Below are positions 1-64,000 of a stretch of DNA of 64,000 bases, one piece after another. The translations under genes and the position numbers were made by a program. Source of the stretch: Mycobacterium sp. Root265 (lineage in GTDB: Bacteria > Actinomycetota > Actinomycetes > Mycobacteriales > Mycobacteriaceae); NCBI RefSeq assembly GCF_001428895.1, contig NZ_LMJA01000031.1, positions 62,001-126,000 of the forward strand. Reading direction: 5' to 3'. The notes under the pieces were generated by a model. The model was not told where the DNA came from and did no database searches. It worked only from the letters and a program-made list of their open reading frames with translations. Numbering within the stretch: position 1 is the first letter of the stretch; the number at the start of each line of letters is the position of its first letter.

Positions 1-34
1 TCGCCTTGGTGCCACGGTCAGGTTCAGTAGTCAT
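1..34 (-). CDS. N-terminal fragment of an unidentified protein, cut by the window edge
   Basis: An ATG at 34 read leftwards opens a frame (M-T-T-E-P-D-R-G-T-K-A) that stays open to the window edge. It would be the third gene after the DUF2236 oxygenase and its TetR regulator, 37 bases beyond the TetR stop, so a shared operon is plausible. Only eleven residues are visible and no ribosome binding site stands out, so function cannot be assigned. Confidence 0.4.
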   Translation of the reverse strand, partial: MTTEPDRGTKA

Positions 35-71
35 GGCTCACGGCTGCCCGAATATGTGACCCACCAAACAA

Positions 72-662
72 TCAGGCCGAGACCGAGCGTAAAGCCGCAG
101 GCAGGCTGGGCAGGAAGTGCCGGGTCGCGAAGGCCCGTACGTCGTCGGCGGTCTGCAACGGCTGCACGCTGGGCAACAGCAGCACCATGGCCGCATACCG
201 CAGGATGGTGTCGGCCAGGTCGTTGACGGCTTGAGCGCCGATCCGCTCGGCGAATCCGTCCGGGAAGATCACGAGCAGTGCGGCGGCCATCCTTTCGACG
301 GCGGCGCCGTAGTGCCGGTGCAGCATCTCCTGGGCCAGAGCGGGATCGTCGACGATCATCTGGTTGAGCACCCGGTGCCGACGGAACCGCATGATCGACA
401 GCGTGAACGCCTCGACGTAGTAGTTCGATTGCGGCTTGGCCGCTTTCAACTCCTTGGCGATATCGGCGAACAATGCCACGTTCTCACGTTCGATGACCGC
501 GCCGACGAGTTCGTCCCGGTTGGCGAAGCGCCGGTAGATGGTGGTCCGGCTGACCCCGGCCCGCCGCGCGACATCGTCGAGGGCGACCTTGCGGAAGCCG
601 TGCCGCTCCAACTCGACGAGTGCCGCGTCGAGGATGGTTTCGCCGGCGTCAGCCCCTGGCAT
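72..662 (-). CDS. TetR/AcrR-family transcriptional regulator
   Basis: A 196-residue one-domain regulator. Residues 8-55 form the TetR DNA-binding region, with the recognition helix in the stretch [11 protein letters not shown]. The C-terminal three quarters are a variable helical ligand and dimer domain. The start overlaps the end of the upstream DUF2236 oxygenase by 14 bases, so the two are co-transcribed and this protein probably represses its own operon. A 32-base palindrome just upstream of the oxygenase start (1527-1558) is the obvious operator candidate. The inducer is unknown; a hydrophobic substrate of the oxygenase would fit. Confidence 0.9.
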
Positions 663-1524
663 AGCCGGCTTGGGCGAACTTGCTGTAGCGCACCGACATC
701 GGCAGTTTGTCCCAGGCCCAGTTGACCGGGCGGGACCGGCAGAGTGCGGCGAACCGTTGGTAGTTGCGTTCCTGGCGCTCGGTCCAGGGCAGGCCCAGCA
801 GGTCGCGCGCCCGCGGTGGCAGCCCGCCGGCGGTGATGAATGCGGCGACGGGATCGAAGACCTTCGCGATGAGCTTCCAGACCACCGGGTTCACGCCCTT
901 GGGGCACGGGAATCCCTTGGTGACATAGCCGACGCCGTACCTGGCGGACTTGTGCGGGACGGCGACCTCTTCGAGCATCCGGTCCCAGTACTGCACGAAC
1001 TCGGCGTAGGTGGCCGGCTGCGGACGGTCGCTGACCCCGTAGCGCCGGTACCAGGTCTTGGATTCCAGATAGATCTGCTCCTTCTCCGCCTCGCTGAGCC
1101 GCTTGACGAAGGTGTCGGCGAAGTAGATGACCTGCTCGACGAACGTGGCGTGCGCCCAGTAGTAGGTATCCGGATCCAGTGCGTGGTAACGCCCGGCCGG
1201 CGTACCGTCCGGGCCCGGCATGTCGCCCTTGATGTTGTGGTGGAAGTCGCGCACCTGGGTGCCTGCGTTGTTGTCCTCGGAGCCGTACACCGTCTTGAAG
1301 ATCGGCGGGATGGTGCGCTTGAGGCGCTCGGCGGTGTCGGAGAAGAACGTCGAGTGGTCCAACACGCCCTGGCCGAGTTCGGCGAGCATGTTCTGCAGCA
1401 CCGCGGGGCGCGGCCCGATCAGGTACATCCGGTTCTCACCGAAGTACTTCCACACCAAGGAGTCGGGCCCGAGCGGCAATGCGTCGTCGAGTGCCTCGGG
1501 TACGTTCTCCGCCAGTTCCGTCAT
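649..1524 (-). CDS. DUF2236 / MpaB-type haem oxygenase family protein
   Basis: A 291-residue protein of the oxygenase MpaB family (DUF2236), the family that also contains rubber latex clearing protein Lcp and fungal MpaB. Family-typical stretches include [20 protein letters not shown] near the N-terminus, the HHN triplet and the YYWAHATF segment in the middle. Members bind haem b and oxidatively cleave or modify lipophilic substrates. The ATG at 1524 was chosen because family similarity begins just after it; an in-frame extension upstream has no family character and crosses the palindrome at 1527-1558. The gene overlaps the TetR regulator downstream. Substrate unknown. Confidence 0.85.
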
Positions 1525-1526
1525 GG

Positions 1527-1558
1527 GGAACAGTGTTACAGATTTTGAACTTTGTTCC
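1527..1558. promoter_or_regulatory. Palindromic operator candidate for the DUF2236-TetR operon
   Basis: A perfectly symmetric pattern: GGAACA, two bases, GTT, a ten-base centre, AAC, two bases, TGTTCC. It begins three bases upstream of the DUF2236 start, where bound repressor would block initiation. Its size and bipartite symmetry suit a TetR dimer pair. Binding by the adjacent TetR protein is inference. Confidence 0.5.
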
Positions 1559-1598
1559 AACAGGCTGTGGTGTGGGTCATACGCCCCGCGGACTGCCG

Positions 1599-2330
1599 CT
1601 ACCCGGAGGCCTGGTCGACGACGGCGTCTCCGGTTTCGGTGACGCCGGACCGGGACGCGGCGAACTCGGCGGCCTGGTCGACCAGACCGTTCGCCGCGTA
1701 CATGTTGTGGGCGTTGCCGTCGCCGCCGCCCGGGGCGCACACCGGATCGGTCGGGATGCACAGATCCAGCGTCTTATCGGTGTATCCGGCGCCGACGGTG
1801 ATGGGGGGAGCACCGGTGTAGATCATCTGCAGGAAACCGCTCGACGGCTTGCCGAACAACGCGACCGCGGCGACGTGATCGGCCACCGACGGTTCCAGCG
1901 GACCGGTCAGGCCCGGCGGCAGGGCGAAGCCCTCCGGCACCGCATCAGCGGTGATGTAGGCGGCCACCGCCGCCCCCTGGGAGAACCCGCCGAGCACCAC
2001 CTTGGTGTCCGGGCAGGCCGCCACCGTGGCACGGATCTTGTTACCGGCGTCCACCACACCGTCGGCGGCCGTCGCGAAGTCCAGCGACGCGGGGTAGTTC
2101 ACCGGATACACGTCCACCGACTTGCCTGCGGTCTTGGCGCGCAGCGCATCCACGAATGCCTGGCCCGTTCCGCCCACCCCGGGCGCTTCGAAAGTGCCCC
2201 GCGCGAACACCACCTGGATGTCCGGGCAGGCCTGGGGCTCGGCCGCGGCCTGCCCCGCCACCGCCATCGATCCGGCCGCCACACACGCCGCGGATGCCGC
2301 GGCCCCCAACCAACGTTCGATTCTTGTCAT
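1599..2330 (-). CDS. Cutinase-family secreted serine esterase (Culp-like)
   Basis: A 243-residue exported alpha/beta hydrolase. Residues 1-30 are a signal peptide ending in an Ala-rich cleavage region before Glu31. The mature part carries the cutinase signature: nucleophile Ser117 in GGFSQG, Asp195 between Cys191 and Cys198 (a likely disulfide), and His208 in NAHNMY. Two further cysteines (35 and 106) probably form the other conserved disulfide. Mycobacterial cutinase-like proteins hydrolyse lipid esters or phospholipids at the cell surface. The gene ends 75 bases before the DUF2236 gene on the same strand but has no overlap with it. Confidence 0.92.
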   Translation of the reverse strand: MTRIERWLGAAASAACVAAGSMAVAGQAAAEPQACPDIQVVFARGTFEAPGVGGTGQAFVDALRAKTAGKSVDVYPVNYPASLDFATAADGVVDAGNKIRATVAACPDTKVVLGGFSQGAAVAAYITADAVPEGFALPPGLTGPLEPSVADHVAAVALFGKPSSGFLQMIYTGAPPITVGAGYTDKTLDLCIPTDPVCAPGGGDGNAHNMYAANGLVDQAAEFAASRSGVTETGDAVVDQASG

Positions 2331-2401
2331 CGTCTACCGCCCAGAGCTCGATTCCCGACTCCGCGGTGACGCCGCTGCCCCCGCGACCAGCAGGCCCGAG
2401 A

Positions 2402-2689
2402 CTACCCCCGAACCGGCCGGTCGAATCCCCTCGAAACAGTGTTCTGCCCCACGGCCCGGCGGGCCCGGCGCACGCCAGCAAATCCCAGCACCGCCAGCAC
2501 GCCGGCTGCGGTGAGCAAGGCCAGCGCCAGCACGACCAGCGGCGCGTAATAGACCGTCGTCGACAGCGTGGGCTGCCCGTCCATGATGGGTGGCACCTGC
2601 TCGGGTGAACCGGCGGCCAGCCAGCTCGCCACCGCACCGGCGAGTGCGGCCGCAGCGAGGACGAGTTGAACGAGTGCGGTGCGACTCAC
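2402..2689 (-). CDS. Small two-helix membrane protein of unknown function
   Basis: A 95-residue protein with a hydrophobic helix at about residues 7-26 and another at about 47-71, followed by a basic tail rich in Arg. I do not recognise a named family. Its start overlaps the stop of the preceding membrane protein by four bases (ATGA), placing it as the last gene of the membrane-protein cluster that follows hemB. Confidence 0.75.
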   Translation of the reverse strand: MSRTALVQLVLAAAALAGAVASWLAAGSPEQVPPIMDGQPTLSTTVYYAPLVVLALALLTAAGVLAVLGFAGVRRARRAVGQNTVSRGFDRPVRG

Positions 2690-3177
2690 GATGCGGGCTC
2701 CCCGACCAGCGATTCCAGGGCCGCGCGCAGGGTGCGGTGCCTGCGCGCCCAGGCCTGTCCGGAACGGCCGTCGGTCAGCTTCATACCGATCCCGGTACGA
2801 CCGCGGGGGATGCCGCTGAGCTCACCGAAGGCACGGTAGGACTGCCATTTCTCGGCCTCGTGACGCTTGGGCTCCGGATAGATCTTCACGATGTCGGCGA
2901 TGGTGACGAACTCGGTGCCCTGCCGCAGCGTGGTGGGCGTCAGCTCCACCGAGGTGTGTATGCGGGCGGCCTTGATCTGGATCCAGAGGAAGCCACTGAC
3001 CAGGATGGTGAAGGCCACGGGCACCCCGAACTGCACGCCGACGCCACCCGACAGCTGGATGAACATCATCGCCGCGCCGGCCGCCGGACCGGCCAGCAAC
3101 CACCACCAGGTGCCACCCGGCTCGCGGAACAACACCTGCTCGGTGGTCTCGGGAGCCGGCGGGATGCTCTCGGTCAT
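2686..3177 (-). CDS. DUF3093-like membrane protein
   Basis: A 163-residue protein with two closely spaced membrane helices at about residues 24-65, then a soluble domain ending in a segment resembling the C-terminus of DUF3093 or PH-like proteins (a strand with KLTDGR followed by TLRAALESL). The ATG at 3177 overlaps the stop of the upstream gene by four bases, which decides the start; the frame remains open upstream but only antisense to that gene. Function unknown. It belongs to the operon-like run behind hemB. Confidence 0.75.
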   Translation of the reverse strand: MTESIPPAPETTEQVLFREPGGTWWWLLAGPAAGAAMMFIQLSGGVGVQFGVPVAFTILVSGFLWIQIKAARIHTSVELTPTTLRQGTEFVTIADIVKIYPEPKRHEAEKWQSYRAFGELSGIPRGRTGIGMKLTDGRSGQAWARRHRTLRAALESLVGEPAS

Positions 3178-3617
3178 TGCACCTCCAGAAACCAGTCCGA
3201 GGCCGCCGGCCGCATGAACAGCGTCGCCCCGATGGCCACCGGCACCACCCCGAAAAGGGCCAGCGGCGCGACGGCGAACGGTGCCAGCAGCGCCAGCACG
3301 AACACCAGCGCCACCAGCACCACCGACAGCCACACCATCGCCCGGCGGAACCGCAGATCCCCGTTGCGGGCGCGGCCGGCCAGGAAGCTCAGCACCAGAC
3401 CGGTGAGCAACAGCAGTGCGCTGATACCGCCCCGCATGATCACGATGCTGCGGACCTCGCTGTCGGACAGCTCGGTGGAGAAGGCGCTGCGCGGGGTGCT
3501 GATCGCGCTGCTCAGCCCGAGCAAACCACCGGCCAGCAGCAGCACCGATCCCGCCAGGACCAGCCAGAATGCGATGTTGACGAGGGCCGGGCGCGACGCG
3601 GGTGTGGGTTTGGTCAT
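3174..3617 (-). CDS. Four-helix membrane protein downstream of hemB
   Basis: A 147-residue integral membrane protein with about four hydrophobic segments (roughly residues 13-34, 60-80, 92-111 and 113-131). I recognise no enzymatic motif. In M. tuberculosis two small membrane proteins (Rv0513 and Rv0514) also lie directly after hemB, and this gene and its neighbour occupy the same position. It is separated by 12 bases from the gene at 3630-4064 and overlaps the next one by four bases, so co-transcription is likely. Confidence 0.78.
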   Translation of the reverse strand: MTKPTPASRPALVNIAFWLVLAGSVLLLAGGLLGLSSAISTPRSAFSTELSDSEVRSIVIMRGGISALLLLTGLVLSFLAGRARNGDLRFRRAMVWLSVVLVALVFVLALLAPFAVAPLALFGVVPVAIGATLFMRPAASDWFLEVQ

Positions 3618-3629
3618 ATCGGCGCCAGC

Positions 3630-4064
3630 CTATCGGGTGAGGTATTCGTGAGCGTCCTTGCGGTGCAACAGCACCACGCCACCGAGGATCAGCACCGAGC
3701 CGATGATGGTGCACGCCGCGAACCCGACCGCGGCGAACTCGGACCGCTCCCCGGTGAACAGGCTGGAGACCGAATAGACCACCGCCGTCAGCCCCGCGGC
3801 GGTCAGCAGGGTGCGCGGCCAGCGGTAGCCCAACCGCATCAGCACCGCGAAGGTCACGACGACGGCGATGGTCACCACGACGAACAGACCCGACACCGCG
3901 TAGACGTAGCCCCCGGCGTCCGGCATGCGTGCGGTGGCCAGGTCGATGAGGTAACCGATCACCATCAGCGGGAGCGCTGCCATCCAGAGCCAGAACCCGG
4001 TGTCGATGTCCTCTGGGCGGCTGGCCGGCGGTGTGGCGGGCGGTTCTTCGGTCACGCCAGCCAT
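3630..4064 (-). CDS. Conserved membrane protein, Rv0513-like by position
   Basis: A 144-residue protein with a short Pro-rich N-terminus (EEPPATPPAS) and about four membrane helices. Its start lies 13 bases inside the 3-prime end of hemB, so it is translated from the same message. Position immediately after hemB matches Rv0513 of M. tuberculosis. No catalytic motif is visible; a role in envelope physiology is only a guess. Confidence 0.78.
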   Translation of the reverse strand: MAGVTEEPPATPPASRPEDIDTGFWLWMAALPLMVIGYLIDLATARMPDAGGYVYAVSGLFVVVTIAVVVTFAVLMRLGYRWPRTLLTAAGLTAVVYSVSSLFTGERSEFAAVGFAACTIIGSVLILGGVVLLHRKDAHEYLTR

Positions 4065-5032
4065 CCGGCGGCCTCGGCCGCCCAGTAGGTCAGCACGATA
4101 TCGGCGCCGGCACGGCGGATGCTGACCAGCGACTCCAGCGCGGAGGCCCGCAGATCGATCCAGCCGTTGGCGGCGGCGGCGCTGATCATCGAGTACTCCC
4201 CCGAGATCTGATAAGCGGCCACCGGCACCGGCGAGATGTCGGCGGCGGCGGCGACCACATCGAGGTAACTCATCGCCGGTTTGACCATCACGATGTCGGC
4301 GCCTTCGTCGATGTCCAGCGCGATCTCGTGTACGGCCTCGCGGGCATTGCCCGGATCCTGCTGATAGGTCCGCCGGTCACCGGACAGGCTGGAGCCGACC
4401 GCTTCCCGGAAGGGGCCGTAGAACGCCGAGGCGAACTTCGCGGCATAGGCCAGGATCGCGACGTCCTCGTGCCCGGCCGCATCCAGACCGTCCCGGATGG
4501 CCGCCACCTGGCCGTCCATCATCCCGCTCGGGCCGACCACGTGCGCACCCGAATGAGCCTGGGCCACAGCCAGTTTCACGTACTGATCGTTGGTGGCGTC
4601 GTTGTCGACCCGGCCGTGCGCGTCCAGGACGCCGCAGTGCCCGTGGTCGGTGAACTCGTCGAGGCAGGTGTCGGCCATCAGCACGGTGGCATCACCGAGA
4701 TCCTCGGCGAGATCGGCCAGGGCCCCGTTCAGGATGCCGTCCGGGTCCAGGCCCGCGCTCCCGACGGCGTCCTTGTCCTCGTCGCGCGGCACACCGAACA
4801 ACATGAGTCCGCCCACACCGGCGGCCACCGCGTCGGCGGCGGCCCGGCGCAACGAATCCCGGGTGTGCTGAACGACTCCCGGCATGGAGGTGATCGGGCG
4901 TGGTTCCGACAGTCCGTCGGCGACGAACATCGGCAGCACCAGATGCCGTGGCTCCAGCGAGGTCTGCGCCACCAGCCGGCGCATCGCCGGCGTGGAACGA
5001 AGCCTGCGTGGACGGTGGCGGGGGTACCCCAT
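4052..5032 (-). CDS. hemB: Delta-aminolevulinic acid dehydratase (porphobilinogen synthase)
   Basis: Condenses two 5-aminolevulinate molecules to porphobilinogen, a cytosolic step of haem and cobalamin synthesis. The 326-residue TIM-barrel protein has both Schiff-base lysines, Lys199 in AAKF and Lys251 in VKPAMSYLD. The metal-site loop reads Asp121-Thr-Cys123-Leu-Asp125 and ends in TDHGHCG (Cys133), so one of the three classical zinc cysteines is replaced by Asp. Its ATG shares one base with the hemD stop (TAATG), the last link of a translationally coupled hemA-hemC-hemD-hemB operon. Length is normal for the family. Confidence 0.97.
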   Translation of the reverse strand: MGYPRHRPRRLRSTPAMRRLVAQTSLEPRHLVLPMFVADGLSEPRPITSMPGVVQHTRDSLRRAAADAVAAGVGGLMLFGVPRDEDKDAVGSAGLDPDGILNGALADLAEDLGDATVLMADTCLDEFTDHGHCGVLDAHGRVDNDATNDQYVKLAVAQAHSGAHVVGPSGMMDGQVAAIRDGLDAAGHEDVAILAYAAKFASAFYGPFREAVGSSLSGDRRTYQQDPGNAREAVHEIALDIDEGADIVMVKPAMSYLDVVAAAADISPVPVAAYQISGEYSMISAAAANGWIDLRASALESLVSIRRAGADIVLTYWAAEAAGWLA

Positions 5033-6699
5033 TACCGCCGGCGGCTCTTCTTGCGCGGCGGAGGCAGCGCACCCTCGGCCCGGAGGCGGGCGGCGTGCTC
5101 GGCCAGCGCCTCGACCAGCGGACCGACCGCGGCCGTCTCCGGCTGCACGTCGACGCGCAGGCCGAATTCGACTGCGGTTTCGGCCGTCTTCGGGCCGATG
5201 CAGGCGACGATGGTGCGCGCGTGCGGCTTACCGGCGATACCGACCAGGTTGCGCACCGTCGAGCTGGAGGTGAAGCAGACCGCGTCGAACCCGCCGGTCT
5301 TGATCATCTCGCGGGTCTGCGCCGGCGGCGGAGCGGCGCGCACGGTGCGGTAGGCGGTGACATCCTCGATCTCCCAGCCACGTTCGCGCAGGCCCTCGGC
5401 CAGGGTCTCGGTGGCAATATCGGCGCGCGGCAACAGCACCCGGTTCACCGGATCGAAAATCTCGTCGTAGTCCGGGAATTCGTCGAGCAGGCCCAGCGAG
5501 GACTGCTCGCCGGCGGGCACCAGCTCCGGGTTGATGCCGAAGGCACGGACCCGGTCCGCGGTGGCCTGACCGACACAGGCGATCTTCACACCGGAGAACG
5601 CCCGGGCATCCAGACCGAACTCGTTGAACTTCTCCCACACCGCACGCACCGCGTTGGTGGAGGTGAAGACCACCCACTGGAACCGGCCGTCGACCAGACC
5701 CTTTACGGCCCTTTCCATCTGGGCCGGGCTGCGCGGCGGCTCGACGGCGATGGTGGGCACCTCGACCGGCAGCGCGCCGTGGGTGACCAGGCGATCACTC
5801 ATCTCGCCGGCCTGATCCTTGGTGCGCGGGACCAGCACGGTCCAGCCGTACAGTGCGCGGCTCTCCCACCAGTTCAGCTTCGCGCGGTTGGCGACGGTCT
5901 TGCCGATCGTCACCACCAGCGGCCCACCCAGCGGGCCCGGGGCACCGCCGGTGGACTCGGCCGCGGTCAGAATCGCCTTGTCCCCCAAGCCGATCAGCGT
6001 GGTCTCCACCGAATGCTGCTGGCAGGTGGTGCCGTGCGCGGTGACGACGGCCGGGGTGTTCTCGGCCAGGCCGAACTCGACCAGGGTGCGCGCAGCGTCC
6101 GCCAGATGCGAGGCGGTGGCGTGCAGGATCAGCGGCCCGGGTGCGGCGGCCAGCGCGGCCCAGTCCACGTTGGGGTCACGGACGTCGGCCACGGTGTGCG
6201 AGGAACCCAGCGGCAGGCCGGCGTACGTCGGCACCGCGGTGGTGTCCGGCAGGCCGGGCACGATCTCGAAGTTCAGGTGGGTGCGGGCCAGGGTGTTGAC
6301 CTCGGTGATGACCGCGTCGACCGACAGCGGGTCACCGGCCACCAGCCGGACCACGTCCACGCCGTGGCGGGCCTCGGCGGCCAGGGTCTTGGCGACCTCG
6401 GCCGGGTCCCCCAGCGCGGGACGCACATCGGGGCCACCGGGCAGCACGGCTGCGGTCTCGCCACCGTCGGCATCCGAGGCGGGAGCTTCCGGCGCCGGCC
6501 CGGAGGTGGGCGGCAACTCGGAGCCGACCAACGCCAGCACCGCTTCGGGTACGTCGGGGTCGGTGAAGACCGTCGCGGCGTTGGCGAGTACCGTCCGCGC
6601 ACGAGTCGTCAACAGGCCTGGATCGCCCGGGCCTGAGCCTACGAACGTGATACGGCCGGGCCGGATCTTTCGGCCCCGGCTACCTGCGTGCCCAGTCAT
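5032..6699 (-). CDS. hemD: Bifunctional uroporphyrinogen-III synthase with N-terminal SUMT-like domain
   Basis: A 555-residue fusion. Residues about 15-265 are a uroporphyrinogen-III C-methyltransferase-like (CobA/CysG-type) domain opening with [11 protein letters not shown]. Residues about 285-540 are uroporphyrinogen-III synthase (HemD), which cyclises hydroxymethylbilane. In the methyltransferase half the usual GDPxVFGRGGEE motif reads GDPLSVDAV, so that activity may be lost; the HemD half looks intact, with FTSTNAVR and FTSSSTVRN. The C-terminus is a basic tail. The ATG at 6699 overlaps the hemC stop by four bases. The M. tuberculosis counterpart (Rv0511) has the same fused layout. Confidence 0.93.
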
Positions 6700-7631
6700 C
6701 TGTCACTCCCAGCATCTGCCAACACATCGCGTGCACCCAGTTCGAACAGTTCCGCGGCCACCGAGAGCCCTAGCTCCCGTGCCCGTTGCGGAGTACCGAT
6801 ACCGGACGCACGGATCACGTCGGATCCGTCCAGCGCCGCCACGCAGGCACGCAGCGACAGCTCTTCGAAGACGCGGCCGTCCTCATCGATGGACTCGACC
6901 ACCTCAGCGATGGCACCCACCGGCGCGGAACAACCCGCCTCCAGTTCGGCGAGCAGGGCACGTTCAGCGGTGACCGCGGCGCGAGTGTCGGCGTGATCCA
7001 ACTCCGCCAGCACCGCGACAAGCTCACTGTCACCGGCGCGACACTCCACTGCGAGAGCCCCCTGAGCCGGTGCCGGCAACATCTGCACCGGTTCGAGCGA
7101 CTCGGTCACAGCGTCGAGCCGTCCGATGCGGGCGAGACCCGCCCGGGCGACGACGACACCGTCGAGATCACCGCTACTTACCCTGTTCAACCTGGTGTCT
7201 AGGTTGCCTCGTAGGGGGCGGATTTCCAAACCGAGACCCAGTGCTCTAAGCTGCGCGGCCCGTCGCGGGCTTGAGGTGCCGATCGTGGAGCCGGCGGGCA
7301 ACTCTCCCAGCACCATGTTGTCCCGGGCCACCAGCGCGTCCCTGGCGTCCTCACGGGGCGGGATGGCGGCGATGTCGAACCGGGGGTCGGGGGCGGTCGG
7401 CAAATCCTTGTAGGAGTGCACGGCCATGTCGACGACGCCGTCGACGACGGCTTCGCGCAGGGCGGCGGTGAAGACACCGACGCCGATTTCGGCGATGGGC
7501 GCACTCGATTGGTCACCGGCGGTAGCCACGATGACCAACTCGGCGGGGTGGCCGTTGGCGATCAGGGCGTCACGGATGAAGCCGGCCTGAGTCGTCGCGA
7601 GCAGGCTGCCCCGGGTGCCGATACGGATCAC
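6696..7631 (-). CDS. hemC: Porphobilinogen deaminase (hydroxymethylbilane synthase)
   Basis: Polymerises four porphobilinogens into hydroxymethylbilane using a covalently bound dipyrromethane cofactor. The 311-residue protein starts with the conserved [11 protein letters not shown] and contains HSYKDLPT, the [10 protein letters not shown] arginine patch that holds the cofactor, and the cofactor-anchoring Cys234 in [10 protein letters not shown]. Length and motifs are canonical. It overlaps hemA upstream and hemD downstream by four bases each, so translation is coupled through the operon. Confidence 0.97.
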
Positions 7632-8971
7632 TCGGGCTTGTCGTTATCTGTTGCGATCAAAGGCAATTCGCCACCGGAGACGGCGTCGACGGCCTGCGGG
7701 TCGAGTTCGAAGAGCTCACGCAGCGCCTCGGCGTAACTGTCTCCGCCGGGGGCGCCTGCCAGCTGCTTGACCCGCACCGTGGGGGCGTGCAGCAGCTTGT
7801 CGACGACGCGGCGCACGGTGCGCGCCACCTCGTCGCGGTGGGTGGAGTCCAGGCCGGGCAGCCGGTTGTCCAGGCGCAGCAATTCGGCCTCCACCACATC
7901 GGCGGCCCGCTGACGCAGGGCCGTGACGGTGGGGGTCACCTCGGCCATCCGCTGGCCGGCCAGGTAGTTGGCAACCTCGGCGGCCACGATGGCGCGGGCG
8001 GCCTCGGCATCCGAGGCGGCCGCACGGGCGGTCGGCTCGCGCTGGATGCGATCCATGTCGATGACGTGCACGCCGGGCAGGCCGGCCACCGCGAGGTCGA
8101 TGTCGCGGGGCATGCCCAGGTCGCACATCACCAACGGGCGGTCCCCGTCGCGTGCCGCCAGACCGTGGTGCACATCGGCCAGCGACATCACCGGGCGGAC
8201 CGCACCGGTGCTGCTGACCACCACGTCGGCGGTGGCCAGCACGGATGAGATGTCGTCGAGGGTGTACGGCGTGGCGGGCACGCCGAGTTCGGAGATGTTC
8301 TCCGCGAGGCGGGTGGCACGCGGCAACGAGCGGTTGACCACGTCGATGCGCTCCACCCCGGCGCGGACCAGGTGCTTGGCGGCCAGCGCCCCCATGGCAC
8401 CGGCGCCGACGACCACCGCACTGCGGCCTGCCAGGTTCCCGAGCCGCTTCTCGGCCATCTCCAGCGATACCGACACCACCGAGGCGCCCGCGGAGTCGAT
8501 CCCGGTCTCGGTGTGCACCCGCTTGCCGACCGACAGCGCGCGCTGGGCCAGTTCGTGCAGGGTGCGCCCGACGGTGTGGTTGGACTCGGCGGCGGCGTAG
8601 GCACGCCGGACCTGGCCGAGGACCTGCTGCTCGCCCATGACGACCGAATCGAGGCCGCTGGTGACGGCGAAGAGATGCTCGACGGCGGCTTCGGCGTAGC
8701 GTACGTAGGCGTATTTGGTGAGGTCGTTGAGGCCCATGCCGGAATGCTCGGAAAGCACCTGTCCGATCACCGAGAGGCCGCCGTGGAATGCCTCGACCAC
8801 GGCGTACACCTCGACCCGGTTGCAGGTCGACAGCACCATGGCCTCGGTGACCAGCGAGGACTGCAGCACCTCGTCGATGATCTTGGCCTGATCGGACTCG
8901 TCGGTGCTCAGCTGCTCCAGTACGGACACCGGCGCACTGCGATGCGAAACCCCGAATAGCAGCACGCTCAC
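7628..8971 (-). CDS. hemA: Glutamyl-tRNA reductase
   Basis: First committed enzyme of C5-pathway tetrapyrrole synthesis: reduces glutamyl-tRNA to glutamate-1-semialdehyde with NADPH. The 447-residue protein has the catalytic Cys50 in STCNRVEVY, the substrate loop with [13 protein letters not shown], and the Rossmann segment [12 protein letters not shown] at 8971 is the start; a TAAGGT hexamer at 8981-8986 would place transcription three bases upstream of it. It leads the hemA-C-D-B operon. Confidence 0.97.
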
Positions 8972-8980
8972 GGCATCATC

Positions 8981-8986
8981 ACCTTA
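8981..8986 (-). promoter_or_regulatory. Minus-10 hexamer (TAAGGT) of the hem operon
   Basis: On the minus strand TAAGGT matches the mycobacterial SigA-type TANNNT box. Standard spacing places the transcript start at 8974, three bases before the hemA GTG, so the message would be essentially leaderless. Read from spacing only. Confidence 0.5.
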
Positions 8987-8994
8987 GATTTCTT

Positions 8995-9011
8995 CCCGTC
9001 GCTTCGCTCGC
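8995..9011. repeat. 17-base repeat CCCGTCGCTTCGCTCGC upstream of hemA
   Basis: The same 17 bases occur in the reverse orientation at 15367-15383, just before the thioesterase stop region. Both lie between genes. Related to the GGTCGCTGCGCTC repeats at 36135 and 62744. Confidence 0.5.
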
Positions 9012-9085
9012 CCCTGGACGGTCGTACCCTCATTTCGCCCGCCCGGTCAGGGTCCAAAGTAGCCGTTCACCAGCGCGCCACCAAA

Positions 9086-9337
9086 TTAACTGACATCCGC
9101 ACGCAACCGGGGTTCGTCGACCTCCCAGTAGCTGTGTTCGGCGCCGTCGAGCAGCACGACCGGCAACCGATCGCCGAATTCGGCACGTAGAGCGGGCTCG
9201 CCTGCGGCAGCCGCCGCGTCGACGTCGGTGGAGCTCAGCGAGAACCCCAGTTCCTCGGCCAGAACGGCCAGCGTCGCGGCCGCTCGTTCGCACATGCTGC
9301 AGCCGGCCCGTGTGAGCAACACCACCTGATGGTCCAC
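9086..9337 (-). CDS. Glutaredoxin-like thioredoxin-fold protein
   Basis: An 83-residue single-domain protein with a CxxC redox pair (Cys13-Ser-Met-Cys16) following a first beta strand and the cis-Pro region LPVVLLDG, as in DUF836/glutaredoxin-like proteins. It likely acts in cytosolic thiol-disulfide exchange. In M. tuberculosis a protein of this kind (Rv0508) also precedes hemA. It starts with GTG at 9337, 39 bases from the divergent HAD phosphatase gene, and ends 114 bases before hemA. Confidence 0.85.
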   Translation of the reverse strand: MDHQVVLLTRAGCSMCERAAATLAVLAEELGFSLSSTDVDAAAAAGEPALRAEFGDRLPVVLLDGAEHSYWEVDEPRLRADVS

Positions 9338-9363
9338 ACATCCAGTATCGACCCTGCGTGACT

Positions 9364-9369
9364 TAGGGT
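9364..9369 (+). promoter_or_regulatory. Leaderless minus-10 hexamer (TAGGGT) for the HAD phosphatase gene
   Basis: TAGGGT ends exactly seven bases before the GTG start at 9376, so the start codon would be the first transcribed triplet. No ribosome binding site is present, which supports the leaderless reading. Confidence 0.6.
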
Positions 9370-9375
9370 TGAACG

Positions 9376-10176
9376 GTGTCCGAGACGCCCCTGCCGCCGC
9401 CGCCGGACCTGACCGCGGCCGCGTTCTTCGACGTCGACAACACCTTGGTGCACGGTTCGTCGCTGGTGCACTTCGCCCGCGGGCTGGCCGCCCGCAAGTA
9501 CTTCACCTACGGCGACATCCTCGGGATCGTCTATGCGCAGGCGAAATTCCAGTTCACCGGCAAGGAGAACAGCGACGACGTCGCCGAGGGGAAACAGAAG
9601 GCGCTGGCCTTCATCGAGGGCCGTTCCACCGCCGAACTGGTCGAACTCGGCGAGGAGATCTACGACGAGATCATCGCCGACAAGATCTGGCCGGGCACCC
9701 GGGCGCTGGCCCAGATGCACCTGGACGCCGGCCAGCAGGTGTGGCTGGTGACCGCCACCCCCTTCGAGCTCGCGGACACCATCGCGCGGCGGCTGGGCCT
9801 GACCGGGGCGCTGGGCACGATCGCCGAATCTGTCGACGGGGTTTTCACCGGCCGACTGGTCGGCGACATCCTGCACGGGGCGGGCAAGGCGCACGCGGTC
9901 CGGTCGCTGGCCATCCGCGAGGGCCTCAACCTGCGCCGCTGCACCGCCTACTCGGACAGCTTCAACGACGTGCCGATGCTGTCGCTGGTCGGCACGGCGG
10001 TGGCGATCAACCCCGATGCCGCGTTGCGCGATGTCGCGCGCGAGCGCGGCTGGGAGATCCGCGACTTCCGCACCGCGCGCAAGGCGGCCCGGATCGGGGT
10101 GCCGTCCGCGCTCGCGCTGGGCGCGGTGGGCGGTGCGCTGGCCGCGGTGGCCTCGCGCCGCGACGCGGGTCGTTGA
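9376..10176 (+). CDS. HAD-family phosphatase, SerB-like
   Basis: A 266-residue HAD-IB hydrolase related to phosphoserine phosphatase and resembling mycobacterial SerB1 (Rv0505c). The nucleophile loop is FFDVDNTL with Asp19 and Asp21; motif II is LVTATP, and the metal-binding motif IV is [13 protein letters not shown] hydrophobic Ala/Gly-rich segment near the C-terminus (about 245-260) suggests a membrane contact. Phosphoserine as substrate is likely but not proven, since related HAD-IB proteins act on lipid phosphates. It starts with a leaderless GTG. Confidence 0.88.
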
Positions 10177-10188
10177 CCTTCGCGCTGA

Positions 10189-10194
10189 TAGGCT
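10189..10194 (+). promoter_or_regulatory. Near-leaderless minus-10 hexamer (TAGGCT) for the HadD-like gene
   Basis: TAGGCT places the predicted transcript start at 10201, two bases before the ATG at 10203. It lies between two same-strand genes, so the HadD-like gene can be transcribed independently of the upstream phosphatase. Confidence 0.55.
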
Positions 10195-10202
10195 GACCCG
10201 CC

Positions 10203-10733
10203 ATGGGAATCGCTGAAGAGATCGTCGGAACCCACTTCCGGTACCCCGACTATTTCGAGGTCGGACGGGAGAAGGTCCGCGAGTTCGCGAACGCCGTCCA
10301 GGACCAGCACCCCGCGCATCACTCCGAAGAGGGCGCCGCCGAGCACGGGCACGACGCCATCCTCGCCTCGCTGACATTCATCGCGGTGGCCGGCCGGCGC
10401 GTCCAGCTGGAGATCTTCAACCAGTTCGATGTGCCGGTGAACATGGAGCGCGTGCTGCACCGCGACCAGAAGCTGATCTTCCACCGCCCCATCAAGGTCG
10501 GCGACAAGCTGTGGTTCGACTCGTACCTGGATTCGGTCATCGAATCGCACGGCGCCATCCTCACCGAGGTCCGCGGCGAGGTCACCGATGACGACGGCAA
10601 CCCGGTGATGACCACGGTGGTGACGATTCTCGGCGAAGCCGAACACGAGGGCGAGGCCGATGAGGTCACCGCCCAGATCGCCGCGGCCCGCGACGCCGCG
10701 ATCGCGAAGATGGTGGCCGGGCAGAACGCCTGA
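10203..10733 (+). CDS. hadD: FAS-II (3R)-hydroxyacyl dehydratase family protein, HadD-like
   Basis: A 176-residue MaoC/hot-dog protein of the FAS1-like dehydratase family, to which HadA and HadC belong. The N-terminal block with [17 protein letters not shown] and the later DKLWFDSYL strand are typical. By family and position next to a SerB-like gene it corresponds to Rv0504c, described as HadD, which takes part in mycolic acid elongation. Residues after about 145 are charged and helical. The catalytic Asp/His pair of HadB-type subunits is not obvious here, so the protein may work with a partner. Confidence 0.82.
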
Positions 10734-10743
10734 ATTCTGCGCC

Positions 10744-10798
10744 GAGACCGACGTTTTCGCGGTATCGAGGACATCCTGAGCGCAAAAACGTCGGTTTC
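10744..10798. repeat. 55-base palindromic element, upstream copy
   Basis: Two 19-base arms (10744-10762 and 10780-10798) pair at 16 of 19 positions around a 17-base loop. The arm core is ACCGACGTTTT. The same element, with the same arm and loop lengths, recurs at 11692-11746 on the far side of the DUF559 gene. Alone it could serve as a terminator for the HadD-like gene. Confidence 0.8.
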
Positions 10799-10844
10799 GA
10801 TGTAGTCATGGATCCAATCGGACCGACGCTGCGTCTGATCTTCT

Positions 10845-11693
10845 ATGCGGATTCCTTTCATCGGCGCCGATGCAGTCGCAGCCGGTGAGCTGACGCCGTT
10901 CGAACTCCGCCGCTGGTATCGCCCGATCTACCGCGGCGTGCACGTACCCGTGCAGCACCCGCTATCGCTGCGAGATCGATTGGCCGGTCTGATGCTGGCC
11001 GCACCCGGTGCGGTCGTCGCCGGTGTGGTCGCATCCGCGCTGCACGGCGCCGACTGGATTGCGCCCGATGTCCCCATCGAGGTCGTCACCGGCGGACGCC
11101 GCCAAGCGGGGCTCATCGTCCGCGACGAAAGCCTGCATCCCGACGAGATCACCACCGTTGCCGGGATACGCGTCACCACCGTGGCCCGCACCGCTTTCGA
11201 CCTCGCCCGTCCTCTGCCGCGCGACCAGGCGGTGGCCCGTCTCGACGCCCTGCGGAGGGTCCGCAGGTTCTCACCCGACGAGGTCCTGCTCCTGGCCGAG
11301 CGGCATCGGGGAGCTCGCGGGTTACGCCGGGTGCGTACCGCCTTACCGCTGGTCGACGGCGGCGCCGAGTCTCCCCGAGAAACCTGGTTGCGACTGCTCT
11401 TCATCGACGCCGGGCTGCCCGCGCCGACGACTCAGTTCGTGGTCTACGACGAGGACGGTCACTACGTGCGGCGAATCGACATGTGCTGGGAGAAGTACAA
11501 GGTGGGTGCCGAGTACGACGGTCAGCAGCACCTCACCAGCCGAAGCGCCTACGCCAACGCCAACGACGTCAAAGTCGCACGGGTGCTGCACCGTCTGCAG
11601 TGGCACATCGTGCACGTCATCAAGGAGGATCGCCCGGCAGACGTGCTCGCCGAAACGTGCAGCGCACTGATATCGCACGGATGGCAACCGTGA
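10845..11693 (+). CDS. DUF559 (Vsr-like endonuclease fold) protein with AbiEi-type N-terminus
   Basis: A 282-residue two-part protein. The N-terminal half (about 1-150) resembles the AbiEi-type antitoxin/winged-helix proteins common in mycobacteria. The C-terminal part resembles DUF559, a Vsr/PD-(D/E)xK nuclease fold, with Asp212 in RRIDMCW and Glu223-Tyr-Asp225 in GAEYDGQQH. Members occur in many diverged copies in actinobacterial genomes and none has an established role that I know of. The gene is bracketed by two copies of a palindromic 55-base element, one 46 bases upstream of the start and one beginning inside its own stop codon. It may be a nuclease that acts on those elements, or simply a passenger. 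Confidence 0.8.
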   Translation: MRIPFIGADAVAAGELTPFELRRWYRPIYRGVHVPVQHPLSLRDRLAGLMLAAPGAVVAGVVASALHGADWIAPDVPIEVVTGGRRQAGLIVRDESLHPDEITTVAGIRVTTVARTAFDLARPLPRDQAVARLDALRRVRRFSPDEVLLLAERHRGARGLRRVRTALPLVDGGAESPRETWLRLLFIDAGLPAPTTQFVVYDEDGHYVRRIDMCWEKYKVGAEYDGQQHLTSRSAYANANDVKVARVLHRLQWHIVHVIKEDRPADVLAETCSALISHGWQP

Positions 11694-11746
11694 AACCGAC
11701 GCTTTTGCGCTATTCAGCCCCGCCGGACCGCGAAAACGTCGGTTTC
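11692..11746. repeat. 55-base palindromic element, downstream copy
   Basis: Arms 11692-11710 and 11728-11746 flank a 17-base loop. The copy matches the upstream one in length and arm sequence and differs mainly in the loop. It starts within the TGA of the DUF559 gene and lies between convergent genes, so it may also act as a bidirectional terminator. Confidence 0.8.
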
Positions 11747-11754
11747 GCGGGGAA

Positions 11755-12819
11755 TCAGCCCAGGAACGTGTTCCGGCGGTTCGCCAGCAGTTGATACAGG
11801 GTGTGCTGGATGGTCTCGCGCACCTGGTCGGTCAGTTCGAACGTCACCATCGGATCGTCGGCGGCCGTGTCGTCGTAGCCCTCGGTGGGGATCGGCTCAC
11901 CGAACTTGATGTGCCATTTGGAGGGCAGCGGCACCAGTCCGAGTGGACCGGCCAGCGGGAACAGCGGGGTCACCGGGAAGTACGGCAGGCCCAGCACCCG
12001 CGCCAGCAGCTTGATATCGCCGATCTTCGGATAGATCTCCTCGGATCCCACGATCGAGCACGGCACGATCGGCGCCTGCGCCCGCAGGGCAGCCGAGACG
12101 AATCCGCCGCGGCCGAACCGCTGCAGTTTGTAGCGGTCCTTGAACGGTTTGCCGAGGCCCTTGAAGCCCTCGGGGAACACCGCGGTGAGCTCACCGGCGG
12201 CAAGCAGGCGGTGCGCGTCCGAGGCGCAGGCCACGGTGTGCCCGGCCTTGCGGGCGGCCTGTCCCACCACGGGCAGGTCGAACACCAGATCGGCCGCGAG
12301 CATGCGCAGCACGCGGTTGCCCGGATGGTGATCGTGCACGGCGACCGCGGCCATCAGCCCGTCGAACGGCAGCACGCCGGCGTGGTTGGCCACCACCAGG
12401 GCGGCCCCGTCGAGCGGCAGGTTCTCGATACCGCTGACCTCGACCCGGAACCAGGAGTTGTACAGCCCGCGCAGCATGGGCAACACCACGGCGTCGTTGA
12501 GGTGCGCGTCGAAGCCGAACTCGTCGACGGTGTAGTCGCCGGTCATCCGCTTGGTGACGAACTCGGCGATCCCGGAGATGGCCCGGGACAGTTCGTTGGG
12601 GGTGTCCTCGGCAACCGTTTCGGCCCCGCCGTTGCGGTGCTGATCGATCTCGCGCACGACGGCGGACATCTGCTCGGCGGTGGCCCGGCCGTCGGGGTCG
12701 GCGAGCAGCGACGGGTGCCTGCGCGCACTGTCAGCCCGCTGCGAAGCCCGGCGCTGCGCCGAGGAGCGGCCCGAATTCGAGTGCAGCGGAATCACTTTCG
12801 CCCTGGGTTCACCCACCAC
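11755..12819 (-). CDS. Lysophospholipid/glycerolipid acyltransferase family protein
   Basis: A 354-residue membrane-associated acyltransferase of the PlsC superfamily, positioned like Rv0502. The catalytic block is VVANHAGVLPFDG, a longer-spaced version of the usual HxxxxD motif; a second block is AVFPEGFKGLGKP, and a third has PIVPCSIVGSEEIYP. The first 130 residues are a Ser/Arg-rich and then helical extension with no family match I can name. It probably acylates a lipid acceptor at the inner face of the membrane. It converges with the DUF559 gene. Confidence 0.88.
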   Translation of the reverse strand: MVGEPRAKVIPLHSNSGRSSAQRRASQRADSARRHPSLLADPDGRATAEQMSAVVREIDQHRNGGAETVAEDTPNELSRAISGIAEFVTKRMTGDYTVDEFGFDAHLNDAVVLPMLRGLYNSWFRVEVSGIENLPLDGAALVVANHAGVLPFDGLMAAVAVHDHHPGNRVLRMLAADLVFDLPVVGQAARKAGHTVACASDAHRLLAAGELTAVFPEGFKGLGKPFKDRYKLQRFGRGGFVSAALRAQAPIVPCSIVGSEEIYPKIGDIKLLARVLGLPYFPVTPLFPLAGPLGLVPLPSKWHIKFGEPIPTEGYDDTAADDPMVTFELTDQVRETIQHTLYQLLANRRNTFLG

Positions 12820-12854
12820 GCGTCACCCTCTCCCCGGCCCTGTTTCGAGTCTGT

Positions 12855-13910
12855 CTAGCCACCGACGCGTTGCGCCAGCGTCACAGCACGACTCTCCACT
12901 GAGCGTACCCATTTCGGGTCGATGATCGGAGTCAGACCACGTCCCCGCACGTAATCGTCAAAAGCCTCCGCCGTCGTCCACTTAGGGTTATACCCTAGGT
13001 CGTTACGCATGCGCGCGGTGTCCATCACCCGCCCGTAGCTCAGATAATTCAGCTGCTCACGGTCGAGTTCGGTGTAACTCGTTGCGCGCCTCAGGGAATC
13101 GACGGCGGCCAGCGCGGAACGCGGCACCGGCAGCGCCACCCGCCCGGATCGGCGGATCGCCTGGCTCATCATGATGATGCCGGATGCCCCGACGTTGAAG
13201 GTGCCCGCGCGACCGGCGACCGTGGCACGCTCCAGCGCGCCGAGGGCGTCCTGTTCGTGCAGCAGTTGCAGCCGCGCATCGTGACCCAGCACCGACGGCA
13301 CCACCGGGCCGGCCAGATACCGGGACAGCGCGGTGTCCATCGCGGGCCCGATCATGTTGGCCAGCCGCAGGATCGTCACGGCGATATCCGGACGCCTGCG
13401 GGCCAAGCCGCGGACGTATCCCTCGATATCGATGCTGTCGCGGGCGAAACCGTCCGCGGGTGGCCGGCGTGCGCCGCCGTCCTCGGTGAACATCACCGGG
13501 TCTCGGGAACTCGCCCCGTACACCTCGGAGGTGGACTTGAGGATGACCCGGCGCACCGACGGCGCCTTCTGACACGCCGCGAACAGCTGGATCGCGCCCA
13601 TCACGTTGAGCTCTTTGAGGGTCGCGCGCCCGCCTGCCCGCGGCGCGTACGACGCCGCCGCGGCATGCACGACGGTGTCGACGTCACCGTTTCGGATGAC
13701 CTTGGCGATGAAGGGATTGCGGATGTCGGCGCGCACGAATTCCGCGCGCCCCATCCTGCGTAAGAGATCCTTACTCGGCGCGATGGCATCGACCGCGATG
13801 ACGTGGTCGATCGCCGGGTTCTGCACGAGCCGAGCGGTGAGATAGCCACCGAGGAACCGGCAGGCACCGGTCACCAGCACCACTTTGGGATCGGTCGCCT
13901 GCTCGTCCAT
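12855..13910 (-). CDS. NAD-dependent epimerase/dehydratase (GalE-like, extended SDR)
   Basis: A 351-residue extended short-chain dehydrogenase positioned as Rv0501 (GalE2). The Rossmann motif is VTGACRFLGGYL, so the usual TGxxGxxG is degenerate (CRFLG). The expected YxxxK active-site pair is not clear: after KSTSEVYGAS the corresponding region reads FARDSIDIEGYVRG, where no lysine follows the Tyr. Catalytic activity as a UDP-glucose epimerase is therefore doubtful and a binding or altered role is possible. It sits 35 bases from the acyltransferase and may be co-transcribed with it. Confidence 0.85.
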   Translation of the reverse strand: MDEQATDPKVVLVTGACRFLGGYLTARLVQNPAIDHVIAVDAIAPSKDLLRRMGRAEFVRADIRNPFIAKVIRNGDVDTVVHAAAASYAPRAGGRATLKELNVMGAIQLFAACQKAPSVRRVILKSTSEVYGASSRDPVMFTEDGGARRPPADGFARDSIDIEGYVRGLARRRPDIAVTILRLANMIGPAMDTALSRYLAGPVVPSVLGHDARLQLLHEQDALGALERATVAGRAGTFNVGASGIIMMSQAIRRSGRVALPVPRSALAAVDSLRRATSYTELDREQLNYLSYGRVMDTARMRNDLGYNPKWTTAEAFDDYVRGRGLTPIIDPKWVRSVESRAVTLAQRVGG

Positions 13911-13939
13911 CGGGCCAGCCTATCGGCTGAAGCTGAAAG

Positions 13940-14041
13940 CTACTTACCGAGTTTTCTGCGTTGAACCCGAGTGCGACGAAGCAGCTTCCGGTGCTTCTTC
14001 TTCGACATGCGCTTGCGCCGCTTCTTGATAACTGAACCCAT
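13940..14041 (-). CDS. Small ribosomal subunit protein bS22 (33 residues)
   Basis: A 33-residue, extremely basic protein (AURKAIP1/COX24-domain type) that in mycobacteria is an extra 30S protein, bS22, bound near the decoding region. The sequence starts [19 protein letters not shown] and ends VQRRKLGK; more than half of the residues are Lys or Arg. A GGAG ribosome binding site lies just upstream of the ATG at 14041. It is too short to be found by usual ORF thresholds. The position between the epimerase and the BldC-type regulator matches Rv0500B. Confidence 0.93.
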
Positions 14042-14117
14042 GAACTCCGCTACCTACCAATGAGTGAACTGACCGCGTCACCTTACCTGGGTGGCCCGGT
14101 GAAGCGGAAAACGCGTG

Positions 14118-14348
14118 CTATCCGGCGTCGAAGTACGACGTCTCGAGCAGATCGTGGACCGCCTTGGCATGCACCCGGAATGACCGTCCGACACGCACCG
14201 CCGGCAGCTCGCCGTTGTGCACCAGCCGGTAGACGGTCATCTTGCTCACCCGCATCAGGCTTGCCACTTCCGCGACGGTGAGAAATTGAGCCTTCGGCTG
14301 GCCGTCGCCGGCGGAATCCCGCGCCGATGGCCCGTTCAATGACGTCAT
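14118..14348 (-). CDS. BldC/MerR-type helix-turn-helix DNA-binding protein
   Basis: A 76-residue protein consisting almost entirely of an excisionase/BldC-type winged helix: FLTVAEVASLMRVSKMTVYRLVH is the HTH and GELPAVRVGRSFRVH the wing. It matches Rv0500A in size and position. The ATG at 14348 was preferred to an in-frame ATG 30 codons upstream because the extension runs through two inverted repeats that look regulatory. BldC-like proteins bind DNA cooperatively at direct repeats; the targets here are unknown. Confidence 0.88.
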   Translation of the reverse strand: MTSLNGPSARDSAGDGQPKAQFLTVAEVASLMRVSKMTVYRLVHNGELPAVRVGRSFRVHAKAVHDLLETSYFDAG

Positions 14349-14377
14349 CGCAACCCAATCCATAAGGCACGGCCGTT

Positions 14378-14412
14378 CCAGCGGCTTCCCCACCGCTGGC
14401 ACGTACGCGTGC
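14378..14412. promoter_or_regulatory. Double inverted repeat upstream of the BldC-type gene
   Basis: CCAGCGG (14378-14384) and CCGCTGG (14393-14399) are perfect 7-base arms with an 8-base centre. They abut GCACG (14399-14403) and CGTGC (14408-14412), perfect 5-base arms. The pair lies 30 to 64 bases upstream of the start at 14348 and could be an operator or a leader hairpin. Confidence 0.45.
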
Positions 14413-14485
14413 ATACACGAGGAGAATAGCGTGGCCACTGGGGTTATTGCGACGGGTGTGGGTTAATCCGTCCGAAATTGGTGAA

Positions 14486-15337
14486 CTACTCGGATGTAAT
14501 TCCGAGCTGCTCAGAGCGCCTTTTTGCGGCCGCGATGGCATCGGAGACGGCGCTGCGCAGGCCACCCCGCTCAAGTTCCCGCAGACCAGCCGCTGTGGTG
14601 CCGCCCGGGGACGTCACGATGGCCCGCAGCGCGGCCGCCGAGGTGTCCATGACACCGGCCTGCGCGCTGTCCCGACGATCCAGCAGCATGGCCGCGGATC
14701 CGGCCATGGTGTGCACCACCAGTTCGGTGGCCACCTCCCGGCTGAGCCCGGCGTCCACGCCGGCGTCGACCAGCGCCTCGACCATCAGGAAGAAGTAGGC
14801 GGGTCCAGAACCCGACACCGCGGTCACCGCGTCGAGCTGCGATTCGGGCACCGTCAGCACATCACCGACGGTGTCGAAGATGGCCGTGACCTCCTTGACC
14901 TGCTCGGGCGTCGCGAAACGGCCGGCGGCCACCGCGCTGACACCGCCACCGACCACCATCGGGGCGTTCGGCATCACCCGGATCACCGGAGTGCCCGCGG
15001 GCAGTTTGGCCTCGAAGAACGCCGTGTTCACACCCGCGGCGACGCTGACGAAGACCTGCTCCTCACTCTCGCCCTCCGCGCGGGCGACGGTCTCGGCGAT
15101 CTGACCGGTCACCGACTCCACATCGGCCGGCTTGACGGCGATGATGATGTAGGTGGCACTGTCGGCGGCATCGGCCACCGAGGTCACCCGCACCGAATAC
15201 GTTTCCGCCAGCTGTTTGGCGCGGTCGGGATGCTTCTCGGCGATCGCCAGGTCCTTGACCTGACGGCCCGCCCTCAACAGCCCCGAGAGCAGCGCTTCGC
15301 CGATACTTCCTCCGCCGATGATCGCAATTCTTGCCAC
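14486..15337 (-). CDS. proC: Pyrroline-5-carboxylate reductase
   Basis: Last step of proline synthesis: NAD(P)H-dependent reduction of 1-pyrroline-5-carboxylate. The 283-residue protein begins with the Rossmann motif IAIIGGGSIGEALL and ends with the proline-binding signature AVSGSGPAYFFLMVEALVDAG followed by TSPGGTTAAGL. GTG at 15337 is the start. The gene stands alone, 58 bases downstream of the thioesterase gene and 137 bases before the BldC-type regulator start. Confidence 0.96.
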   Translation of the reverse strand: MARIAIIGGGSIGEALLSGLLRAGRQVKDLAIAEKHPDRAKQLAETYSVRVTSVADAADSATYIIIAVKPADVESVTGQIAETVARAEGESEEQVFVSVAAGVNTAFFEAKLPAGTPVIRVMPNAPMVVGGGVSAVAAGRFATPEQVKEVTAIFDTVGDVLTVPESQLDAVTAVSGSGPAYFFLMVEALVDAGVDAGLSREVATELVVHTMAGSAAMLLDRRDSAQAGVMDTSAAALRAIVTSPGGTTAAGLRELERGGLRSAVSDAIAAAKRRSEQLGITSE

Positions 15338-15366
15338 GGGTGCAGTTTCCCACGGCCCGCGCCGGT

Positions 15367-15383
15367 GCGAGCGAAGCGACGGG
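15367..15383. repeat. 17-base repeat, inverted copy between proC and the thioesterase gene
   Basis: Exact reverse complement of the copy at 8995-9011, located in the 58-base gap upstream of proC. Both copies sit beside gene ends, as dispersed REP-like sequences usually do. Confidence 0.5.
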
Positions 15384-15395
15384 GAAAGTTCGCGT

Positions 15396-16202
15396 CTAGG
15401 ACGTCGGCACCAGCGCGAGCTGACGCGTCTGCACCACGATGCGGCCCGCCGAGTCCACCACGACGTGGTCCTCGTCGAACCATTCCTGACCGATCTGCGT
15501 CGTCGTGCACAGCACCCGCAGCCAGCCGTCGGCCGGGCGGGCCCGCAGGAGGGCCGTCAGCTGCACGGTGGGTGCCCAGCCGAACCGGTTGACCCCGAAG
15601 GTCACCGGGGCCGACACATCGCCACACAGCAGGGCGAAAAGCACATCAGGGGCTTCGCCGCGGGGGCGCACCCAGTACTCGATGACCGGCGGTCCGCCAT
15701 CCGAGCGCGGTTGCATGGTCGTCAGCGACGGCCGGATGTCGCAGCCGTGGGCCAGGTGCACGATGTCGGCCATCCGGTGTCCGGGACCGATGGGCTCCAG
15801 ACCGGGCGGCGGCTCGGGCGTCATCAACGGCACGACGGGGTTGGTCGACAACAGCGGCGGCGCATCGTGCTCGGGGACACCGAGGGTGATCGCGGCCCGG
15901 ACCGCGACCCGATCGCCCTGCATGAGTTCCACATCGACCAGGCTGATCCGCCGGCCGACCTTGCGCACCGTGGTGACGACCCGCAGCGCCCCGGGATCCG
16001 GTGCCCACAGGAAGTTCCCGGACACCGCGATGGGTTCGAAGTCCGGGGTGCCCAGTTCGGTGCGGGCCGCATTCGCGCACAGCGCCAGCATTGCCCCGCC
16101 GTGCACCTTGGGCCCGATGGTCCAGTGCTCGTTCAGAACACCCTCGTACACACCGCCACCGGCCGACTCCAGCCGCATGGCATCGCTGAACAGCACGCTC
16201 AT
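15396..16202 (-). CDS. Acyl-CoA thioesterase-like hot-dog protein
   Basis: A 268-residue protein with the layout of TesB-like double hot-dog thioesterases: an N-terminal hot dog with [17 protein letters not shown] and a second half with the [25 protein letters not shown] block. It corresponds by position to Rv0499. Substrate is unknown; mycobacterial relatives hydrolyse medium- or long-chain acyl-CoA. The ATG at 16202 overlaps the stop of the TIM-barrel gene by four bases, which fixes the start and indicates coupling. Confidence 0.82.
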
Positions 16203-17044
16203 CGCAGCAGGTGCTCCCGCGCGAACTGCAGGGACTCGGTCAACAGGGCCTCCCGTTCGGCGGCGTTGCGGGCTCCGGAGGTGGTGACCTCCAGGATGAC
16301 GTGGCCGGTGAAATCGCTGGTCGCCAACTGCCGGCAGACTTCGGCGGCGGGCTGGGTGCCCCGGCCGGGCACCAGGTGCTCGTCGGTGGACGCGCCGCTG
16401 CCGTCGCACAGGTGCAGATGCGCCAGGCCCTCCCCCATCCGTTGCGCCATCTCCAGCGCATCGGTGCCGGCGGTGGCGCTGTGCGACAGGTCCAGGGTGT
16501 AGTGCGCGTGCCCGCCGTCGAGCGGGTCGTAGGACGGGGCGAATGCCGAGATCCCCGGCCCGGGCCTGCCGCCGCGTTTACGCATTCGCTCGATCGAGGG
16601 CTGGCCGGTGCCCCAGAACCGGTCCGCCCGGAACGGGAACATGTTCTCCACCGCGACCAGCACGTCGCTGCCGGCCTCCAGTTCGGCGACCTGCTCGCTG
16701 AAGCCCTCGGCGTAGCGGCGCTGCCAGCGGAACGGCGGGTGCACCACCACGGTCTGGGCGCCCAGCTGCTCGGCGGCCCGCACGCTGCGTTCCAGTTTGG
16801 CGATCGGGTTGGCACCCCAGACCCGCTGCGAGATCAGCAGGCACGGTGCGTGCACCGAGAGCACCGGGATGCCGTACGTCTCCGACAGCCGGCACACCGC
16901 ATCGATGTCCTGGCTGACCGGTTCGGCCCAGACCATCAGCTCGACACCGTCGTAGCCGAGGCGGGCGGCGTAGTCGAAGGCCGCCTCGGTCCGCAGTGGG
17001 TACACCGAGGCCGTCGACAGGCCGACCTTGATCGCGGGGCGCAC
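16199..17044 (-). CDS. Sugar phosphate isomerase/epimerase-type TIM barrel protein
   Basis: A 281-residue AP-endonuclease-2-like (xylose-isomerase-like) TIM barrel, positioned as Rv0498. Metal-binding-type motifs are visible in order: [43 protein letters not shown] and ILEVTTSG. The Glu, His and Asp residues at these strand ends are the expected metal ligands. The substrate is unknown. GTG at 17044 immediately abuts the stop of the acidic membrane protein gene upstream. Confidence 0.85.
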
Positions 17045-18040
17045 TTAGGTGGACTGCAGCAGCGCCAGTGGCCCGAGCGTCACCATGGCGCCCACCGCCA
17101 CTGCGATCAGGGTGCTCGCGATGTCCTCGGTCTTACGCACCACCCGCACACCGACCACGAGACCCAGGATCACCAGCACCGAGAGTGCCAGCGCCACAAT
17201 GTTGTTCCACTTCCACAGCTGGTCGAAGGCGATGAACAAGCCGGCGCCCAGCGCGACCGCGAGCACGCTCTGCACCACGATCCACACGCCGCGCATGAAC
17301 GGCGACGGAGCCTCGGGTTCGGTCAGGTCCAGGGCGGCCAGCGGCTCGTCGGCGTCGAGGGCCACCTTCTGGGTGTCCTCGAGATCGATGTCCTCGGGAC
17401 CGGGTGTCCGGCCCCGCCGGGCCACATCGTCGGCGACGGAATCCCCGCCGAACAGCGCGTCGGAAGGCGATCTCAGATACGACGGACGCGTCTTGACACT
17501 GCCGCTGTCATCGTCGTCGTCCTGCGCGTCGTCGTCGTGCAGCGAGTCGAAGGTCATCTCCTCGGCACCACCGGCCGAGACATGCGGGGCGTGCTTCTTG
17601 AGGGTGTGCGCGTGGCGGCGCGGGGTGAATGCCAACGGGGCCGGGTCCACGTCGCGCTGCTGCAGATGCTCGGCGTAGTCGGTCTCGGCGGCGTCGGGCT
17701 CGATTTCGACGTCGGGCTCGGCTTCCGCGTCGGCCGCGGGCTCTGCCTCGGGCTCGGGTTCCGGTTCCGGTTCGGGCTCGGCGGGGAGGTCTTCGACGAC
17801 GGGGGTGTCCTCGGCCGTCGGCGGCTCCTCGACGACCGGGGTGTCCTCGGCGGTCGGGGCGTCCTCGAGCGCGATGATCGGGATCTCACCGGTCAGCTCG
17901 GCGACGGTGACGGCGTCGGCATTGCCCCGCCGTCGCCGGCGTCGGCCGCCCGGCGCCGGGGATCCGATCGATCCGTTCTTGGCGAGCAGCTCCGCCACCG
18001 ATATCGGACGGGTGGCTGTGTTTTCGCTCGGTTCTGTCAT
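17045..18040 (-). CDS. Acidic-repeat protein with C-terminal membrane helices
   Basis: A 331-residue protein, Rv0497-like by position. After an N-terminal segment with a run of six Arg (33-38) comes an acidic, Pro/Glu-rich region (60-180). It contains two near-identical 12-residue units (61-72 and 73-84, core TAEDTPVVE), then a PEPEPEPE stretch and a DDDDD run. The last 85 residues hold three hydrophobic helices. The long disordered cytoplasmic part and membrane anchor suggest a scaffold role, possibly linked to the neighbouring Ppx/GppA phosphatase whose gene overlaps it by four bases. Confidence 0.82.
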
Positions 18041-19026
18041 CGTGTGTTGCCCTTGGGAGTGGCTGGGGTGGTCTCGACCAGGGCGGTCCCGTCCGCTTCA
18101 CTGTCGAGTTTCCGCAGAATCAGTCCCTCCCGCAATGCCCAGGGACAGATCTGTACCGTTTCGACACCCAACGCTCGCATGCTCGCCTCAGCTACCAATG
18201 CGCCCGCCACGATCTGTGGCGCCCGTTCGGCACTCACCCCTTCCAGCTCTGCTCTGTCGGCCGTAGTCATCCTAGAGATGAACGCGATCAGCTGCCGCAG
18301 ACCGGCCGCGGTCAGCGTCCGCTTCACCCGCGGCCCGGCACCCGAGGGCGCCGCGCCGGTGAGCCGGGCCAGCGAACGGAACGTCTTGGACGTGGCGACC
18401 GCCAGATCCGGTGTGCCCGCGGCCTGCATCACCGCACCGGCCTCGGACAACTCGGTGGACAGCCAGTCCCGCAGCATCGCCACCCGGCGGCGACCCGGCG
18501 GATCCTCGGACAACCACTCCCTGGTCATCCGGCCGGCACCGAGCGGCAGCGACATCGCGACCTCCGGCTCCTCGTCGACGCCGCTGGAAAGCTCCAGCGA
18601 ACCGCCACCGATATCGATGTTGATGATGCGTCCCGCACTCCAGCCGTACCAGCGGCGCACCGCCAGGAAGGTGAGCCGGGATTCGTCGACCCCGCTGAGC
18701 ACCCGCAGCGCGACGCCGGTTTCGGATTTCACCCGGGCCAGTACCGCCTCGGAGTTCTTGGCATCGCGCACCGCGGAGGTCGCGAAGGCCATCATCTCCG
18801 CGCACCCCGAACTGCTGGCGATCTTCGCGAATTCGTCGACCGTCTCGACCAGGGCGTCGGAGCCCTTGCGGGTCAGCTTTCCGCTCGAGTCGATGGCCTC
18901 GGCGAGGCGCAGCGCGGCCTTGGTGGAACTCATCGGGGTCGGGTGGCCGCCCCGGCGCGCATCGACAACCAACAAATGCACCGTATTGCTGCCCACATCC
19001 AGCACGCCCAATCGCACGCGACCCAC
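18037..19026 (-). CDS. Ppx/GppA-family exopolyphosphatase
   Basis: A 329-residue member of the ASKHA-fold Ppx/GppA family, matching Rv0496 (PPX1). The N-terminal phosphate loop is [12 protein letters not shown] and the second is [12 protein letters not shown]. Related mycobacterial enzymes hydrolyse short-chain polyphosphate and influence stringent signalling; a polyphosphate kinase of the PPK2 type lies 30 kb away in the same window. The GTG at 19026 is only five bases from the divergent gene's proposed GTG, so one of the two starts may be annotated too far upstream. Confidence 0.9.
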
Positions 19027-19030
19027 GTTA

Positions 19031-19840
19031 GTGGGTTTACCGTTGACAACTGTGGGGACATCACATGTCGGCGGTATCGGTGGCGAGGTCGAATTGGACT
19101 TCCCCAGGGAATGGGTGGAGTTCTATGACCCCGAGGATCCCAAGCATCTGATCAAGGCCGATATGACCTGGCTGTTGTCCAGATGGACCTGCGTGTTCGG
19201 CACCCCCGCCTGCCAGGGCACCGTCGAGGGCCGCCCCGATGACGGGTGCTGCTCGCACGGTGCGTTCCTCTCCGACGACGATGATCGGGCCCTGCTCGAC
19301 GACGCGGTGAAGACGCTGACCGACGAGGACTGGCAGTTCCGGTCCAAAGGTCTGGGGCGCAAGGGCTATCTGGAACAGGACGAGTACGACGGCAAGCCCA
19401 ATCTGCGCACCCGCAAGTACAAGGGCGCCTGCATCTTCCAGAACCGGCCCGGTTTCCCCGGTGGCATCGGCTGCGCGTTGCACTCCAAGGCGCTCAAGCT
19501 CGGGGTCGAGCCGCTGACCATGAAACCCGAGGTCTGCTGGCAGCTGCCGGTGCGCCGCACCCAGGACTGGGTGACCCGCCCGGACGGTTCCGATGTGCTG
19601 CAGACCGTCATCACCGAGTACGACCGGCGCGGCTGGGGCGAAGGCGGCCTGGACCTGCACTGGTACTGCACCGGCGACCCCGCCGCGCACGTGGGTGAAC
19701 GACCGGTCTGGGAGTCCTACCGGCCCGAGCTGATCGCCCTGCTCGGGGACAAGGCCTACGCCGAGCTCGCCGCCATGTGTAAGCGCCGCGGCCAACTCGG
19801 TCTGATCGCCGTGCACCCGGCCACCCGCGCCGCCCAGTAG
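19031..19840 (+). CDS. Conserved actinobacterial Cys-rich protein, Rv0495c-like
   Basis: About 269 residues from the GTG at 19031; an internal GTG at 19052 is an alternative start. The protein is soluble and rich in charged residues, and has a spaced Cys/His pattern: [44 protein letters not shown] and LHWYCTG. This would suit binding of a metal or Fe-S cluster. It matches the position of Rv0495c, a conserved protein without an assigned reaction. The frame stays open far upstream, but only antisense to the preceding genes. Confidence 0.82.
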
Positions 19841-20049
19841 GGCACACCACCCGGAGCCCACAGCCCCCGAGCTTCGCTGTCGGCGATTTTAGCTACCAGC
19901 GTTAGCTTTGCTATTTCCGGTTGAGTTAATACTTTTCGGTGGTCAGCGTCACACGCCCAGCTGTTGTGCACATAACTCTGCGCCGCTAAAGTCCGTAGCT
20001 ATCGCAGGGCGTTCACCAGGGGTTCTGCACACCGAGACAGGTGCACGTC
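19841..20049 (+). promoter_or_regulatory. Promoter region of the polysaccharide island
   Basis: This 209-base stretch is clearly more AT-rich than its surroundings. It contains a possible promoter, TTGCTA (19908-19913), a 16-base spacer and TACTTT (19930-19935), which would give a leader of about 108 bases for the sugar transferase. TTAGCT occurs twice just before it. No other gene is visible. Confidence 0.4.
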
Positions 20050-21612
20050 ATGACATCGATCGACCTGAGCAAGCCCTCGAGCGCCGGATTAACGCAGCTC
20101 AAAGCCGTTGACGACGCTCTCGCCGGGGGCACCGGCCGACGCAATACCGCATCACAGCGTTCCGCGGCGTCCCCCCGTCAGCGCCGCCGCAGGAAAACGA
20201 CCCAGATGATCATTTTTAGCGATGTAATCATGATTTGCTGTGTCGTCATTTTCAGTCACGTGGTGATGTTCGGCGGCACCGGCACCCAGCTCTACCTCGG
20301 CGCCACCGGCGCGGGGAACATCAGCTACGCCTGGGTATCGGTGGCCCTGGCGCTGGTCTGGTTGGGGTTCCTGGCACTGGGCAGCTGGACGCCCCGGGTG
20401 GCCGGACGCGGTGCCGACGAGTACGTGGTGCTCGGTTTGGTGACGCTGCAAGTCTTCGGCCTGATCGCCGCGGTGGCACTGCTGCTCTCGATCGACATCT
20501 CGGCCCGTTACCTCGGTATCGCACTGCCGCTCGGACTGGTCGGGCTGATGGTGAACCGGTGGCTGTGGCGCCGGGTTTCGGCGCGCCGGCGCCGTCAGGG
20601 CCTGGACCAGGCGCCGCTGCTGATCGTCGGTTCCGAGCCTGCGGCCCGCGATATCGCCACCGAGTTCGCGAAGGATCCGTGGGCGGGATACCGCGTCGCG
20701 GGCGTCTGCACCCCGGCCGGGCCCACCACGGCCAAGGCATCCATGACCATCAACGGCGACATCGTGCCGATCGTGGGCATGGATCAGGCCATCCTGGACG
20801 CCGTCGCACGCACCGGCGCGGAGACCGTCGCACTGGCGGCCACCGATCACCTGCGTCCCGTGGAAATCCGGCGGCTGATGTGGGAACTGGACGAGGTCGG
20901 CGTCGACCTGATGATCGCTCCCGGCCTCATCGATGTCGCCAACCAGCGCCTGGTCAGCAACCCGGTCGCCGGGATGGCCATGCTGGAGGTCACCAAACCC
21001 CAGTACAGCCGCGCCAACTCACTGCTCAAGCGCACCTTCGACATCGCGTTCGCGACCACCGCGCTGCTGCTGGCCTCCCCGGTGCTCATTGCCGCCGCGA
21101 TCGCCGTACGACGTTCCGGGCCCGGCCCGATCTTCTACCGGTCCGAGCGCATCGGCATCGACGGCACCGAGTTCCAGATGACGAAGTTCCGCAGCATGGT
21201 CACCGGTGCCGACGCCATGATGGCCGACCTGATCGCCAGGAACGGCGGCGACGCCCTGTTCTTCAAGCTCAAGGATGACCCGCGCATCACCACCGTCGGA
21301 AAGTTCTTGCGCAAGTACAGCATCGACGAGCTGCCCCAGTTCTTCGACGTGCTGCGCGGTGACATGTCGGTGGTGGGCCCGCGCCCGCAGGTCCGTCGCG
21401 AGGTGGATTCCTACGACGACCTGATGGGACGCCGGCTGACCGTGAAGCCCGGCCTCACCGGCCTGTGGCAGGTCAGCGGCCGGTCGGACCTGGAGGCCGC
21501 AGACGCGTTCCGGCTGGATCTGTCCTACGTCGAGAACTGGTCCCTCATGGGGGATGTGGTGATCATCGCCAAGACGGTCAGCACCGTGCTCAGGGGCAGC
21601 GGAGCGTACTGA
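20050..21612 (+). CDS. Polyprenyl-phosphate sugar-1-phosphate transferase (initiating glycosyltransferase)
   Basis: A 520-residue WcaJ/WbaP/CpsE-type enzyme that transfers a sugar-1-phosphate to undecaprenyl or decaprenyl phosphate, starting repeat-unit assembly at the membrane. It has four membrane helices (about 55-165), a CoA-binding-like Rossmann domain (about 185-300) and the C-terminal catalytic domain. That domain begins with KRTFDIAFATTALLLASPV and contains MTKFRSM, DELPQFFDVLRGDMSVVGPRP and KPGLTGLWQVSGRS. ATG 20050 was preferred to an in-frame GTG three codons upstream. It opens the exopolysaccharide island and ends 23 bases inside the convergent ligase gene. Confidence 0.93.
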   Translation: MTSIDLSKPSSAGLTQLKAVDDALAGGTGRRNTASQRSAASPRQRRRRKTTQMIIFSDVIMICCVVIFSHVVMFGGTGTQLYLGATGAGNISYAWVSVALALVWLGFLALGSWTPRVAGRGADEYVVLGLVTLQVFGLIAAVALLLSIDISARYLGIALPLGLVGLMVNRWLWRRVSARRRRQGLDQAPLLIVGSEPAARDIATEFAKDPWAGYRVAGVCTPAGPTTAKASMTINGDIVPIVGMDQAILDAVARTGAETVALAATDHLRPVEIRRLMWELDEVGVDLMIAPGLIDVANQRLVSNPVAGMAMLEVTKPQYSRANSLLKRTFDIAFATTALLLASPVLIAAAIAVRRSGPGPIFYRSERIGIDGTEFQMTKFRSMVTGADAMMADLIARNGGDALFFKLKDDPRITTVGKFLRKYSIDELPQFFDVLRGDMSVVGPRPQVRREVDSYDDLMGRRLTVKPGLTGLWQVSGRSDLEAADAFRLDLSYVENWSLMGDVVIIAKTVSTVLRGSGAY

Positions 21613-22519
21613 GGATCTCCGTGCTCCAGGCGTCCGGTTCGAACCCGTGGGTTCGGATCAGCGCCAACGCAATTCGCTCCATACCGAATCCGACGCAGGC
21701 GCTGTGCGCCACCGCCCCATCGGTGGTGCGCAGGCCGAAGGTCGCGCCGAAGTGGTCGCGGTGGCAGTTCGCCGACACCACTGCGGTGCCCTCGTCGAGG
21801 TCGCCGTACAGCCGCACCGTCAGTTCGGTCTTGAGTTCGTCGTCGCGCTGATTGGCCGCCAGCATCTTGCCTGCGCGACCGAAGAACGGATCGTTCGCCG
21901 CGACCGGGCTGGCCTCCAGACCCAGTGAAGTCAGCACGTCGAGACCATGGCCCACCCACGAATCCCGGTGCTGCTGAGCTTGTTCGGGGCTGCCGACCGC
22001 GACGTACTCATGCATCCGGAAGGCCTGCATGCGCGCCGGGTCGATGGAAGGTTCGTGCCGGAAGCAGTAGCCGTACACGTCGAGCAGCACACCGTCGGCT
22101 TCGATGACCTCCGGCAGCGTCGCATAGCTCGGATGGCAGGCGGCCGACACCAGCATCGTCCCGGCGGGATGCAGGTGCCCGTCCCACGGCCGGCCCGCCT
22201 CCCGATCGGCGAGCAGTGCCCGATGGTCCCGGTTGTCCCCGGAGAAGGTCGACACCGCGCCGGTCAGATTGGGGAACGACGCGATGTAGTCGGTCTTCTC
22301 GAACGCCTCCCGCGGATACAGCGGCGGAAACCGCCGCACCGCGGGGCGATCACCGTGGACGGCGCGCCCCTTGGCCCGCACCACCCGGTCGATGCCGTCG
22401 ATGACCTCTTCGAACACCCCGCTGCGGCCGTACAGGCCGTCGATGCCCAGCGGAATGAGCAGGCCCGCTGCGACGAGATCGTCCCTGAACTGGAGGCGCG
22501 CGGCCTCAAGCGTGGTCAT
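21590..22519 (-). CDS. Amino acid:[carrier protein] ligase (class II seryl-tRNA synthetase-like)
   Basis: A 309-residue homologue of the amino acid:[carrier protein] ligases described in Bradyrhizobium. These are catalytic-core-only relatives of atypical seryl-tRNA synthetases that activate a small amino acid with ATP and load it on a carrier protein's phosphopantetheine. Family blocks are present: RFPPLYPREAFEKTDYIASF, SAACHPSY, YCFRHEPSIDPARMQAFRMHE, AANDPFFGRAG, SANCHRDHFG and HSACVGFGMERIAL. Cys128, Glu171 and Cys275 align with the zinc ligands. The tRNA-binding arm is absent. ATG 22519 has a good GAGG site upstream; the in-frame extension to 22570 is less likely. Its natural partner is the divergent carrier-protein gene at 22874. 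The loaded amino acid cannot be read from sequence; Gly or Ala are the known substrates of relatives. Confidence 0.9.
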   Translation of the reverse strand: MTTLEAARLQFRDDLVAAGLLIPLGIDGLYGRSGVFEEVIDGIDRVVRAKGRAVHGDRPAVRRFPPLYPREAFEKTDYIASFPNLTGAVSTFSGDNRDHRALLADREAGRPWDGHLHPAGTMLVSAACHPSYATLPEVIEADGVLLDVYGYCFRHEPSIDPARMQAFRMHEYVAVGSPEQAQQHRDSWVGHGLDVLTSLGLEASPVAANDPFFGRAGKMLAANQRDDELKTELTVRLYGDLDEGTAVVSANCHRDHFGATFGLRTTDGAVAHSACVGFGMERIALALIRTHGFEPDAWSTEILSTLRCP

Positions 22520-22873
22520 CGCCTCATCTTGCCATCGCGCGGCGCACCCTACCCACGGATGGCGGCTCACGGCAGACGCAAGTGGATGCAGATTTGCTAA
22601 AAATGCACCCTTGCGTCAAATATTTGCCGTCCCTCCGGATTGTGACGCATCACTCACCTCGACAACCGCGACCGGCAACACTATTCGCGAGCCGTAGATA
22701 ACTGCATGTCAATGCCCTATATAAGGCGTCTCGGTCCACTTCGATCACGCACTGGCAAACGTCGAGCACCCCTGGAGTCCCACGTCCACCGTTGTTTTCG
22801 TATTCCGCCAGAAAAGTTGCCATGTTAGTGTCAGCGAACAAGTTTTGAGAATGCTAGGACGGGGACAGCCACC
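22520..22873. promoter_or_regulatory. 354-base divergent control region between the ligase and carrier-protein genes
   Basis: This is the only gene-free stretch over 300 bases in the window and is locally AT-rich. A stem-loop is formed by GACGCAAG (22575-22582) and CTTGCGTC (22610-22617), perfect 8-base arms on either side of an AT-rich centre, upstream of the ligase start. Near the other end TAGGAC (22855-22860) preceded by TG is a weak minus-10 candidate, and AGGACGGGGAC is a ribosome binding site for the carrier-protein ATG. I see no ORF with coding character. Confidence 0.5.
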
Positions 22874-23119
22874 ATGCAGGACCGCATTCGCGCAGTACTG
22901 GCCAGCCAAGGACGGATGCCGTCGGACCCGCAGGCCATCGCCGCCGACGCCGACCTGTACGAACTCGGTCTGACCTCGCATGCGTCGGTGAACGTGATGC
23001 TCGCGCTCGAAGACGAGTTCGACATCGAATTCCCGGACGACGCCCTCAACAAGACGACCTTCGCGACGATCGCCAGCATCGAGCGCGCGGTCGGCGAACT
23101 CACCGCCGTCGCGGCCTGA
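22874..23119 (+). CDS. Acyl/aminoacyl carrier protein
   Basis: An 81-residue phosphopantetheine-carrier protein. The attachment site is Ser35 in LYELGLTSHASVNVMLALED, where the usual DSL is replaced by TSH. That variant motif, followed by EDEFDIEFPDDALN, is characteristic of the stand-alone carriers that accompany amino acid:[carrier protein] ligases or polysaccharide/exosortase-type clusters, not fatty-acid or polyketide synthesis. It lies 14 bases upstream of the tandem hydrolase gene, in the same operon as the flippase and glycosyltransferases, and opposite the ligase that probably loads it. Confidence 0.92.
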   Translation: MQDRIRAVLASQGRMPSDPQAIAADADLYELGLTSHASVNVMLALEDEFDIEFPDDALNKTTFATIASIERAVGELTAVAA

Positions 23120-23133
23120 CACCCAGGCCCGCC

Positions 23134-24894
23134 GTGAGCACCCCGAGCGAAACCCCGACATTCTTCGGCCCCAGCGACTCTCCGCTGTTCGGCGTGCTGC
23201 ACCTGCCCGCCGACAACCGTGTGCGCGGCGGGGTGCTGATCTGTGGGTCACTCGGCAAAGAAGGCATGGACAGCATCCGGTTCCAGCGGATCCTCGCCGC
23301 TGACCTCGCCGAAACCGGCTACGCGGTACTGCGTTTCGACTATTACGGCACCGGCGACTCGGCGTTCGGGCATCACCGTGACGACGCCGTGGCGCTGTGG
23401 TCGCGCAGCATCCGGCACGCCGCCGACCATCTCTCCGGAATGGGCGTGCCCTCGGTGTCGGCCATCGCCCTGCGCGCCGGCGGCCTGCTGGTCGATCACG
23501 CCATCGCCGCGGGGGCGCCCATCGGCCGCGTCGGTTATCTGGACCCACCCGCAACCGGGCGTCGCTACCTGCGTGAGCAGGCCGCGTTGTACCGGTTCAC
23601 CGTCGGGCCGGAGGCTTTCGCGCACAGCGCCACCGACACCGACACCGTCTCGATCATCGGTGCGCGGCTCAGCGAGTCCGCCGCCAAGTCCTTCACAGCG
23701 CTCAAACTCACCGGCCCGGTGGCCACCGGGGCCGACCGACTCTTCGTCGTGCGCCCGGGCGATACCCACCGATTCGCCGCGACCGACCGCACCCGTGTCA
23801 TCGCCGCACCCGGGCTGGCGGAGTTCGCACAGACTGCCGATGTCGTCGTTCCCATGCCGATGACGGCGCTCGGCGACATCGTGGCCTGGTTCGGCACCTC
23901 AGTCGACTCCGCACCCGTCGCGGTCGAACCCCGCCCGGTCACCTCCGCGCTGATGCCGGTCAGCACCGACAGCGGACCCGTGAAGGTGCTCGAGACCATC
24001 GAAACATTCGGCCCCAAGGGCCTGTTCGGCATCCGGACCCGCCCGGTGGGCAGCACCCCCGGCCAGGGCCGCGTCGTGCTGTTCTTCGCCACCTCCAACG
24101 ATCCGCATGTCGGGCCCGCCCGTGGCTGGGTGGAACTGGGCAGGCAGATCGCGGTAGGCGGTGCTCAGGCGTTCCGTTGGGACGGCACCGGTCTGGGCAA
24201 CTCACCGGAGATCGTGCGCGATCAGTGGCAACCCATCTACGACGCCCGGCGCATCGCCGACGGGCACGAAGCGGGCCGTCACGCCGCTCAGGATCCCCGC
24301 CAGCTCAGCGTCGTCGGGATCTGCTCGGGATCCTGGTATGCCGCCCACACCGCGCGCGAGTTGGCCGCGGGCGCCGCCCTGCTGGTCAATGCCGGCAGCT
24401 GGAGCTGGCCGTCCGGCGCCTGGGCCTGGCAATGGAACGTGCGCCGCGACATCCTCGCGACCGCGGGCGATGACGGCCCGCAACTCGGCGCTGCGCCGGA
24501 TCCGGCCCAGCCGTGGCCACTGCGCAAGCGAATCATCGAGTCGCTCAAACCGTTGCGGGACCAGTTGAAGACCCTGCTGCGCGCCCGGCTGCCCCGGCCT
24601 CTGCTCAAGCTGCTCGGCCGTGCCGGGCTGGCCCAGGTGCCCGAAGTCCTGCTCGGACCGCTGCTGCGTAACGACACCCGCACGGTGCTGATGTTGTGCC
24701 CGTTCGATATCGAACATTTCGCCGGGTTCGACGGATTCGCCACGGTGGCGCGCCTGCAGCGGGCCGGCTTGCCGCTGCGCACCGTCGAACTGGACGGCGG
24801 GGACCATGCCGCCTACCACCAGGCCGTCCTCGACGGTATCCGGGACGAGTTGCTCGGCCCGCCCTGCAAGCAGAGTTTGGCGCTGGGCTCATGA
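23134..24894 (+). CDS. Tandem alpha/beta-hydrolase protein, one domain with a Cys nucleophile
   Basis: A 586-residue protein made of two alpha/beta-hydrolase domains, about 8-270 and 290-580. In the first, the RFDYYGTGDS loop (67-76) is intact, but the nucleophile elbow reads ALRAG with Arg114 where Ser is expected, and no catalytic His is evident. In the second, the elbow is GICSG with Cys397. His558 in DGGDHAAY and a plausible acid such as Asp525 complete a Cys-His-Asp triad. The Arg and Cys elbows recall the paired hydrolases of proteobacterial exosortase-linked polysaccharide clusters, here fused. A Cys nucleophile next to a carrier protein suggests thioester-to-ester or amide transfer, or editing. 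GTG 23134 is the start; the flippase overlaps by four bases. Confidence 0.85.
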   Translation: MSTPSETPTFFGPSDSPLFGVLHLPADNRVRGGVLICGSLGKEGMDSIRFQRILAADLAETGYAVLRFDYYGTGDSAFGHHRDDAVALWSRSIRHAADHLSGMGVPSVSAIALRAGGLLVDHAIAAGAPIGRVGYLDPPATGRRYLREQAALYRFTVGPEAFAHSATDTDTVSIIGARLSESAAKSFTALKLTGPVATGADRLFVVRPGDTHRFAATDRTRVIAAPGLAEFAQTADVVVPMPMTALGDIVAWFGTSVDSAPVAVEPRPVTSALMPVSTDSGPVKVLETIETFGPKGLFGIRTRPVGSTPGQGRVVLFFATSNDPHVGPARGWVELGRQIAVGGAQAFRWDGTGLGNSPEIVRDQWQPIYDARRIADGHEAGRHAAQDPRQLSVVGICSGSWYAAHTARELAAGAALLVNAGSWSWPSGAWAWQWNVRRDILATAGDDGPQLGAAPDPAQPWPLRKRIIESLKPLRDQLKTLLRARLPRPLLKLLGRAGLAQVPEVLLGPLLRNDTRTVLMLCPFDIEHFAGFDGFATVARLQRAGLPLRTVELDGGDHAAYHQAVLDGIRDELLGPPCKQSLALGS

Positions 24895-26249
24895 CCGCGG
24901 ATCACAACGGCGCGAAATCCGAACTGCGCCGCAGCTTCTCCACCCGTGTGCTGGCGGCCGCGGTCGGCATGGTCGCCACCTTCCTGCTGACCGTCATCGT
25001 GGTCCGGTTCCTGAACACCCGGGACACGGCCGCCTTCTTCGGTGTCCTCGCGGCCCTGCCCATCGGATCCATCGTGGGCCGGATGGGGCTGGGCAACAAC
25101 GTCGTCCGGTTGATCCCATCCGAACCGGACCGACAGCTCAAACGGATCATCGCGGGAACCCACCTGCGGGCCACCTTCATGATGACCCTGCCCACCGCGC
25201 CGATCATCGCGCTGTGCGCGACCGTCGGGCTGATCGGTCAGGAAAACTTCGTTCCCGCACTGCTGCTCACCACCCTGATGGTGCTCATCGAGTCCATCCG
25301 GATGATGCTCAGCGACATCTTCTCGGCGGTCGGCCGGGTGAGCGCCTCGGTGGCCACCACACACTACGTGCGCAGCGTCATCGTGCTGCCGGTCGTCGCC
25401 ATCGTCGCCTTCACGGTCGCGCAACCGACGCTGGTCGAGATGCTGATCGCCTACTCGGCGGTCTCGGGTACCCAGGTGCTGTTCGCGCTGATCGCCGGGC
25501 GCTCCGATATCGCGCTACGGCACGCCCCCGGGCTTGCGGCGCTGCGGGCCGCCATCGCCTCCGGATCGCGGCTGTTCACCCTGGAACTCACCGCGTTCCT
25601 CATCGTGTCCGGCACCATCTGGCTGGCCAACGCGACGCTCATCCCGCAGGACGCCAAGCTCTACGCCGTCGCCACCACCATCGCCATCCAGGTCACCATC
25701 CTGGAGAGCCTCGCCGCGACCGCGGTGCTGCCCCCGGCGGCCCGGATGTGGGTGGCCGGCCGGAAACCCGAAGTCATCCGGATGCTGTCCAACCTGTCCA
25801 CCGTCAACACCCTCATCACCGTGTCGGTCGTGCTGGTGCTGGCGTTCTTCGGCGGATTCTTCCTCGAGCTCGCCTACGGACCGGCGCTGCGCGAAGCCAA
25901 CATCCTGTTGGTCATCCTTGCCGTGGGCGGCATTCCGCAGGCCGCGCTGAGCGTGAACACCTCGCTGCTGATCATCGCCGGTCACCTCGACGCGGTCTGC
26001 CGAGTTTCGCTGATCGTGCTTGTTCTCGTCGTTCCCGGCGCGATCGCGGCGGCCGTGTTCGGTGGTGCCCTGGCGCTGGCGATCGTCGCGGCGTGCGGTC
26101 TGGCCTCGCTCTACATCGGTTTGTGGCTCACCGCCCGGCACATCTTCGGCGAATCGCCACGACCGCACTGGAACGTGGTCCGGGCCGGGCGTGAGCTGGT
26201 CAGCGAACGCGGCGATGTCGCCGAGGTACCCGCGGTCGCGGCGGTGTGA
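24891..26249 (+). CDS. Polysaccharide flippase (Wzx/MATE-like MOP superfamily)
   Basis: A 452-residue integral membrane protein with about 12 hydrophobic segments starting at residue 14. The N-terminal pattern SFSTRVLAAAVGMVATFLLTVIVVRFL is typical of oligosaccharide flippases of the MOP superfamily. It would move the lipid-linked repeat unit across the cytoplasmic membrane. The ATG at 24891 overlaps the hydrolase stop by four bases (ATGA), which sets the start; the frame is open upstream only as a shadow. The C-terminal 40 residues are a charged cytoplasmic tail. Confidence 0.9.
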   Translation: MTADHNGAKSELRRSFSTRVLAAAVGMVATFLLTVIVVRFLNTRDTAAFFGVLAALPIGSIVGRMGLGNNVVRLIPSEPDRQLKRIIAGTHLRATFMMTLPTAPIIALCATVGLIGQENFVPALLLTTLMVLIESIRMMLSDIFSAVGRVSASVATTHYVRSVIVLPVVAIVAFTVAQPTLVEMLIAYSAVSGTQVLFALIAGRSDIALRHAPGLAALRAAIASGSRLFTLELTAFLIVSGTIWLANATLIPQDAKLYAVATTIAIQVTILESLAATAVLPPAARMWVAGRKPEVIRMLSNLSTVNTLITVSVVLVLAFFGGFFLELAYGPALREANILLVILAVGGIPQAALSVNTSLLIIAGHLDAVCRVSLIVLVLVVPGAIAAAVFGGALALAIVAACGLASLYIGLWLTARHIFGESPRPHWNVVRAGRELVSERGDVAEVPAVAAV

Positions 26250-26253
26250 CCCG

Positions 26254-27612
26254 ATGCCCACGTTGAGCACGCTCGCGCCACTGCGCGCGTCGCTGTCCCC
26301 GCGACCAGCCCTGTGGTGGCTGTCCCCGGTCGCCATCGCGCTGATCATCGGTGCCGCCTCGATCATCCCGACCGCGATGGTCAGCGACGAGAAGTTCCGC
26401 ACCCTGTGGCGGACCCCGAAGTCGATCACCACCGAGACCCTGCTGTTGTTCGGCTGCGGTGCAATCGCTCTGGCCTTCGGTGCGCTGGTGGCATTTGCGG
26501 TGTACGCCGCGCCACGGCCGCAGGCGATGCGGTGGCCCGGCCTGGACGAGGGCACCCTGGGACTGCTGCGCACGGCCTCCACCGTGCTGACCGCGCTGAC
26601 CGTCACCGGATACCTCGGCTTCTGCTTGCTGATCCTGCGCTCCGGACTGTCCTTCGGGCAGTTGTTCGCGGGCTCCCAGGAGGACGGCTACCTGCCGGCC
26701 AAGGACGCGATCGGCACCATCCCCGGCGTGACGACGATGACCCAGCTCGGCGTCGCCGCCGTGGTGATCGCGACAACGGTTGCGGTGCAGCAGTTCTCCT
26801 GGGCGGAAGTGGCCAAGGTCGCGATCGTCATCGGGCTGGCCGTTCCGCGTGCCTACATCTACGCCGAGCGCCTGGCCATCCTCGAGCTCGTCATCCCGGT
26901 CAGCGTCATCGTCGCTGCCCACCTGTCGATCGGGCGCCGCCGGCAACGCACCGCCGCCCGCCTGCTCCCGCTGGCGGGTCTGGCGCTGGTGGTCGTGGTG
27001 TTCAGCGCCTTCGAGTACAACCGGTCCTGGACGTACTACCGCGCCCATGGGCAGAGCTCATTCGTCGAGTTCGCACTCAGCCGGCTGGCCGGGTATTACG
27101 TGACCGCGCTCAACAACGGGCAGCTGATCCTGGAGCATCTGAATTGGCCGGGGCGTTGGCCGTTCGACACCATGGACGGCTTCTGGAGCGCTCCCGGCAT
27201 CGAACAGTTCGGTCTCTACGAGCGGCTCAGCGGCTACAGCCCGCCGTACGCCCGCGGGAACATCTCCCCGTATTTCGACACCCTGGCCCAGTTCGGCAAT
27301 CCCGAATTCAACAATCAGAGCGGCTATGTCGGACCCTTCATCGATTACGGCTGGTTCGGCGGGCTCATCTTCATGTTCGCCATCGGCCTGATCGCCGGCC
27401 TGCTCTACCGCCAGTTCTGCCACGGCCGGCCCCTGGGCCTGCTGGTGTACCCGGTGTTCTTCGTCGGCCTCGTCGAGATGCCGCGCTACGTCTACTGGGG
27501 TCAGGGCCGGGCCACCTACGCCTGGCTGGCCATCGCAGTGGTGCTGGTGCTGGTCTACCGCCGTCGCAACCGGGTCAGCCTGGTCCGCCGGCAGACGGCC
27601 GCTGATGCGTAA
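26254..27612 (+). CDS. O-antigen polymerase-like (Wzy-type) membrane protein
   Basis: A 452-residue protein with about 10 membrane helices and a large external loop (about residues 255-365) rich in Tyr, Trp and Asn. This is the layout of Wzy polymerases, which join lipid-linked repeat units on the outer side of the membrane. Sequence motifs of Wzy are weak in general, so the call rests on topology plus position between the flippase and the glycosyltransferases. The ATG at 26254 is five bases after the flippase stop region; an open extension upstream overlaps the flippase and was rejected. Confidence 0.78.
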   Translation: MPTLSTLAPLRASLSPRPALWWLSPVAIALIIGAASIIPTAMVSDEKFRTLWRTPKSITTETLLLFGCGAIALAFGALVAFAVYAAPRPQAMRWPGLDEGTLGLLRTASTVLTALTVTGYLGFCLLILRSGLSFGQLFAGSQEDGYLPAKDAIGTIPGVTTMTQLGVAAVVIATTVAVQQFSWAEVAKVAIVIGLAVPRAYIYAERLAILELVIPVSVIVAAHLSIGRRRQRTAARLLPLAGLALVVVVFSAFEYNRSWTYYRAHGQSSFVEFALSRLAGYYVTALNNGQLILEHLNWPGRWPFDTMDGFWSAPGIEQFGLYERLSGYSPPYARGNISPYFDTLAQFGNPEFNNQSGYVGPFIDYGWFGGLIFMFAIGLIAGLLYRQFCHGRPLGLLVYPVFFVGLVEMPRYVYWGQGRATYAWLAIAVVLVLVYRRRNRVSLVRRQTAADA

Positions 27613-28699
27613 AGCGATGCGCGCACTTGTGGTCTCGGTGCTGGCCACCACCATGGTCGCCTGCCAGACCACCCCGTCGAGCAGCGAGACCACCGGCGAC
27701 AGCACCGCCGGCCTGCAGGGCATGCTCAACGCCCTCGCGCCCGGCGACACCCTGACCCTGGAGCCCAGGGTCTACGAGCACAGCGGGGTGCTCAAGGTGC
27801 TGGTGCCCGATGTGCGCATCGACGGCAACGGCGCGACCCTGCAGGCCACCCACGACGAGACCTCCGCCGTCCAGATCCTGGCCGACGGAGTGCAATTGAG
27901 CAATATCCGGCTGACCGCACCGCCGGAGGGGCCACGCTACATGTCGCCGGACGAGCACAAGCTGGTGATCGGCGCGGACAACGTCGCGGTGTCACACGTC
28001 AACATCGACGGCTCCGCGGGCGCGGGGGTCTTCGTCGATGGCGCACAAAATTTTTCGATTCGCGATCTGACCGTCCACGGCACCCGGGCCGATGGGCTGC
28101 ACATGACCAACGGTGCCGGCAACGGAGTCGTCGAGGGTGTGCGCACCGACCAGACCGGCGATGACGGTGTGGCCGTGGTGTCCTACGGCGCCGACGCGGC
28201 CAGCTGCCACGACATCACGGTCAGCGATGTGCACGTCGGCAGCACCCGCTGGGGCCGCGGGATGACCGTCGTCGGCGGCACGAACATCGCCATGCGCGGC
28301 TTCACGGTCGCCGACACCGATTCCGCCGGTGTGTACGTCGCCACCGAAGGCGATCCGTACTTCACCCGGACCGTGGAGAACGTCAGCATCTCCGACGGGA
28401 CCGTCACCGGCGCCAACCGCAACGCGGGCATCGTGCAGGGCGCCGTGCTGGTCGCGGTCGAGAATCCCGGCACCGAGGTGCGCAACGTGTCGATCTCGGA
28501 CATCCGTATCGCCTCGACACCACCGTCGGCCGAACGCAATGTCGCGATCTACACCAAGGCCGGAACGCTGCAGGGCGTCCAGATCAGCGGCATCTCGCTC
28601 GACAACAGCACTCTCCCAGCATTTTTCACCAACGCCGATGCCGGATCCTTCGCAGTGACGGGTTGGACGGCCGGCGGTAACCCGATTGCGGTGAGTTGA
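27605..28699 (+). CDS. Exported lipoprotein with right-handed beta-helix (pectate-lyase-like) fold
   Basis: A 364-residue protein. Residues 1-20 form a lipoprotein signal peptide ending in MVAC with Cys20 as the likely lipidated residue. The rest shows the repeating pattern of parallel beta-helix proteins (runs such as NVAVSHVNIDGSAGAGVFVDG, NGVVEGVRTDQTGDDGVAVVS and NIAMRGFTVADTDSAGVYV). Such folds are found in polysaccharide lyases, hydrolases and epimerases. In a Wzx/Wzy locus it could trim, modify or hold the polymer at the cell surface. It overlaps the polymerase gene by eight bases. Catalytic residues cannot be named from sequence alone. Confidence 0.82.
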   Translation: MRKAMRALVVSVLATTMVACQTTPSSSETTGDSTAGLQGMLNALAPGDTLTLEPRVYEHSGVLKVLVPDVRIDGNGATLQATHDETSAVQILADGVQLSNIRLTAPPEGPRYMSPDEHKLVIGADNVAVSHVNIDGSAGAGVFVDGAQNFSIRDLTVHGTRADGLHMTNGAGNGVVEGVRTDQTGDDGVAVVSYGADAASCHDITVSDVHVGSTRWGRGMTVVGGTNIAMRGFTVADTDSAGVYVATEGDPYFTRTVENVSISDGTVTGANRNAGIVQGAVLVAVENPGTEVRNVSISDIRIASTPPSAERNVAIYTKAGTLQGVQISGISLDNSTLPAFFTNADAGSFAVTGWTAGGNPIAVS

Positions 28700-28700
28700 C

Positions 28701-29768
28701 ATGCCCAACACAAAGATCATCCACGTGACGGAGTCCTTCGCCAGCGGCACGGCCTCGGCGATCGGCGATTTCGTGCGTAACTATCCGGAGGCAGAACACC
28801 ATTTGGTGTACACGCCACGCCCGGAAGCCCCGGTGGACCCGCGCGAACTGGAGCAATTCGTCTCGGCCACCGAAATGCCCGCCGGCACCCTGGCCCGGGT
28901 GCGTTTCACCCGCCGCTACCTGCAGCAGGCCCGAAACGGGTTCGCCGGCAACGTCATCGCACATGCGCATTCCAGTAAGGCCGGCGCATACGTCCGCGCC
29001 GCGGTACGGACCTCCCGGCGGCTGCCGCTGGTCTACACCCCGCACTGCTACGCGTTCGAACGGCTCGATCTGAGCTGGCCGGCACGGCAGGTCTTCCGCG
29101 CCCTGGAATGGATCCTGTCGTTCAACACGTCGGCCTACGGAGCCTGCTCGCCACGCGAGGCGCAGCTGTCCCGCTGGCCGGGCCGGACCACCCGGGTGCA
29201 GAGCGTGCCCAACGTGAACCCGCCCGGGCTCTCGGGGCACGGTCGTGAGGAATCCGGCCGTCCGCTGCGCGTGGTGGGTAACGGCAGGCTCGGGCCGCAA
29301 AAGGATCCCGCGTTCTTCGCCGACGCGTTCGCCGCCGCGGCGGCGGAGAATCCCGATATCGAGGCGCTGTGGGTGGGCGGCGGCGACGAGGAGTATGAGA
29401 ACAAGCTGCGCGCGTGTGGCGTCGAGGTGACGGGGTGGCTGCCCCGGACCGAGGCGCTCGCCGCGATGGCCTCGGCCGATCTCTACCTGCACACCGCGAG
29501 CTGGGAGGGCTTCCCGATCTCGATCATGGAGGCGTCCGGGATGGGCCTGCCGGTGGTCTCCCGGCGCCGGCCCTACCTGCTGGGCGTCGATCTGCCCGTG
29601 ATCATCGACGAGCCCGCCGATTTCGCCTCGGCGGTGGCCCAGCTGCGCGAGGGCGACGCCCTGGATAAACTGCGTCGGCGCACGCAGGAGGCGCTGGCCG
29701 AGAACACCGACCGCGACCAGCAGGTGGCGCTGCGTGAACTGTACGGCCCGCTGATCGGAGCACGGTGA
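28701..29768 (+). CDS. Glycosyltransferase, GT4-like
   Basis: A 355-residue GT-B glycosyltransferase. The N-terminal half has the nucleotide-sugar family start IIHVTESFASGTASAIGDF and the HAHSSKAGAYVRAA loop. The C-terminal half has VGNGRLGPQKDPAFF, VTGWLPR and the donor-binding EGFPISIMEASGMGLPVVS block with its two Glu residues. It would add a sugar to the lipid-linked repeat unit in the cytoplasm. Start is one base after the lipoprotein stop, and its TGA overlaps the next ATG. Confidence 0.9.
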   Translation: MPNTKIIHVTESFASGTASAIGDFVRNYPEAEHHLVYTPRPEAPVDPRELEQFVSATEMPAGTLARVRFTRRYLQQARNGFAGNVIAHAHSSKAGAYVRAAVRTSRRLPLVYTPHCYAFERLDLSWPARQVFRALEWILSFNTSAYGACSPREAQLSRWPGRTTRVQSVPNVNPPGLSGHGREESGRPLRVVGNGRLGPQKDPAFFADAFAAAAAENPDIEALWVGGGDEEYENKLRACGVEVTGWLPRTEALAAMASADLYLHTASWEGFPISIMEASGMGLPVVSRRRPYLLGVDLPVIIDEPADFASAVAQLREGDALDKLRRRTQEALAENTDRDQQVALRELYGPLIGAR

Positions 29769-30811
29769 TGTCGCAGGTGCACGTGAACGGCAAGTGGCTG
29801 GCGCAGCGGCTCACCGGCACCCAGCGCTACGCCACCGAGATCGTGCGCGCCATCCTGGCCACCGACACCGTCGATCTGGTGATCCACGTCCCGGCCGGCG
29901 TGGACGTCCCGGCCTATCTGCATCACCCACGCGCGGAGATCCGGCAGGCACGCGTCAAAGGCCAACTGTTCGAACAGGTTTACCTGCCGGCGGTGACCGC
30001 GGGCAAACTTCTGCTCAACTTCGCCGGCCCGGCACCGCTACTCAAGCGGCGCCAGCTGGTCACCATGCACGACGCCACCCCGTTCCGCTATCCGCAGACC
30101 TTCACCAAGTCCTTCGTGCGGTCCTACCTGGTGGTGTACTACCTGCTGGGCCGGATCGCCGAGCAGCTGGTGACGGTGTCGCACTTCAGCGCGCGCGAGC
30201 TCGACGACGTCCTGGGCATCCCGGTCGACCGCTTCCTCGTCGCCGGTTGCGCGGCGGACGCCCTGACCGGGCTGGAACCCGTGCGCCCCGAGCTCGACGG
30301 TGTCGACGACCCGTTCTATCTGATGGTCGGAACGCTTGCGGTGCACAAGAATCTGGTCGCTCCCGTGCAGGCCGTCGTCGAGTCCGGGCGCAAGGTCATC
30401 GTCGTCGGTGCGTCGGGCAACAGCCAAGTGTTCTCGGCCGCATCGGATCTCACCGGGAACGCGGAGATCGCCGGTCATCTGTCCGACGCCGAACTCGCCT
30501 GGCTGTACCGCAACGCGGACGCACTCATCTTCCCGTCCAAGTACGAGGGTTTCGGATTACCGCCGCTGGAGGCGCAGTCGCTGGGTTGCCCGGTGGTGAC
30601 CTCCCGGGCTGCCTCGCTGCCCGAGATCGCCGGGGACGCAGCGTTGTTCTTCGACCCCGATGACGCCGGTTCGCTGCTGGCCGAGCTGGACCGGTTGGAC
30701 TCCGAGGGCGGGCTCGCCGATGACCTACGACACCGCGGCCTGGTGAACGCGAAGCGTTACTCCTGGGATGAGTCGGCGCGCACCATACTGGCCTCGCTGC
30801 AGCTGGCCTGA
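29768..30811 (+). CDS. Glycosyltransferase, GT4-like (second of the island)
   Basis: A 347-residue GT-B enzyme. It begins with VNGKWLAQRLTGTQRYATEI, a form common in rhamnosyl/mannosyl-type GT4 enzymes. The donor site is represented by VGTLAVHKN, LSDAELAWLYRNADALIFPS and YEGFGLPPLEAQSLGCPVV. ATG 29768 shares a base with the preceding stop (TGATG), preferred over the GTG just before it. It is the last gene of the plus-strand operon and ends before a 9-base hairpin. Confidence 0.9.
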   Translation: MSQVHVNGKWLAQRLTGTQRYATEIVRAILATDTVDLVIHVPAGVDVPAYLHHPRAEIRQARVKGQLFEQVYLPAVTAGKLLLNFAGPAPLLKRRQLVTMHDATPFRYPQTFTKSFVRSYLVVYYLLGRIAEQLVTVSHFSARELDDVLGIPVDRFLVAGCAADALTGLEPVRPELDGVDDPFYLMVGTLAVHKNLVAPVQAVVESGRKVIVVGASGNSQVFSAASDLTGNAEIAGHLSDAELAWLYRNADALIFPSKYEGFGLPPLEAQSLGCPVVTSRAASLPEIAGDAALFFDPDDAGSLLAELDRLDSEGGLADDLRHRGLVNAKRYSWDESARTILASLQLA

Positions 30812-30823
30812 CCCGTCTCGATG

Positions 30824-30844
30824 GCAATGTCACCCTGACATTGC
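30824..30844. terminator. Hairpin between convergent genes at the end of the polysaccharide operon
   Basis: GCAATGTCA (30824-30832) and TGACATTGC (30836-30844) are perfect 9-base arms around a three-base loop. It lies between the last glycosyltransferase and the convergent Wzz-like gene, and so would work as a bidirectional terminator. No T-run follows, as is usual in mycobacteria. Confidence 0.6.
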
Positions 30845-30851
30845 GTCGGCC

Positions 30852-32111
30852 TCAGCCGAAGATTCCGCCCCGGGTGCAGGCCACCGCGACGGGGGCATCG
30901 CCCAGGTTGGTGGCGAGCGCAACCTCGGGGACGGTGTCATGCCCGATGCGGGCCACCACCAGGATCTGATCCGCCCGCTCGGCGACGTCGATGACCTGCG
31001 ACGAACCGGTCAGCGAGCCGCCGTCGACGATGACGCTGCCCTGTCCCTCGACGGAGATCGCCGCGTTCAGCGCGGTGCGCACCGCGGCGGAGTCCTTGCC
31101 GGCGAGTTCGGCGACACCGACCGATTTCGCGGCACCGTGCTCGCTGGCGGCGCCGTGCAGCAGGCGGGCCACCTCGGTGCTGCCGGAGCCGTCGGACGCG
31201 CCGACCACCAGGATCACACCGGTGCGCGGTTGTGGTAGCTGACTGTAGAGCGCGCGCGCCAATTCCAGTGAGCGCCGGGACTTTCCGATCGCGACCTCCG
31301 GTGCGATGACCGGCAGCGGGTCGACCTCGCGCTGCAGCTGCGCCGGCGAGGACACCACCCCGGAGCGGGCCCGCCAGGCCAGCGCCGCACCGAGCGCGAG
31401 CAGACCGCCGAGTAGTCCGCCACCGATGCCGCCGAGCAGTTGGGTGCTTGAGCCGGTGCTGGATTCCGAGACAGTCGATTCGATGGTCTGAATGGCCGGG
31501 GCGCGGTCGATCTGAGATTCCAGCGACACCCGCTTACCGTCGAGATCCCTTGTGCGGTCGTTGAACACGGCCTCGTCAAAGGGAACTCCGTCCCGGTCGG
31601 CGTCGGTGAGCGCCTGCTGACGCAGTCGCACCACGGCGCCGTTGACCGCATCGAGCGCGGACTGCACGCGCACCTTGTTGAGGTCATAGACATGCCCGCC
31701 GTACACCTTCAGGGCGGCGTCGACCGCCCGCTGGGCGGATTCGGCGTCGGGCTCGGTGGCCGAGATGGCGATGATCGAGGCCTGCCCCTGCTGGGTGGCT
31801 GTCAGCGTCGGCGATTCGTCGGTGCCGAGCTCGTCTGCGACGGCATCCTGGAAACCGGTCGAACTCAGATAGGCGACCTCGCCGGACAGATATCCCTGCA
31901 GGGTGTCCGCGGGCATCGGACTGCTGGTGATGATCTGGTTGGGATCGATCGGCGGGTCGATGCGCACCTGGGTGGTGGCGGTGGCGGCGTTCGCGCTCAC
32001 CGACAGCGCAATCAGTGTGCCCACGATCGCCCCCAGGACGATGCCTGCGACGGTGGCCGGCCAAATCGGTGTCAGCAATCCGTAGACAGTGGCCCGCAAC
32101 CGCTTCTGCAT
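30852..32111 (-). CDS. Wzz-type polysaccharide copolymerase with degenerate BY-kinase-like domain
   Basis: A 419-residue protein. A first membrane helix (about 14-37) is followed by an extracytoplasmic Wzz domain (about 40-220) with the coiled region seen in chain-length regulators. A second helix (about 228-250) leads to a cytoplasmic domain resembling bacterial tyrosine kinases and the Wzz/CpsD fusion proteins. The P-loop reads GASDGSGSTE, lacking the Walker lysine, so ATP binding is doubtful. A Tyr-rich autophosphorylation tail is absent. It probably controls chain length or export of the polymer made by the convergent operon. A promoter and a GGGGAG ribosome binding site precede it. Confidence 0.85.
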   Translation of the reverse strand: MQKRLRATVYGLLTPIWPATVAGIVLGAIVGTLIALSVSANAATATTQVRIDPPIDPNQIITSSPMPADTLQGYLSGEVAYLSSTGFQDAVADELGTDESPTLTATQQGQASIIAISATEPDAESAQRAVDAALKVYGGHVYDLNKVRVQSALDAVNGAVVRLRQQALTDADRDGVPFDEAVFNDRTRDLDGKRVSLESQIDRAPAIQTIESTVSESSTGSSTQLLGGIGGGLLGGLLALGAALAWRARSGVVSSPAQLQREVDPLPVIAPEVAIGKSRRSLELARALYSQLPQPRTGVILVVGASDGSGSTEVARLLHGAASEHGAAKSVGVAELAGKDSAAVRTALNAAISVEGQGSVIVDGGSLTGSSQVIDVAERADQILVVARIGHDTVPEVALATNLGDAPVAVACTRGGIFG

Positions 32112-32140
32112 TTCGACTCCCCTGGGTCCAGTTCGCCTTC

Positions 32141-32146
32141 ATAGTA
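32141..32146 (-). promoter_or_regulatory. Minus-10 hexamer (TACTAT) of the Wzz-like gene
   Basis: TACTAT on the minus strand fits TANNNT and would give a 23-base leader containing the ribosome binding site. It means the Wzz-like gene is expressed separately from the plus-strand operon. The rest of 32147-32312 is AT-rich and holds no convincing gene. Confidence 0.5.
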
Positions 32147-32312
32147 CGGACGGACCCCGGAGAAGCAAATTCACACTTGTTTGCCGGAAAGGTGCCCTGG
32201 TGACATATTTCCTCTTAAAAGTGCCTAAAACCGCAGGAGGAGAGATAGCTCCGACACAGCCAGGCGACCATGCTCGGCGTCAAACTGTGACCAATTCAAC
32301 GCCCGGCCACCC

Positions 32313-32999
32313 TCAGCCCTCGAGCTTGTAGCCCAAGCCGCGCACCGTCACCAGGTGCACGGGGCTGGCCGGATCGGCCTCGATCTTCGAGCGCAGCCGC
32401 TTGACGTGCACATCGAGGGTCTTGGTGTCCCCGACATAGTCGGCGCCCCATACCCGGTCGATCAGCTGGCCGCGGGTCAGCACCCGGCCGCTGTTGCGCA
32501 TCAGGTACTCCAGCAGGTCGAACTCCTTGAGCGGCAGGGTGATCGGTTCACCGTTGACGCTCACCACATGACGCTCCACGTCCATCCGCACCGGGCCGGC
32601 CTCCAGCACACCGTCCCCGATGCCGACATCCTCGCTGTCGGTGCCGCGCCGCAGCACCGCCCGGATCCGGGCGATCAGCTCACGCGCCGAATACGGCTTG
32701 GTGACATAGTCGTCGGCGCCGAGTTCCAGGCCGACCACCTTGTCGATCTCACTGTCGCGGGCGGTGACCATGATGACCGGCACGCTGGACCGCGAGCGCA
32801 ACTGCTTGCACACATCGGTACCGCTCATCCCGGGCAACATCAGGTCCAGCAGCACGATGTCGGCGCCTGCCCGCTCGAACTCCGCGAGCGCGGACGGGCC
32901 GTCACCGACGACGGTGGCCTCGAACCCCTCCTTGCGCAACAGGAATGCCAGCGGGTCGGCCAGAGATTCCTCGTCCTCAACGATCAGCACACTCGTCAT
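32313..32999 (-). CDS. regX3: Phosphate-responsive response regulator RegX3
   Basis: A 228-residue OmpR/PhoB-family regulator. The receiver domain carries the phosphoacceptor Asp52 in VLLDLMLPGMSG, and the winged-helix domain has the KEFDLLEYLMRNSGRVLTR and LDVHVKRLRSKIE segments. With SenX3 it controls the phosphate-starvation response in mycobacteria. It lies 18 bases after senX3; the gap is too short to hold the MIRU repeats found between these genes in M. tuberculosis. Confidence 0.97.
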   Translation of the reverse strand: MTSVLIVEDEESLADPLAFLLRKEGFEATVVGDGPSALAEFERAGADIVLLDLMLPGMSGTDVCKQLRSRSSVPVIMVTARDSEIDKVVGLELGADDYVTKPYSARELIARIRAVLRRGTDSEDVGIGDGVLEAGPVRMDVERHVVSVNGEPITLPLKEFDLLEYLMRNSGRVLTRGQLIDRVWGADYVGDTKTLDVHVKRLRSKIEADPASPVHLVTVRGLGYKLEG

Positions 33000-33017
33000 G
33001 GGTGGGTTGGTCCTCTC

Positions 33018-34190
33018 TTAATCATCATCAACCGATCGGTCGTCATGAATGGCCGGAATGGCAAGGGTGAACGTCGAGCCGGTGCCCGGCTGACTCCATA
33101 ACCGGATGGATCCGTTGTGGTTGGCGGCAACGTGTTTGACGATGGCCAGGCCGAGCCCGGTGCCGCCGGTGGCCCGCGAGCGGGCCTTGTCGACCCGGAA
33201 GAATCGCTCGAACACCCGCTCCTGATCGGCCCGCGCGATGCCGATACCGCGGTCGGTCACGGCGATCTCGATGTCGTTGCCGCGCCGACGCCGGCTGATC
33301 GACACCGCGGAGCCGTCCGGGGAGTAGGCGATGGCATTGGAGACCAGGTTCGCAATGGCGGTCGCGAGCAGCCGCTCATCGCCGAGCACCCGGTAGCCGG
33401 TCGGGGCGTCGGTGGTGATGGCGATATCGGCGTTGTCGGCGGCCACCTTGTAGCGCGAGAGGGCCTCGGCAACCAAGGTGTCGACGTCCACACTGTCCAG
33501 GTTGGGCAGCGGTTCGGCGCCCTGCAGCCGGGACAGCTCGATCAGCTCGCCCACCATGCTGGCCAGCCGGTTCGATTCGACGACCATCTTCTCGCCGAAG
33601 CGGCGAACGTTGTCGGGGTCGTCGGTGGAGGCGAGCAACGCCTCGGCCAGCAGGCCCATCGCACCGACCGGTGTCTTGAGTTCGTGGCTGACATTGGCGA
33701 CGAAATCGCGCCGGGTCGCCTCCATCCGCGCCTGCTCGGACTGATCGCCGACGAACACCACCGCGAACTGGTGGTCCTCCTCGACCAGCAGCCGCACGTG
33801 GCCGCGCACCGACAGGCCCGAACGGCCCGACTTCTGCTTCTTGCGCGGCGACAGGTCGATCTCGACGTCGGCTCCGGTGGACAGGCAGCGCTGCACCGCC
33901 TGCCAGGCGCGATCATCGAGCAGCCGGTCACGCACCAGACCCAGCTCGGCGGCCTGATCATTCATGTAGACGACGTCGCGGAAGGCGTCGACCACCACGA
34001 TCCCCATCGGGGACATCGCCGCGATGTGGCTGAGCATCTGGGAGATGGTGATACCGCGGCCCTGTTCGGCCAGTTGGCGGGCCCGGCGTTCGGCGAGTCG
34101 CGAGGACACGACCATCCCCGCAGCCACGCCGCCCGCCAGCGCGACCAACGCCAACGCTGCCGCCAACAGCAACGCGGAACCGACACTCAC
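33018..34190 (-). CDS. senX3: Sensor histidine kinase SenX3
   Basis: A 390-residue kinase partner of RegX3. An N-terminal hydrophobic region (about 5-30) anchors it, followed by a PAS-like domain (about 45-155). The phosphoacceptor is His169 in [15 protein letters not shown]; the HATPase domain has [20 protein letters not shown] and [11 protein letters not shown] boxes. It responds to phosphate supply together with the Pst/PhoU system. Its promoter probably lies in the 119 bases after gpm1, where hexamer repeats resembling PhoB-type boxes occur. Confidence 0.97.
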
Positions 34191-34282
34191 GCGAAAAGCG
34201 TACGCATCGGGTGAACGTCATCCCAGCAGCGTGCGGCCAAACCGGGACAAGTCACACGAACAAAGACAGGAGTTCGGTCACC

Positions 34283-34313
34283 GTTTACTCGCGTTCACCC
34301 GCCGTTTGTTTAC
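34283..34313 (-). promoter_or_regulatory. PhoB-type hexamer repeats upstream of senX3-regX3
   Basis: On the plus strand GTTTAC (34283-34288), GTTCAC (34293-34298) and GTTTAC (34308-34313) recur, the first two with a ten-base period. The last overlaps the gpm1 stop codon. They lie 93 to 123 bases upstream of the senX3 start, consistent with autoregulation by RegX3, which is inference. Confidence 0.4.
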
Positions 34314-35059
34314 TTGGCGCCCTGCGCAGCGACCGCCGCGGCTCCGGCGGCGGCGGCCTCCGGGTCCAGGTAACGGCCACCGGGCACCACCGGCTTGAGG
34401 TTGTCGTCCAGCTCGTAGAGCAGCGGGATGCCGGTCGGGATGTTGAGGCTGACGATGTCGTCGTCGGACATGCCGTCCAGGTACTTGACCAGGGCACGCA
34501 GCGAGTTGCCGTGCGCGGCGATGAGCACCGTCTTACCGGCCTTGAGGTCGGGAACGATGGTCTGCTCGAAGTACGGCACGAAGCGGGCCACCACATCGGC
34601 GAGGCATTCGGTCAGCGGTCCGCCGTCGATATCGGCGTAGCGCGGGTCGGCGTCCTGGCTGAACTCGCTGCCCTTCTCGATGGGCGGCGGCGGGGTGTCA
34701 TAGCTGCGGCGCCAGGCCATGAACTGCTCGTCACCGTATTTCTCCTTGGTGGCGGCCTTGTCCAGACCCTGCAGCGCGCCGTAGTGACGCTCGTTGAGGC
34801 GCCAGTCCCGGTGCACCGGAATCCACAGCCGGTCGGCGGCCTCCAGCGCCAGGTTGGCAGTGACGATCGCCCGGCGCAGCAGCGAGGTGTACAGCACGTC
34901 GGGCAGCACGCCCTGATCGGCGAGCAGTTCGCCGCCGCGTATCGCCTGGGCCCGACCCTTCTCGGTGAGGTCGACGTCGACCCAACCGGTGAACAGGTTC
35001 TTCTCGTTCCACGTGCTCTCGCCGTGACGCAGCAGGATCAGATTCGCCATGGCTGGCAT
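34310..35059 (-). CDS. gpmA: 2,3-bisphosphoglycerate-dependent phosphoglycerate mutase
   Basis: Glycolytic and gluconeogenic interconversion of 3- and 2-phosphoglycerate via a phosphohistidine. The 249-residue protein has the [20 protein letters not shown] signature with the catalytic His, the [10 protein letters not shown] loop and AHGNSLRAL with the second His. The ATG three codons downstream (35050) is an equally good start. It precedes senX3-regX3, as gpm1 does in other mycobacteria, and the three may be partly co-transcribed. Confidence 0.96.
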
Positions 35060-35073
35060 TCTGTCACGACAGC

Positions 35074-35586
35074 TCAGTCTTCGATGAGATGCTCGAACGC
35101 CGCCAGGTTCTTCAGCGACTCACCGCGGGCCACCCGCCACTCCCACTCCTTCTGGATGGACGTGCGAAAACCCAACTCCAGCAACGTGTTGAAGTCGGAG
35201 TCGACGGCTTCGAGCACCTGGCCGAGTATCCGGTCGATCTCGTCGGCGTCGACCGAACCGTTGGCCATCCAGCCGACCAGGTAGATGTCGCCGAGATTGT
35301 CCAGCGTGTAGGCCACCCCGTAGAGCCTGCGGTTGCGCTTGAGCAGGAACTTGTAGACGGCTTCGAAGTTCTCGTCGGGGCGGCGGCAGACGAAGGCCTC
35401 CACGCGCACCGAGTGCTCGCCGATACTCAGGATGGTGTTGGTCTTGAGCCTGCGCTCGCCCGGCAGTGCCACCACGATTCCGGGCAGCCCGCCGTGGGCA
35501 CCCTTGTGGTGCTCGTATTCGAGTTCGTTGGCCTGCAGCGTCTTCTCGATCACCGCTTGCACGCCACTCGATCCGTTGGTGGTCAT
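35074..35586 (-). CDS. YbjN-domain protein
   Basis: A 170-residue protein of the YbjN family (type III secretion chaperone-like fold), matching Rv0487 in size and position. It has no catalytic motif; the conserved core includes [35 protein letters not shown] and [18 protein letters not shown]. The start overlaps the mshA stop by four bases, so it is translated with mshA. Its role in mycobacteria is not established, and possible chaperone activity is family inference. Confidence 0.88.
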
Positions 35587-36941
35587 GCCCGCACCCCCCT
35601 GCGCAGCGCGAATCGCCGGCCGTTGCGGCGCCCGGTGGGTTCACGGCGGGGATGCCGGGCCCGGTAATCGGTGATGGCGTGGGTGTAGCTGTCCAGCAGC
35701 GCATCCACGGTGTGCGCCCAGGAAAACGTGGCGGCGTGGGCCACCGCGGCGGCGCTCATCGTCTCCGGGCCGCGCTCCAAGAGCGCGCCGATCGCCTGCG
35801 ACCAGTCCCCCGCGTCGTGTCCGTCGACCAGGGTGCCGCTGACCCCGTCGCGCACCGCGACCGGCAGGCCGCCGACCGCCGCGGCCACCACGGGGGTGCC
35901 GCAGGCCTGCGCCTCCACGGCGACCAGGCCGAAGGATTCCGAATAGCTGGGCACGGCGACGATATCGGCGGCGCGGTAGACGTTCACCAGTTCTTCGCGG
36001 GACTGCGGAGGCAGGAAGCTCACGCGCGAGGTGATACCCAGTTCCTCGGCCAGCCGAACCAGGGAGTCCGGCGCGGCCAGTCCGCTGCCCGAGGGCCCAC
36101 CGGCGATGACCACCCTCACCGGTGCTGATTCCCCGGTCGCTGCGCTCCTGCCCGCCGTGGGGAGCTCGGCCACCGCCCGCAGCAGCACATCGGGGGCCTT
36201 CAACGGCTGGATACGGCCGATGAAGGCCACCACCTTCTCGCGCGGGTCCAGGCCCAGGGCCGCCCGCGCGTCGCGCTTGGAGCCCGGCGTAAAGACCTCC
36301 AGGTCCACCCCCGGATGCACCACGTCGATACTGCCCCGGTGCGCATGGTGAAGCGAAACAAGTTGCTGCGCTTCGATTTCGGTGTTCACGATCAGCCGGT
36401 CGGCCTCATCGACCACCTGCTGTTCGCCGACCGAGCGCAGGGCGGGCTCCGGGGCGTCCCCTTCGGCGAGCGCGGCGTTCTTCACCGCGGCGAGCGTGTG
36501 CGCGGTGTGCACCAGCGGCACCGCCCACCGGTCGGCGGCCAGCCAGCCGACCTGCCCGGACAACCAGTAATGCGAATGCACGATGTCGTAGTAGCCGGGC
36601 TCGTGGGTGGCCTCGGCGCGCAGCACGCCCGCGGTGAAGGCGCACAGCTGAGTGGGCAGATCGTGTTTGTCGAGACCTTCGAAGGGCCCGGCCACCACGT
36701 TGCGCACCAGCACCCCGGGCGCCACCTGGACCAGCGGGGCGTCCGCCGAGGAGGTGGCCCGGGTGAAGATCTCCACCTCGACACCGCGGCGGGCCAGTTC
36801 CAGCGCGGTCTGCAGCACGTAGACGTTCATGCCACCGGCATCACCGGTTCCGGGCTGGGCCAGTGGCGAGGTGTGCACCGAGAGCACCGCAACGCGACGG
36901 GCAGTGTCCTTCAGTCCGGGCGTTTCTGGGACGGCGCGCAC
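35583..36941 (-). CDS. mshA: D-inositol-3-phosphate glycosyltransferase (mycothiol synthesis)
   Basis: First enzyme of mycothiol synthesis: transfers GlcNAc from UDP-GlcNAc to 1L-myo-inositol-1-phosphate. The 452-residue GT4 protein has the signature [64 protein letters not shown] and the donor site [20 protein letters not shown]. Between residues about 261 and 275 there is an unusual segment ([13 protein letters not shown]) encoded by DNA that matches a short repeat seen elsewhere in the window, suggesting a repeat insertion into a loop. The C-terminus is basic. Confidence 0.96.
36135..36147. repeat. Short repeat GGTCGCTGCGCTC inside mshA
   Basis: The same 13 bases occur in the reverse orientation at 62744-62756, at the start of an ABC permease gene. 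In mshA it encodes part of an extra loop before [11 protein letters not shown]. Confidence 0.5.
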
Positions 36942-36965
36942 ATGCTCATGTCTACACCTGCCCGG

Positions 36966-38252
36966 TCAGGATGCGCCGAGCACACCCGCTTCGCCGCGGC
37001 GCAGCTGCGAGCGACGCATGGCGGCGATCGGGTCGGCGTAGAGCCCGCCGAGCGACACCACGCCCGCGCCGGCTTCCTGCACGCGGTTTCCGAAGGCGGT
37101 CACCCGGATATCGCGGGATCCCAGCACGGTCCGTGCCGCGAACGCGCGCTCGACGAGCTCCATACCCTCGGGGTATTCGGTGAAGGCCTGACCGCCGACC
37201 ACCAGGTCGTCGGGATTGAGCATGTCGCGCAGCAGTGCCACGGCCTCGCCGAGCACCCTGGCCCGCTCGGCCAGCAGCGCGCGGGCGCCCTCGTGGCCGC
37301 CACGGGCGGCGCGCAGCACCGCGGGCAGCGTCGACGCGGGGCCCTCGGACGGCACGATGCGCTGGGCGCGGGCCGCGTTCAGCACCGCTTCATCACTGAC
37401 GGTCGACTCCAGTTTCCCTGTGCCGCCCAGCAATTCGGAGCTCACCGGGAGTGCGGCGATGGTGCCCGGGCCGCTGGACGGTGAGTGCACCCGGCCACCG
37501 ATGGACAGCGCGTAGCCGACGGTCTCACGGGCGTAGACATAGAGGCTGGTGCCAACCTGCGCATTGGGACGACGCACCCCGAGCAGCAGTTCGGCGCCGG
37601 CCATGGCGTCGACGTGCGAGGCGACCGACACGGGCAGTCCCAGCGTCTCGGCCAGCACCGGGCCGACCGGCGCTTCCGTCCAGCCCAGCCGGGCGTGGTC
37701 CAGGTATCCGGAGGTGCTGTCCACGACGCCACCGGCGGCAACGCCCACCCACAGCGGGCGGCGGCGGTGCCAGCGGCTCAGGTAGCGACGGGCGCTGCCG
37801 GCCAGCGAGGCCAGCGCGGCGTTCTGCGCACCGCGCGGCGTCGGGGTCTCGACGACGTCGAGGGTGCGACCGAACAGATCGGTGGCCACGATGCTGGTGG
37901 TCTTGGCACCGATGTGCAGGCCCAGGGTCAGGAATGGCTCATGGTTGACCTCGACCGGGACGCGGGGGCGGCCGATCGCGCCGGACACCGCGAGGTCTGC
38001 GCGCTCGCGCAGCACCCCGGCGTCGAGCAGGGCGGTGACCTGGCGGTTCACCGTGGCGATGCTCAGTCCGGTGACACGGGCGATGGCGTCGCGGGCGATC
38101 GGACCGCGCTGGCGGGCAGCCCCGAACACCGATGCGGCGGCCGCATCGGCCACCTTCAGCGACGGCGCGACGATGTGGTGACGGGCCATAAGAGCACGTT
38201 TGGCGTGCGCGGCGGGCGTCTGGCGAACGGTGGTGGCGGTGGCGGTGCTCAC
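36966..38252 (-). CDS. ROK-family transcriptional regulator
   Basis: A 428-residue NagC/XylR-type regulator, Rv0485-like by position. An N-terminal winged helix (about 50-105) has RDAIARVTGLSIATVNRQVTALLDAG. A ROK sugar-kinase-like domain follows with GLHIGAKTTSIVATDLFG and VGVAAGGVVDSTSGYL. The classic zinc-binding CxCGxxGC motif is not present, so it probably does not act as a kinase. The GTG at 38252 has an AGAGGA site upstream and was preferred to more distal in-frame starts. It is divergent from the SDR gene. Confidence 0.88.
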   Translation of the reverse strand: MSTATATTVRQTPAAHAKRALMARHHIVAPSLKVADAAAASVFGAARQRGPIARDAIARVTGLSIATVNRQVTALLDAGVLRERADLAVSGAIGRPRVPVEVNHEPFLTLGLHIGAKTTSIVATDLFGRTLDVVETPTPRGAQNAALASLAGSARRYLSRWHRRRPLWVGVAAGGVVDSTSGYLDHARLGWTEAPVGPVLAETLGLPVSVASHVDAMAGAELLLGVRRPNAQVGTSLYVYARETVGYALSIGGRVHSPSSGPGTIAALPVSSELLGGTGKLESTVSDEAVLNAARAQRIVPSEGPASTLPAVLRAARGGHEGARALLAERARVLGEAVALLRDMLNPDDLVVGGQAFTEYPEGMELVERAFAARTVLGSRDIRVTAFGNRVQEAGAGVVSLGGLYADPIAAMRRSQLRRGEAGVLGAS

Positions 38253-38479
38253 GATGGGGTCCTCTGGTCTGAGTCGGGGGTGGGGTGGGCTTCTGCCACA
38301 CCGGCGACTCAGCGGGACGAAATGGTCCTCGGGGTCAGCAGGGCGCGGCGGGTGCGCAACAACAACACGCACACCGCGCGGCGAGAACACTCGCCTGACT
38401 GATCAAGAACACGTCGTCAACTTAGCACGACTATCAGCACTCGCGCGAAGGACAGATGCGCAGGCTTAGGGTTGTCACC
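38253..38479. promoter_or_regulatory. Divergent control region between the ROK regulator and the SDR gene
   Basis: A 227-base region. AGAACAC occurs at 38384-38390 and again at 38406-38412, a 22-base (two helical turn) spacing that could be an operator. TAGGGT (38467-38472) would place the SDR transcript start one base before its ATG. No additional gene is convincing here. Confidence 0.45.
38467..38472 (+). promoter_or_regulatory. Near-leaderless minus-10 hexamer (TAGGGT) for the SDR gene
   Basis: TAGGGT predicts a transcript start at 38479, one base before the ATG at 38480, with no ribosome binding site in between. Confidence 0.55.
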
Positions 38480-39238
38480 ATGACGACCTCAACAGATCAG
38501 CGCCGCGTCGCGGTAGTCACCGGAGCCAGTGCCGGAATCGGTGAAGCAACCGCGAAAACTCTTGCCGCACAGGGATTTCACGTGATCTGTGTGGCACGCC
38601 GACCTGGCCCCATCGAGGCGCTGGCCGCCGAGATCGACGGCACCGCGATTGTGGCGGACGTCACTGACCCGGATGCCGTGGCGGCGCTGGCGCAGCGCCT
38701 GGACCGGGTGGATGTGCTCGTCAACAACGCCGGCGGCGCCCGCGGGCTGGAGTCGGTGGCCGACGCCGACATCGAGAACTGGCGCTGGATGTGGGAGTCC
38801 AACGTGCTGGGCACCCTGCACGTGACGAAAGCGCTGCTGCCCAAGCTGATCGACTCCGGCGACGGGCTCATCGTCACCGTCACCTCGATCGCCGCCCTGG
38901 AGACCTACGACAACGGTTCGGGCTACACCACCGCCAAGCATGCCCAGGGCGTCCTGCACCGCACGCTGCGCAGCGAGCTGTTCGGAAAGCCGGTGCGGCT
39001 CACCGAGGTCGCCCCGGGAATGGTGAAGACCGAGTTCTCACTGAACCGGTTCGACGGTGACGCCGAGCGCGCCGAGAAGGTGTACGCCGGGGTGGATCCG
39101 CTGGTGGCCGAGGACATCGCCGAGGTCATCGGTTTCGTCGCGAGCCGCCCGGCGCACGTCGACCTGGACCTCATCGTGGTGCGGCCGCGCGATCAGGTCA
39201 CCGGCGCGACCGGCTCCCGGGTCAACCGCCGGGCGTAG
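38480..39238 (+). CDS. Short-chain dehydrogenase/reductase (YdfG-like)
   Basis: A 252-residue classical SDR with the cofactor motif [18 protein letters not shown], and catalytic Ser-Tyr-Lys in [20 protein letters not shown]. The later segment [23 protein letters not shown] resembles YdfG/serine 3-dehydrogenase-type enzymes, which reduce or oxidise 3-hydroxy acids with NADP(H). It corresponds to Rv0484c. Leaderless promoter; its end overlaps the convergent L,D-transpeptidase gene by 17 bases. Confidence 0.9.
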
Positions 39239-40541
39239 CGCTCGGCGTCGTGGTGGGCGTTCCCGACAGCGTCGGCGCATCGCTGGGGGTGACCGGCGCG
39301 GTGTCGGGGATTCCCGTCGGCGGTGCGTCGCTGCTGAGCGCCGACATGGACTTCCACTCGCTCCACGGCACGGCCCAGTCCCAGATGTCGCCGTCGGCGT
39401 AGGACAGCTGGATCCGGGTGCCGGTGACCTCCACGGGGTCGCCGTACATCGCGGTGTTGAAGTACTGCTCGGCGTCCTCGGTCGACAGGTTGATGCAGCC
39501 GTTGGTCACATTGCTGTTGCCCTGGGCGCCGGCACTGTTCGGGTTGGCGTGGATGAACTCGCCGTTGTTGGAGATCCGCACCGCAAACCGCTCCCGGACG
39601 TTGGCGTAGCCGGCGGCGGGATTGGTCATGTAGAAGTCCTCGTACTTCTCGGTGACCACGTGCACGCCGCTGCGGGTGACATTGCGGTCCAGATCGCCCT
39701 CGCCGTAGCTGCAGGGCAGCGTCATGATGACGCCGGCATCGGTGATCACCTCGATCTGGTGTGACGAGGCCTCGGCCTTGACCACCTGGCGCCGGCCGAT
39801 GGTGAAGTCCAGGGTGGAATCGGCGGCGCCGTAGGCGTCCTCGCCGAAAGACACCCCGTAGAGATTCGCGTCGACGTGCACGGTGGTGCCGGTCGGGTAG
39901 TAGTCCTTGGTGCGCCAGTGCACGCGGGAGCCACCGACCTCGTCGGGCAGCCAGGCCCAGCTGCCCTCGACCTCCGGGGTGGTGGTCACCTTCAGCGCCT
40001 TTTCCACCTCTGCGCGGTCACTGTCGGCGATCGAGGCGTCGAACTGCAGGATGATCGGCGCGGCCACCCCGACGGTCTGATGGTCGGCGAGCTGAAACAC
40101 ACCGCTGACGGTGGTCTGCGGGTTGACGGTACTGAACCCGCCCGTGACGGGGATGGCCTTGCCGTCGCGGCCCACCACCGACCCGGCCCAGGTGTAGTCG
40201 CCGCCGTAACCGAGCGGCTCGGTGACGGTGAACTCGGTGCGGTCGCGATTGAGCTTCCCGTCGACCGGCTGCCCTGCGGCGTTGGTCAGCGAGATGCGCT
40301 GGAACCAGCCGTCGCTGACCTTGACGCCGGCCAAGGCCGTCGGCACCACATCGGTGGACGCATCGTCCGGGTTCAGGGTGATGGTCGGCGCCGAGGCTTC
40401 CTCGGTCGGCTCCGGCGCGCTGGTGCCCGATCCCGAGGTGCTCGAGCAGGCAGCCAGGAAGCCCGCGCCGCCGAGGCCCAGGATGGTGAGCGCACGACGC
40501 CGACTCAGCTGGGCGTCTTCACTTCCACCGGTAGGTCTCAC
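39222..40541 (-). CDS. L,D-transpeptidase lipoprotein (LdtMt5/LprQ-like)
   Basis: A 439-residue cell-wall cross-linking enzyme forming 3-3 peptide bridges. An N-terminal SRRRALTIL stretch of twin-arginine type leads to a lipobox LAAC with Cys32, so the protein is probably a lipoprotein. Two Ig-like domains precede the YkuD catalytic domain, whose catalytic Cys349 lies in TNGCINLS with His331 in FIHANPNS. The C-terminus after about 410 is a Pro/Thr/Ser-rich tail. Position next to murB matches Rv0483 (LprQ, LdtMt5). Confidence 0.93.
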
Positions 40542-40556
40542 GTGGACCCAGCGTAC

Positions 40557-41639
40557 CTAGAGTGCGCACCCGATCAGTACCGGCTCGGGTGTGAGTTCGA
40601 TCCCGAAACGGCTGAATACGCCGTCGCGCACCGTCCTGGCCAGGGCGATCAGGTCCGCAGTGCAGGCGGTGCCGCGATTGGTCAGCGCCAGCGCATGTTT
40701 GGTGGACAACCGGGCGGATGCGTCGGGCCCGGGATACCCCTTGCCGAAACCGGACCGCTCGACCAGCCATCCGGCGGCCAGTTTCACCCCGTCGGGCGCG
40801 GGATAGTGCGGGACCGCGGCGCCGACGTCGTCGCGCAGTCGCTCGAAGACCTCGGCGGTCACCACCGGGTTGGTGAAGAAGGAGCCGACGCTCCAGGTGT
40901 CGTGATCGACGGCGTCGAGCACCATCCCCTTGGCGCCGCGCAGCGCCAGCACGGCGTCGCGTACCCGCATCGGGTCGGCCGTCTCCCCCGGCCGCGCGCC
41001 CAGCGTGGTGGCGAGTTCGCCGTAGCGCAGCGGTGCGCTCCGGCCCGTGGGGTCCAGGGTGAACTCGACCTCCAGCACGATGCTCTCGGACTGATACTTG
41101 AGCACGCTGTGCCGGTAACCGAATCCCAGCCGGTCCGGCCCGACCCATTCGTCGGTGCCGGTGCCGCGGTCCAGCAGCCTGACCCGGGAGATGGTGTCGG
41201 CGACCTCGGCCCCGTAGGCGCCGACGTTCTGGATCGGGGTGGCACCGGCCGAGCCCGGGATCCCGGACAGGCATTCCAGCCCGCCGAGACCGTGGGCCAG
41301 GGCGGCCACCACGACGTCATCCCAGGAGGCTCCCGCCTCGGCACGCAGGACGGCGCCGTCGACGGTGATCGCGGTGTTGGCGACCGCGACGACGGTCAAT
41401 CCCGTCAGATCGTCGGCCAGCACCACATTGGAGCCGCCGGCCAGCACCAGCACGTCATCGGCCACCGGCAGCGCCGACAGCACGGCGATCAGTCGGTCGG
41501 TGGTGTCGCAGGTGATCAGCCGTTGCGCGACCGGGCCGACGCGCAAAGTCGTCCGCTGAACGAGCGGTACGTTCGCGGCGACCGCCGCGCCCGCGAAATT
41601 CGTTCCGGCCACGGGCGCTAACGGTAGCGTGACCGGCAT
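40557..41639 (-). CDS. murB: UDP-N-acetylenolpyruvoylglucosamine reductase
   Basis: NADPH- and FAD-dependent reduction that makes UDP-MurNAc for peptidoglycan. The 360-residue protein has the FAD-binding core [34 protein letters not shown], the YRHSVLK active-site strand, [10 protein letters not shown] and the C-terminal [14 protein letters not shown] block. Its ATG overlaps the ATG of the divergent DUF2505 gene by two bases in a CATG palindrome, leaving no room for conventional promoters; a start further downstream is possible. The L,D-transpeptidase gene follows 15 bases after its stop. Confidence 0.96.
41625..41630 (+). promoter_or_regulatory. Leaderless minus-10 hexamer (TAGCGT) for the DUF2505 gene
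   Basis: TAGCGT places the transcript start at 41637, one base before the ATG at 41638. It lies inside the 5-prime end of murB on the other strand, so the promoters of the two genes must overlap. Confidence 0.5.
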
Positions 41640-42144
41640 GCCGCGTTCCTATGACATGGCGGCCGAGTACGGGTGCGGCGTGGCGCAGGTGCACGGGGCG
41701 TTCGCCGACGAGGCGTACTGGCTCGAGCGGCTGGCGAAGTCCGGCTGCGATGTCGCCACCCTGGACGCGCTGACCATCGGCGACGACGGCGGCCTCAGCA
41801 TCGCCACCACCCAGACGGTCGGTTTCCACCGGCTGCCCGGGTTCGTGACGCAGTTGCACTCCGGTGACCTCACCCTGGTGCGCACCGAAACGTGGACCCC
41901 GGTCCGCGACGGCCGGGCCACCGGCACCATCAAGGGTGTGGTGCCCGGCGCTCCGGTCAGCGTCACCGGCACCGCGGAGATGAGCAGCATCGAGACCGGC
42001 GCCCGGGTGGACGTGCACGCCACCGTGCAGGTGCGGATCCCGCTGCTGGGCGGCAAGGTCGAAGGCTTCATCGGCGGCCAACTTGCGGAGATGGTCCGGC
42101 TGGAAGAACAGTTCACCTCGCAATGGATCACCGAGCACGTCTGA
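41638..42144 (+). CDS. DUF2505 protein (START/SRPBCC-like fold)
   Basis: A 168-residue protein of the DUF2505 family, which is SRPBCC-like and may bind a lipid or other hydrophobic ligand. It starts [22 protein letters not shown] and ends in the helix [21 protein letters not shown] typical of the fold. It matches Rv0481c opposite murB. No catalytic residues are known for the family. The next gene starts 22 bases before its stop. Confidence 0.88.
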
Positions 42145-42926
42145 AGAAACCGCTGGGCCACGCGACGCGCGGCACCACCGGCTACAACCGGTTGCGCCGC
42201 AGCGACCGCTGGCTGGTGCATTCCCCGCAGGTACGCGCGGCGCTGCTGACGGCCGCCGATCCACTGGTCGTCGATCTGGGTTACGGCGCGCTGCCCGTCA
42301 CGACCCTGGAACTGGCGTCGCGGTTGCAGACGGTGCGCCCGGACGTGCGGGTGGTCGGACTGGAGATCCACCCGGAACGGGTCCGCACCGCGCAACAGGC
42401 CGCCACCGATGGGGTTGAGTTCGCCCTCGGCGGTTTCGAACTGGCCGGGCTGTCTCCGGTGCTGGTGCGGGCGTTCAACGTGCTGCGCCAGTACCCGGTC
42501 ACCGATGTGGACGCCGCGTGGGCGCAGCTGTGCGCGCGGCTGGCCCCGGGCGGGCTGTTGGTCGACGGGACCTGTGACGAGCTGGGCCGGCTGTGCTGCT
42601 GGGTGTTGTTGGACGTCGACGGCCCGGTCAGCCTGACGCTGGCCTGCGATCCGTTCGCCATCGAACAGCCCTCGGAACTGGCCGAGCGGCTGCCGAAGGT
42701 GCTGATCCACCACAACGTCGAGGGCCAGCCGATCCACGCCCTGCTGCTGGCCGCGGACCGGGCCTGGGCGGCCGCGGCCGGGCACGGGGTGTTCGGGCCG
42801 CGGGTGCGCTGGCGGGCGATGCTGGAGCAGCTCCGCGCCGACGGCTTCCCGGTCGCCCCACCGCGCCGGCGGCTGCGTGACGGGGTGCTGACCGTGCCCT
42901 GGGCGGCAGTGTCACCGTCGACCTAG
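42123..42926 (+). CDS. Class I SAM-dependent methyltransferase-like protein
   Basis: A 267-residue Rossmann-type protein. The SAM-binding strand is LVVDLGYGALPVTT, followed by VVGLEIHPERV and a FNVLRQYPVTDVDAAWAQL block. It corresponds to no gene between murB and Rv0480c that I recall in M. tuberculosis, so it may be specific to environmental species. ATG 42123 sits inside the end of the DUF2505 gene and is the only start consistent with the fold. Substrate unknown. Confidence 0.8.
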   Translation: MDHRARLKKPLGHATRGTTGYNRLRRSDRWLVHSPQVRAALLTAADPLVVDLGYGALPVTTLELASRLQTVRPDVRVVGLEIHPERVRTAQQAATDGVEFALGGFELAGLSPVLVRAFNVLRQYPVTDVDAAWAQLCARLAPGGLLVDGTCDELGRLCCWVLLDVDGPVSLTLACDPFAIEQPSELAERLPKVLIHHNVEGQPIHALLLAADRAWAAAAGHGVFGPRVRWRAMLEQLRADGFPVAPPRRRLRDGVLTVPWAAVSPST

Positions 42927-42929
42927 GCT
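42924..42929 (+). promoter_or_regulatory. Leaderless minus-10 hexamer (TAGGCT) for the amidohydrolase gene
   Basis: TAGGCT ends exactly seven bases before the A of the ATG at 42936, giving a leaderless message. Its first bases overlap the TAG stop of the upstream methyltransferase gene. Confidence 0.6.
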
Positions 42930-42935
42930 GGCCAC

Positions 42936-43742
42936 ATGCGGATTGCCCTGGCTCAGATCCGGTCCGGCACCGACCCTGCGGCGAACCTGGACCTCGTCGA
43001 CCGATACAGCCGTGAGGCCGCCGACGCCGGCGCCTCGCTGGTGCTGTTCCCCGAGGCGACCATGTGCCGGTTCGGGGTGCCGCTGGCCCCGGTCGCCGAA
43101 CCCCGCGACGGCCGCTGGGCCGACGGGGTCCGCTCCGTTGCGCAGCGCACCGGCATCACCATCGTGGCGGGCATGTTCTGCCCGTCGGGCGACGGCCGGG
43201 TGACCAACACACTGATCGCCTCCGGACCCACCGCCGACGCGCACTACGACAAGATCCACCTCTACGACGCGTACGGGTTCTCCGAGTCCAAGACCGTCGC
43301 GCCCGGACACCAGCCGACCGTGATCGATGTCGGTGGCGTGCGGGTGGGGCTGACGCTCTGCTACGACGTCCGCTTCCCCGAGCTGTATGCCGAACTGGCT
43401 GATCGCGGTGCCCAGCTGATCACGGTGCACGCCTCGTGGGGCACCGGCCCCGGCAAGCTCGACCAGTGGACGTTGCTGGCCCGGGCCCGAGCGATCGACA
43501 CCACCGGCGTCGTGGCCGCCGTCGATCAGGCCTACCCCGGTGACGAGGTCGCCGCGATCGGCCCGACGGGCGTCGGGGGCAGTCTCGTCGCCTCGGCAAC
43601 CGGCCAGGTCATCGCCGCCGCGGACGCCGACGAACAGCTTCTGGTGACCGATATCGACCTGGATGCCGCGGCGAAGGCCCGCGAGACGATCGCGGTGCTG
43701 CGTAACCGCGCTCATTTCGCTAGGGCACAATCGACGGCGTGA
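42936..43742 (+). CDS. Carbon-nitrogen (nitrilase-family) amidohydrolase
   Basis: A 268-residue nitrilase-superfamily enzyme, Rv0480c-like. The Glu-Lys-Cys triad is visible in LFPEATMCRFG (Glu), YDKIHLYDAYGFSE (Lys) and LTLCYDVRFPELY (Cys). Relatives include omega-amidase and deaminated-glutathione amidase (NIT1), both plausible. It is leaderless and overlaps the following gene by four bases, so the pair is an operon. Confidence 0.92.
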   Translation: MRIALAQIRSGTDPAANLDLVDRYSREAADAGASLVLFPEATMCRFGVPLAPVAEPRDGRWADGVRSVAQRTGITIVAGMFCPSGDGRVTNTLIASGPTADAHYDKIHLYDAYGFSESKTVAPGHQPTVIDVGGVRVGLTLCYDVRFPELYAELADRGAQLITVHASWGTGPGKLDQWTLLARARAIDTTGVVAAVDQAYPGDEVAAIGPTGVGGSLVASATGQVIAAADADEQLLVTDIDLDAAAKARETIAVLRNRAHFARAQSTA

Positions 43743-44596
43743 CCGATCCCTGGGCCCGCCCTGCCGATGAGGTGCCGCCGCCCCCACCCGTGCCGCAGCC
43801 ACCGCCGCTGCACGACCAGGAGGCAACGCCGGAAGCGCAGCCGAAGAGCCGGCTTCAGCGGCTGTTCCGCGATCCGCTGTCGATCGTGCTGGTGGTGGTC
43901 ATCGTGCTGGCGCTGGCCGTGGCCGGCATCGTCGGCACCGAACTGGTGGCCCGGCGGATCGCCGACTCGACGGTGACCCGGGTGACCTCCTGCGTGGTGC
44001 AGGACACCGTCGACGTGTCCTTCGGCCCCCGCCCGATCGTGCTGCAGTATCTGAGCGACAACTACAACAACATCACCGTGACCACCGGCGGCGAACGCAT
44101 CCGTGAGGCCGAGGGGATGAAGGCCGAGATCGTCATCAACGACGTCCAGGTGACCAACAACCCGGCCGCACCCGGCACCGTCGGCGCGCTGGACGCCAAG
44201 ATCACCTGGTCGGCCGACGGCATCAAGCGGACCATCCAGAACGCCATCCCGCTGATCGGCAGCTTCGTCAACGGTGTGACGACCAATCCCAGCGACGGCA
44301 CCATCGAACTGCAGGGCATGCTCGGCAGCATCGTCGCCAAGCCGGAAGTGCGGAACAACGAGCTGACGCTGACGGTGGAGGCCCTGACGGGCCTGGGCTT
44401 CGTGCTGCCACGCGAGTCCGTGCAGCCTGCGCTGGACGCGTTCCTGAAGCAGATGACGGAGAACTACCCGCTGGGCATCAAGGCCGACAGCGTGGAGGTC
44501 ACCGATTCCGGGGTGGTCGCCAAGTTCTTCACCCGCAACGCGACGATGCCGGCCAGCACCGGGCAGAACTCGGATCCCTGCTTCGCAGGGCTCTAG
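43739..44596 (+). CDS. DUF2993 / LmeA-like lipid-binding membrane protein
   Basis: A 285-residue protein with a Pro-rich cytoplasmic N-terminus (about 1-40), one membrane helix (about 48-72) and an exported DUF2993 domain. This is the family of LmeA, a phospholipid-binding protein that affects lipomannan elongation. The domain pattern ADSTVTRVTSCVVQDTVDVSFG and PLGIKADSVEVTDSGVVAKF is typical. It matches Rv0479c. GTG 43739 overlaps the preceding stop. Its TAG stop shares a CTAG palindrome with the convergent DUF2599 gene. Confidence 0.85.
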   Translation: MTDPWARPADEVPPPPPVPQPPPLHDQEATPEAQPKSRLQRLFRDPLSIVLVVVIVLALAVAGIVGTELVARRIADSTVTRVTSCVVQDTVDVSFGPRPIVLQYLSDNYNNITVTTGGERIREAEGMKAEIVINDVQVTNNPAAPGTVGALDAKITWSADGIKRTIQNAIPLIGSFVNGVTTNPSDGTIELQGMLGSIVAKPEVRNNELTLTVEALTGLGFVLPRESVQPALDAFLKQMTENYPLGIKADSVEVTDSGVVAKFFTRNATMPASTGQNSDPCFAGL

Positions 44597-44991
44597 AAGG
44601 GTTCTTCGGTGCCGCCGGGGTTGCAGCCGGCGGCCACCAGTTCGGCGTCGGTGACCTCGGGCCGCCACGGCTCCAGATTCCAGCTGGTCTTACCGGGTTC
44701 GATGAACTCGGCGAACTGCCAGTGGCAGTTGAATTGTGCTTGCATTCCCGGGATATCGGCTTCCGGGGAGATGGCCAGCACCTCGGCCCAGGCCTGATTC
44801 TGCTGGGGCTGGGTGCCCGGAGTGGCGGCCTGGGCGCGGCCGGCCGGCGTCGGATAGACCCGCAGGCTCTTCAGGTCGCCCCACTGCACCCATGAGGTGT
44901 GGTCGATATAGGCGCCGGCGGGCTCGGCATGAGCCACCGGTGTACTCAGCAGCAGACCTGCCGCGCACAGCGCGGCACCGATGACGCGCAT
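44593..44991 (-). CDS. Secreted DUF2599 protein
   Basis: A 132-residue exported protein: a signal peptide of about 23 residues ending in AHA, then a DUF2599 domain with YIDHTSWVQWGDLKSLRVYPTPAGR, FNCHWQFAEF and SWNLEPWRPEV. Two Cys residues in the mature part (in FNCHW and AAGCNPGG) probably form a disulfide. It corresponds to Rv0477. Function unknown. ATG 44991 was chosen because the signal peptide begins there. Confidence 0.85.
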   Translation of the reverse strand: MRVIGAALCAAGLLLSTPVAHAEPAGAYIDHTSWVQWGDLKSLRVYPTPAGRAQAATPGTQPQQNQAWAEVLAISPEADIPGMQAQFNCHWQFAEFIEPGKTSWNLEPWRPEVTDAELVAAGCNPGGTEEPF

Positions 44992-44995
44992 CGGG

Positions 44996-45280
44996 TCAGC
45001 GCGACTTTCCCTGGATCTCCAGGATCTTGGGCCGCACATCGACCAGGTAGACACCCGTCGCGCAGGCACAGATCGCGGCGCCGAACGCGTCGCGCAGCAG
45101 CAGCGCCAGCAGCACGCCGCCGCCCAGGATCAGCAACCAGACCGGCTTGGTGAGCTTTCCGGCGGCGGTGTACGCGTCGGGCCGTTGCATCGCGGCGTGC
45201 ACGAACGAGTACACGCCGACCAGGACGACGATCCCGACCAGCACAAGCAGAATGGCACCCGCCAGGTTTGCAAGCATCAC
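44996..45280 (-). CDS. DUF2516 small membrane protein
   Basis: A 94-residue protein with two or three hydrophobic helices (about 5-29, 45-61 and 65-80) and a short polar tail, matching Rv0476. The GTG at 45280 is chosen over the adjacent ATG because a TAGGCT hexamer makes the GTG the predicted first transcribed base. The stop lies 4 bases from the DUF2599 start, so both genes are likely expressed from the same leaderless transcript. Confidence 0.82.
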
Positions 45281-45286
45281 GCCTGC

Positions 45287-45292
45287 AGCCTA
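45287..45292 (-). promoter_or_regulatory. Leaderless minus-10 hexamer (TAGGCT) for the DUF2516-DUF2599 pair
   Basis: On the minus strand TAGGCT ends seven bases before the G of the GTG at 45280. The 37 bases between hbhA and this gene therefore carry an internal promoter. Confidence 0.55.
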
Positions 45293-45317
45293 TGCGGGTG
45301 CCATCCGGTTCGCGAAC

Positions 45318-45938
45318 CTACTTCTGGGTGACCTTCTTGGCCGGAGCCGCCTTCTTGGCCGGGGCGGCCTTCTTGGCGGCGGGGGTGGCGGCGGCCTTCT
45401 TGGCCGGAGCCTTCTTGGCCGGGGTTGCCGGAGTGGCCTTCTCGACCTTCTTCGGCAGTTCCACGCCGACCAGCTTGGCGGCGCGCTCGCCGACCGCGCG
45501 GGTCTGGCTGGCGACGGTGCCCAGCGCATCCTGGGTCAGCTCGACGGCCTGATCGGTGACCTCTTCGACGCGCGAGGCGGCCTCTTCGAGGGCCGGCTGG
45601 TTGCGCAGGCGCTCCAGGGCGGCCTCGCCGCGCTCGACGAGCTTGTTGTACTGGCTGGTCGCCTCGTCGGCGTACTTCTCGGCAACCTTGCGCAGCTCTT
45701 CGGGGGTCAGCTTGTCGCGCAGCTCGTCGAACTGGGTGGGCAGATCCTCCTGCAGCTTGGTCAGGCGGGCGCGGCCCTCTTCGACGCGGGTCTTGCTGTC
45801 GGTGCGGGCTTCGTCGGCGCGGTCACGCAGGGTCTCGACGATCTCGTTGACCTTGGCCAGGGCCAGATCGGCAGCGCCGACAGCCGCCAGCAACGGAGCC
45901 TTGAGGTCTTCGACGCTTGCCTGGGTCTTCTCGCTCAT
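45318..45938 (-). CDS. hbhA: Heparin-binding haemagglutinin
   Basis: A 206-residue surface-associated adhesin. Residues about 1-155 form the long coiled coil that mediates oligomerisation, rich in Glu/Arg/Leu heptads. The C-terminal 45 residues are Lys/Ala/Pro repeats (PAKK and KKAAPAKK units) that bind heparan sulfate and may be methylated; the protein has also been implicated in cell aggregation and lipid-inclusion formation. A GAGAGGAAG ribosome binding site precedes the ATG. It follows the XRE-type regulator gene by 11 bases. Confidence 0.96.
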
Positions 45939-45949
45939 GGTTCTTCCTC

Positions 45950-46399
45950 TCAGATGGTGGTCGGTTGTGCAGCGGGTTGTTCGGGTTCGGAATCTGTATC
46001 GGATTCGACTGCTGCAGCATCGATTTCGGCCTCAGCCTCGTTCTGCTGACAGAACGAGGTGTAGATGTCGAGCAGCACCTGCTTCTGCCGCTCGGTGATC
46101 GCGGTGTCGGTGACGATCGCGTCACGCACCTTGCTGCCCTCACTGGGTTCGAGCATCCCGGCTTGGACGTAGAGCACCTCGGCGGAGACACGCAATGCCT
46201 TGGCGATCTGGCTGAGCACATCAGCCGACGGTTTACGGAGCCCACGCTCGATCTGGCTGAGGTAGGGATTGCTGACCCCGGCCTTCTCGGCGAGTTGGCG
46301 CACTGACACCTGCGCAGCCTCGCGTTGAGCCCGGATGTAGCCGCCGATGTCGTGCGCGGCGTTGCTCACCACAACGGCAAGATTTTCGTCCTGCGTCAT
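45950..46399 (-). CDS. XRE/Cro-CI family transcriptional regulator upstream of hbhA
   Basis: A 149-residue regulator, Rv0474-like. Residues about 18-80 form the helix-turn-helix: [32 protein letters not shown] is the DNA-binding core. The C-terminal 40 residues are acidic and disordered. It probably regulates itself and hbhA through an inverted repeat 52 to 75 bases upstream of its start (46451-46474). The gene pair is co-directional with an 11-base gap. Confidence 0.9.
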
Positions 46400-46450
46400 G
46401 ATGAACCCCCGATCCGTCGGTTATTGGCTGACGGAGTCCACGGTAGGCAC

Positions 46451-46482
46451 GAGTGCTAACTATTGCAAGCACTCTGCTAGCA
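46451..46482. promoter_or_regulatory. Inverted-repeat operator candidate for the XRE regulator-hbhA operon
   Basis: GAGTGCT (46451-46457) and AGCACTC (46468-46474) are perfect arms with a ten-base centre, directly followed by the palindrome TGCTAGCA (46475-46482) and a further AGCACT-like half-site. Three half-sites in 35 bases suggest cooperative binding. The motif is reminiscent of ClgR/CIRCE half-sites but the arm orientation and spacing differ from CIRCE. Confidence 0.5.
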
Positions 46483-46484
46483 CT

Positions 46485-47774
46485 TCAGAAAAGTAGCTGC
46501 GCCACCGTGTAGATCACCAGACCGGCCAGGGACCCGACCACTGTGCCGTTGATCCGGATGAACTGCAGGTCACGACCCACATGGAGCTCGATCCGGCGGC
46601 TCGCCTCATCGGCATCCCAGCGCTCGATGGTCTCGGTGATGATCGCTGTGATCTCCGTCCCATACTGCTCGACGAGGTGCTGTGCGGCCCGCACGATCCA
46701 GTTGTCGACCTTGTCGCGCATCTCCTGGTCGTTGCACAGCGACTCACCGATCCGCACCACGGTGTCGGCCACCCGGGTGCGCAAGGTCGAGGACGGATCG
46801 TCGACGGATTCGAGCACGATCCGCTTGGCCGCGGCCCACGCCGTCTCGGCCGCCCGCGCCACCTCGTCACGCGCCATGATCTGTTCCTTGACGTTCTCGG
46901 CGCGCTGGATCGTGGCACCGTCGTTCTGCAGATCGTCGGCGAACTCGAACAGGAACTTGGTGGCAGAGCGGCGCAGTTCGTGGTTCGGGTCGCGGCGCAC
47001 CTTGTCGGTGAAGTCCATCAACTCCCGGTGGATCCGGTCGCCGACCAGGTGATCCACCCAGCGTGGTGACCAGGTCGGGGAGTCGCGCTCGATCACCCGC
47101 TCGATCACCTCGCCGGAATTCAGTGACCACTGGAAGGCGCGGTCCGCCAGCAGCTGGAGCAGCGCCTCCTGCCGGTTCTCCTCGAGCAGGCTGGAGAGCA
47201 CCCGTCCGATCGGCGGCCCCCACTGCGGTTCGGCGATGCGCTTGACGATCATCCGGTCCAGCACCTGCTGCACGTCTTCGTCGCGCAGCATCTCGATGAG
47301 CACGCGCAGCACGGTGGACACCTCGGCGGCCACCCGCTCGGCGTTGCGCCGATCGGCCAGCCATTTGCCCGTCCGGCCGGCCACCTCGGCATCGCGCAGC
47401 TTGGTCGCGACCACCTCGGGTGACATGAAGTTCTCCCGCACGAAGGCGCCCAGACCTTCGCCCAGCTGATCCTTCTTGCGTTTGATGATCGCGGTGTGCG
47501 GAATCGGGATACCGAGTGGATGCTTGAACAGCGCGGTCACGGCGAACCAGTCGGCCAGCGCACCGATCATGCCCGCCTCGGCGGCGGCCCGCACATAACC
47601 CACCCATGGTGCGGCGCCCCGGGATTGGAGCCAGGTGCAGACCAGAAAGATCACCGTCGCACCGAGCAGGAAGCTCAGCGCGACGACCTTCATCCGCCGT
47701 AACCCGCGCAGCCGTTCCCGGTCTGCCTCCGAGTCGGCACCGGCCAGCGACTCCGCGAAACTCGTGTGTACCAC
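46485..47774 (-). CDS. DUF445 membrane protein
   Basis: A 429-residue protein of the DUF445 family, Rv0473-like. A hydrophobic segment lies near residue 35-55, another in the GMIGALADWFAVTALF region, and a final helix is at the extreme C-terminus. The middle is a long amphipathic helical region. The GTG at 47774 has a GGGGGA site upstream; the open frame further upstream is antisense to the divergent TetR gene and was rejected. The reaction, if any, is unknown. Confidence 0.85.
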   Translation of the reverse strand: MVHTSFAESLAGADSEADRERLRGLRRMKVVALSFLLGATVIFLVCTWLQSRGAAPWVGYVRAAAEAGMIGALADWFAVTALFKHPLGIPIPHTAIIKRKKDQLGEGLGAFVRENFMSPEVVATKLRDAEVAGRTGKWLADRRNAERVAAEVSTVLRVLIEMLRDEDVQQVLDRMIVKRIAEPQWGPPIGRVLSSLLEENRQEALLQLLADRAFQWSLNSGEVIERVIERDSPTWSPRWVDHLVGDRIHRELMDFTDKVRRDPNHELRRSATKFLFEFADDLQNDGATIQRAENVKEQIMARDEVARAAETAWAAAKRIVLESVDDPSSTLRTRVADTVVRIGESLCNDQEMRDKVDNWIVRAAQHLVEQYGTEITAIITETIERWDADEASRRIELHVGRDLQFIRINGTVVGSLAGLVIYTVAQLLF

Positions 47775-47852
47775 TCCCCCATCATCCGCTACCGCGCGAG
47801 CGGCTCGTCCACCGTAGTATCGAGGCGACCTAGTGAATGGAATCTCACGACT

Positions 47853-48554
47853 GTGGCACAGCAGAGCGCGGCGGCGGTGAAGACCGACGGCCGTAAACGA
47901 CGCTGGCACCAGCACAAAGTCGAACGACGCAACGAGCTGGTGGACGGCACGCTGGAGGCTATCCGGCAACGCGGCGCAAACGTCAGCATGGACGAGATCG
48001 CCGCCGAGATCGGCGTGTCCAAGACGGTGCTCTACCGCTACTTCGTGGACAAGAACGATCTGACCACGGCCGTGATGATGCGGTTCGCCCAGGTCACGCT
48101 GATTCCCAACATGGCCGCGGCACTGTCCTCGAACCTCGACGGATACACCCTGGTGCGCGAAGTCATCCGGGTCTATGTGGACACGGTTGCCTCCGAGCCC
48201 GAGCCATACCGCTTCGTCATGTCCAACAGCTCGTCGAGCCGCACCAAGGCCATCAACGACTCCGAGCAGATCATCGCCCGCATGCTCGCGGTCATGCTGC
48301 GCCGGCGCATGCAAGCGGAGAAGATGGACACCTCCGGAGTCGAGCCGTGGGCGTTCATGATCGTCGGCGGCGTGCAGTTGGCCACCCACTCCTGGATGTC
48401 CAATCCGCGGATGTCCACCGATGACCTCATCGACTATCTGACGATGCTGTCGTGGAGCTCGCTGTGCGGCATCGTCGAGGTCGGCGGATCGCTGGAGAAG
48501 TTCAACTCACAGGATCATCCATCCCCCGATCTGCCCAGACACCTGCTTGACTAA
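47853..48554 (+). CDS. TetR-family transcriptional regulator
   Basis: A 233-residue regulator matching Rv0472c. The HTH region is MDEIAAEIGVSKTVLYRYFVDKNDL. The GTG at 47853 gives the expected length; the extension to 47766 overlaps the divergent DUF445 gene. It is transcribed away from the DUF445 gene with 78 bases between, and just ahead of the polyphosphate kinase gene with a six-base gap, so it could control either neighbour. Confidence 0.9.
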   Translation: MAQQSAAAVKTDGRKRRWHQHKVERRNELVDGTLEAIRQRGANVSMDEIAAEIGVSKTVLYRYFVDKNDLTTAVMMRFAQVTLIPNMAAALSSNLDGYTLVREVIRVYVDTVASEPEPYRFVMSNSSSSRTKAINDSEQIIARMLAVMLRRRMQAEKMDTSGVEPWAFMIVGGVQLATHSWMSNPRMSTDDLIDYLTMLSWSSLCGIVEVGGSLEKFNSQDHPSPDLPRHLLD

Positions 48555-48560
48555 CGAGTT

Positions 48561-49433
48561 GTGAGCGCAGACAACACCTCGGAACTGTCGAAGCTGTGGA
48601 GCCACGAGCCCCACACCCATCTGCGGTTCAAGCCCGGCGCCCTGGTGTCCGAGATCGACGCCGACGCCACCCCCGGATTCACCGGCTCCAAATCGGACGC
48701 GCCGGCGCTGCACGCCGAGCGCACCGAACGCTTCGCCGGTCTGCAGGAGATGCTCTACGCCAACAGCCGCAGCGGCGACCACCGTTCGGTGTTGCTCGTC
48801 TTGCAGGGCATGGACACCGCGGGCAAGGGCGGTATCGTCAAACATGTTGTCGGAGCGAGCAATCCGCAGGGCATCCAGTACCACAGCTTCGGCAAGCCCA
48901 CCCCCGAGGAGCTGTCGCACCACTACCTGTGGCGCATCAACAAGGCGCTGCCCGCCGCCGGGCACATCGGCGTGTTCGACCGCTCGCACTACGAGGACGT
49001 GCTGATCGTGCGCGTGCACAATCTGGTGCCGCCGGACGTCTGGGGCCCGCGCTACGACGAGATCAACGCCTTCGAGCAGGAACTGGTCGACGCCGGGACC
49101 ACCATCGTCAAGGTCGCGATGTTCGTCTCACTGGACGAGCAGAAGAAGCGCCTCGCGGCGCGCCTGGACCGTCCCGACAAGTACTGGAAGTACAACCCGG
49201 CCGATATCGACGAACGGCTGAAATGGCCGCTCTACCAGGAGGCCTATCAGGCCATGCTGGACAAGACCTCCACCGACTACGCCCCGTGGCACATCGTGCC
49301 CTGCAACCGTAAGTGGTACAGTCGGCTTGCGGTGCTGGAGCTGATGATCGAGGCCCTGAAGAGCCTCGACCTGCAGTGGCCCCCAGCCGATTTCGACGTC
49401 GAGGCGGAGAAGAAGCGGCTCAAGAAGGCCTAG
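48561..49433 (+). CDS. ppk2: Polyphosphate kinase 2 family protein
   Basis: A 290-residue PPK2 enzyme: reversible phosphate transfer between polyphosphate and nucleotides, usually favouring nucleotide formation. The Walker A motif is GMDTAGKGG (83-91), Walker B is DRSHYED (about 140-146), and the lid module contains KRLAARLDRPDKYWKYNPAD. The size fits a one-domain PPK2. It sits six bases after a TetR regulator, so expression may be controlled by it. It converges on umaA. Confidence 0.93.
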   Translation: MSADNTSELSKLWSHEPHTHLRFKPGALVSEIDADATPGFTGSKSDAPALHAERTERFAGLQEMLYANSRSGDHRSVLLVLQGMDTAGKGGIVKHVVGASNPQGIQYHSFGKPTPEELSHHYLWRINKALPAAGHIGVFDRSHYEDVLIVRVHNLVPPDVWGPRYDEINAFEQELVDAGTTIVKVAMFVSLDEQKKRLAARLDRPDKYWKYNPADIDERLKWPLYQEAYQAMLDKTSTDYAPWHIVPCNRKWYSRLAVLELMIEALKSLDLQWPPADFDVEAEKKRLKKA

Positions 49434-49450
49434 CAGCGCCGCCCGGCCGA

Positions 49451-50416
<966 letters not shown>

Positions 50417-50422
50417 TCAGGC

Positions 50423-51277
50423 TCAGTACGAGTAGAAGCCCTGACCCGATTTCTTACCGAGTTGCCCCGCTTCGACCATGCGCAGCAGCAGCGGCGGCGG
50501 GCCGTACAGCGGCTCCTTGAACTCCTCGTACATCTTGTCGGCGATCAGCTTGAGCGTGTCGAGCCCGACCAGATCCGACAACCGCAGCGGCCCCATCGGA
50601 TGGGACAGTCCGCCCACCACGGCCTTGTCCACGTCCTCCACGGTGGCGAAGCCGGCCTCGACCATCCGGACCGCCGAGAGCAGGTAGGGCACCAGCAGCG
50701 CGTTGACGACAAAGCCGGACCGGTCCGAGCAGCGCACCACCTGCTTGCCCAGCGCGTTGGCCGCAAAATCCTCGGTGCGCGCGAGCGCCCCCTCCGCGGT
50801 GACCAGGGTGGAGATGAGCTCCACCAGCGGCAGCACCGGAACCGGGTTGAAGAAATGCAGCCCGAGCACCCGCTCCGGGCGCTGGGTGGCCGCCGCGATC
50901 CGCATGATCGGGATGCTCGACGTGTTCGACGCCAGCACGGCGTCCGGGTCCTCGATGACACGGTCGAGTTCGGCGAAGACCTTCGCCTTGACGGTGTCGT
51001 CCTCCACGATCGCCTCGATGGTGAGCTGACGGTCGGCCATGTCGGTCAGGCTGGTGGTGAATGTCAGCCGGGCCAGCGCCGCATCACGGTCGGCCTCGCT
51101 GAGCTTGCCCTTGGCCGCCGCGCGATCCAGGGACGCGGTGATGCGCTTGCTGCCCGCCGTGATCAGGTCGTCGGTCGGTTCGAACACCAGGACCTGCGCC
51201 CCGGCCTTCGCGCACACCTCGGCGATGCCGCCGCCCATCTGTCCGGCGCCGATGACGCCGACTCGTTCGATACTCAC
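50423..51277 (-). CDS. fadB2: 3-hydroxybutyryl-CoA dehydrogenase
   Basis: A 284-residue 3-hydroxyacyl-CoA dehydrogenase: NAD-dependent oxidation of 3-hydroxybutyryl-CoA in beta-oxidation, or the reverse. The NAD motif is GVIGAGQMGGGIAEV, followed by NTSSIPI, GLHFFNPVPVLPLVELI and DRSGFVVNALLVPYL. GTG 51277 with AAGGGAG five bases upstream is preferred over a GTG two codons earlier. It follows aceA by 80 bases, with a strong hairpin between. FadB2 (Rv0468) holds the same position. Confidence 0.95.
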   Translation of the reverse strand: MSIERVGVIGAGQMGGGIAEVCAKAGAQVLVFEPTDDLITAGSKRITASLDRAAAKGKLSEADRDAALARLTFTTSLTDMADRQLTIEAIVEDDTVKAKVFAELDRVIEDPDAVLASNTSSIPIMRIAAATQRPERVLGLHFFNPVPVLPLVELISTLVTAEGALARTEDFAANALGKQVVRCSDRSGFVVNALLVPYLLSAVRMVEAGFATVEDVDKAVVGGLSHPMGPLRLSDLVGLDTLKLIADKMYEEFKEPLYGPPPLLLRMVEAGQLGKKSGQGFYSY

Positions 51278-51304
51278 TGCCACTCCCTTGGACTCCGGAC
51301 AGCC

Positions 51305-51340
51305 GTCAGGCCCCGCCCGTATGCACGGACGAGGCCTGAC
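51305..51340 (-). terminator. Strong hairpin between aceA and fadB2
   Basis: GTCAGGCC (51305-51312) pairs with GGCCTGAC (51333-51340), and the stem continues inward with CG and CCGT pairs interrupted by single mismatches around an ATGC loop: 14 pairs in 36 bases. No T-run follows. It would separate aceA transcription from fadB2. Confidence 0.65.
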
Positions 51341-51357
51341 GCTATCAACTCTGGTTG

Positions 51358-52644
51358 TTAGTGGAACTGACCCTCTTCGGTCGAACCCGCGAGTGCGGTG
51401 GTCGAGCTGGTCGGATCCACGGTGGTGGCGATCCGGTCGAAGTAGCCGGCGCCGACCTCGCGCTGGTGCTTGGTGGCGGTGTAACCGCGCTCCTCGGCGG
51501 CGAACTCGCGCTCCTGCAGCTCGACGTAGGCGCTCATCTGGTTGCGGGCGTAGCCGTGGGCCAGATCGAACATCGAGTAGTTCAGGGCGTGGAAGCCGGC
51601 CAGCGTGATGAACTGGAACTTGAAGCCCATGGCGCCCAGCTCGTTCTGGAACTTGGCGATGGTCGAGTCGTCCAGGTGCTGCTTCCAGTTGAACGACGGG
51701 CTGCAGTTGTAGGCCAGCATCTGGTCGGGGAAGTCCGCCTTGACGGCCTCGGCGAACTTCTTGGCCAGCTCCAGGTCCGGGGTGCCGGTCTCCATCCAGA
51801 TCAGATCCGAGTACGGCGCATAGGCCTTGGCGCGGGCGATGCAGGGCTCCACACCGTTCTTGACGTGGTAGAAGCCTTCCTTGGTCCGGTCGCCGGTGAT
51901 GAACGGCTGATCGCGCTCGTCGACGTCGGAGGTGATCAGGGTGGCGGCTTCGGCGTCGGTGCGTGCGATGACCAGGGTCGGCACATCGGCGACATCGGCG
52001 GCCAGACGGGCCGAGGTCAGGGTGCGGATGTGCTGCTGGGTCGGGATCAGCACCTTGCCACCGAGGTGGCCGCACTTCTTCTCCGAGGCCAGCTGGTCCT
52101 CCCAGTGCGAACCGGCGACACCGGCGGCGATCATGGCCTTCTGCAGCTCGTAGACGTTGAGCGCGCCGCCGAAACCGGCCTCACCGTCGGCGACGATCGG
52201 GGCCAGCCAGTTCTCCACCGAGGTGTCACCCTCGACCTTGGCTATCTGGTCGGCGCGCAGCAGCGCGTTGTTGATGCGGCGGATGACCTGCGGCACCGAG
52301 TTGGCCGGGTACAGGCTCTGGTCGGGGTAGGTGTGGCCGGAGAGGTTGGCGTCACCGGCGACCTGCCAACCGGACAGGTAGATGGCCTTCAGACCCGCGC
52401 GCACCTGCTGCACGGCCTGGTTGCCGGTCAGCGCGCCCAGCGAGTTGACGTAGTCCATGGTGTGCAGCTGATCCCACAGCACCTCGGCACCGCGGCGGGC
52501 CAGCGTGCTCTCCTCGACGACGTGCCCCTGCAGGGCGACGACGTCTTCGGCGGAGTAGGTGCGCTCGATGCCCTTCCAGCGGGGGTTGGTGTTCCAGTCG
52601 TGCTGGATCTGTTCCGGGCTCTTCGGCGTGCCAACGGTGGACAT
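51358..52644 (-). CDS. aceA: Isocitrate lyase
   Basis: First enzyme of the glyoxylate shunt (and methylcitrate lyase in mycobacteria): cleaves isocitrate to glyoxylate and succinate. The 428-residue Icl1-type protein has the catalytic Cys in [34 protein letters not shown] and the YNCSPSFNW segment. RamB, encoded nearby at 53738, is the known repressor of this gene in related actinobacteria, and the lpd product supports the same carbon flow. A 233-base control region lies upstream. Confidence 0.97.
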
Positions 52645-52877
52645 GGGCGCTCCTATCAGTATTTGTTAACGCTGCAGTGACTTCGCTGCGTTGCTATACC
52701 GAGGATGCCCTACCGCATTACCGCAGGTCCACCCGTTTCAGTTGCCAATTTTGTCCAACTGCCGCGGGGATGTTGCGAAGGTTGTTAATGCAGTGCCTTG
52801 CTTTACCGGTTCAGAAGCTACCGGCCGGTAAGTGGTTTCTGCTGGTCAGTACGCCCGTACTGTTAAAACTCGCCGGG
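52645..52877. promoter_or_regulatory. Upstream control region of aceA
   Basis: This 233-base region between the thioesterase and aceA genes holds a perfect 12-base palindrome TACCGGCCGGTA at 52819-52830 and is AT-richer near the aceA end. I found no complete RamB-like inverted repeat. No gene is visible. Confidence 0.5.
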
Positions 52878-53672
52878 TCACAGCGGGAACAGGGATGCGA
52901 CCGCTTTGGTCTCGTCACCGACGGCATATGTGAGCGTTGTAACAGTGCGATCTTGAAGCTCCGGGCCGAACTTGTCGGTCGAGCCGGCCGGATACCCGTG
53001 CGAGACGATCTCCAGGTCGTCGCCGAGCGCGACCGCGGAGTCGTGTTCGATGGTCACCCGCAGCGGTGCCTGCAGCAGTTCGGGCGCCTCGTGCAGGTAC
53101 TCCTCGATCACGCTCCAGTAGACCGAGTTGTTCATGTGGTCGAACAGGTCGATATCGCTGACCCGGACCGGATACCTGCGCACTGCCGCCGCGGTCTCGC
53201 GGGGCCCGGCCTTGAGATAGGACTTCCAGCGCAACCGGTCCACATCCGTGGTGCGCCGCAGCCCGGCCAGGAAGTCGTCGGAGATCCGCGACGGGGCCTG
53301 CGTCTCCTGGCTGAAGTTGATCCAGAACGCCTCGGACTCCATGAGGCCGGCCCGCCGACCTTCTATGCGTACCCGCATCTCGCACCACCGGTTCGACGTC
53401 CCCGAGCACCAGCGGCGCAGCCGTAGGGTGTCCTTGAACTCGATCGGTTCGATCAGGTCGATCATGGTGCGCCGCACGATCCACGCCGGATGTGTTTCCT
53501 CGTAGCCCATTTCGCGCAGCTGATCCGACCCGATGTCCTGGATGTGCCGGGTGGCGGCGTCGAACTTCAACCGGCCTTCGCGATTGATATCGGCGACCCG
53601 CAACGGCCACTGCACATCGAACACGTCGGGGTGCGGGTCCGGGACAGGCATCAGGGTCTTCGCCAAGCTCAT
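52878..53672 (-). CDS. Acyl-ACP thioesterase family protein
   Basis: A 264-residue FatA/FatB-like double hot-dog thioesterase, Rv0466-like. N-terminal residues KTLMPVPDPHPDVFDVQWPLRVADINREGRL start the first hot dog, with the typical AWIVRRTMIDLIEPIEFKD; the second has VRVSDIDLFDHMNNSVYWSVIEEYL. ATG 53672 gives the family length. It probably releases acyl chains from ACP. It is divergent from ramB. Confidence 0.9.
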   Translation of the reverse strand: MSLAKTLMPVPDPHPDVFDVQWPLRVADINREGRLKFDAATRHIQDIGSDQLREMGYEETHPAWIVRRTMIDLIEPIEFKDTLRLRRWCSGTSNRWCEMRVRIEGRRAGLMESEAFWINFSQETQAPSRISDDFLAGLRRTTDVDRLRWKSYLKAGPRETAAAVRRYPVRVSDIDLFDHMNNSVYWSVIEEYLHEAPELLQAPLRVTIEHDSAVALGDDLEIVSHGYPAGSTDKFGPELQDRTVTTLTYAVGDETKAVASLFPL

Positions 53673-53697
53673 GGACTCCAATATGGTCTGCGAAGAA

Positions 53698-53716
53698 TGC
53701 AAAGCCAACCTTTGCA
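53698..53716. promoter_or_regulatory. Inverted repeat TGCAAAG-N5-CTTTGCA, RamB autoregulatory operator candidate
   Basis: Perfect 7-base arms (53698-53704 and 53710-53716) lie between the thioesterase start at 53672 and the ramB minus-10 at 53725-53730, covering about positions -39 to -21 of the ramB promoter. RamB-type sites in corynebacteria are built on a TTTGCAA core, which these arms contain. Confidence 0.55.
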
Positions 53717-53724
53717 GCCTTGAC

Positions 53725-53730
53725 TAGGCT
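53725..53730 (+). promoter_or_regulatory. Leaderless minus-10 hexamer (TAGGCT) for ramB
   Basis: TAGGCT gives a predicted transcript start at 53737, one base before the GTG at 53738. It fixes the ramB start against the in-frame TTG upstream. Confidence 0.6.
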
Positions 53731-53737
53731 GTTTGGG

Positions 53738-55174
53738 GTGTCCAAGACCTACGTCGGATCGCGGGTGCGCCAGCTCCGCCGGGAGCGCGGTTTCAGTCAG
53801 GCCGCGCTGGCTCAGATGCTGGACATCTCTCCGAGCTACCTCAACCAGATCGAACACGATGTCCGCCCGCTGACCGTCGCCGTGCTGCTGCGCATCACCG
53901 AGGTCTTCGGCGTGGACGCCACCTTCTTCGCCTCCCAGGACGACACCCGGCTGGTGGCCGAGCTGCGCGAGGTGACCCTGGACCGCGACCTCGACATCGC
54001 CGTCGACCCGGCCGAGCTCGCCGATATCGTCAGCACCCACCCGGCCTTCGCCCGGGCGATGGTCAGCCTGCACCAGCGCTACCGGCTGACCAGCACCCAG
54101 CTGGCCGCCGTCTCCGAGGGCCGGTTCACCTCCGGGTCCGGCGCGGGTTCGGGCACCATCACCATGCCGCACGAAGAGGTGCGCGACTACTTCTACCAGC
54201 GGCAGAACTACCTGCACGAGCTCGACACCGCCGCCGAGGACCTCACCATCCGGATGCGGATGCACCGCGCCGAACTGACCCGCGAACTGTCCGACCGGCT
54301 GACCCGGGTGCACGGGGTGCGCATCGTGCGCCGCACCGACCTCGGCGATCCGGTGCTGCACCGCTTCGACCCCGCGACCCGCACGCTGGAGATCGGCGGG
54401 CACCTGGCCAGCGGTCAGTACGTCTTCAAGCTGGCCGCCGAACTGGGCTACCTGGAATTCGGCGACCTGATCGACAAACTGGTCGACGAGGGCAAGTTCA
54501 CCAGCGACGAGTCGCGCACCCTGGCCCGGCTGGGACTGGCCAACTACGTCGCCGCGGCCACCGTGCTGCCCTACCGGCAGTTCCATGATGTGGCCGAGAA
54601 CTTCCGCTATGACGTCGAACGGCTGTCGGCGTTCTACGCGGTGTCCTACGAGACCATCGCGCACCGGCTGTCCACCCTGCAGCGCCCGTCCATGCGCGGG
54701 GTGCCGCTGTCCTTCGTTCGGGTCGACCGCGCCGGGAACATGTCCAAACGCCAGTCCGCCACCGGTTTTCACTTCTCGTCCTCCGGGGGCACCTGCCCGC
54801 TGTGGAACGTCTACGAGACATTCGCCAACCCCGGCAAAATCCTGGTGCAGATCGCCCAGATGCCCGACGGCCGCGATTACATGTGGGTGGCGCGCACCGT
54901 CGAGCGCCGCGCGTCGCGCTATGGTCAGCCGGGTAAGACGTTCGCGATCGGCCTGGGCTGTGAACTCCGACATGCGCACCGGCTGGTCTACTCGGAAGGG
55001 CTGGATCTGTCCGGTGGCCCAAACGCTACGACCGCGACACCGATCGGTGCCGGCTGCCGGGTGTGCGAACGCGACAACTGCCCGCAGCGCGCGTTCCCGG
55101 CCCTGGGCAAGGCCCTCGACCTCGACGAACACCGCAGCACGGTGTCCCCATATCTGGTGAAGCAGACAACATGA
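53738..55174 (+). CDS. ramB: Regulator of acetate metabolism and glyoxylate cycle, RamB
   Basis: A 478-residue regulator. The N-terminal XRE HTH (residues 3-65) is GFSQAALAQMLDISPSYLNQIEHDVRPLTV. The rest carries the IrrE/DUF2083-type sensing region conserved in RamB, with FHDVAENFRYDVERLSAFY, FVRVDRAGNMSKRQSATGFHFSSSGGTCP and the Cys-rich C-terminal CRVCERDNCPQRAFP. GTG 53738 (V-S-K-T-Y-V-G-S-R-V) matches the family start. It represses aceA and its own gene in relatives. It overlaps the AhpD-like gene downstream by four bases. Confidence 0.95.
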   Translation: MSKTYVGSRVRQLRRERGFSQAALAQMLDISPSYLNQIEHDVRPLTVAVLLRITEVFGVDATFFASQDDTRLVAELREVTLDRDLDIAVDPAELADIVSTHPAFARAMVSLHQRYRLTSTQLAAVSEGRFTSGSGAGSGTITMPHEEVRDYFYQRQNYLHELDTAAEDLTIRMRMHRAELTRELSDRLTRVHGVRIVRRTDLGDPVLHRFDPATRTLEIGGHLASGQYVFKLAAELGYLEFGDLIDKLVDEGKFTSDESRTLARLGLANYVAAATVLPYRQFHDVAENFRYDVERLSAFYAVSYETIAHRLSTLQRPSMRGVPLSFVRVDRAGNMSKRQSATGFHFSSSGGTCPLWNVYETFANPGKILVQIAQMPDGRDYMWVARTVERRASRYGQPGKTFAIGLGCELRHAHRLVYSEGLDLSGGPNATTATPIGAGCRVCERDNCPQRAFPALGKALDLDEHRSTVSPYLVKQTT

Positions 55175-55722
55175 CCGAATCCGATGTCACCCCCAGGATC
55201 CCGCCCGGCGGGTTCCGCGAACTCGGCCCGCTCAACTGGGCCATCGCCAAGGCCGGCGCGCGCCGGATCCGGGCCCCGAAGTTCCACCTGATGAACATCC
55301 TGGGTCAGCACCGGCTCATGTTCCTGGCCTGGCTGCCGCTCTCCGGGTACCTGCTCTACGCGGGCAAGCTGGACCGCAAGGACGCCGAACTGGTGATCCT
55401 GCGGGTCGGGCATCTGCGCAACAGCGAATACGAACTGCAGCAGCACCGCAGGCTGGCCCGCAGCCGCGGGCTGAACGCGGACCTGCAGGCCGCCATTTTC
55501 GAGGGCCCCGACGCGCCGGGACTGGCGCCGCATCAGCGGGTCCTCATCACCGCGACCGACGAGTTCGTCATCACCCGGTCCATGTCGGCCGAGACCTGGA
55601 CCGCCCTGTCCAAGCTCTACAACCGCGCGCAGATCATTGAATTCTGCACGCTCGCAGGACAATACGACGCTCTCGCGGCGACCATGGCGACGTTACGCAT
55701 CCCGCTGGACTTCCCGGACTGA
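55171..55722 (+). CDS. Carboxymuconolactone decarboxylase/AhpD-family protein
   Basis: A 183-residue AhpD-like protein, Rv0464c-like. The family core is AELVILRVGHLRNSEYELQQHRRLARSRGL. The CxxC redox pair of true AhpD is missing (RVGHLRNSEYE occupies its place), so peroxidase-partner function is unlikely. It overlaps ramB by four bases and its end overlaps the convergent GGDEF gene by 30 bases. Confidence 0.85.
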   Translation: MTESDVTPRIPPGGFRELGPLNWAIAKAGARRIRAPKFHLMNILGQHRLMFLAWLPLSGYLLYAGKLDRKDAELVILRVGHLRNSEYELQQHRRLARSRGLNADLQAAIFEGPDAPGLAPHQRVLITATDEFVITRSMSAETWTALSKLYNRAQIIEFCTLAGQYDALAATMATLRIPLDFPD

Positions 55723-56814
55723 CGCTCCGGCCACAACGACGCGGTCGCCGCCGTGAGCCTTGGCCTCATACATGGCCCGGTCCGCGGCCGAGATCACGCC
55801 GTCGAGTGCCGTGTCGGGCCGGTCCGAGCTCGCCACCCCGATGCTCACGGTGACCGCAGGTTCGGCGTGCGCCGAGACCGCCGCCCGCACCCGCTCGGCG
55901 ACGACCTCCGCCTGCCGCACCGGAATCCGGTCCACCACCAGGAATTCCTCACCGCCCCAGCGCACCACCACCGCATCGGGACCCACGCTGTCGCGGATGC
56001 GGCGCGCGGTGCGGATCAGCACCTCATCACCCGCCGCGTGCCCGAGGTTGTCGTTGACCCATTTGAAGTCGTCCACATCGATGAGCAGGGCGCACACATC
56101 TGAGCGTCGCACGGCACGTTCGTTGAGCCGCTGCACCGCCACCGCGAGCCCCCGGCGGTTGGTCAGCTCGGTCAGCGGATCGGCCAGCGACTGGATCGAA
56201 CTACCCTGCAACAGCCAGAACCCGAACTGCAGCGCGGGCAGGATGCACACCGTGACCGCGAGCGCGATGACCGCCCGCGATATCGCGACCTGCGGTCCAT
56301 ATCCGGGGGTGCTCAGCACCATCCACACCGCGATACCGGTGACCGACGCGGTGCACCAGAGGATGTGCGCGAGGTGCAGCTTCGGCCCATGGAAGAACAC
56401 CACATAGCCGCCGGCACACAACAGGATCGGGATGCCCGACATGGCCAGGTTGGCGTCGCCGAACAGCAGCGTCGACAGCGTCATCAGGATGTCGACGCAG
56501 ACCACCAGCACCGCCGAGGAGCGTGCACTCGGCCACGGCAGCAACCAGCGCGCGGACCAGGCCAGCGAACCGACGGACACCACCGCCCAGCCGATCCGGA
56601 TCAGCGGGGTGTCATTGACCGGCGGCGCGACCGCATGCAGTGCGCTGAGCAGACCCATGACGGCGCCGAGACCACCGATCAGCCCGCGCAGGATCGGCAG
56701 CAGGCCGCGGCTGCGCAGGAAATCTATCCGCCACTGGTAGTCGTCGCTCTGACGCCACCATTGGACCAGCAAATCACCGCGTCCCCCGTCGCCCACCAGG
56801 CCATTCTGACCCAA
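55693..56814 (-). CDS. GGDEF-domain protein (membrane diguanylate cyclase)
   Basis: A 373-residue protein with about six membrane helices (roughly 44-200) followed by a GGDEF domain (about 205-365). The active-site motif is GGEEF (residues 287-291) in VVVRWGGEEFLVV, and LTELTNRRGL and FKWVNDNLGHAAGDEVL are intact, so c-di-GMP synthesis is likely. The RxxD inhibitory site upstream of the motif is absent. The sensory region resembles a seven-helix-type receptor without a recognised ligand. It is convergent with the ramB-AhpD operon and overlaps it by 30 bases. Confidence 0.88.
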   Translation of the reverse strand: MGQNGLVGDGGRGDLLVQWWRQSDDYQWRIDFLRSRGLLPILRGLIGGLGAVMGLLSALHAVAPPVNDTPLIRIGWAVVSVGSLAWSARWLLPWPSARSSAVLVVCVDILMTLSTLLFGDANLAMSGIPILLCAGGYVVFFHGPKLHLAHILWCTASVTGIAVWMVLSTPGYGPQVAISRAVIALAVTVCILPALQFGFWLLQGSSIQSLADPLTELTNRRGLAVAVQRLNERAVRRSDVCALLIDVDDFKWVNDNLGHAAGDEVLIRTARRIRDSVGPDAVVVRWGGEEFLVVDRIPVRQAEVVAERVRAAVSAHAEPAVTVSIGVASSDRPDTALDGVISAADRAMYEAKAHGGDRVVVAGASVREVQRDA

Positions 56815-56847
56815 TTCGCTACGCAGCGTCGCGAAAGTGCGCGAGTC

Positions 56848-57123
56848 CTACAAGTAGGTGACGCCCAGCACGATGAGGGTCAGCAACATCGGGGCGACCG
56901 GCACCGACCACAGGAACGCCGTCCACACCTGATCTTTGCGCTGATACGCACGCCAGCCGAGCCAGGCGACGGCTGCCGACAGCACGGTGATCACCGCCGA
57001 GGTGACGAGCACCCAGAAGCTCACCTCGCTGGTGTTGATCGCCAGTGTGATGGCCAGCAACCACAGCATGTGCCCGATCACCAGGCCACCGATGGCGGCG
57101 ACGATCACCGCCCGGGTCGGCAT
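56848..57123 (-). CDS. Small conserved membrane protein, Rv0463-like
   Basis: A 91-residue protein with three hydrophobic helices (about 5-27, 36-55 and 70-89). It lies ten bases after lpd, at the same place as Rv0463, and is probably co-transcribed with it. ATG 57123 is preferred over the preceding TTG. Function unknown. Confidence 0.78.
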   Translation of the reverse strand: MPTRAVIVAAIGGLVIGHMLWLLAITLAINTSEVSFWVLVTSAVITVLSAAVAWLGWRAYQRKDQVWTAFLWSVPVAPMLLTLIVLGVTYL

Positions 57124-57133
57124 CAAACCCCCG

Positions 57134-58528
57134 TCAGAAGTTGATCATGTGGCCGGCCAGGCCATGGATGGCTTCCTGCAGCGCCTCGGACAGGGTCGGG
57201 TGGGTATGCACGTTGCGGGTCAGCTCGTTGACGGTCAGATCCCACTTCTGGGCCAGCGTCAGTTCGGGCAGCAGCTCGGAGACGTCGGGCCCGATGAGGT
57301 GCCCGCCCAGCAGTTCGCCGTACTTGGTGTCGGCGATCAGCTTCACGAAGCCGACCGGGTCGGCCAGTCCGTGCGCCTTGCCGTTGGCCGTGAACGGGAA
57401 CTTCGCGACCTTGATGTCGTAACCCTCGTCTTTGGCCTGCTCCTCGGTGAGGCCGAAGCTGGCGACCTGCGGCTGGCAGAAGGTGGCGCGCGGCATCATC
57501 CGGTAGTCGCCCAGGGTCAGCGTCTCGGCCCCGGCGATCGTCTCGGCGGCCACCACGCCCTGCGCCTCGGCCACGTGGGCGAGCTGCAACTTGCTGGTCA
57601 CATCGCCGATGGCGTAGATGTGCGGCACATTGGTCCGCATGTGGTCATCGATGTCGATGGCCTTGCGCTCGGTGAGCGCCACCCCGGTGTTCTCCAGCCC
57701 GAAGCCTTCGATGTTGGGCGCAAATCCGATGGCCTGCATCACCTTGTCGGCTTTGAGCTCCTCGGACTTGCCGTCCTTGGACACCGTCACGGTGACCGTG
57801 GACCCGTCATCCTCGATGGTCTCGACCTTGGTGCCGGTGAGGATCTTCACGCCCAGCTTCTTGTACTGCTTTTCGATCTCCTTGGAGACCTCGGCGTCCT
57901 CGTTGGGCAGTGCGCGCGGCAGGAACTCGACGATGGTGACGTCCACGCCGTAGTTCTTCAGCACGTAGGCGAACTCCATGCCGATGGCTCCGGCGCCGGC
58001 GATGATGATCGAGCCGGGCAGATCGCGCGACATGATCTGCTTCTCGTAGGTGACCACGTTCTCCGACAGTGACGTGCCGGGCACCAGACGGGTGGACGAC
58101 CCGGTCGCGATGATCGCGTTGTCGAAGGTGACCGACTCGGTGCCGCCCTCGTTGAGGTCGACCTCGATGGTGTTGGCGTCGGTGAACTTGCCGTAGCCGT
58201 GAATCTCGGTGATCTTGTTCTTCTTCATCAGGAAGTGCACGCCGGCGACGCGGCCGTCGGCCACCTTGCGGCTGCGGTCGAAGGCGGCACCGAAATCGAA
58301 GGTGGCCTCCCCGCTGATGCCGAAGGTCTTGGCTTCCTTGTGGAAAATGTGAGCGAGTTCGGCGTTACGCAGGAGCGCCTTGGAGGGGATGCAGCCCACG
58401 TTCAGGCAGACGCCGCCCCAGTACTTGGGTTCGACGATCGCGGTGTTCAGGCCGAGTTGGGCAGCGCGAATGGCCGCCACATATCCGCCGGGGCCAGCTC
58501 CGAGTACGACGACGTCATAGTGGGTCAC
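57134..58528 (-). CDS. lpd: Dihydrolipoamide dehydrogenase
   Basis: FAD-dependent E3 subunit of 2-oxoacid dehydrogenase complexes and, in mycobacteria, part of the peroxynitrite reductase system. The 464-residue protein has the FAD motif [14 protein letters not shown], the redox disulfide in [16 protein letters not shown], the NAD motif [17 protein letters not shown] and the interface His-Glu pair in [12 protein letters not shown]. The GTG at 58528 is one base from the predicted transcript start (TAAGGT at 58536-58541). Length equals that of LpdC (Rv0462). Confidence 0.96.
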
Positions 58529-58535
58529 GGCTACC

Positions 58536-58541
58536 ACCTTA
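58536..58541 (-). promoter_or_regulatory. Leaderless minus-10 hexamer (TAAGGT) of lpd
   Basis: On the minus strand TAAGGT predicts a transcript start at 58529, one base before the lpd GTG. No ribosome binding site is visible, in line with a leaderless message. Confidence 0.55.
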
Positions 58542-58609
58542 TCGGTGCTCGACGTGGCCCCGTTTGGTGCCCGAGTTTCATAATCGGCCGATCTGGGTAA
58601 GGCTAAGCG

Positions 58610-58650
58610 GGCATTCGGACCAATCCGGACGTTCCGTGGTTTCGAATGCC
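58610..58650. promoter_or_regulatory. Inverted repeat in the lpd-methyltransferase divergent region
   Basis: GGCATTCG (58610-58617) and CGAATGCC (58643-58650) are perfect 8-base arms with a 25-base centre, 40 to 80 bases upstream of the mycolate methyltransferase start. Could be an operator; no regulator is encoded next to it. Confidence 0.35.
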
Positions 58651-58689
58651 TAAGGATGTGTCGCGATGCGACCAAGAGGGGGGACCGCC

Positions 58690-59556
58690 ATGCCGAACAA
58701 ATTGACGCCGCACTTCGAGGACGTCCAGGCCCACTACGACCTGTCTGACGAGTTCTTCCAGCTGTTCCTGGATCCGACGCAGACCTACAGTTGCGCGTAC
58801 TTCGAGCGTGACGACATGACGCTGGAAGAGGCTCAGCTGGCCAAGATCGACCTGGCGCTGGGCAAGTTGGGACTGCAACCCGGCATGACGCTGCTCGACA
58901 TCGGCTGCGGCTGGGGGGCCACCATGCGCCGCGCGGTGGAGAAATACGACGTCAACGTCATCGGCCTGACATTGTCGAAGAACCAGGCCGCCCACGTGCA
59001 GCGCAGCTTCGACGAGATGGACAGCTCCCGGGACCGTCGGGTGGTGCTGCAGGGCTGGGAGCAGTTCAGCGAACCGGTCGACCGGATCGTCTCCATCGGG
59101 GCATTCGAGCATTTCGGTTTCGACCGTTACCCGGACTTCTTCAAGATGGCCCATGACGCGCTGCCCGACGACGGCGTGATGCTGCTGCACACCATCTGTG
59201 CGTTCAACCCGGTGCACGCCAAGGAGCACGGCATCCCGGTCACTTTCGAGCTGGCCCGCTTCGTCAAATTCATCATCACCGAGATCTTCCCCGGCGGCCG
59301 CCTGCCGTCGGTCGAGATGGTCAAGGAGAAGGCCGCGGAGGGCAATTTCACCCTGACCCGCGAGCAGTCCCTGCAGCCGCACTACGCCAAGACCCTCGAC
59401 ATCTGGGCTGCGGCGCTCGAGCAGCACAAGGACGAGGCCATCGCCATCCAGTCCGAAGAGGTCTACGAGCGCTACATGAAGTACCTCACCGGCTGCGCGC
59501 AGACCTTCCGTCTCCGCCAGACCGACGTCGTGCAGTTCACCCTCGCGAAAGGCTGA
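58690..59556 (+). CDS. Mycolic acid cyclopropane/methoxy synthase (CmaA/MmaA-type)
   Basis: A 288-residue SAM-dependent methyltransferase of the mycolic acid cyclopropane synthase family. It begins [25 protein letters not shown] and has [48 protein letters not shown] and [14 protein letters not shown]. The sequence is closer to MmaA2/CmaA-like members than to UmaA; whether it makes cyclopropane rings or hydroxymycolate cannot be decided. GAGGGGGGA before ATG 58690 is a strong ribosome binding site. It overlaps the convergent ABC gene by 20 bases. Confidence 0.92.
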
Positions 59557-60145
59557 GCTGCCGGTCGGCGAGCGCCGCGATCAGTTCGGGGTCGTGGCTG
59601 ACCACGAGCACCACGGCGCCGCCGGACGCGATCTCGCGCAGTAACCTCAGCACCGACGCCGAGGCGATCGGGTCCAGCATCGCGGTCGGTTCATCGCAGA
59701 GCACCGTGCTCGCGGACTGCCCGAGCACCCGGGCCAGGCACGCCCGCTGCAACTGCCCGTCGCTGACCTGCCCGGGATAGCGTTGCAGCAGAGACGGATC
59801 CAGGCCGACCCGCTCGGCGAGGGCATCGGCGGTGTCCGGTTCACCGCGGATCGCGGCAGGTTCGGCGATGATCCGGCGCAGTGTCCAGCGCGGGTTGCAG
59901 ACCAGCCGGGGATGCTGGGCCAGCAGTGCGATCGACCCTGCCGGCGCGAGGGGCGATCCTCCGTGACGAACCGTCCCACGGTCCGGAACCTGCAGACCGG
60001 CCAGCACCCGCAGCAGCGTGGTCTTGCCGCTGCCCGATGCCCCGGTGACCCCGGTGATCGTCCCCGCGGGCGCGTCCAGGTCGACGCCATCCAGCACGGT
60101 CACGCCCCCGAACGACACCGTCACTCCCGCCGCCTGCACGCTCAT
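59537..60145 (-). CDS. ABC transporter ATP-binding protein (OppF/DppF-like, short)
   Basis: A 202-residue ATPase with Walker A GASGSGKTT, Walker B VLCDEPTAMLD and switch His in VVSHDPEL. The signature reads VSDGQLQRA, a slightly altered LSGGQ. It is shorter than usual OppF proteins and lacks the C-terminal oligopeptide-transporter extension. It overlaps the preceding ATPase gene by four bases and completes a five-gene importer, pairing with that ATPase as a heterodimer. Confidence 0.9.
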   Translation of the reverse strand: MSVQAAGVTVSFGGVTVLDGVDLDAPAGTITGVTGASGSGKTTLLRVLAGLQVPDRGTVRHGGSPLAPAGSIALLAQHPRLVCNPRWTLRRIIAEPAAIRGEPDTADALAERVGLDPSLLQRYPGQVSDGQLQRACLARVLGQSASTVLCDEPTAMLDPIASASVLRLLREIASGGAVVLVVSHDPELIAALADRQLSLSRG

Positions 60146-60897
60146 GCCGGCACCGCCCGCAGCAGCGCCCGCGTGTGGGGATCACCGCTGGCCAGCGCTT
60201 CTTCCAGCGGAAACTGTTGCTGTACAACACCCTTGGCCATCACCGCGACATCAGGGCGGACGGCGGCGCGCAGCAGGGACGGCATGTCATGGGTGATGAC
60301 CAGGACGCCGGCGCCCTCGGCGGCTGCTTGCCCGAGCAGTCGCCAGATGACCGCCGCGTTGTCCGGGTCCAGCGCCGAGGTGGGTTCGTCGGCCAGCAGC
60401 AGGCCCGGGCGCCCCGCGACAGCGGCCGCGATGGCGGCACGCTGGGCCATGCCGCCGGACAGTTCGTGCGGGTAGCGGCGCAACGCGTCGACGGGCAGCG
60501 CGACGGCGACGCACAGCTGCGCGGGTGTCCGGTCGGCGGCCAGCCGCTCGCAGACCTCGCCGAGCTGGGCGCCGATCGTGCGCACCGGGGTGAACGAGGT
60601 GGCTGCCGACTGCGGCACCACTCCTACCCGACTGCCCCGCAGCAGCCGCCAGGCCGGCTCATCGTCATGACGGATATCGTTGCCGCCCAGTATTATTCGC
60701 CCGGACACCCGCGCCCCGGGCGGTATCAGACCGCTCAGCGCGGCGGCCACCAGCGACTTGCCGCAGCCCGATTCGCCGACCAGCGCGGTGACCCGCCCGG
60801 CGGGCACGTCCAGATCCACCCCGTCGAGCACCCGCACCGTCGCCGTGCCGCGGCGCCGGACCGCGATGTCCACCGTCAAGCCTTCGAGCCTGTTCAC
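60142..60897 (-). CDS. ABC transporter ATP-binding protein (OppD/DppD-like)
   Basis: A 251-residue ATPase with Walker A GESGCGKSL, signature ELSGGMAQRA, Walker B LLLADEPTSALD and the VITHDMPSLLRA switch. The GTG at 60897 overlaps the permease stop by four bases (GTGA), which sets the start; open sequence upstream is antisense-like. Together with the next gene it energises the peptide/nickel-type importer. Confidence 0.92.
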   Translation of the reverse strand: MNRLEGLTVDIAVRRRGTATVRVLDGVDLDVPAGRVTALVGESGCGKSLVAAALSGLIPPGARVSGRIILGGNDIRHDDEPAWRLLRGSRVGVVPQSAATSFTPVRTIGAQLGEVCERLAADRTPAQLCVAVALPVDALRRYPHELSGGMAQRAAIAAAVAGRPGLLLADEPTSALDPDNAAVIWRLLGQAAAEGAGVLVITHDMPSLLRAAVRPDVAVMAKGVVQQQFPLEEALASGDPHTRALLRAVPA

Positions 60898-61688
60898 CAG
60901 ACCTGCCCCACCGGTGGGCGGTGGCGCTCGCGCACCAGGGTGCCGACGGCCGCGAACGCGAGCGCGGTCACGATGAGCGCCGCCGAGGGGACCGCCAGCG
61001 TCCACCACGCGCCGGTCAGTACATCGCCGCGGGCCTCGCTGAGCAGCGTGCCGAGGCTGGCCCGGTCCGGGGAGAGCCCGACGCCGAGGAACGACAGGGT
61101 CGATTCGTGCCACACCGCGTGCGGCAGCAGCATGACCATGGCGACCAGCGCCTGGCCGGTCACCGCGGGCAGCAGATGGTTGCGGGCGACGAACCAGCGG
61201 GAGGCCCCGGCCAGCCGCGAGGTCTGGATCCAGCCCGCGTCGCTGACCGCCAGCAGTTCCGCGCGGACCACCCGCGCCACCGCGGGCCAGTGCGTGAGCG
61301 CGATCGAGGCGATGATCGCCAGCGGCGCACCCCGCCACATGGCGGCGATCACGATGCCGACCACCAGGTGCGGCAGCGCGTTGAACCCGTCGACCAGGCG
61401 CATCACCACGGCGTCGACCCAGCCGCCCCGCAGCGCGGCGGCCACCCCGATGGCCAGGCCCAGCGCGGTGGCCACCACCGCGCAGACCACGGCGATCAAC
61501 AGCGAGACCCGCAGTCCCTCCGCGGTGCGGACCATCAGGTCATAACCGGAATGGTCGGTACCCGCGAGATGCCCGGCGCCCGGTGCCCGCAGCGCCGCCG
61601 AGAAATCGGCGACCTGTTCCCCGGCCACCAACGGGATACCGACGGCGGCCGCCGCAATGACCGCGAGCACGATCCATGGCCATTTCAT
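60894..61688 (-). CDS. ABC transporter permease (DppC-like)
   Basis: A 264-residue permease with six predicted helices and the EAA-type loop in the region AGASRWFVARNHLLPAVTGQALV. Start ATG 61688 (M-K-W-P-W-I-V-L) has a strong GAGGTGG ribosome binding site; an in-frame ATG at 61742 lies only eight bases from the upstream stop and is the alternative. Second transmembrane subunit of the importer. Confidence 0.88.
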   Translation of the reverse strand: MKWPWIVLAVIAAAAVGIPLVAGEQVADFSAALRAPGAGHLAGTDHSGYDLMVRTAEGLRVSLLIAVVCAVVATALGLAIGVAAALRGGWVDAVVMRLVDGFNALPHLVVGIVIAAMWRGAPLAIIASIALTHWPAVARVVRAELLAVSDAGWIQTSRLAGASRWFVARNHLLPAVTGQALVAMVMLLPHAVWHESTLSFLGVGLSPDRASLGTLLSEARGDVLTGAWWTLAVPSAALIVTALAFAAVGTLVRERHRPPVGQVW

Positions 61689-61749
61689 GCGACCACCTCG
61701 CAAGCTCGGGTCTCGCATGCCCATCCATCGATTCGCTCGCAAGCTTCGC

Positions 61750-62778
61750 TCATGCCGCGATCCTCACCCTCGGGTCGATGGCCACCGCAGCGGCGTCCGA
61801 CAGTGCCGAACCGGCCAGCACCGCGAGTGCGGCACCCACGGTCAGCGCTGCGAGCAGCGGGAAGTCCAGGGCGGCAGCGGATTCGACCAGAACCGCGGCC
61901 ATGCCGGGCCAACCGAAGACGGTCTCGACGATGGCCGCGCCGGCGATCAGCTCGGGCAGCCGGGTACCCAGCAGCGCCAGCGTCGGCAGCACCGACACCG
62001 GCGCGACGTGGCCGCGCAGCAGCGCCCAGCCGTGCACCCCGCGGGCCCGCGCCCCCCGCACGGCATCGGACTGGGTGCTCGCCATCACCGCGCTGCGGGT
62101 GGTCAGCAGCAGCCACGGGATCTGGGACACCGTCAGCGCCATCCAGGGCAGGACGGCGTGCCGCAGCACCCCGGTGACGGTGTAGTCCGCACCCGGCGCC
62201 ACCGCGCCGGAGGCCGGCAACCAGCGCAGCCCGACCGCGACCACCAGCACCAGTCCCAGCGACACCACGAAGGGCGGCACCGCCGCGAACACCACCGCGG
62301 TGCCGGTGCACACCCGGTCGATGACGCCGCCGCTGCGCATCCCGGCGATACAGCCCGCCACGATCGCCACCACCGCGGCGGTCAGCAGCGCGGCACCCGA
62401 GAGCAGCAACGTGAACGGCATCCGTTCGGCCAGCACGGTGGCCACCGGTTGGGATTGCGTGGACGACCAGCCCAGGTCGCCGTGTGCCAGCCCGCCCGCC
62501 CACTGCCACCACGCGCGCCACCACGGCATATCGGTCTCGTAGGCGGCCCGCATCGCCGCCCGCTGGGACTCGGTGGCGAACTGGTAGTTGGAGCCCAGGT
62601 AAGCGGCCAGCGGGTCGAACGGCGACAGCGAGGCGACCCAGAACATGGCGGCCGAGATCGCGAGGGTCAGCGGGATCGCGACGGCGGCGCGGATTCCGAG
62701 GAGCCTCAGCGGCGGGCTGGGGGCACCTCCCGCTTGCGGGGGAGAGCGCAGCGACCCGGGGGGTTTCACCGCGTCCAT
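61750..62778 (-). CDS. ABC transporter permease (DppB-like)
   Basis: A 342-residue permease with the usual DppB layout: a first helix, a large external loop with DPLAAYLGSNYQ, then five helices with the GARARGVHGWALLRGHVAPVSVLPTLALLG coupling loop. Codons after the start encode PPGSLRSPPQAGGAPSPP, translated from a GC-rich hairpin repeat (62721-62760), so the N-terminus may have been altered by repeat insertion. ATG 62778, GTG 62769 (four-base overlap with the upstream stop) and a start at 62796 are alternatives. Confidence 0.85.
   Translation of the reverse strand: MDAVKPPGSLRSPPQAGGAPSPPLRLLGIRAAVAIPLTLAISAAMFWVASLSPFDPLAAYLGSNYQFATESQRAAMRAAYETDMPWWRAWWQWAGGLAHGDLGWSSTQSQPVATVLAERMPFTLLLSGAALLTAAVVAIVAGCIAGMRSGGVIDRVCTGTAVVFAAVPPFVVSLGLVLVVAVGLRWLPASGAVAPGADYTVTGVLRHAVLPWMALTVSQIPWLLLTTRSAVMASTQSDAVRGARARGVHGWALLRGHVAPVSVLPTLALLGTRLPELIAGAAIVETVFGWPGMAAVLVESAAALDFPLLAALTVGAALAVLAGSALSDAAAVAIDPRVRIAA
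62721..62760. repeat. GC-rich hairpin repeat at the start of the DppB-like gene
   Basis: The stretch contains a CTCCCGC-TT-GCGGGGGAG hairpin, followed by GAGCGCAGCGACC (62744-62756), the exact reverse complement of the repeat in mshA at 36135-36147. It looks like a member of a dispersed palindromic repeat family that has entered coding sequence. Confidence 0.5.
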
Positions 62779-64000
62779 GCTGCGAGATCCCACCACGGCC
62801 CCCAGCCGACCCCGTGCGAATGCGGTTCCAGGATGGGCGCGCTCTGGTGCCAGCCCAGATCGCGATAGCCGTAGGCGTGGTCGAGGAAGACCAAAAACAC
62901 CTGCGACGGTTCGGCGGCGTAGACCGCTTGGATCTCGCGGTACAACTCGTCCTTGGCCGCTCCGGACGGGGACAGCCGCGCCCGGTTCAGCAGATCGTCG
63001 AGCCCGGCAGCGGTGAAATTTCCGGGGTTCGAGTACAGCGACGAGCCCGGTACCCGGGTGTGCAGGGTGTCCTGGACCTGCGAGTCGATGCTGTAGGGCG
63101 TCGCGCCGCCACCGAGCAGCACCGCGGCGTCACCGAAACGGGTGTCGATCTCGTCCCAGCTGCTGCCGCGCGGCCGGATGTCGATCCCGAGCGGTTTCAT
63201 CGCCGCGGCGAAGGCCACCGAGATATCGCGCCGCAGGGTGTCCTGCGCGTTGTACAGCAGTTCGAAAGTGGCTCGCGCGCCGTCCTTTTCCCGGACCTGA
63301 TCGCCCGCGGTGCGCCAGCCGGCGGCGTCGAGCAGCGCCTGGGCCCGCCCCAGGTCGAAGCGGTATGCCGCGTCCGCGTTGTACGCGTCGCCGTAGACGG
63401 CGGCCACCGGCGTGCTCGCGACCCGGCCGTAGCCGGCGAGCACGTCGCGGACCAGTGCGTCGCGGTCCACACCGATGTTCATCGCCAGGCGCGCCGTCGG
63501 GTCCGCCGTGAACGGGTTGCCTGCGGGCAGTGCCACTCCCCGCCAGTCCGCCGATGCCACGCCGACGGTCTGGATGCCGTCGCGTTTGATGGAGTCGATG
63601 AGCCGCGGCGGCAGGCTGGTGCCGTCGGCCGAGCCGGCGACCATCGCCTGCGCCCGGGCGTTGTCATCGGGGGTGTAGGTGTAGACGACGCGTTTGATCT
63701 GGGCGGGTTCGCCCCAGTAGTCGTCGCGGGCCACCATGACGGCCTGATCCGGACGCAGGCTTTCCAGCCGGTACGGGCCGGTGCCGACCGGTTCGGTGTT
63801 GACCGCCCAGTCAGCGGCCGGCTTGGCCTCCACCTTCTCCGACGGCAGGATGCCCAGCAGCAGGTAGGGCCGCGGGTCGGCCGCGGTGTCCAGTTCGACG
63901 GTGACGGCGTCGGGGCCGTCGGCGCTGACGCGCACGATCGGGGCGACGGTGGTCGCGATCTGGGAGGCGACGGCCGGATCGCGCACCGCGTCGTAGGTGG
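62766..64000 (-). CDS. ABC transporter substrate-binding protein, family 5 (partial)
   Basis: The gene enters from the right edge, so its start is outside the window. At least 410 residues are visible, of the periplasmic oligopeptide/nickel-binding type (SBP family 5), with ETVGTGPYRLES-like sequence (EPVGTGPYRLESLRPDQAVMVARDDYWGEP) and FDLGRAQALLDAAGWRT. It leads the five-gene importer; the DppB-like permease start overlaps its end. Substrate (peptide, nickel or other solute) cannot be inferred. Confidence 0.9.
   Translation of the reverse strand, partial: TYDAVRDPAVASQIATTVAPIVRVSADGPDAVTVELDTAADPRPYLLLGILPSEKVEAKPAADWAVNTEPVGTGPYRLESLRPDQAVMVARDDYWGEPAQIKRVVYTYTPDDNARAQAMVAGSADGTSLPPRLIDSIKRDGIQTVGVASADWRGVALPAGNPFTADPTARLAMNIGVDRDALVRDVLAGYGRVASTPVAAVYGDAYNADAAYRFDLGRAQALLDAAGWRTAGDQVREKDGARATFELLYNAQDTLRRDISVAFAAAMKPLGIDIRPRGSSWDEIDTRFGDAAVLLGGGATPYSIDSQVQDTLHTRVPGSSLYSNPGNFTAAGLDDLLNRARLSPSGAAKDELYREIQAVYAAEPSQVFLVFLDHAYGYRDLGWHQSAPILEPHSHGVGWGPWWDLAAWTR

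Follow-up and report, generated by a model that had tools for sequence, protein, structure and literature searches.

A candidate minimal aminoacyl-transfer module, with a Cys hydrolase as putative transferase, in a mycobacterial polysaccharide locus

The window analysed here, a stretch of 64,000 nucleotides from Mycobacterium sp. Root265, holds genes for a ligase, a carrier protein and a two-domain hydrolase next to genes of polysaccharide assembly. The gene for an undecaprenyl-phosphate priming glycosylphosphotransferase (20041..21612, forward strand; TIGR03025, 400.8 bits, cut-off 295.55) overlaps with its 3' end the 3' end of a reverse-strand gene for an amino acid:[carrier protein] ligase with a class II synthetase core (21590..22519), assigned by NF005479, phmmer and individual residues. 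On the other side of 354 bases between divergent starts (22520..22873) lie forward-strand genes for an 81-aa aminoacyl carrier protein (22874..23119; NF005480 and PDB matches) and a tandem alpha/beta-hydrolase that we propose to be a Cys transacylase, based on its domain matches and conserved triad (23134..24894). The first-pass annotation had given the three genes at these positions, and we refine it in that the ligase is divergent from the carrier and the hydrolase.

Further along the forward strand are a Wzx-type flippase candidate (24891..26249; 11 hydrophobic segments), a weak Wzy-type polymerase candidate (26254..27612; 7 hydrophobic segments), a beta-helix protein with a lipoprotein-like N terminus (27605..28699; PF13229, 34.2 bits, cut-off 25.9) and two GT4 glycosyltransferases (28701..29768, PF13692, 62.7 bits; 29765..30811, PF00534, 74.3 bits), followed on the reverse strand by a Wzz-like chain-length candidate with two hydrophobic segments (30852..32111). 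The locus had been labelled a Wzx/Wzy-type assembly line, which stood in part: the priming transferase and both GT4 enzymes are solid and the Wzx candidate is indicated by its fold (model pLDDT 67.4; Foldseek top matches MurJ, MATE and WzxE), while the Wzy and Wzz labels are weak, with a sub-cut-off Pfam match for the former (PF14296, 13.3 bits, cut-off 26.6) and no Pfam hit for the latter. Searching solved structures with profiles of these three candidates (Wzx, Wzy and Wzz) returned nothing useful.

The ligase has 309 aa if read from an ATG at 22519, and 326 aa if read from a GTG upstream of it at 22570. It scored 417.8 bits against NF005479 (amino acid--[acyl-carrier-protein] ligase; curated cut-off 357) and matched PDB chain 4h2w_A with a phmmer E value of 1.1e-64. 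Cys128, Glu171 and Cys275, which the first-pass annotation had singled out, are exact with the start at 22519, and their counterparts in the crystallised Bradyrhizobium ligase are Cys131, Glu176 and Cys279 (counted after removing a 20-residue tag), which we take to be the zinc ligands of that enzyme. The suggested lack of a tRNA-binding arm was borne out by the extents of the phmmer alignments, as residues 32-320 (326-aa reading) align with 42-327 of a 346-aa ligase chain, and a type-2 serine--tRNA ligase chain of 527 aa aligned, through its residues 307-507, to ligase residues 133-321 only. The ligase stretch FGRAGKMLAANQRD is closer to the 4h2w chain than to 3mey, and 4h2w presumably carries the Agrobacterium-type carrier-binding helix. 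The carrier scored 99.7 bits against NF005480 (aminoacyl carrier protein; cut-off 72) and has the GLTSHAS phosphopantetheine site noted before, with Ser35 as the attachment residue; its best PDB matches were 4h2w_C and 2jq4, the latter being the Agrobacterium carrier Atu2571, its best solved relative. Loading of the adjacent carrier by the ligase is a prediction well supported by family membership and the preserved zinc ligands.

The hydrolase is, as first described, a tandem alpha/beta-hydrolase with a Cys elbow: of its two domains, the N domain (residues ~5-260) has Arg114 at the elbow in the nucleophile's place, and the C domain (~284-583) carries the triad Cys397, Asp525 and His558, with the single GxCxG elbow at 395-399. 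Among 67 aligned hydrolases of more than 450 aa, Cys397 was present in every one, His558 in 97% and Asp525 in 94%; all three were invariant in a 30-row alignment (A3), every member of which matched both TIGR03100 and TIGR03101 (hydrolases 1 and 2, exosortase A system-associated) at E 0.001. The VIA-align rows of the hydrolase cover chiefly the N domain. The window hydrolase reached 50.6 bits against TIGR03100, under the cut-off of 168.45 and through residues 10-77, in the N domain rather than the C domain, and 57.6 bits against TIGR03101, under the cut-off of 202.75; the hydrolase of one relative (L060) matched TIGR03100 over residues 324-613 with 143.5 bits, also under the cut-off. The Cys, Asp and His seen in 7/7 aligned hydrolases 1 correspond to Cys397, Asp525 and His558, and the Arg at the elbow of 7/7 aligned hydrolases 2 corresponds to Arg114. 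In its sequence the window hydrolase resembles a fusion of the exosortase-A-associated hydrolases 2 and 1.

Exosortase-A polysaccharide loci comprise a TIGR03098 ligase, a carrier, a TIGR03099 decarboxylase and the TIGR03101 and TIGR03100 hydrolases. The carrier adjoined the hydrolases in seven of eight such loci, and an AMP-forming ligase scored above its cut-off in both of the two among these eight that were scanned for a ligase. They share with the window a carrier, a hydrolase with an Arg elbow, a hydrolase with Cys, Asp and His, and an adenylating ligase. They differ in that the scanned ligase is AMP-forming (TIGR03098), whereas the window ligase is related to class II synthetases, and in having the hydrolases as separate genes, while the window has both domains in one protein. 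The available portion of the literature on exosortase A hydrolases held no paper on their function, and the 2006 exosortase paper has no mention of 'hydrolase', 'acyl carrier' or 'ligase'.

We surveyed 248 genomes of the genus, 13 of which were ligase-positive. The hydrolase was found (E <1e-60) in all 13 ligase-positive genomes as compared with 4 of the 235 others (Fisher p 1.5e-18); at E 0.001 it was found in 27 genomes, of which the 17 below 1e-60 were counted and 10 weak ones (best 1.8e-6) excluded, and a copy may have been missed because at most five candidates per genome were scored. An exclusive pairing of ligase and hydrolase was ruled out, since four of the 248 genomes carry the hydrolase without the ligase, and it is these four that gave the best genus matches to the window hydrolase (45-47% identical). 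In three of them (L119-L121) the hydrolase lies with a carrier, a phosphopantetheinyl transferase and an AMP-binding protein, the last called by Pfam in L119 and matched to the L119 protein by blastp in L120 and L121; the fourth locus (L092) is a 3.9-kb contig.

Outside the genus survey, we compared the best 80 of 468 confirmed relatives, in which Rhodococcus and Williamsia are over-represented. Gene calls came from a home-made program, and the counts for these 80 loci used six-frame reading frames instead. A carrier was present in 78/80, always at most 1.4 kb from the ligase (78/78), an acyl-CoA dehydrogenase in 72/80, a DUF1839 protein in 57/80, the hydrolase in 56/80 and a GH2-like protein in 52/80; the 24 loci without a hydrolase lack it within the fetched stretch, some stretches being truncated. 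Two reduced loci (L015 and L058) had neither hydrolase nor glycosyltransferase nearby. The window lacks the dehydrogenase, DUF1839 and GH2-like genes of the common ligase locus. Genome-wide searches of the window genome and five congeners found no orthologues of the three, ruling out that they lie elsewhere in the window genome: the best dehydrogenase match there was 61.6 bits compared with 555.3 in a positive genome (G035), and the best GH2-like match 85.5 bits compared with at least 1131.7 in two positive genomes. DUF1839 occurred in seven of the 248 genus genomes, every one ligase-positive, and these served as the positive control for its absence from the window genome. All three genes were apparently lost in the window lineage.

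The proposed conservation of the three genes together with polysaccharide genes held within the genus, with a weaker link across phyla. Priming transferase and GT4 genes were present in all six reduced genus loci that were fetched (the window and L105-L109), and neither was found in 20 control stretches, each 20 kb long, which were taken from seven ligase-positive genus genomes at round coordinates chosen by hand. Among the best 80 of 468 relatives, a polysaccharide marker (priming transferase, GT4, Wzx or Wzz profile) accompanied 26 of the 72 dehydrogenase-bearing loci, with 46 lacking one, as compared with 8/10 loci of the reduced form (p 0.014). For this comparison L053 was merged with the near-identical L051; L106 and L107, which duplicate L017 and L016, were left out, as was L011, since its contig stops 165 bases short of the ligase's surroundings. 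The statistical link of the reduced form with polysaccharide markers is weak, because the profiles came from the same loci and favour actinobacteria, and because the rows are related.

We propose that the three genes, as a minimal module, serve aminoacyl transfer to a surface polysaccharide, with the Cys hydrolase as transferase, a reading to which we give even chances; they would be a pared-down version of a system widespread in bacteria. Judging from family membership, the class II ligase would use ATP to activate a small amino acid and attach this, as a thioester, to the phosphopantetheine of the neighbouring carrier. The aminoacyl group would then move to Cys397 in the C domain of the hydrolase, as the conserved Cys-Asp-His triad suggests, and the hydrolase, which has no hydrophobic segment and is therefore probably cytosolic, would hand it on to a lipid-linked sugar unit, at a hydroxyl or an amino group, before Wzx flips the unit, a step to which the gene context points. 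Its N domain, with Arg in place of the nucleophile, probably binds the carrier or the sugar. In most of the best 80 of 468 loci the dehydrogenase, DUF1839 and GH2-like proteins would modify and process the group, and with their apparent loss in the window lineage an unmodified amino acid would be transferred. We infer the transfer by the hydrolase, the sugar acceptor and the product; in this best reading the Cys hydrolase is the only recognised transferase candidate of the module. Against the proposal count the 24 of 80 related loci without a hydrolase in the fetched stretch, the reduced loci L015 and L058, the four genus genomes with a hydrolase but no ligase, the small share (26/72) of dehydrogenase-bearing loci with a polysaccharide marker, the sub-cut-off exosortase family scores of the window hydrolase, with its TIGR03100 match in the N domain, and the weak Wzy and Wzz labels.

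Structure matches of the hydrolase were mostly esterases, lipases and thioesterases, those of the C domain including ABHD10 and the curacin thioesterase domain, and would suit a type II thioesterase with a housekeeping role, freeing mis-loaded carriers while another enzyme performs the transfer. We consider this unlikely, though deserving of some weight: the nucleophile is Cys in all 67 hydrolases and a second, nucleophile-free domain is kept alongside it, and DUF1839 is missing from 6 of the 13 ligase-positive genus genomes, all six of which keep the hydrolase. With DUF1839 absent and the hydrolase kept, no other recognised transferase of the system is left in the window. It is distinctly improbable that the carrier's load goes into a diffusible small molecule, with the polysaccharide context incidental. 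The priming transferase and GT4 genes of all six reduced genus loci, found in none of the 20 controls, argue against such a product, as does a Pfam scan of nine window proteins from 20041 to 30811, in which no peptide-synthetase domain was found; in its favour are the 46 of 72 dehydrogenase-bearing relatives (best 80 of 468) without a polysaccharide marker nearby, the adenylation-carrier-thioesterase protein beside the ligase-less hydrolase of L121, and the proposal, made on discovery of the ligases, that they take part in non-ribosomal peptide synthesis (quoted in the available part of PMC2922099).

That the three commonly associated genes are gone genome-wide would also agree with a decaying remnant of a larger locus that has no present function. 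We hold this to be very improbable, since the reading frames and catalytic residues are intact, dN/dS is ~0.125 between the window ligase and that of L011 and, with three reduced relatives compared among themselves, ~0.11 to 0.18 for the ligase and the hydrolase, and a quick tree of the ligases spreads the reduced state over several branches, with 7 changes, of which well-supported branches force at least 5.

Returning to the hydrolase as aminoacyltransferase, the reduced locus points to it, and not to DUF1839, as the core transferase, and if so the similar exosortase-A hydrolase pair would gain a function too. More tentatively, and with somewhat less than even confidence, we suggest that the tandem hydrolase and the exosortase-A hydrolase 1/2 pair may be unrecognised cytosolic Cys-dependent (amino)acyl-carrier:glycan transferases with interchangeable ligases, the window genes being the minimal aminoacylating form. 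What the amino acid:[carrier protein] ligases are for has been an open question ever since they were discovered, and the available text of a 2022 review (PMC9437257) still calls it unknown. If such a transferase class exists, the window genes would reveal the acceptor of these ligases, and with only ligase, carrier and hydrolase present the question is reduced to three soluble, purifiable proteins.

Among known systems, DltA and AlmE are AMP-binding-class ligases. In the portions of PMC12930378 and PMC3783018 available, DltABCD (teichoic acid) and AlmEFG (lipid A) consist of a ligase, a carrier and transfer to a surface polymer or lipid, the same order of ligase, carrier and surface acceptor as proposed here. 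They differ in ligase class, the window enzyme being related to class II synthetases and not of the AMP-binding class, and in their membrane or lysophospholipid-type acyltransferases, families that Pfam scans of the window locus did not find. Closer are the amino acid:[carrier protein] ligases of Bradyrhizobium and Agrobacterium, reportedly described by Mocibob et al. in 2010 and 2013 (cited through PMC9437257), with which the window shares ligase family, carrier family and zinc ligands. One table of PMC10888616, as far as available, lists bll0958, the neighbouring locus number in Bradyrhizobium, as an acyl-CoA dehydrogenase, unlike the window genome, in which no orthologue of the dehydrogenase from these loci was found. 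That a cell-surface sugar is aminoacylated was already proposed in 2010, with another protein as transferase: in the available part of PMC2922099, a note added in proof has the amino acid from the ligase ligated to a cell-surface sugar and assigns amide formation to a conserved open reading frame, e.g. Atu2574. Atu2574 may be a DUF1839 protein, an assignment made here. Our proposal agrees with that of 2010 in that a cell-surface sugar would be aminoacylated with the ligase's amino acid, and differs from it in that the window genome is without DUF1839 and the Cys hydrolase would take the place of Atu2574.

The ligase (21590–22519, minus strand, extent counted from the ATG) and the carrier (22874–23119, plus strand) scored above the curated NCBIfam cut-offs of the amino acid--[acyl-carrier-protein] ligase family and of the corresponding carrier family in a profile search, directly showing membership of these families. 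The best solved relatives were the Bradyrhizobium ligase (1.1e-64) and the Agrobacterium carrier Atu2571 (1.6e-17), respectively, and the nearest named relatives of the window ligase, among the matches listed, were from Mycobacterium. Cys128, Glu171 and Cys275, which the first-pass annotation had singled out in the ligase, aligned to the crystallised enzyme, confirming that reading. Conservation of catalytic residues was also directly observed in the module. The hydrolase (586 residues) lies at 23134–24894 on the plus strand.

The ligase scored over its cut-off in 13 of the 248 genomes of the genus, including the window genome. DUF1839 was present in seven of these and absent from every other genome of the set, leaving six ligase-positive genomes (the window genome, G089, G131, G146, G157 and G224) without it. 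These six also lacked the locus dehydrogenase: their best match was ≤71.0 bits vs ≥553.8 in three positive genomes, part of the search being limited to matches at E ≤ 1e-15. The GH2-like protein was missing from them too (≤85.5 bits vs ≥1131.7 in two positive genomes). The absence of these three genes is a direct observation. Co-occurrence was likewise observed: a hydrolase match at E < 1e-60 was found in 13/13 ligase-positive genomes vs 4/235 others (Fisher p 1.5e-18; 10 further genomes of the genus with weak hydrolase matches were left out of this count), and in the window and five other reduced loci (L105–L109) priming transferase and GT4 genes accompany the ligase, carrier and hydrolase. 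The window module is a reduced form of a wider locus. Four genomes (G023, G088, G171 and G244) carry a distant ligase-like family (90–131 bits, below cut-off) and gave no hydrolase match.

We scanned one genome per species (84,980 species), obtaining at least 468 confirmed relatives. The best 80 loci were kept, genes being counted by a six-frame profile search and families named via Pfam and NCBIfam on example proteins. Among these 80, the carrier was found in 78, an acyl-CoA dehydrogenase in 72, DUF1839 in 57, the hydrolase in 56, the GH2-like protein in 52 and a phosphopantetheinyl transferase in 35. As controls we used 20 stretches, each 20 kb long, taken from seven genomes of the genus that have the ligase. 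They contained no match to the carrier, DUF1839, GH2, phosphopantetheinyl transferase, priming transferase, GT4, GT2, Wzx or Wzz profiles; the dehydrogenase profile gave one weak match (77 bits), as did the hydrolase profile (42 bits). The DUF1839 fold is described as papain-like (PMC10318531), suggesting that DUF1839 might process glycan at the cell wall. The Dietzia locus (L053) and one on a contig labelled Dehalococcoidia (L051) have almost the same ligase (end branch 0.0083), which makes it probable that this contig is misassigned. The genomes of loci L119, L120 and L121 have the hydrolase without a class II ligase and retain the carrier and phosphopantetheinyl transferase, near which lie a conserved AMP-binding protein (85% identical) and GNAT-like and FMN-binding proteins.

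A quick tree of the ligases had 88 rows, 11 of them in the reduced state. That state needed seven changes, at least five of them forced by well-supported branches; given the midpoint root and several long branches, we infer the single placements and the direction (loss, not gain). The dN/dS values were ~0.11 to 0.18 for the ligase and hydrolase among the reduced loci L105–L107 and ~0.125 for the window ligase compared with that of the related locus L011, values that count against decay of the module.

In the window, a profile search placed an undecaprenyl-phosphate priming transferase on one side of the module. On the other side lie a Wzx candidate, whose predicted fold resembles MurJ, MATE and WzxE (model pLDDT 67.4), a weak Wzy candidate, two GT4 proteins, a beta-helix protein and a Wzz-like protein that gave no match in a Pfam scan. 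The beta-helix protein (27605–28699) has a lipoprotein-like N terminus and is possibly a lyase or epimerase. The frame called at 18278–19840 has 520 residues, and its true extent is uncertain because relatives cover only about 250–260 of them. The genes adjoining the locus look, from their translations, like regX3, senX3, gpm1 and mshA, the regX3-, senX3- and gpm1-like genes lying at 32313–36887. A second species (G224; L109, 328–3116) has its own hydrolase/ligase polysaccharide locus next to similar genes, and this shared neighbourhood suggests an insertion hot spot.

We propose that the ligase would load the carrier, that a covalent aminoacyl-Cys intermediate would form, and that the aminoacyl group would be transferred in the cytosol to a lipid-linked sugar. 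Several results stand against this interpretation. In two reduced loci with ligase and carrier (L015 and L058), profile searches found neither hydrolase nor glycosyltransferase nearby; the hydrolase was not found in the fetched stretch, in some cases incomplete, of 24 of the best 80 of at least 468 loci; the closest relatives of the window hydrolase within the genus are those of the four ligase-less genomes; and only 26 of the 72 dehydrogenase-bearing loci among those 80 had a polysaccharide marker (priming transferase, GT4, Wzx or Wzz), as scored with profiles that favour actinobacteria.

In the literature surveyed, mostly outside subscription journals, we found no experiment assigning the acceptor. 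What this analysis adds is the reduced form, the likeness of the hydrolase to exosortase-A-associated hydrolases (TIGR03100 and TIGR03101) and the candidate transferase that results. The general idea of cell-surface sugar aminoacylation was published in 2010 (PMC2922099); in that proposal the bond-forming enzyme is another protein.
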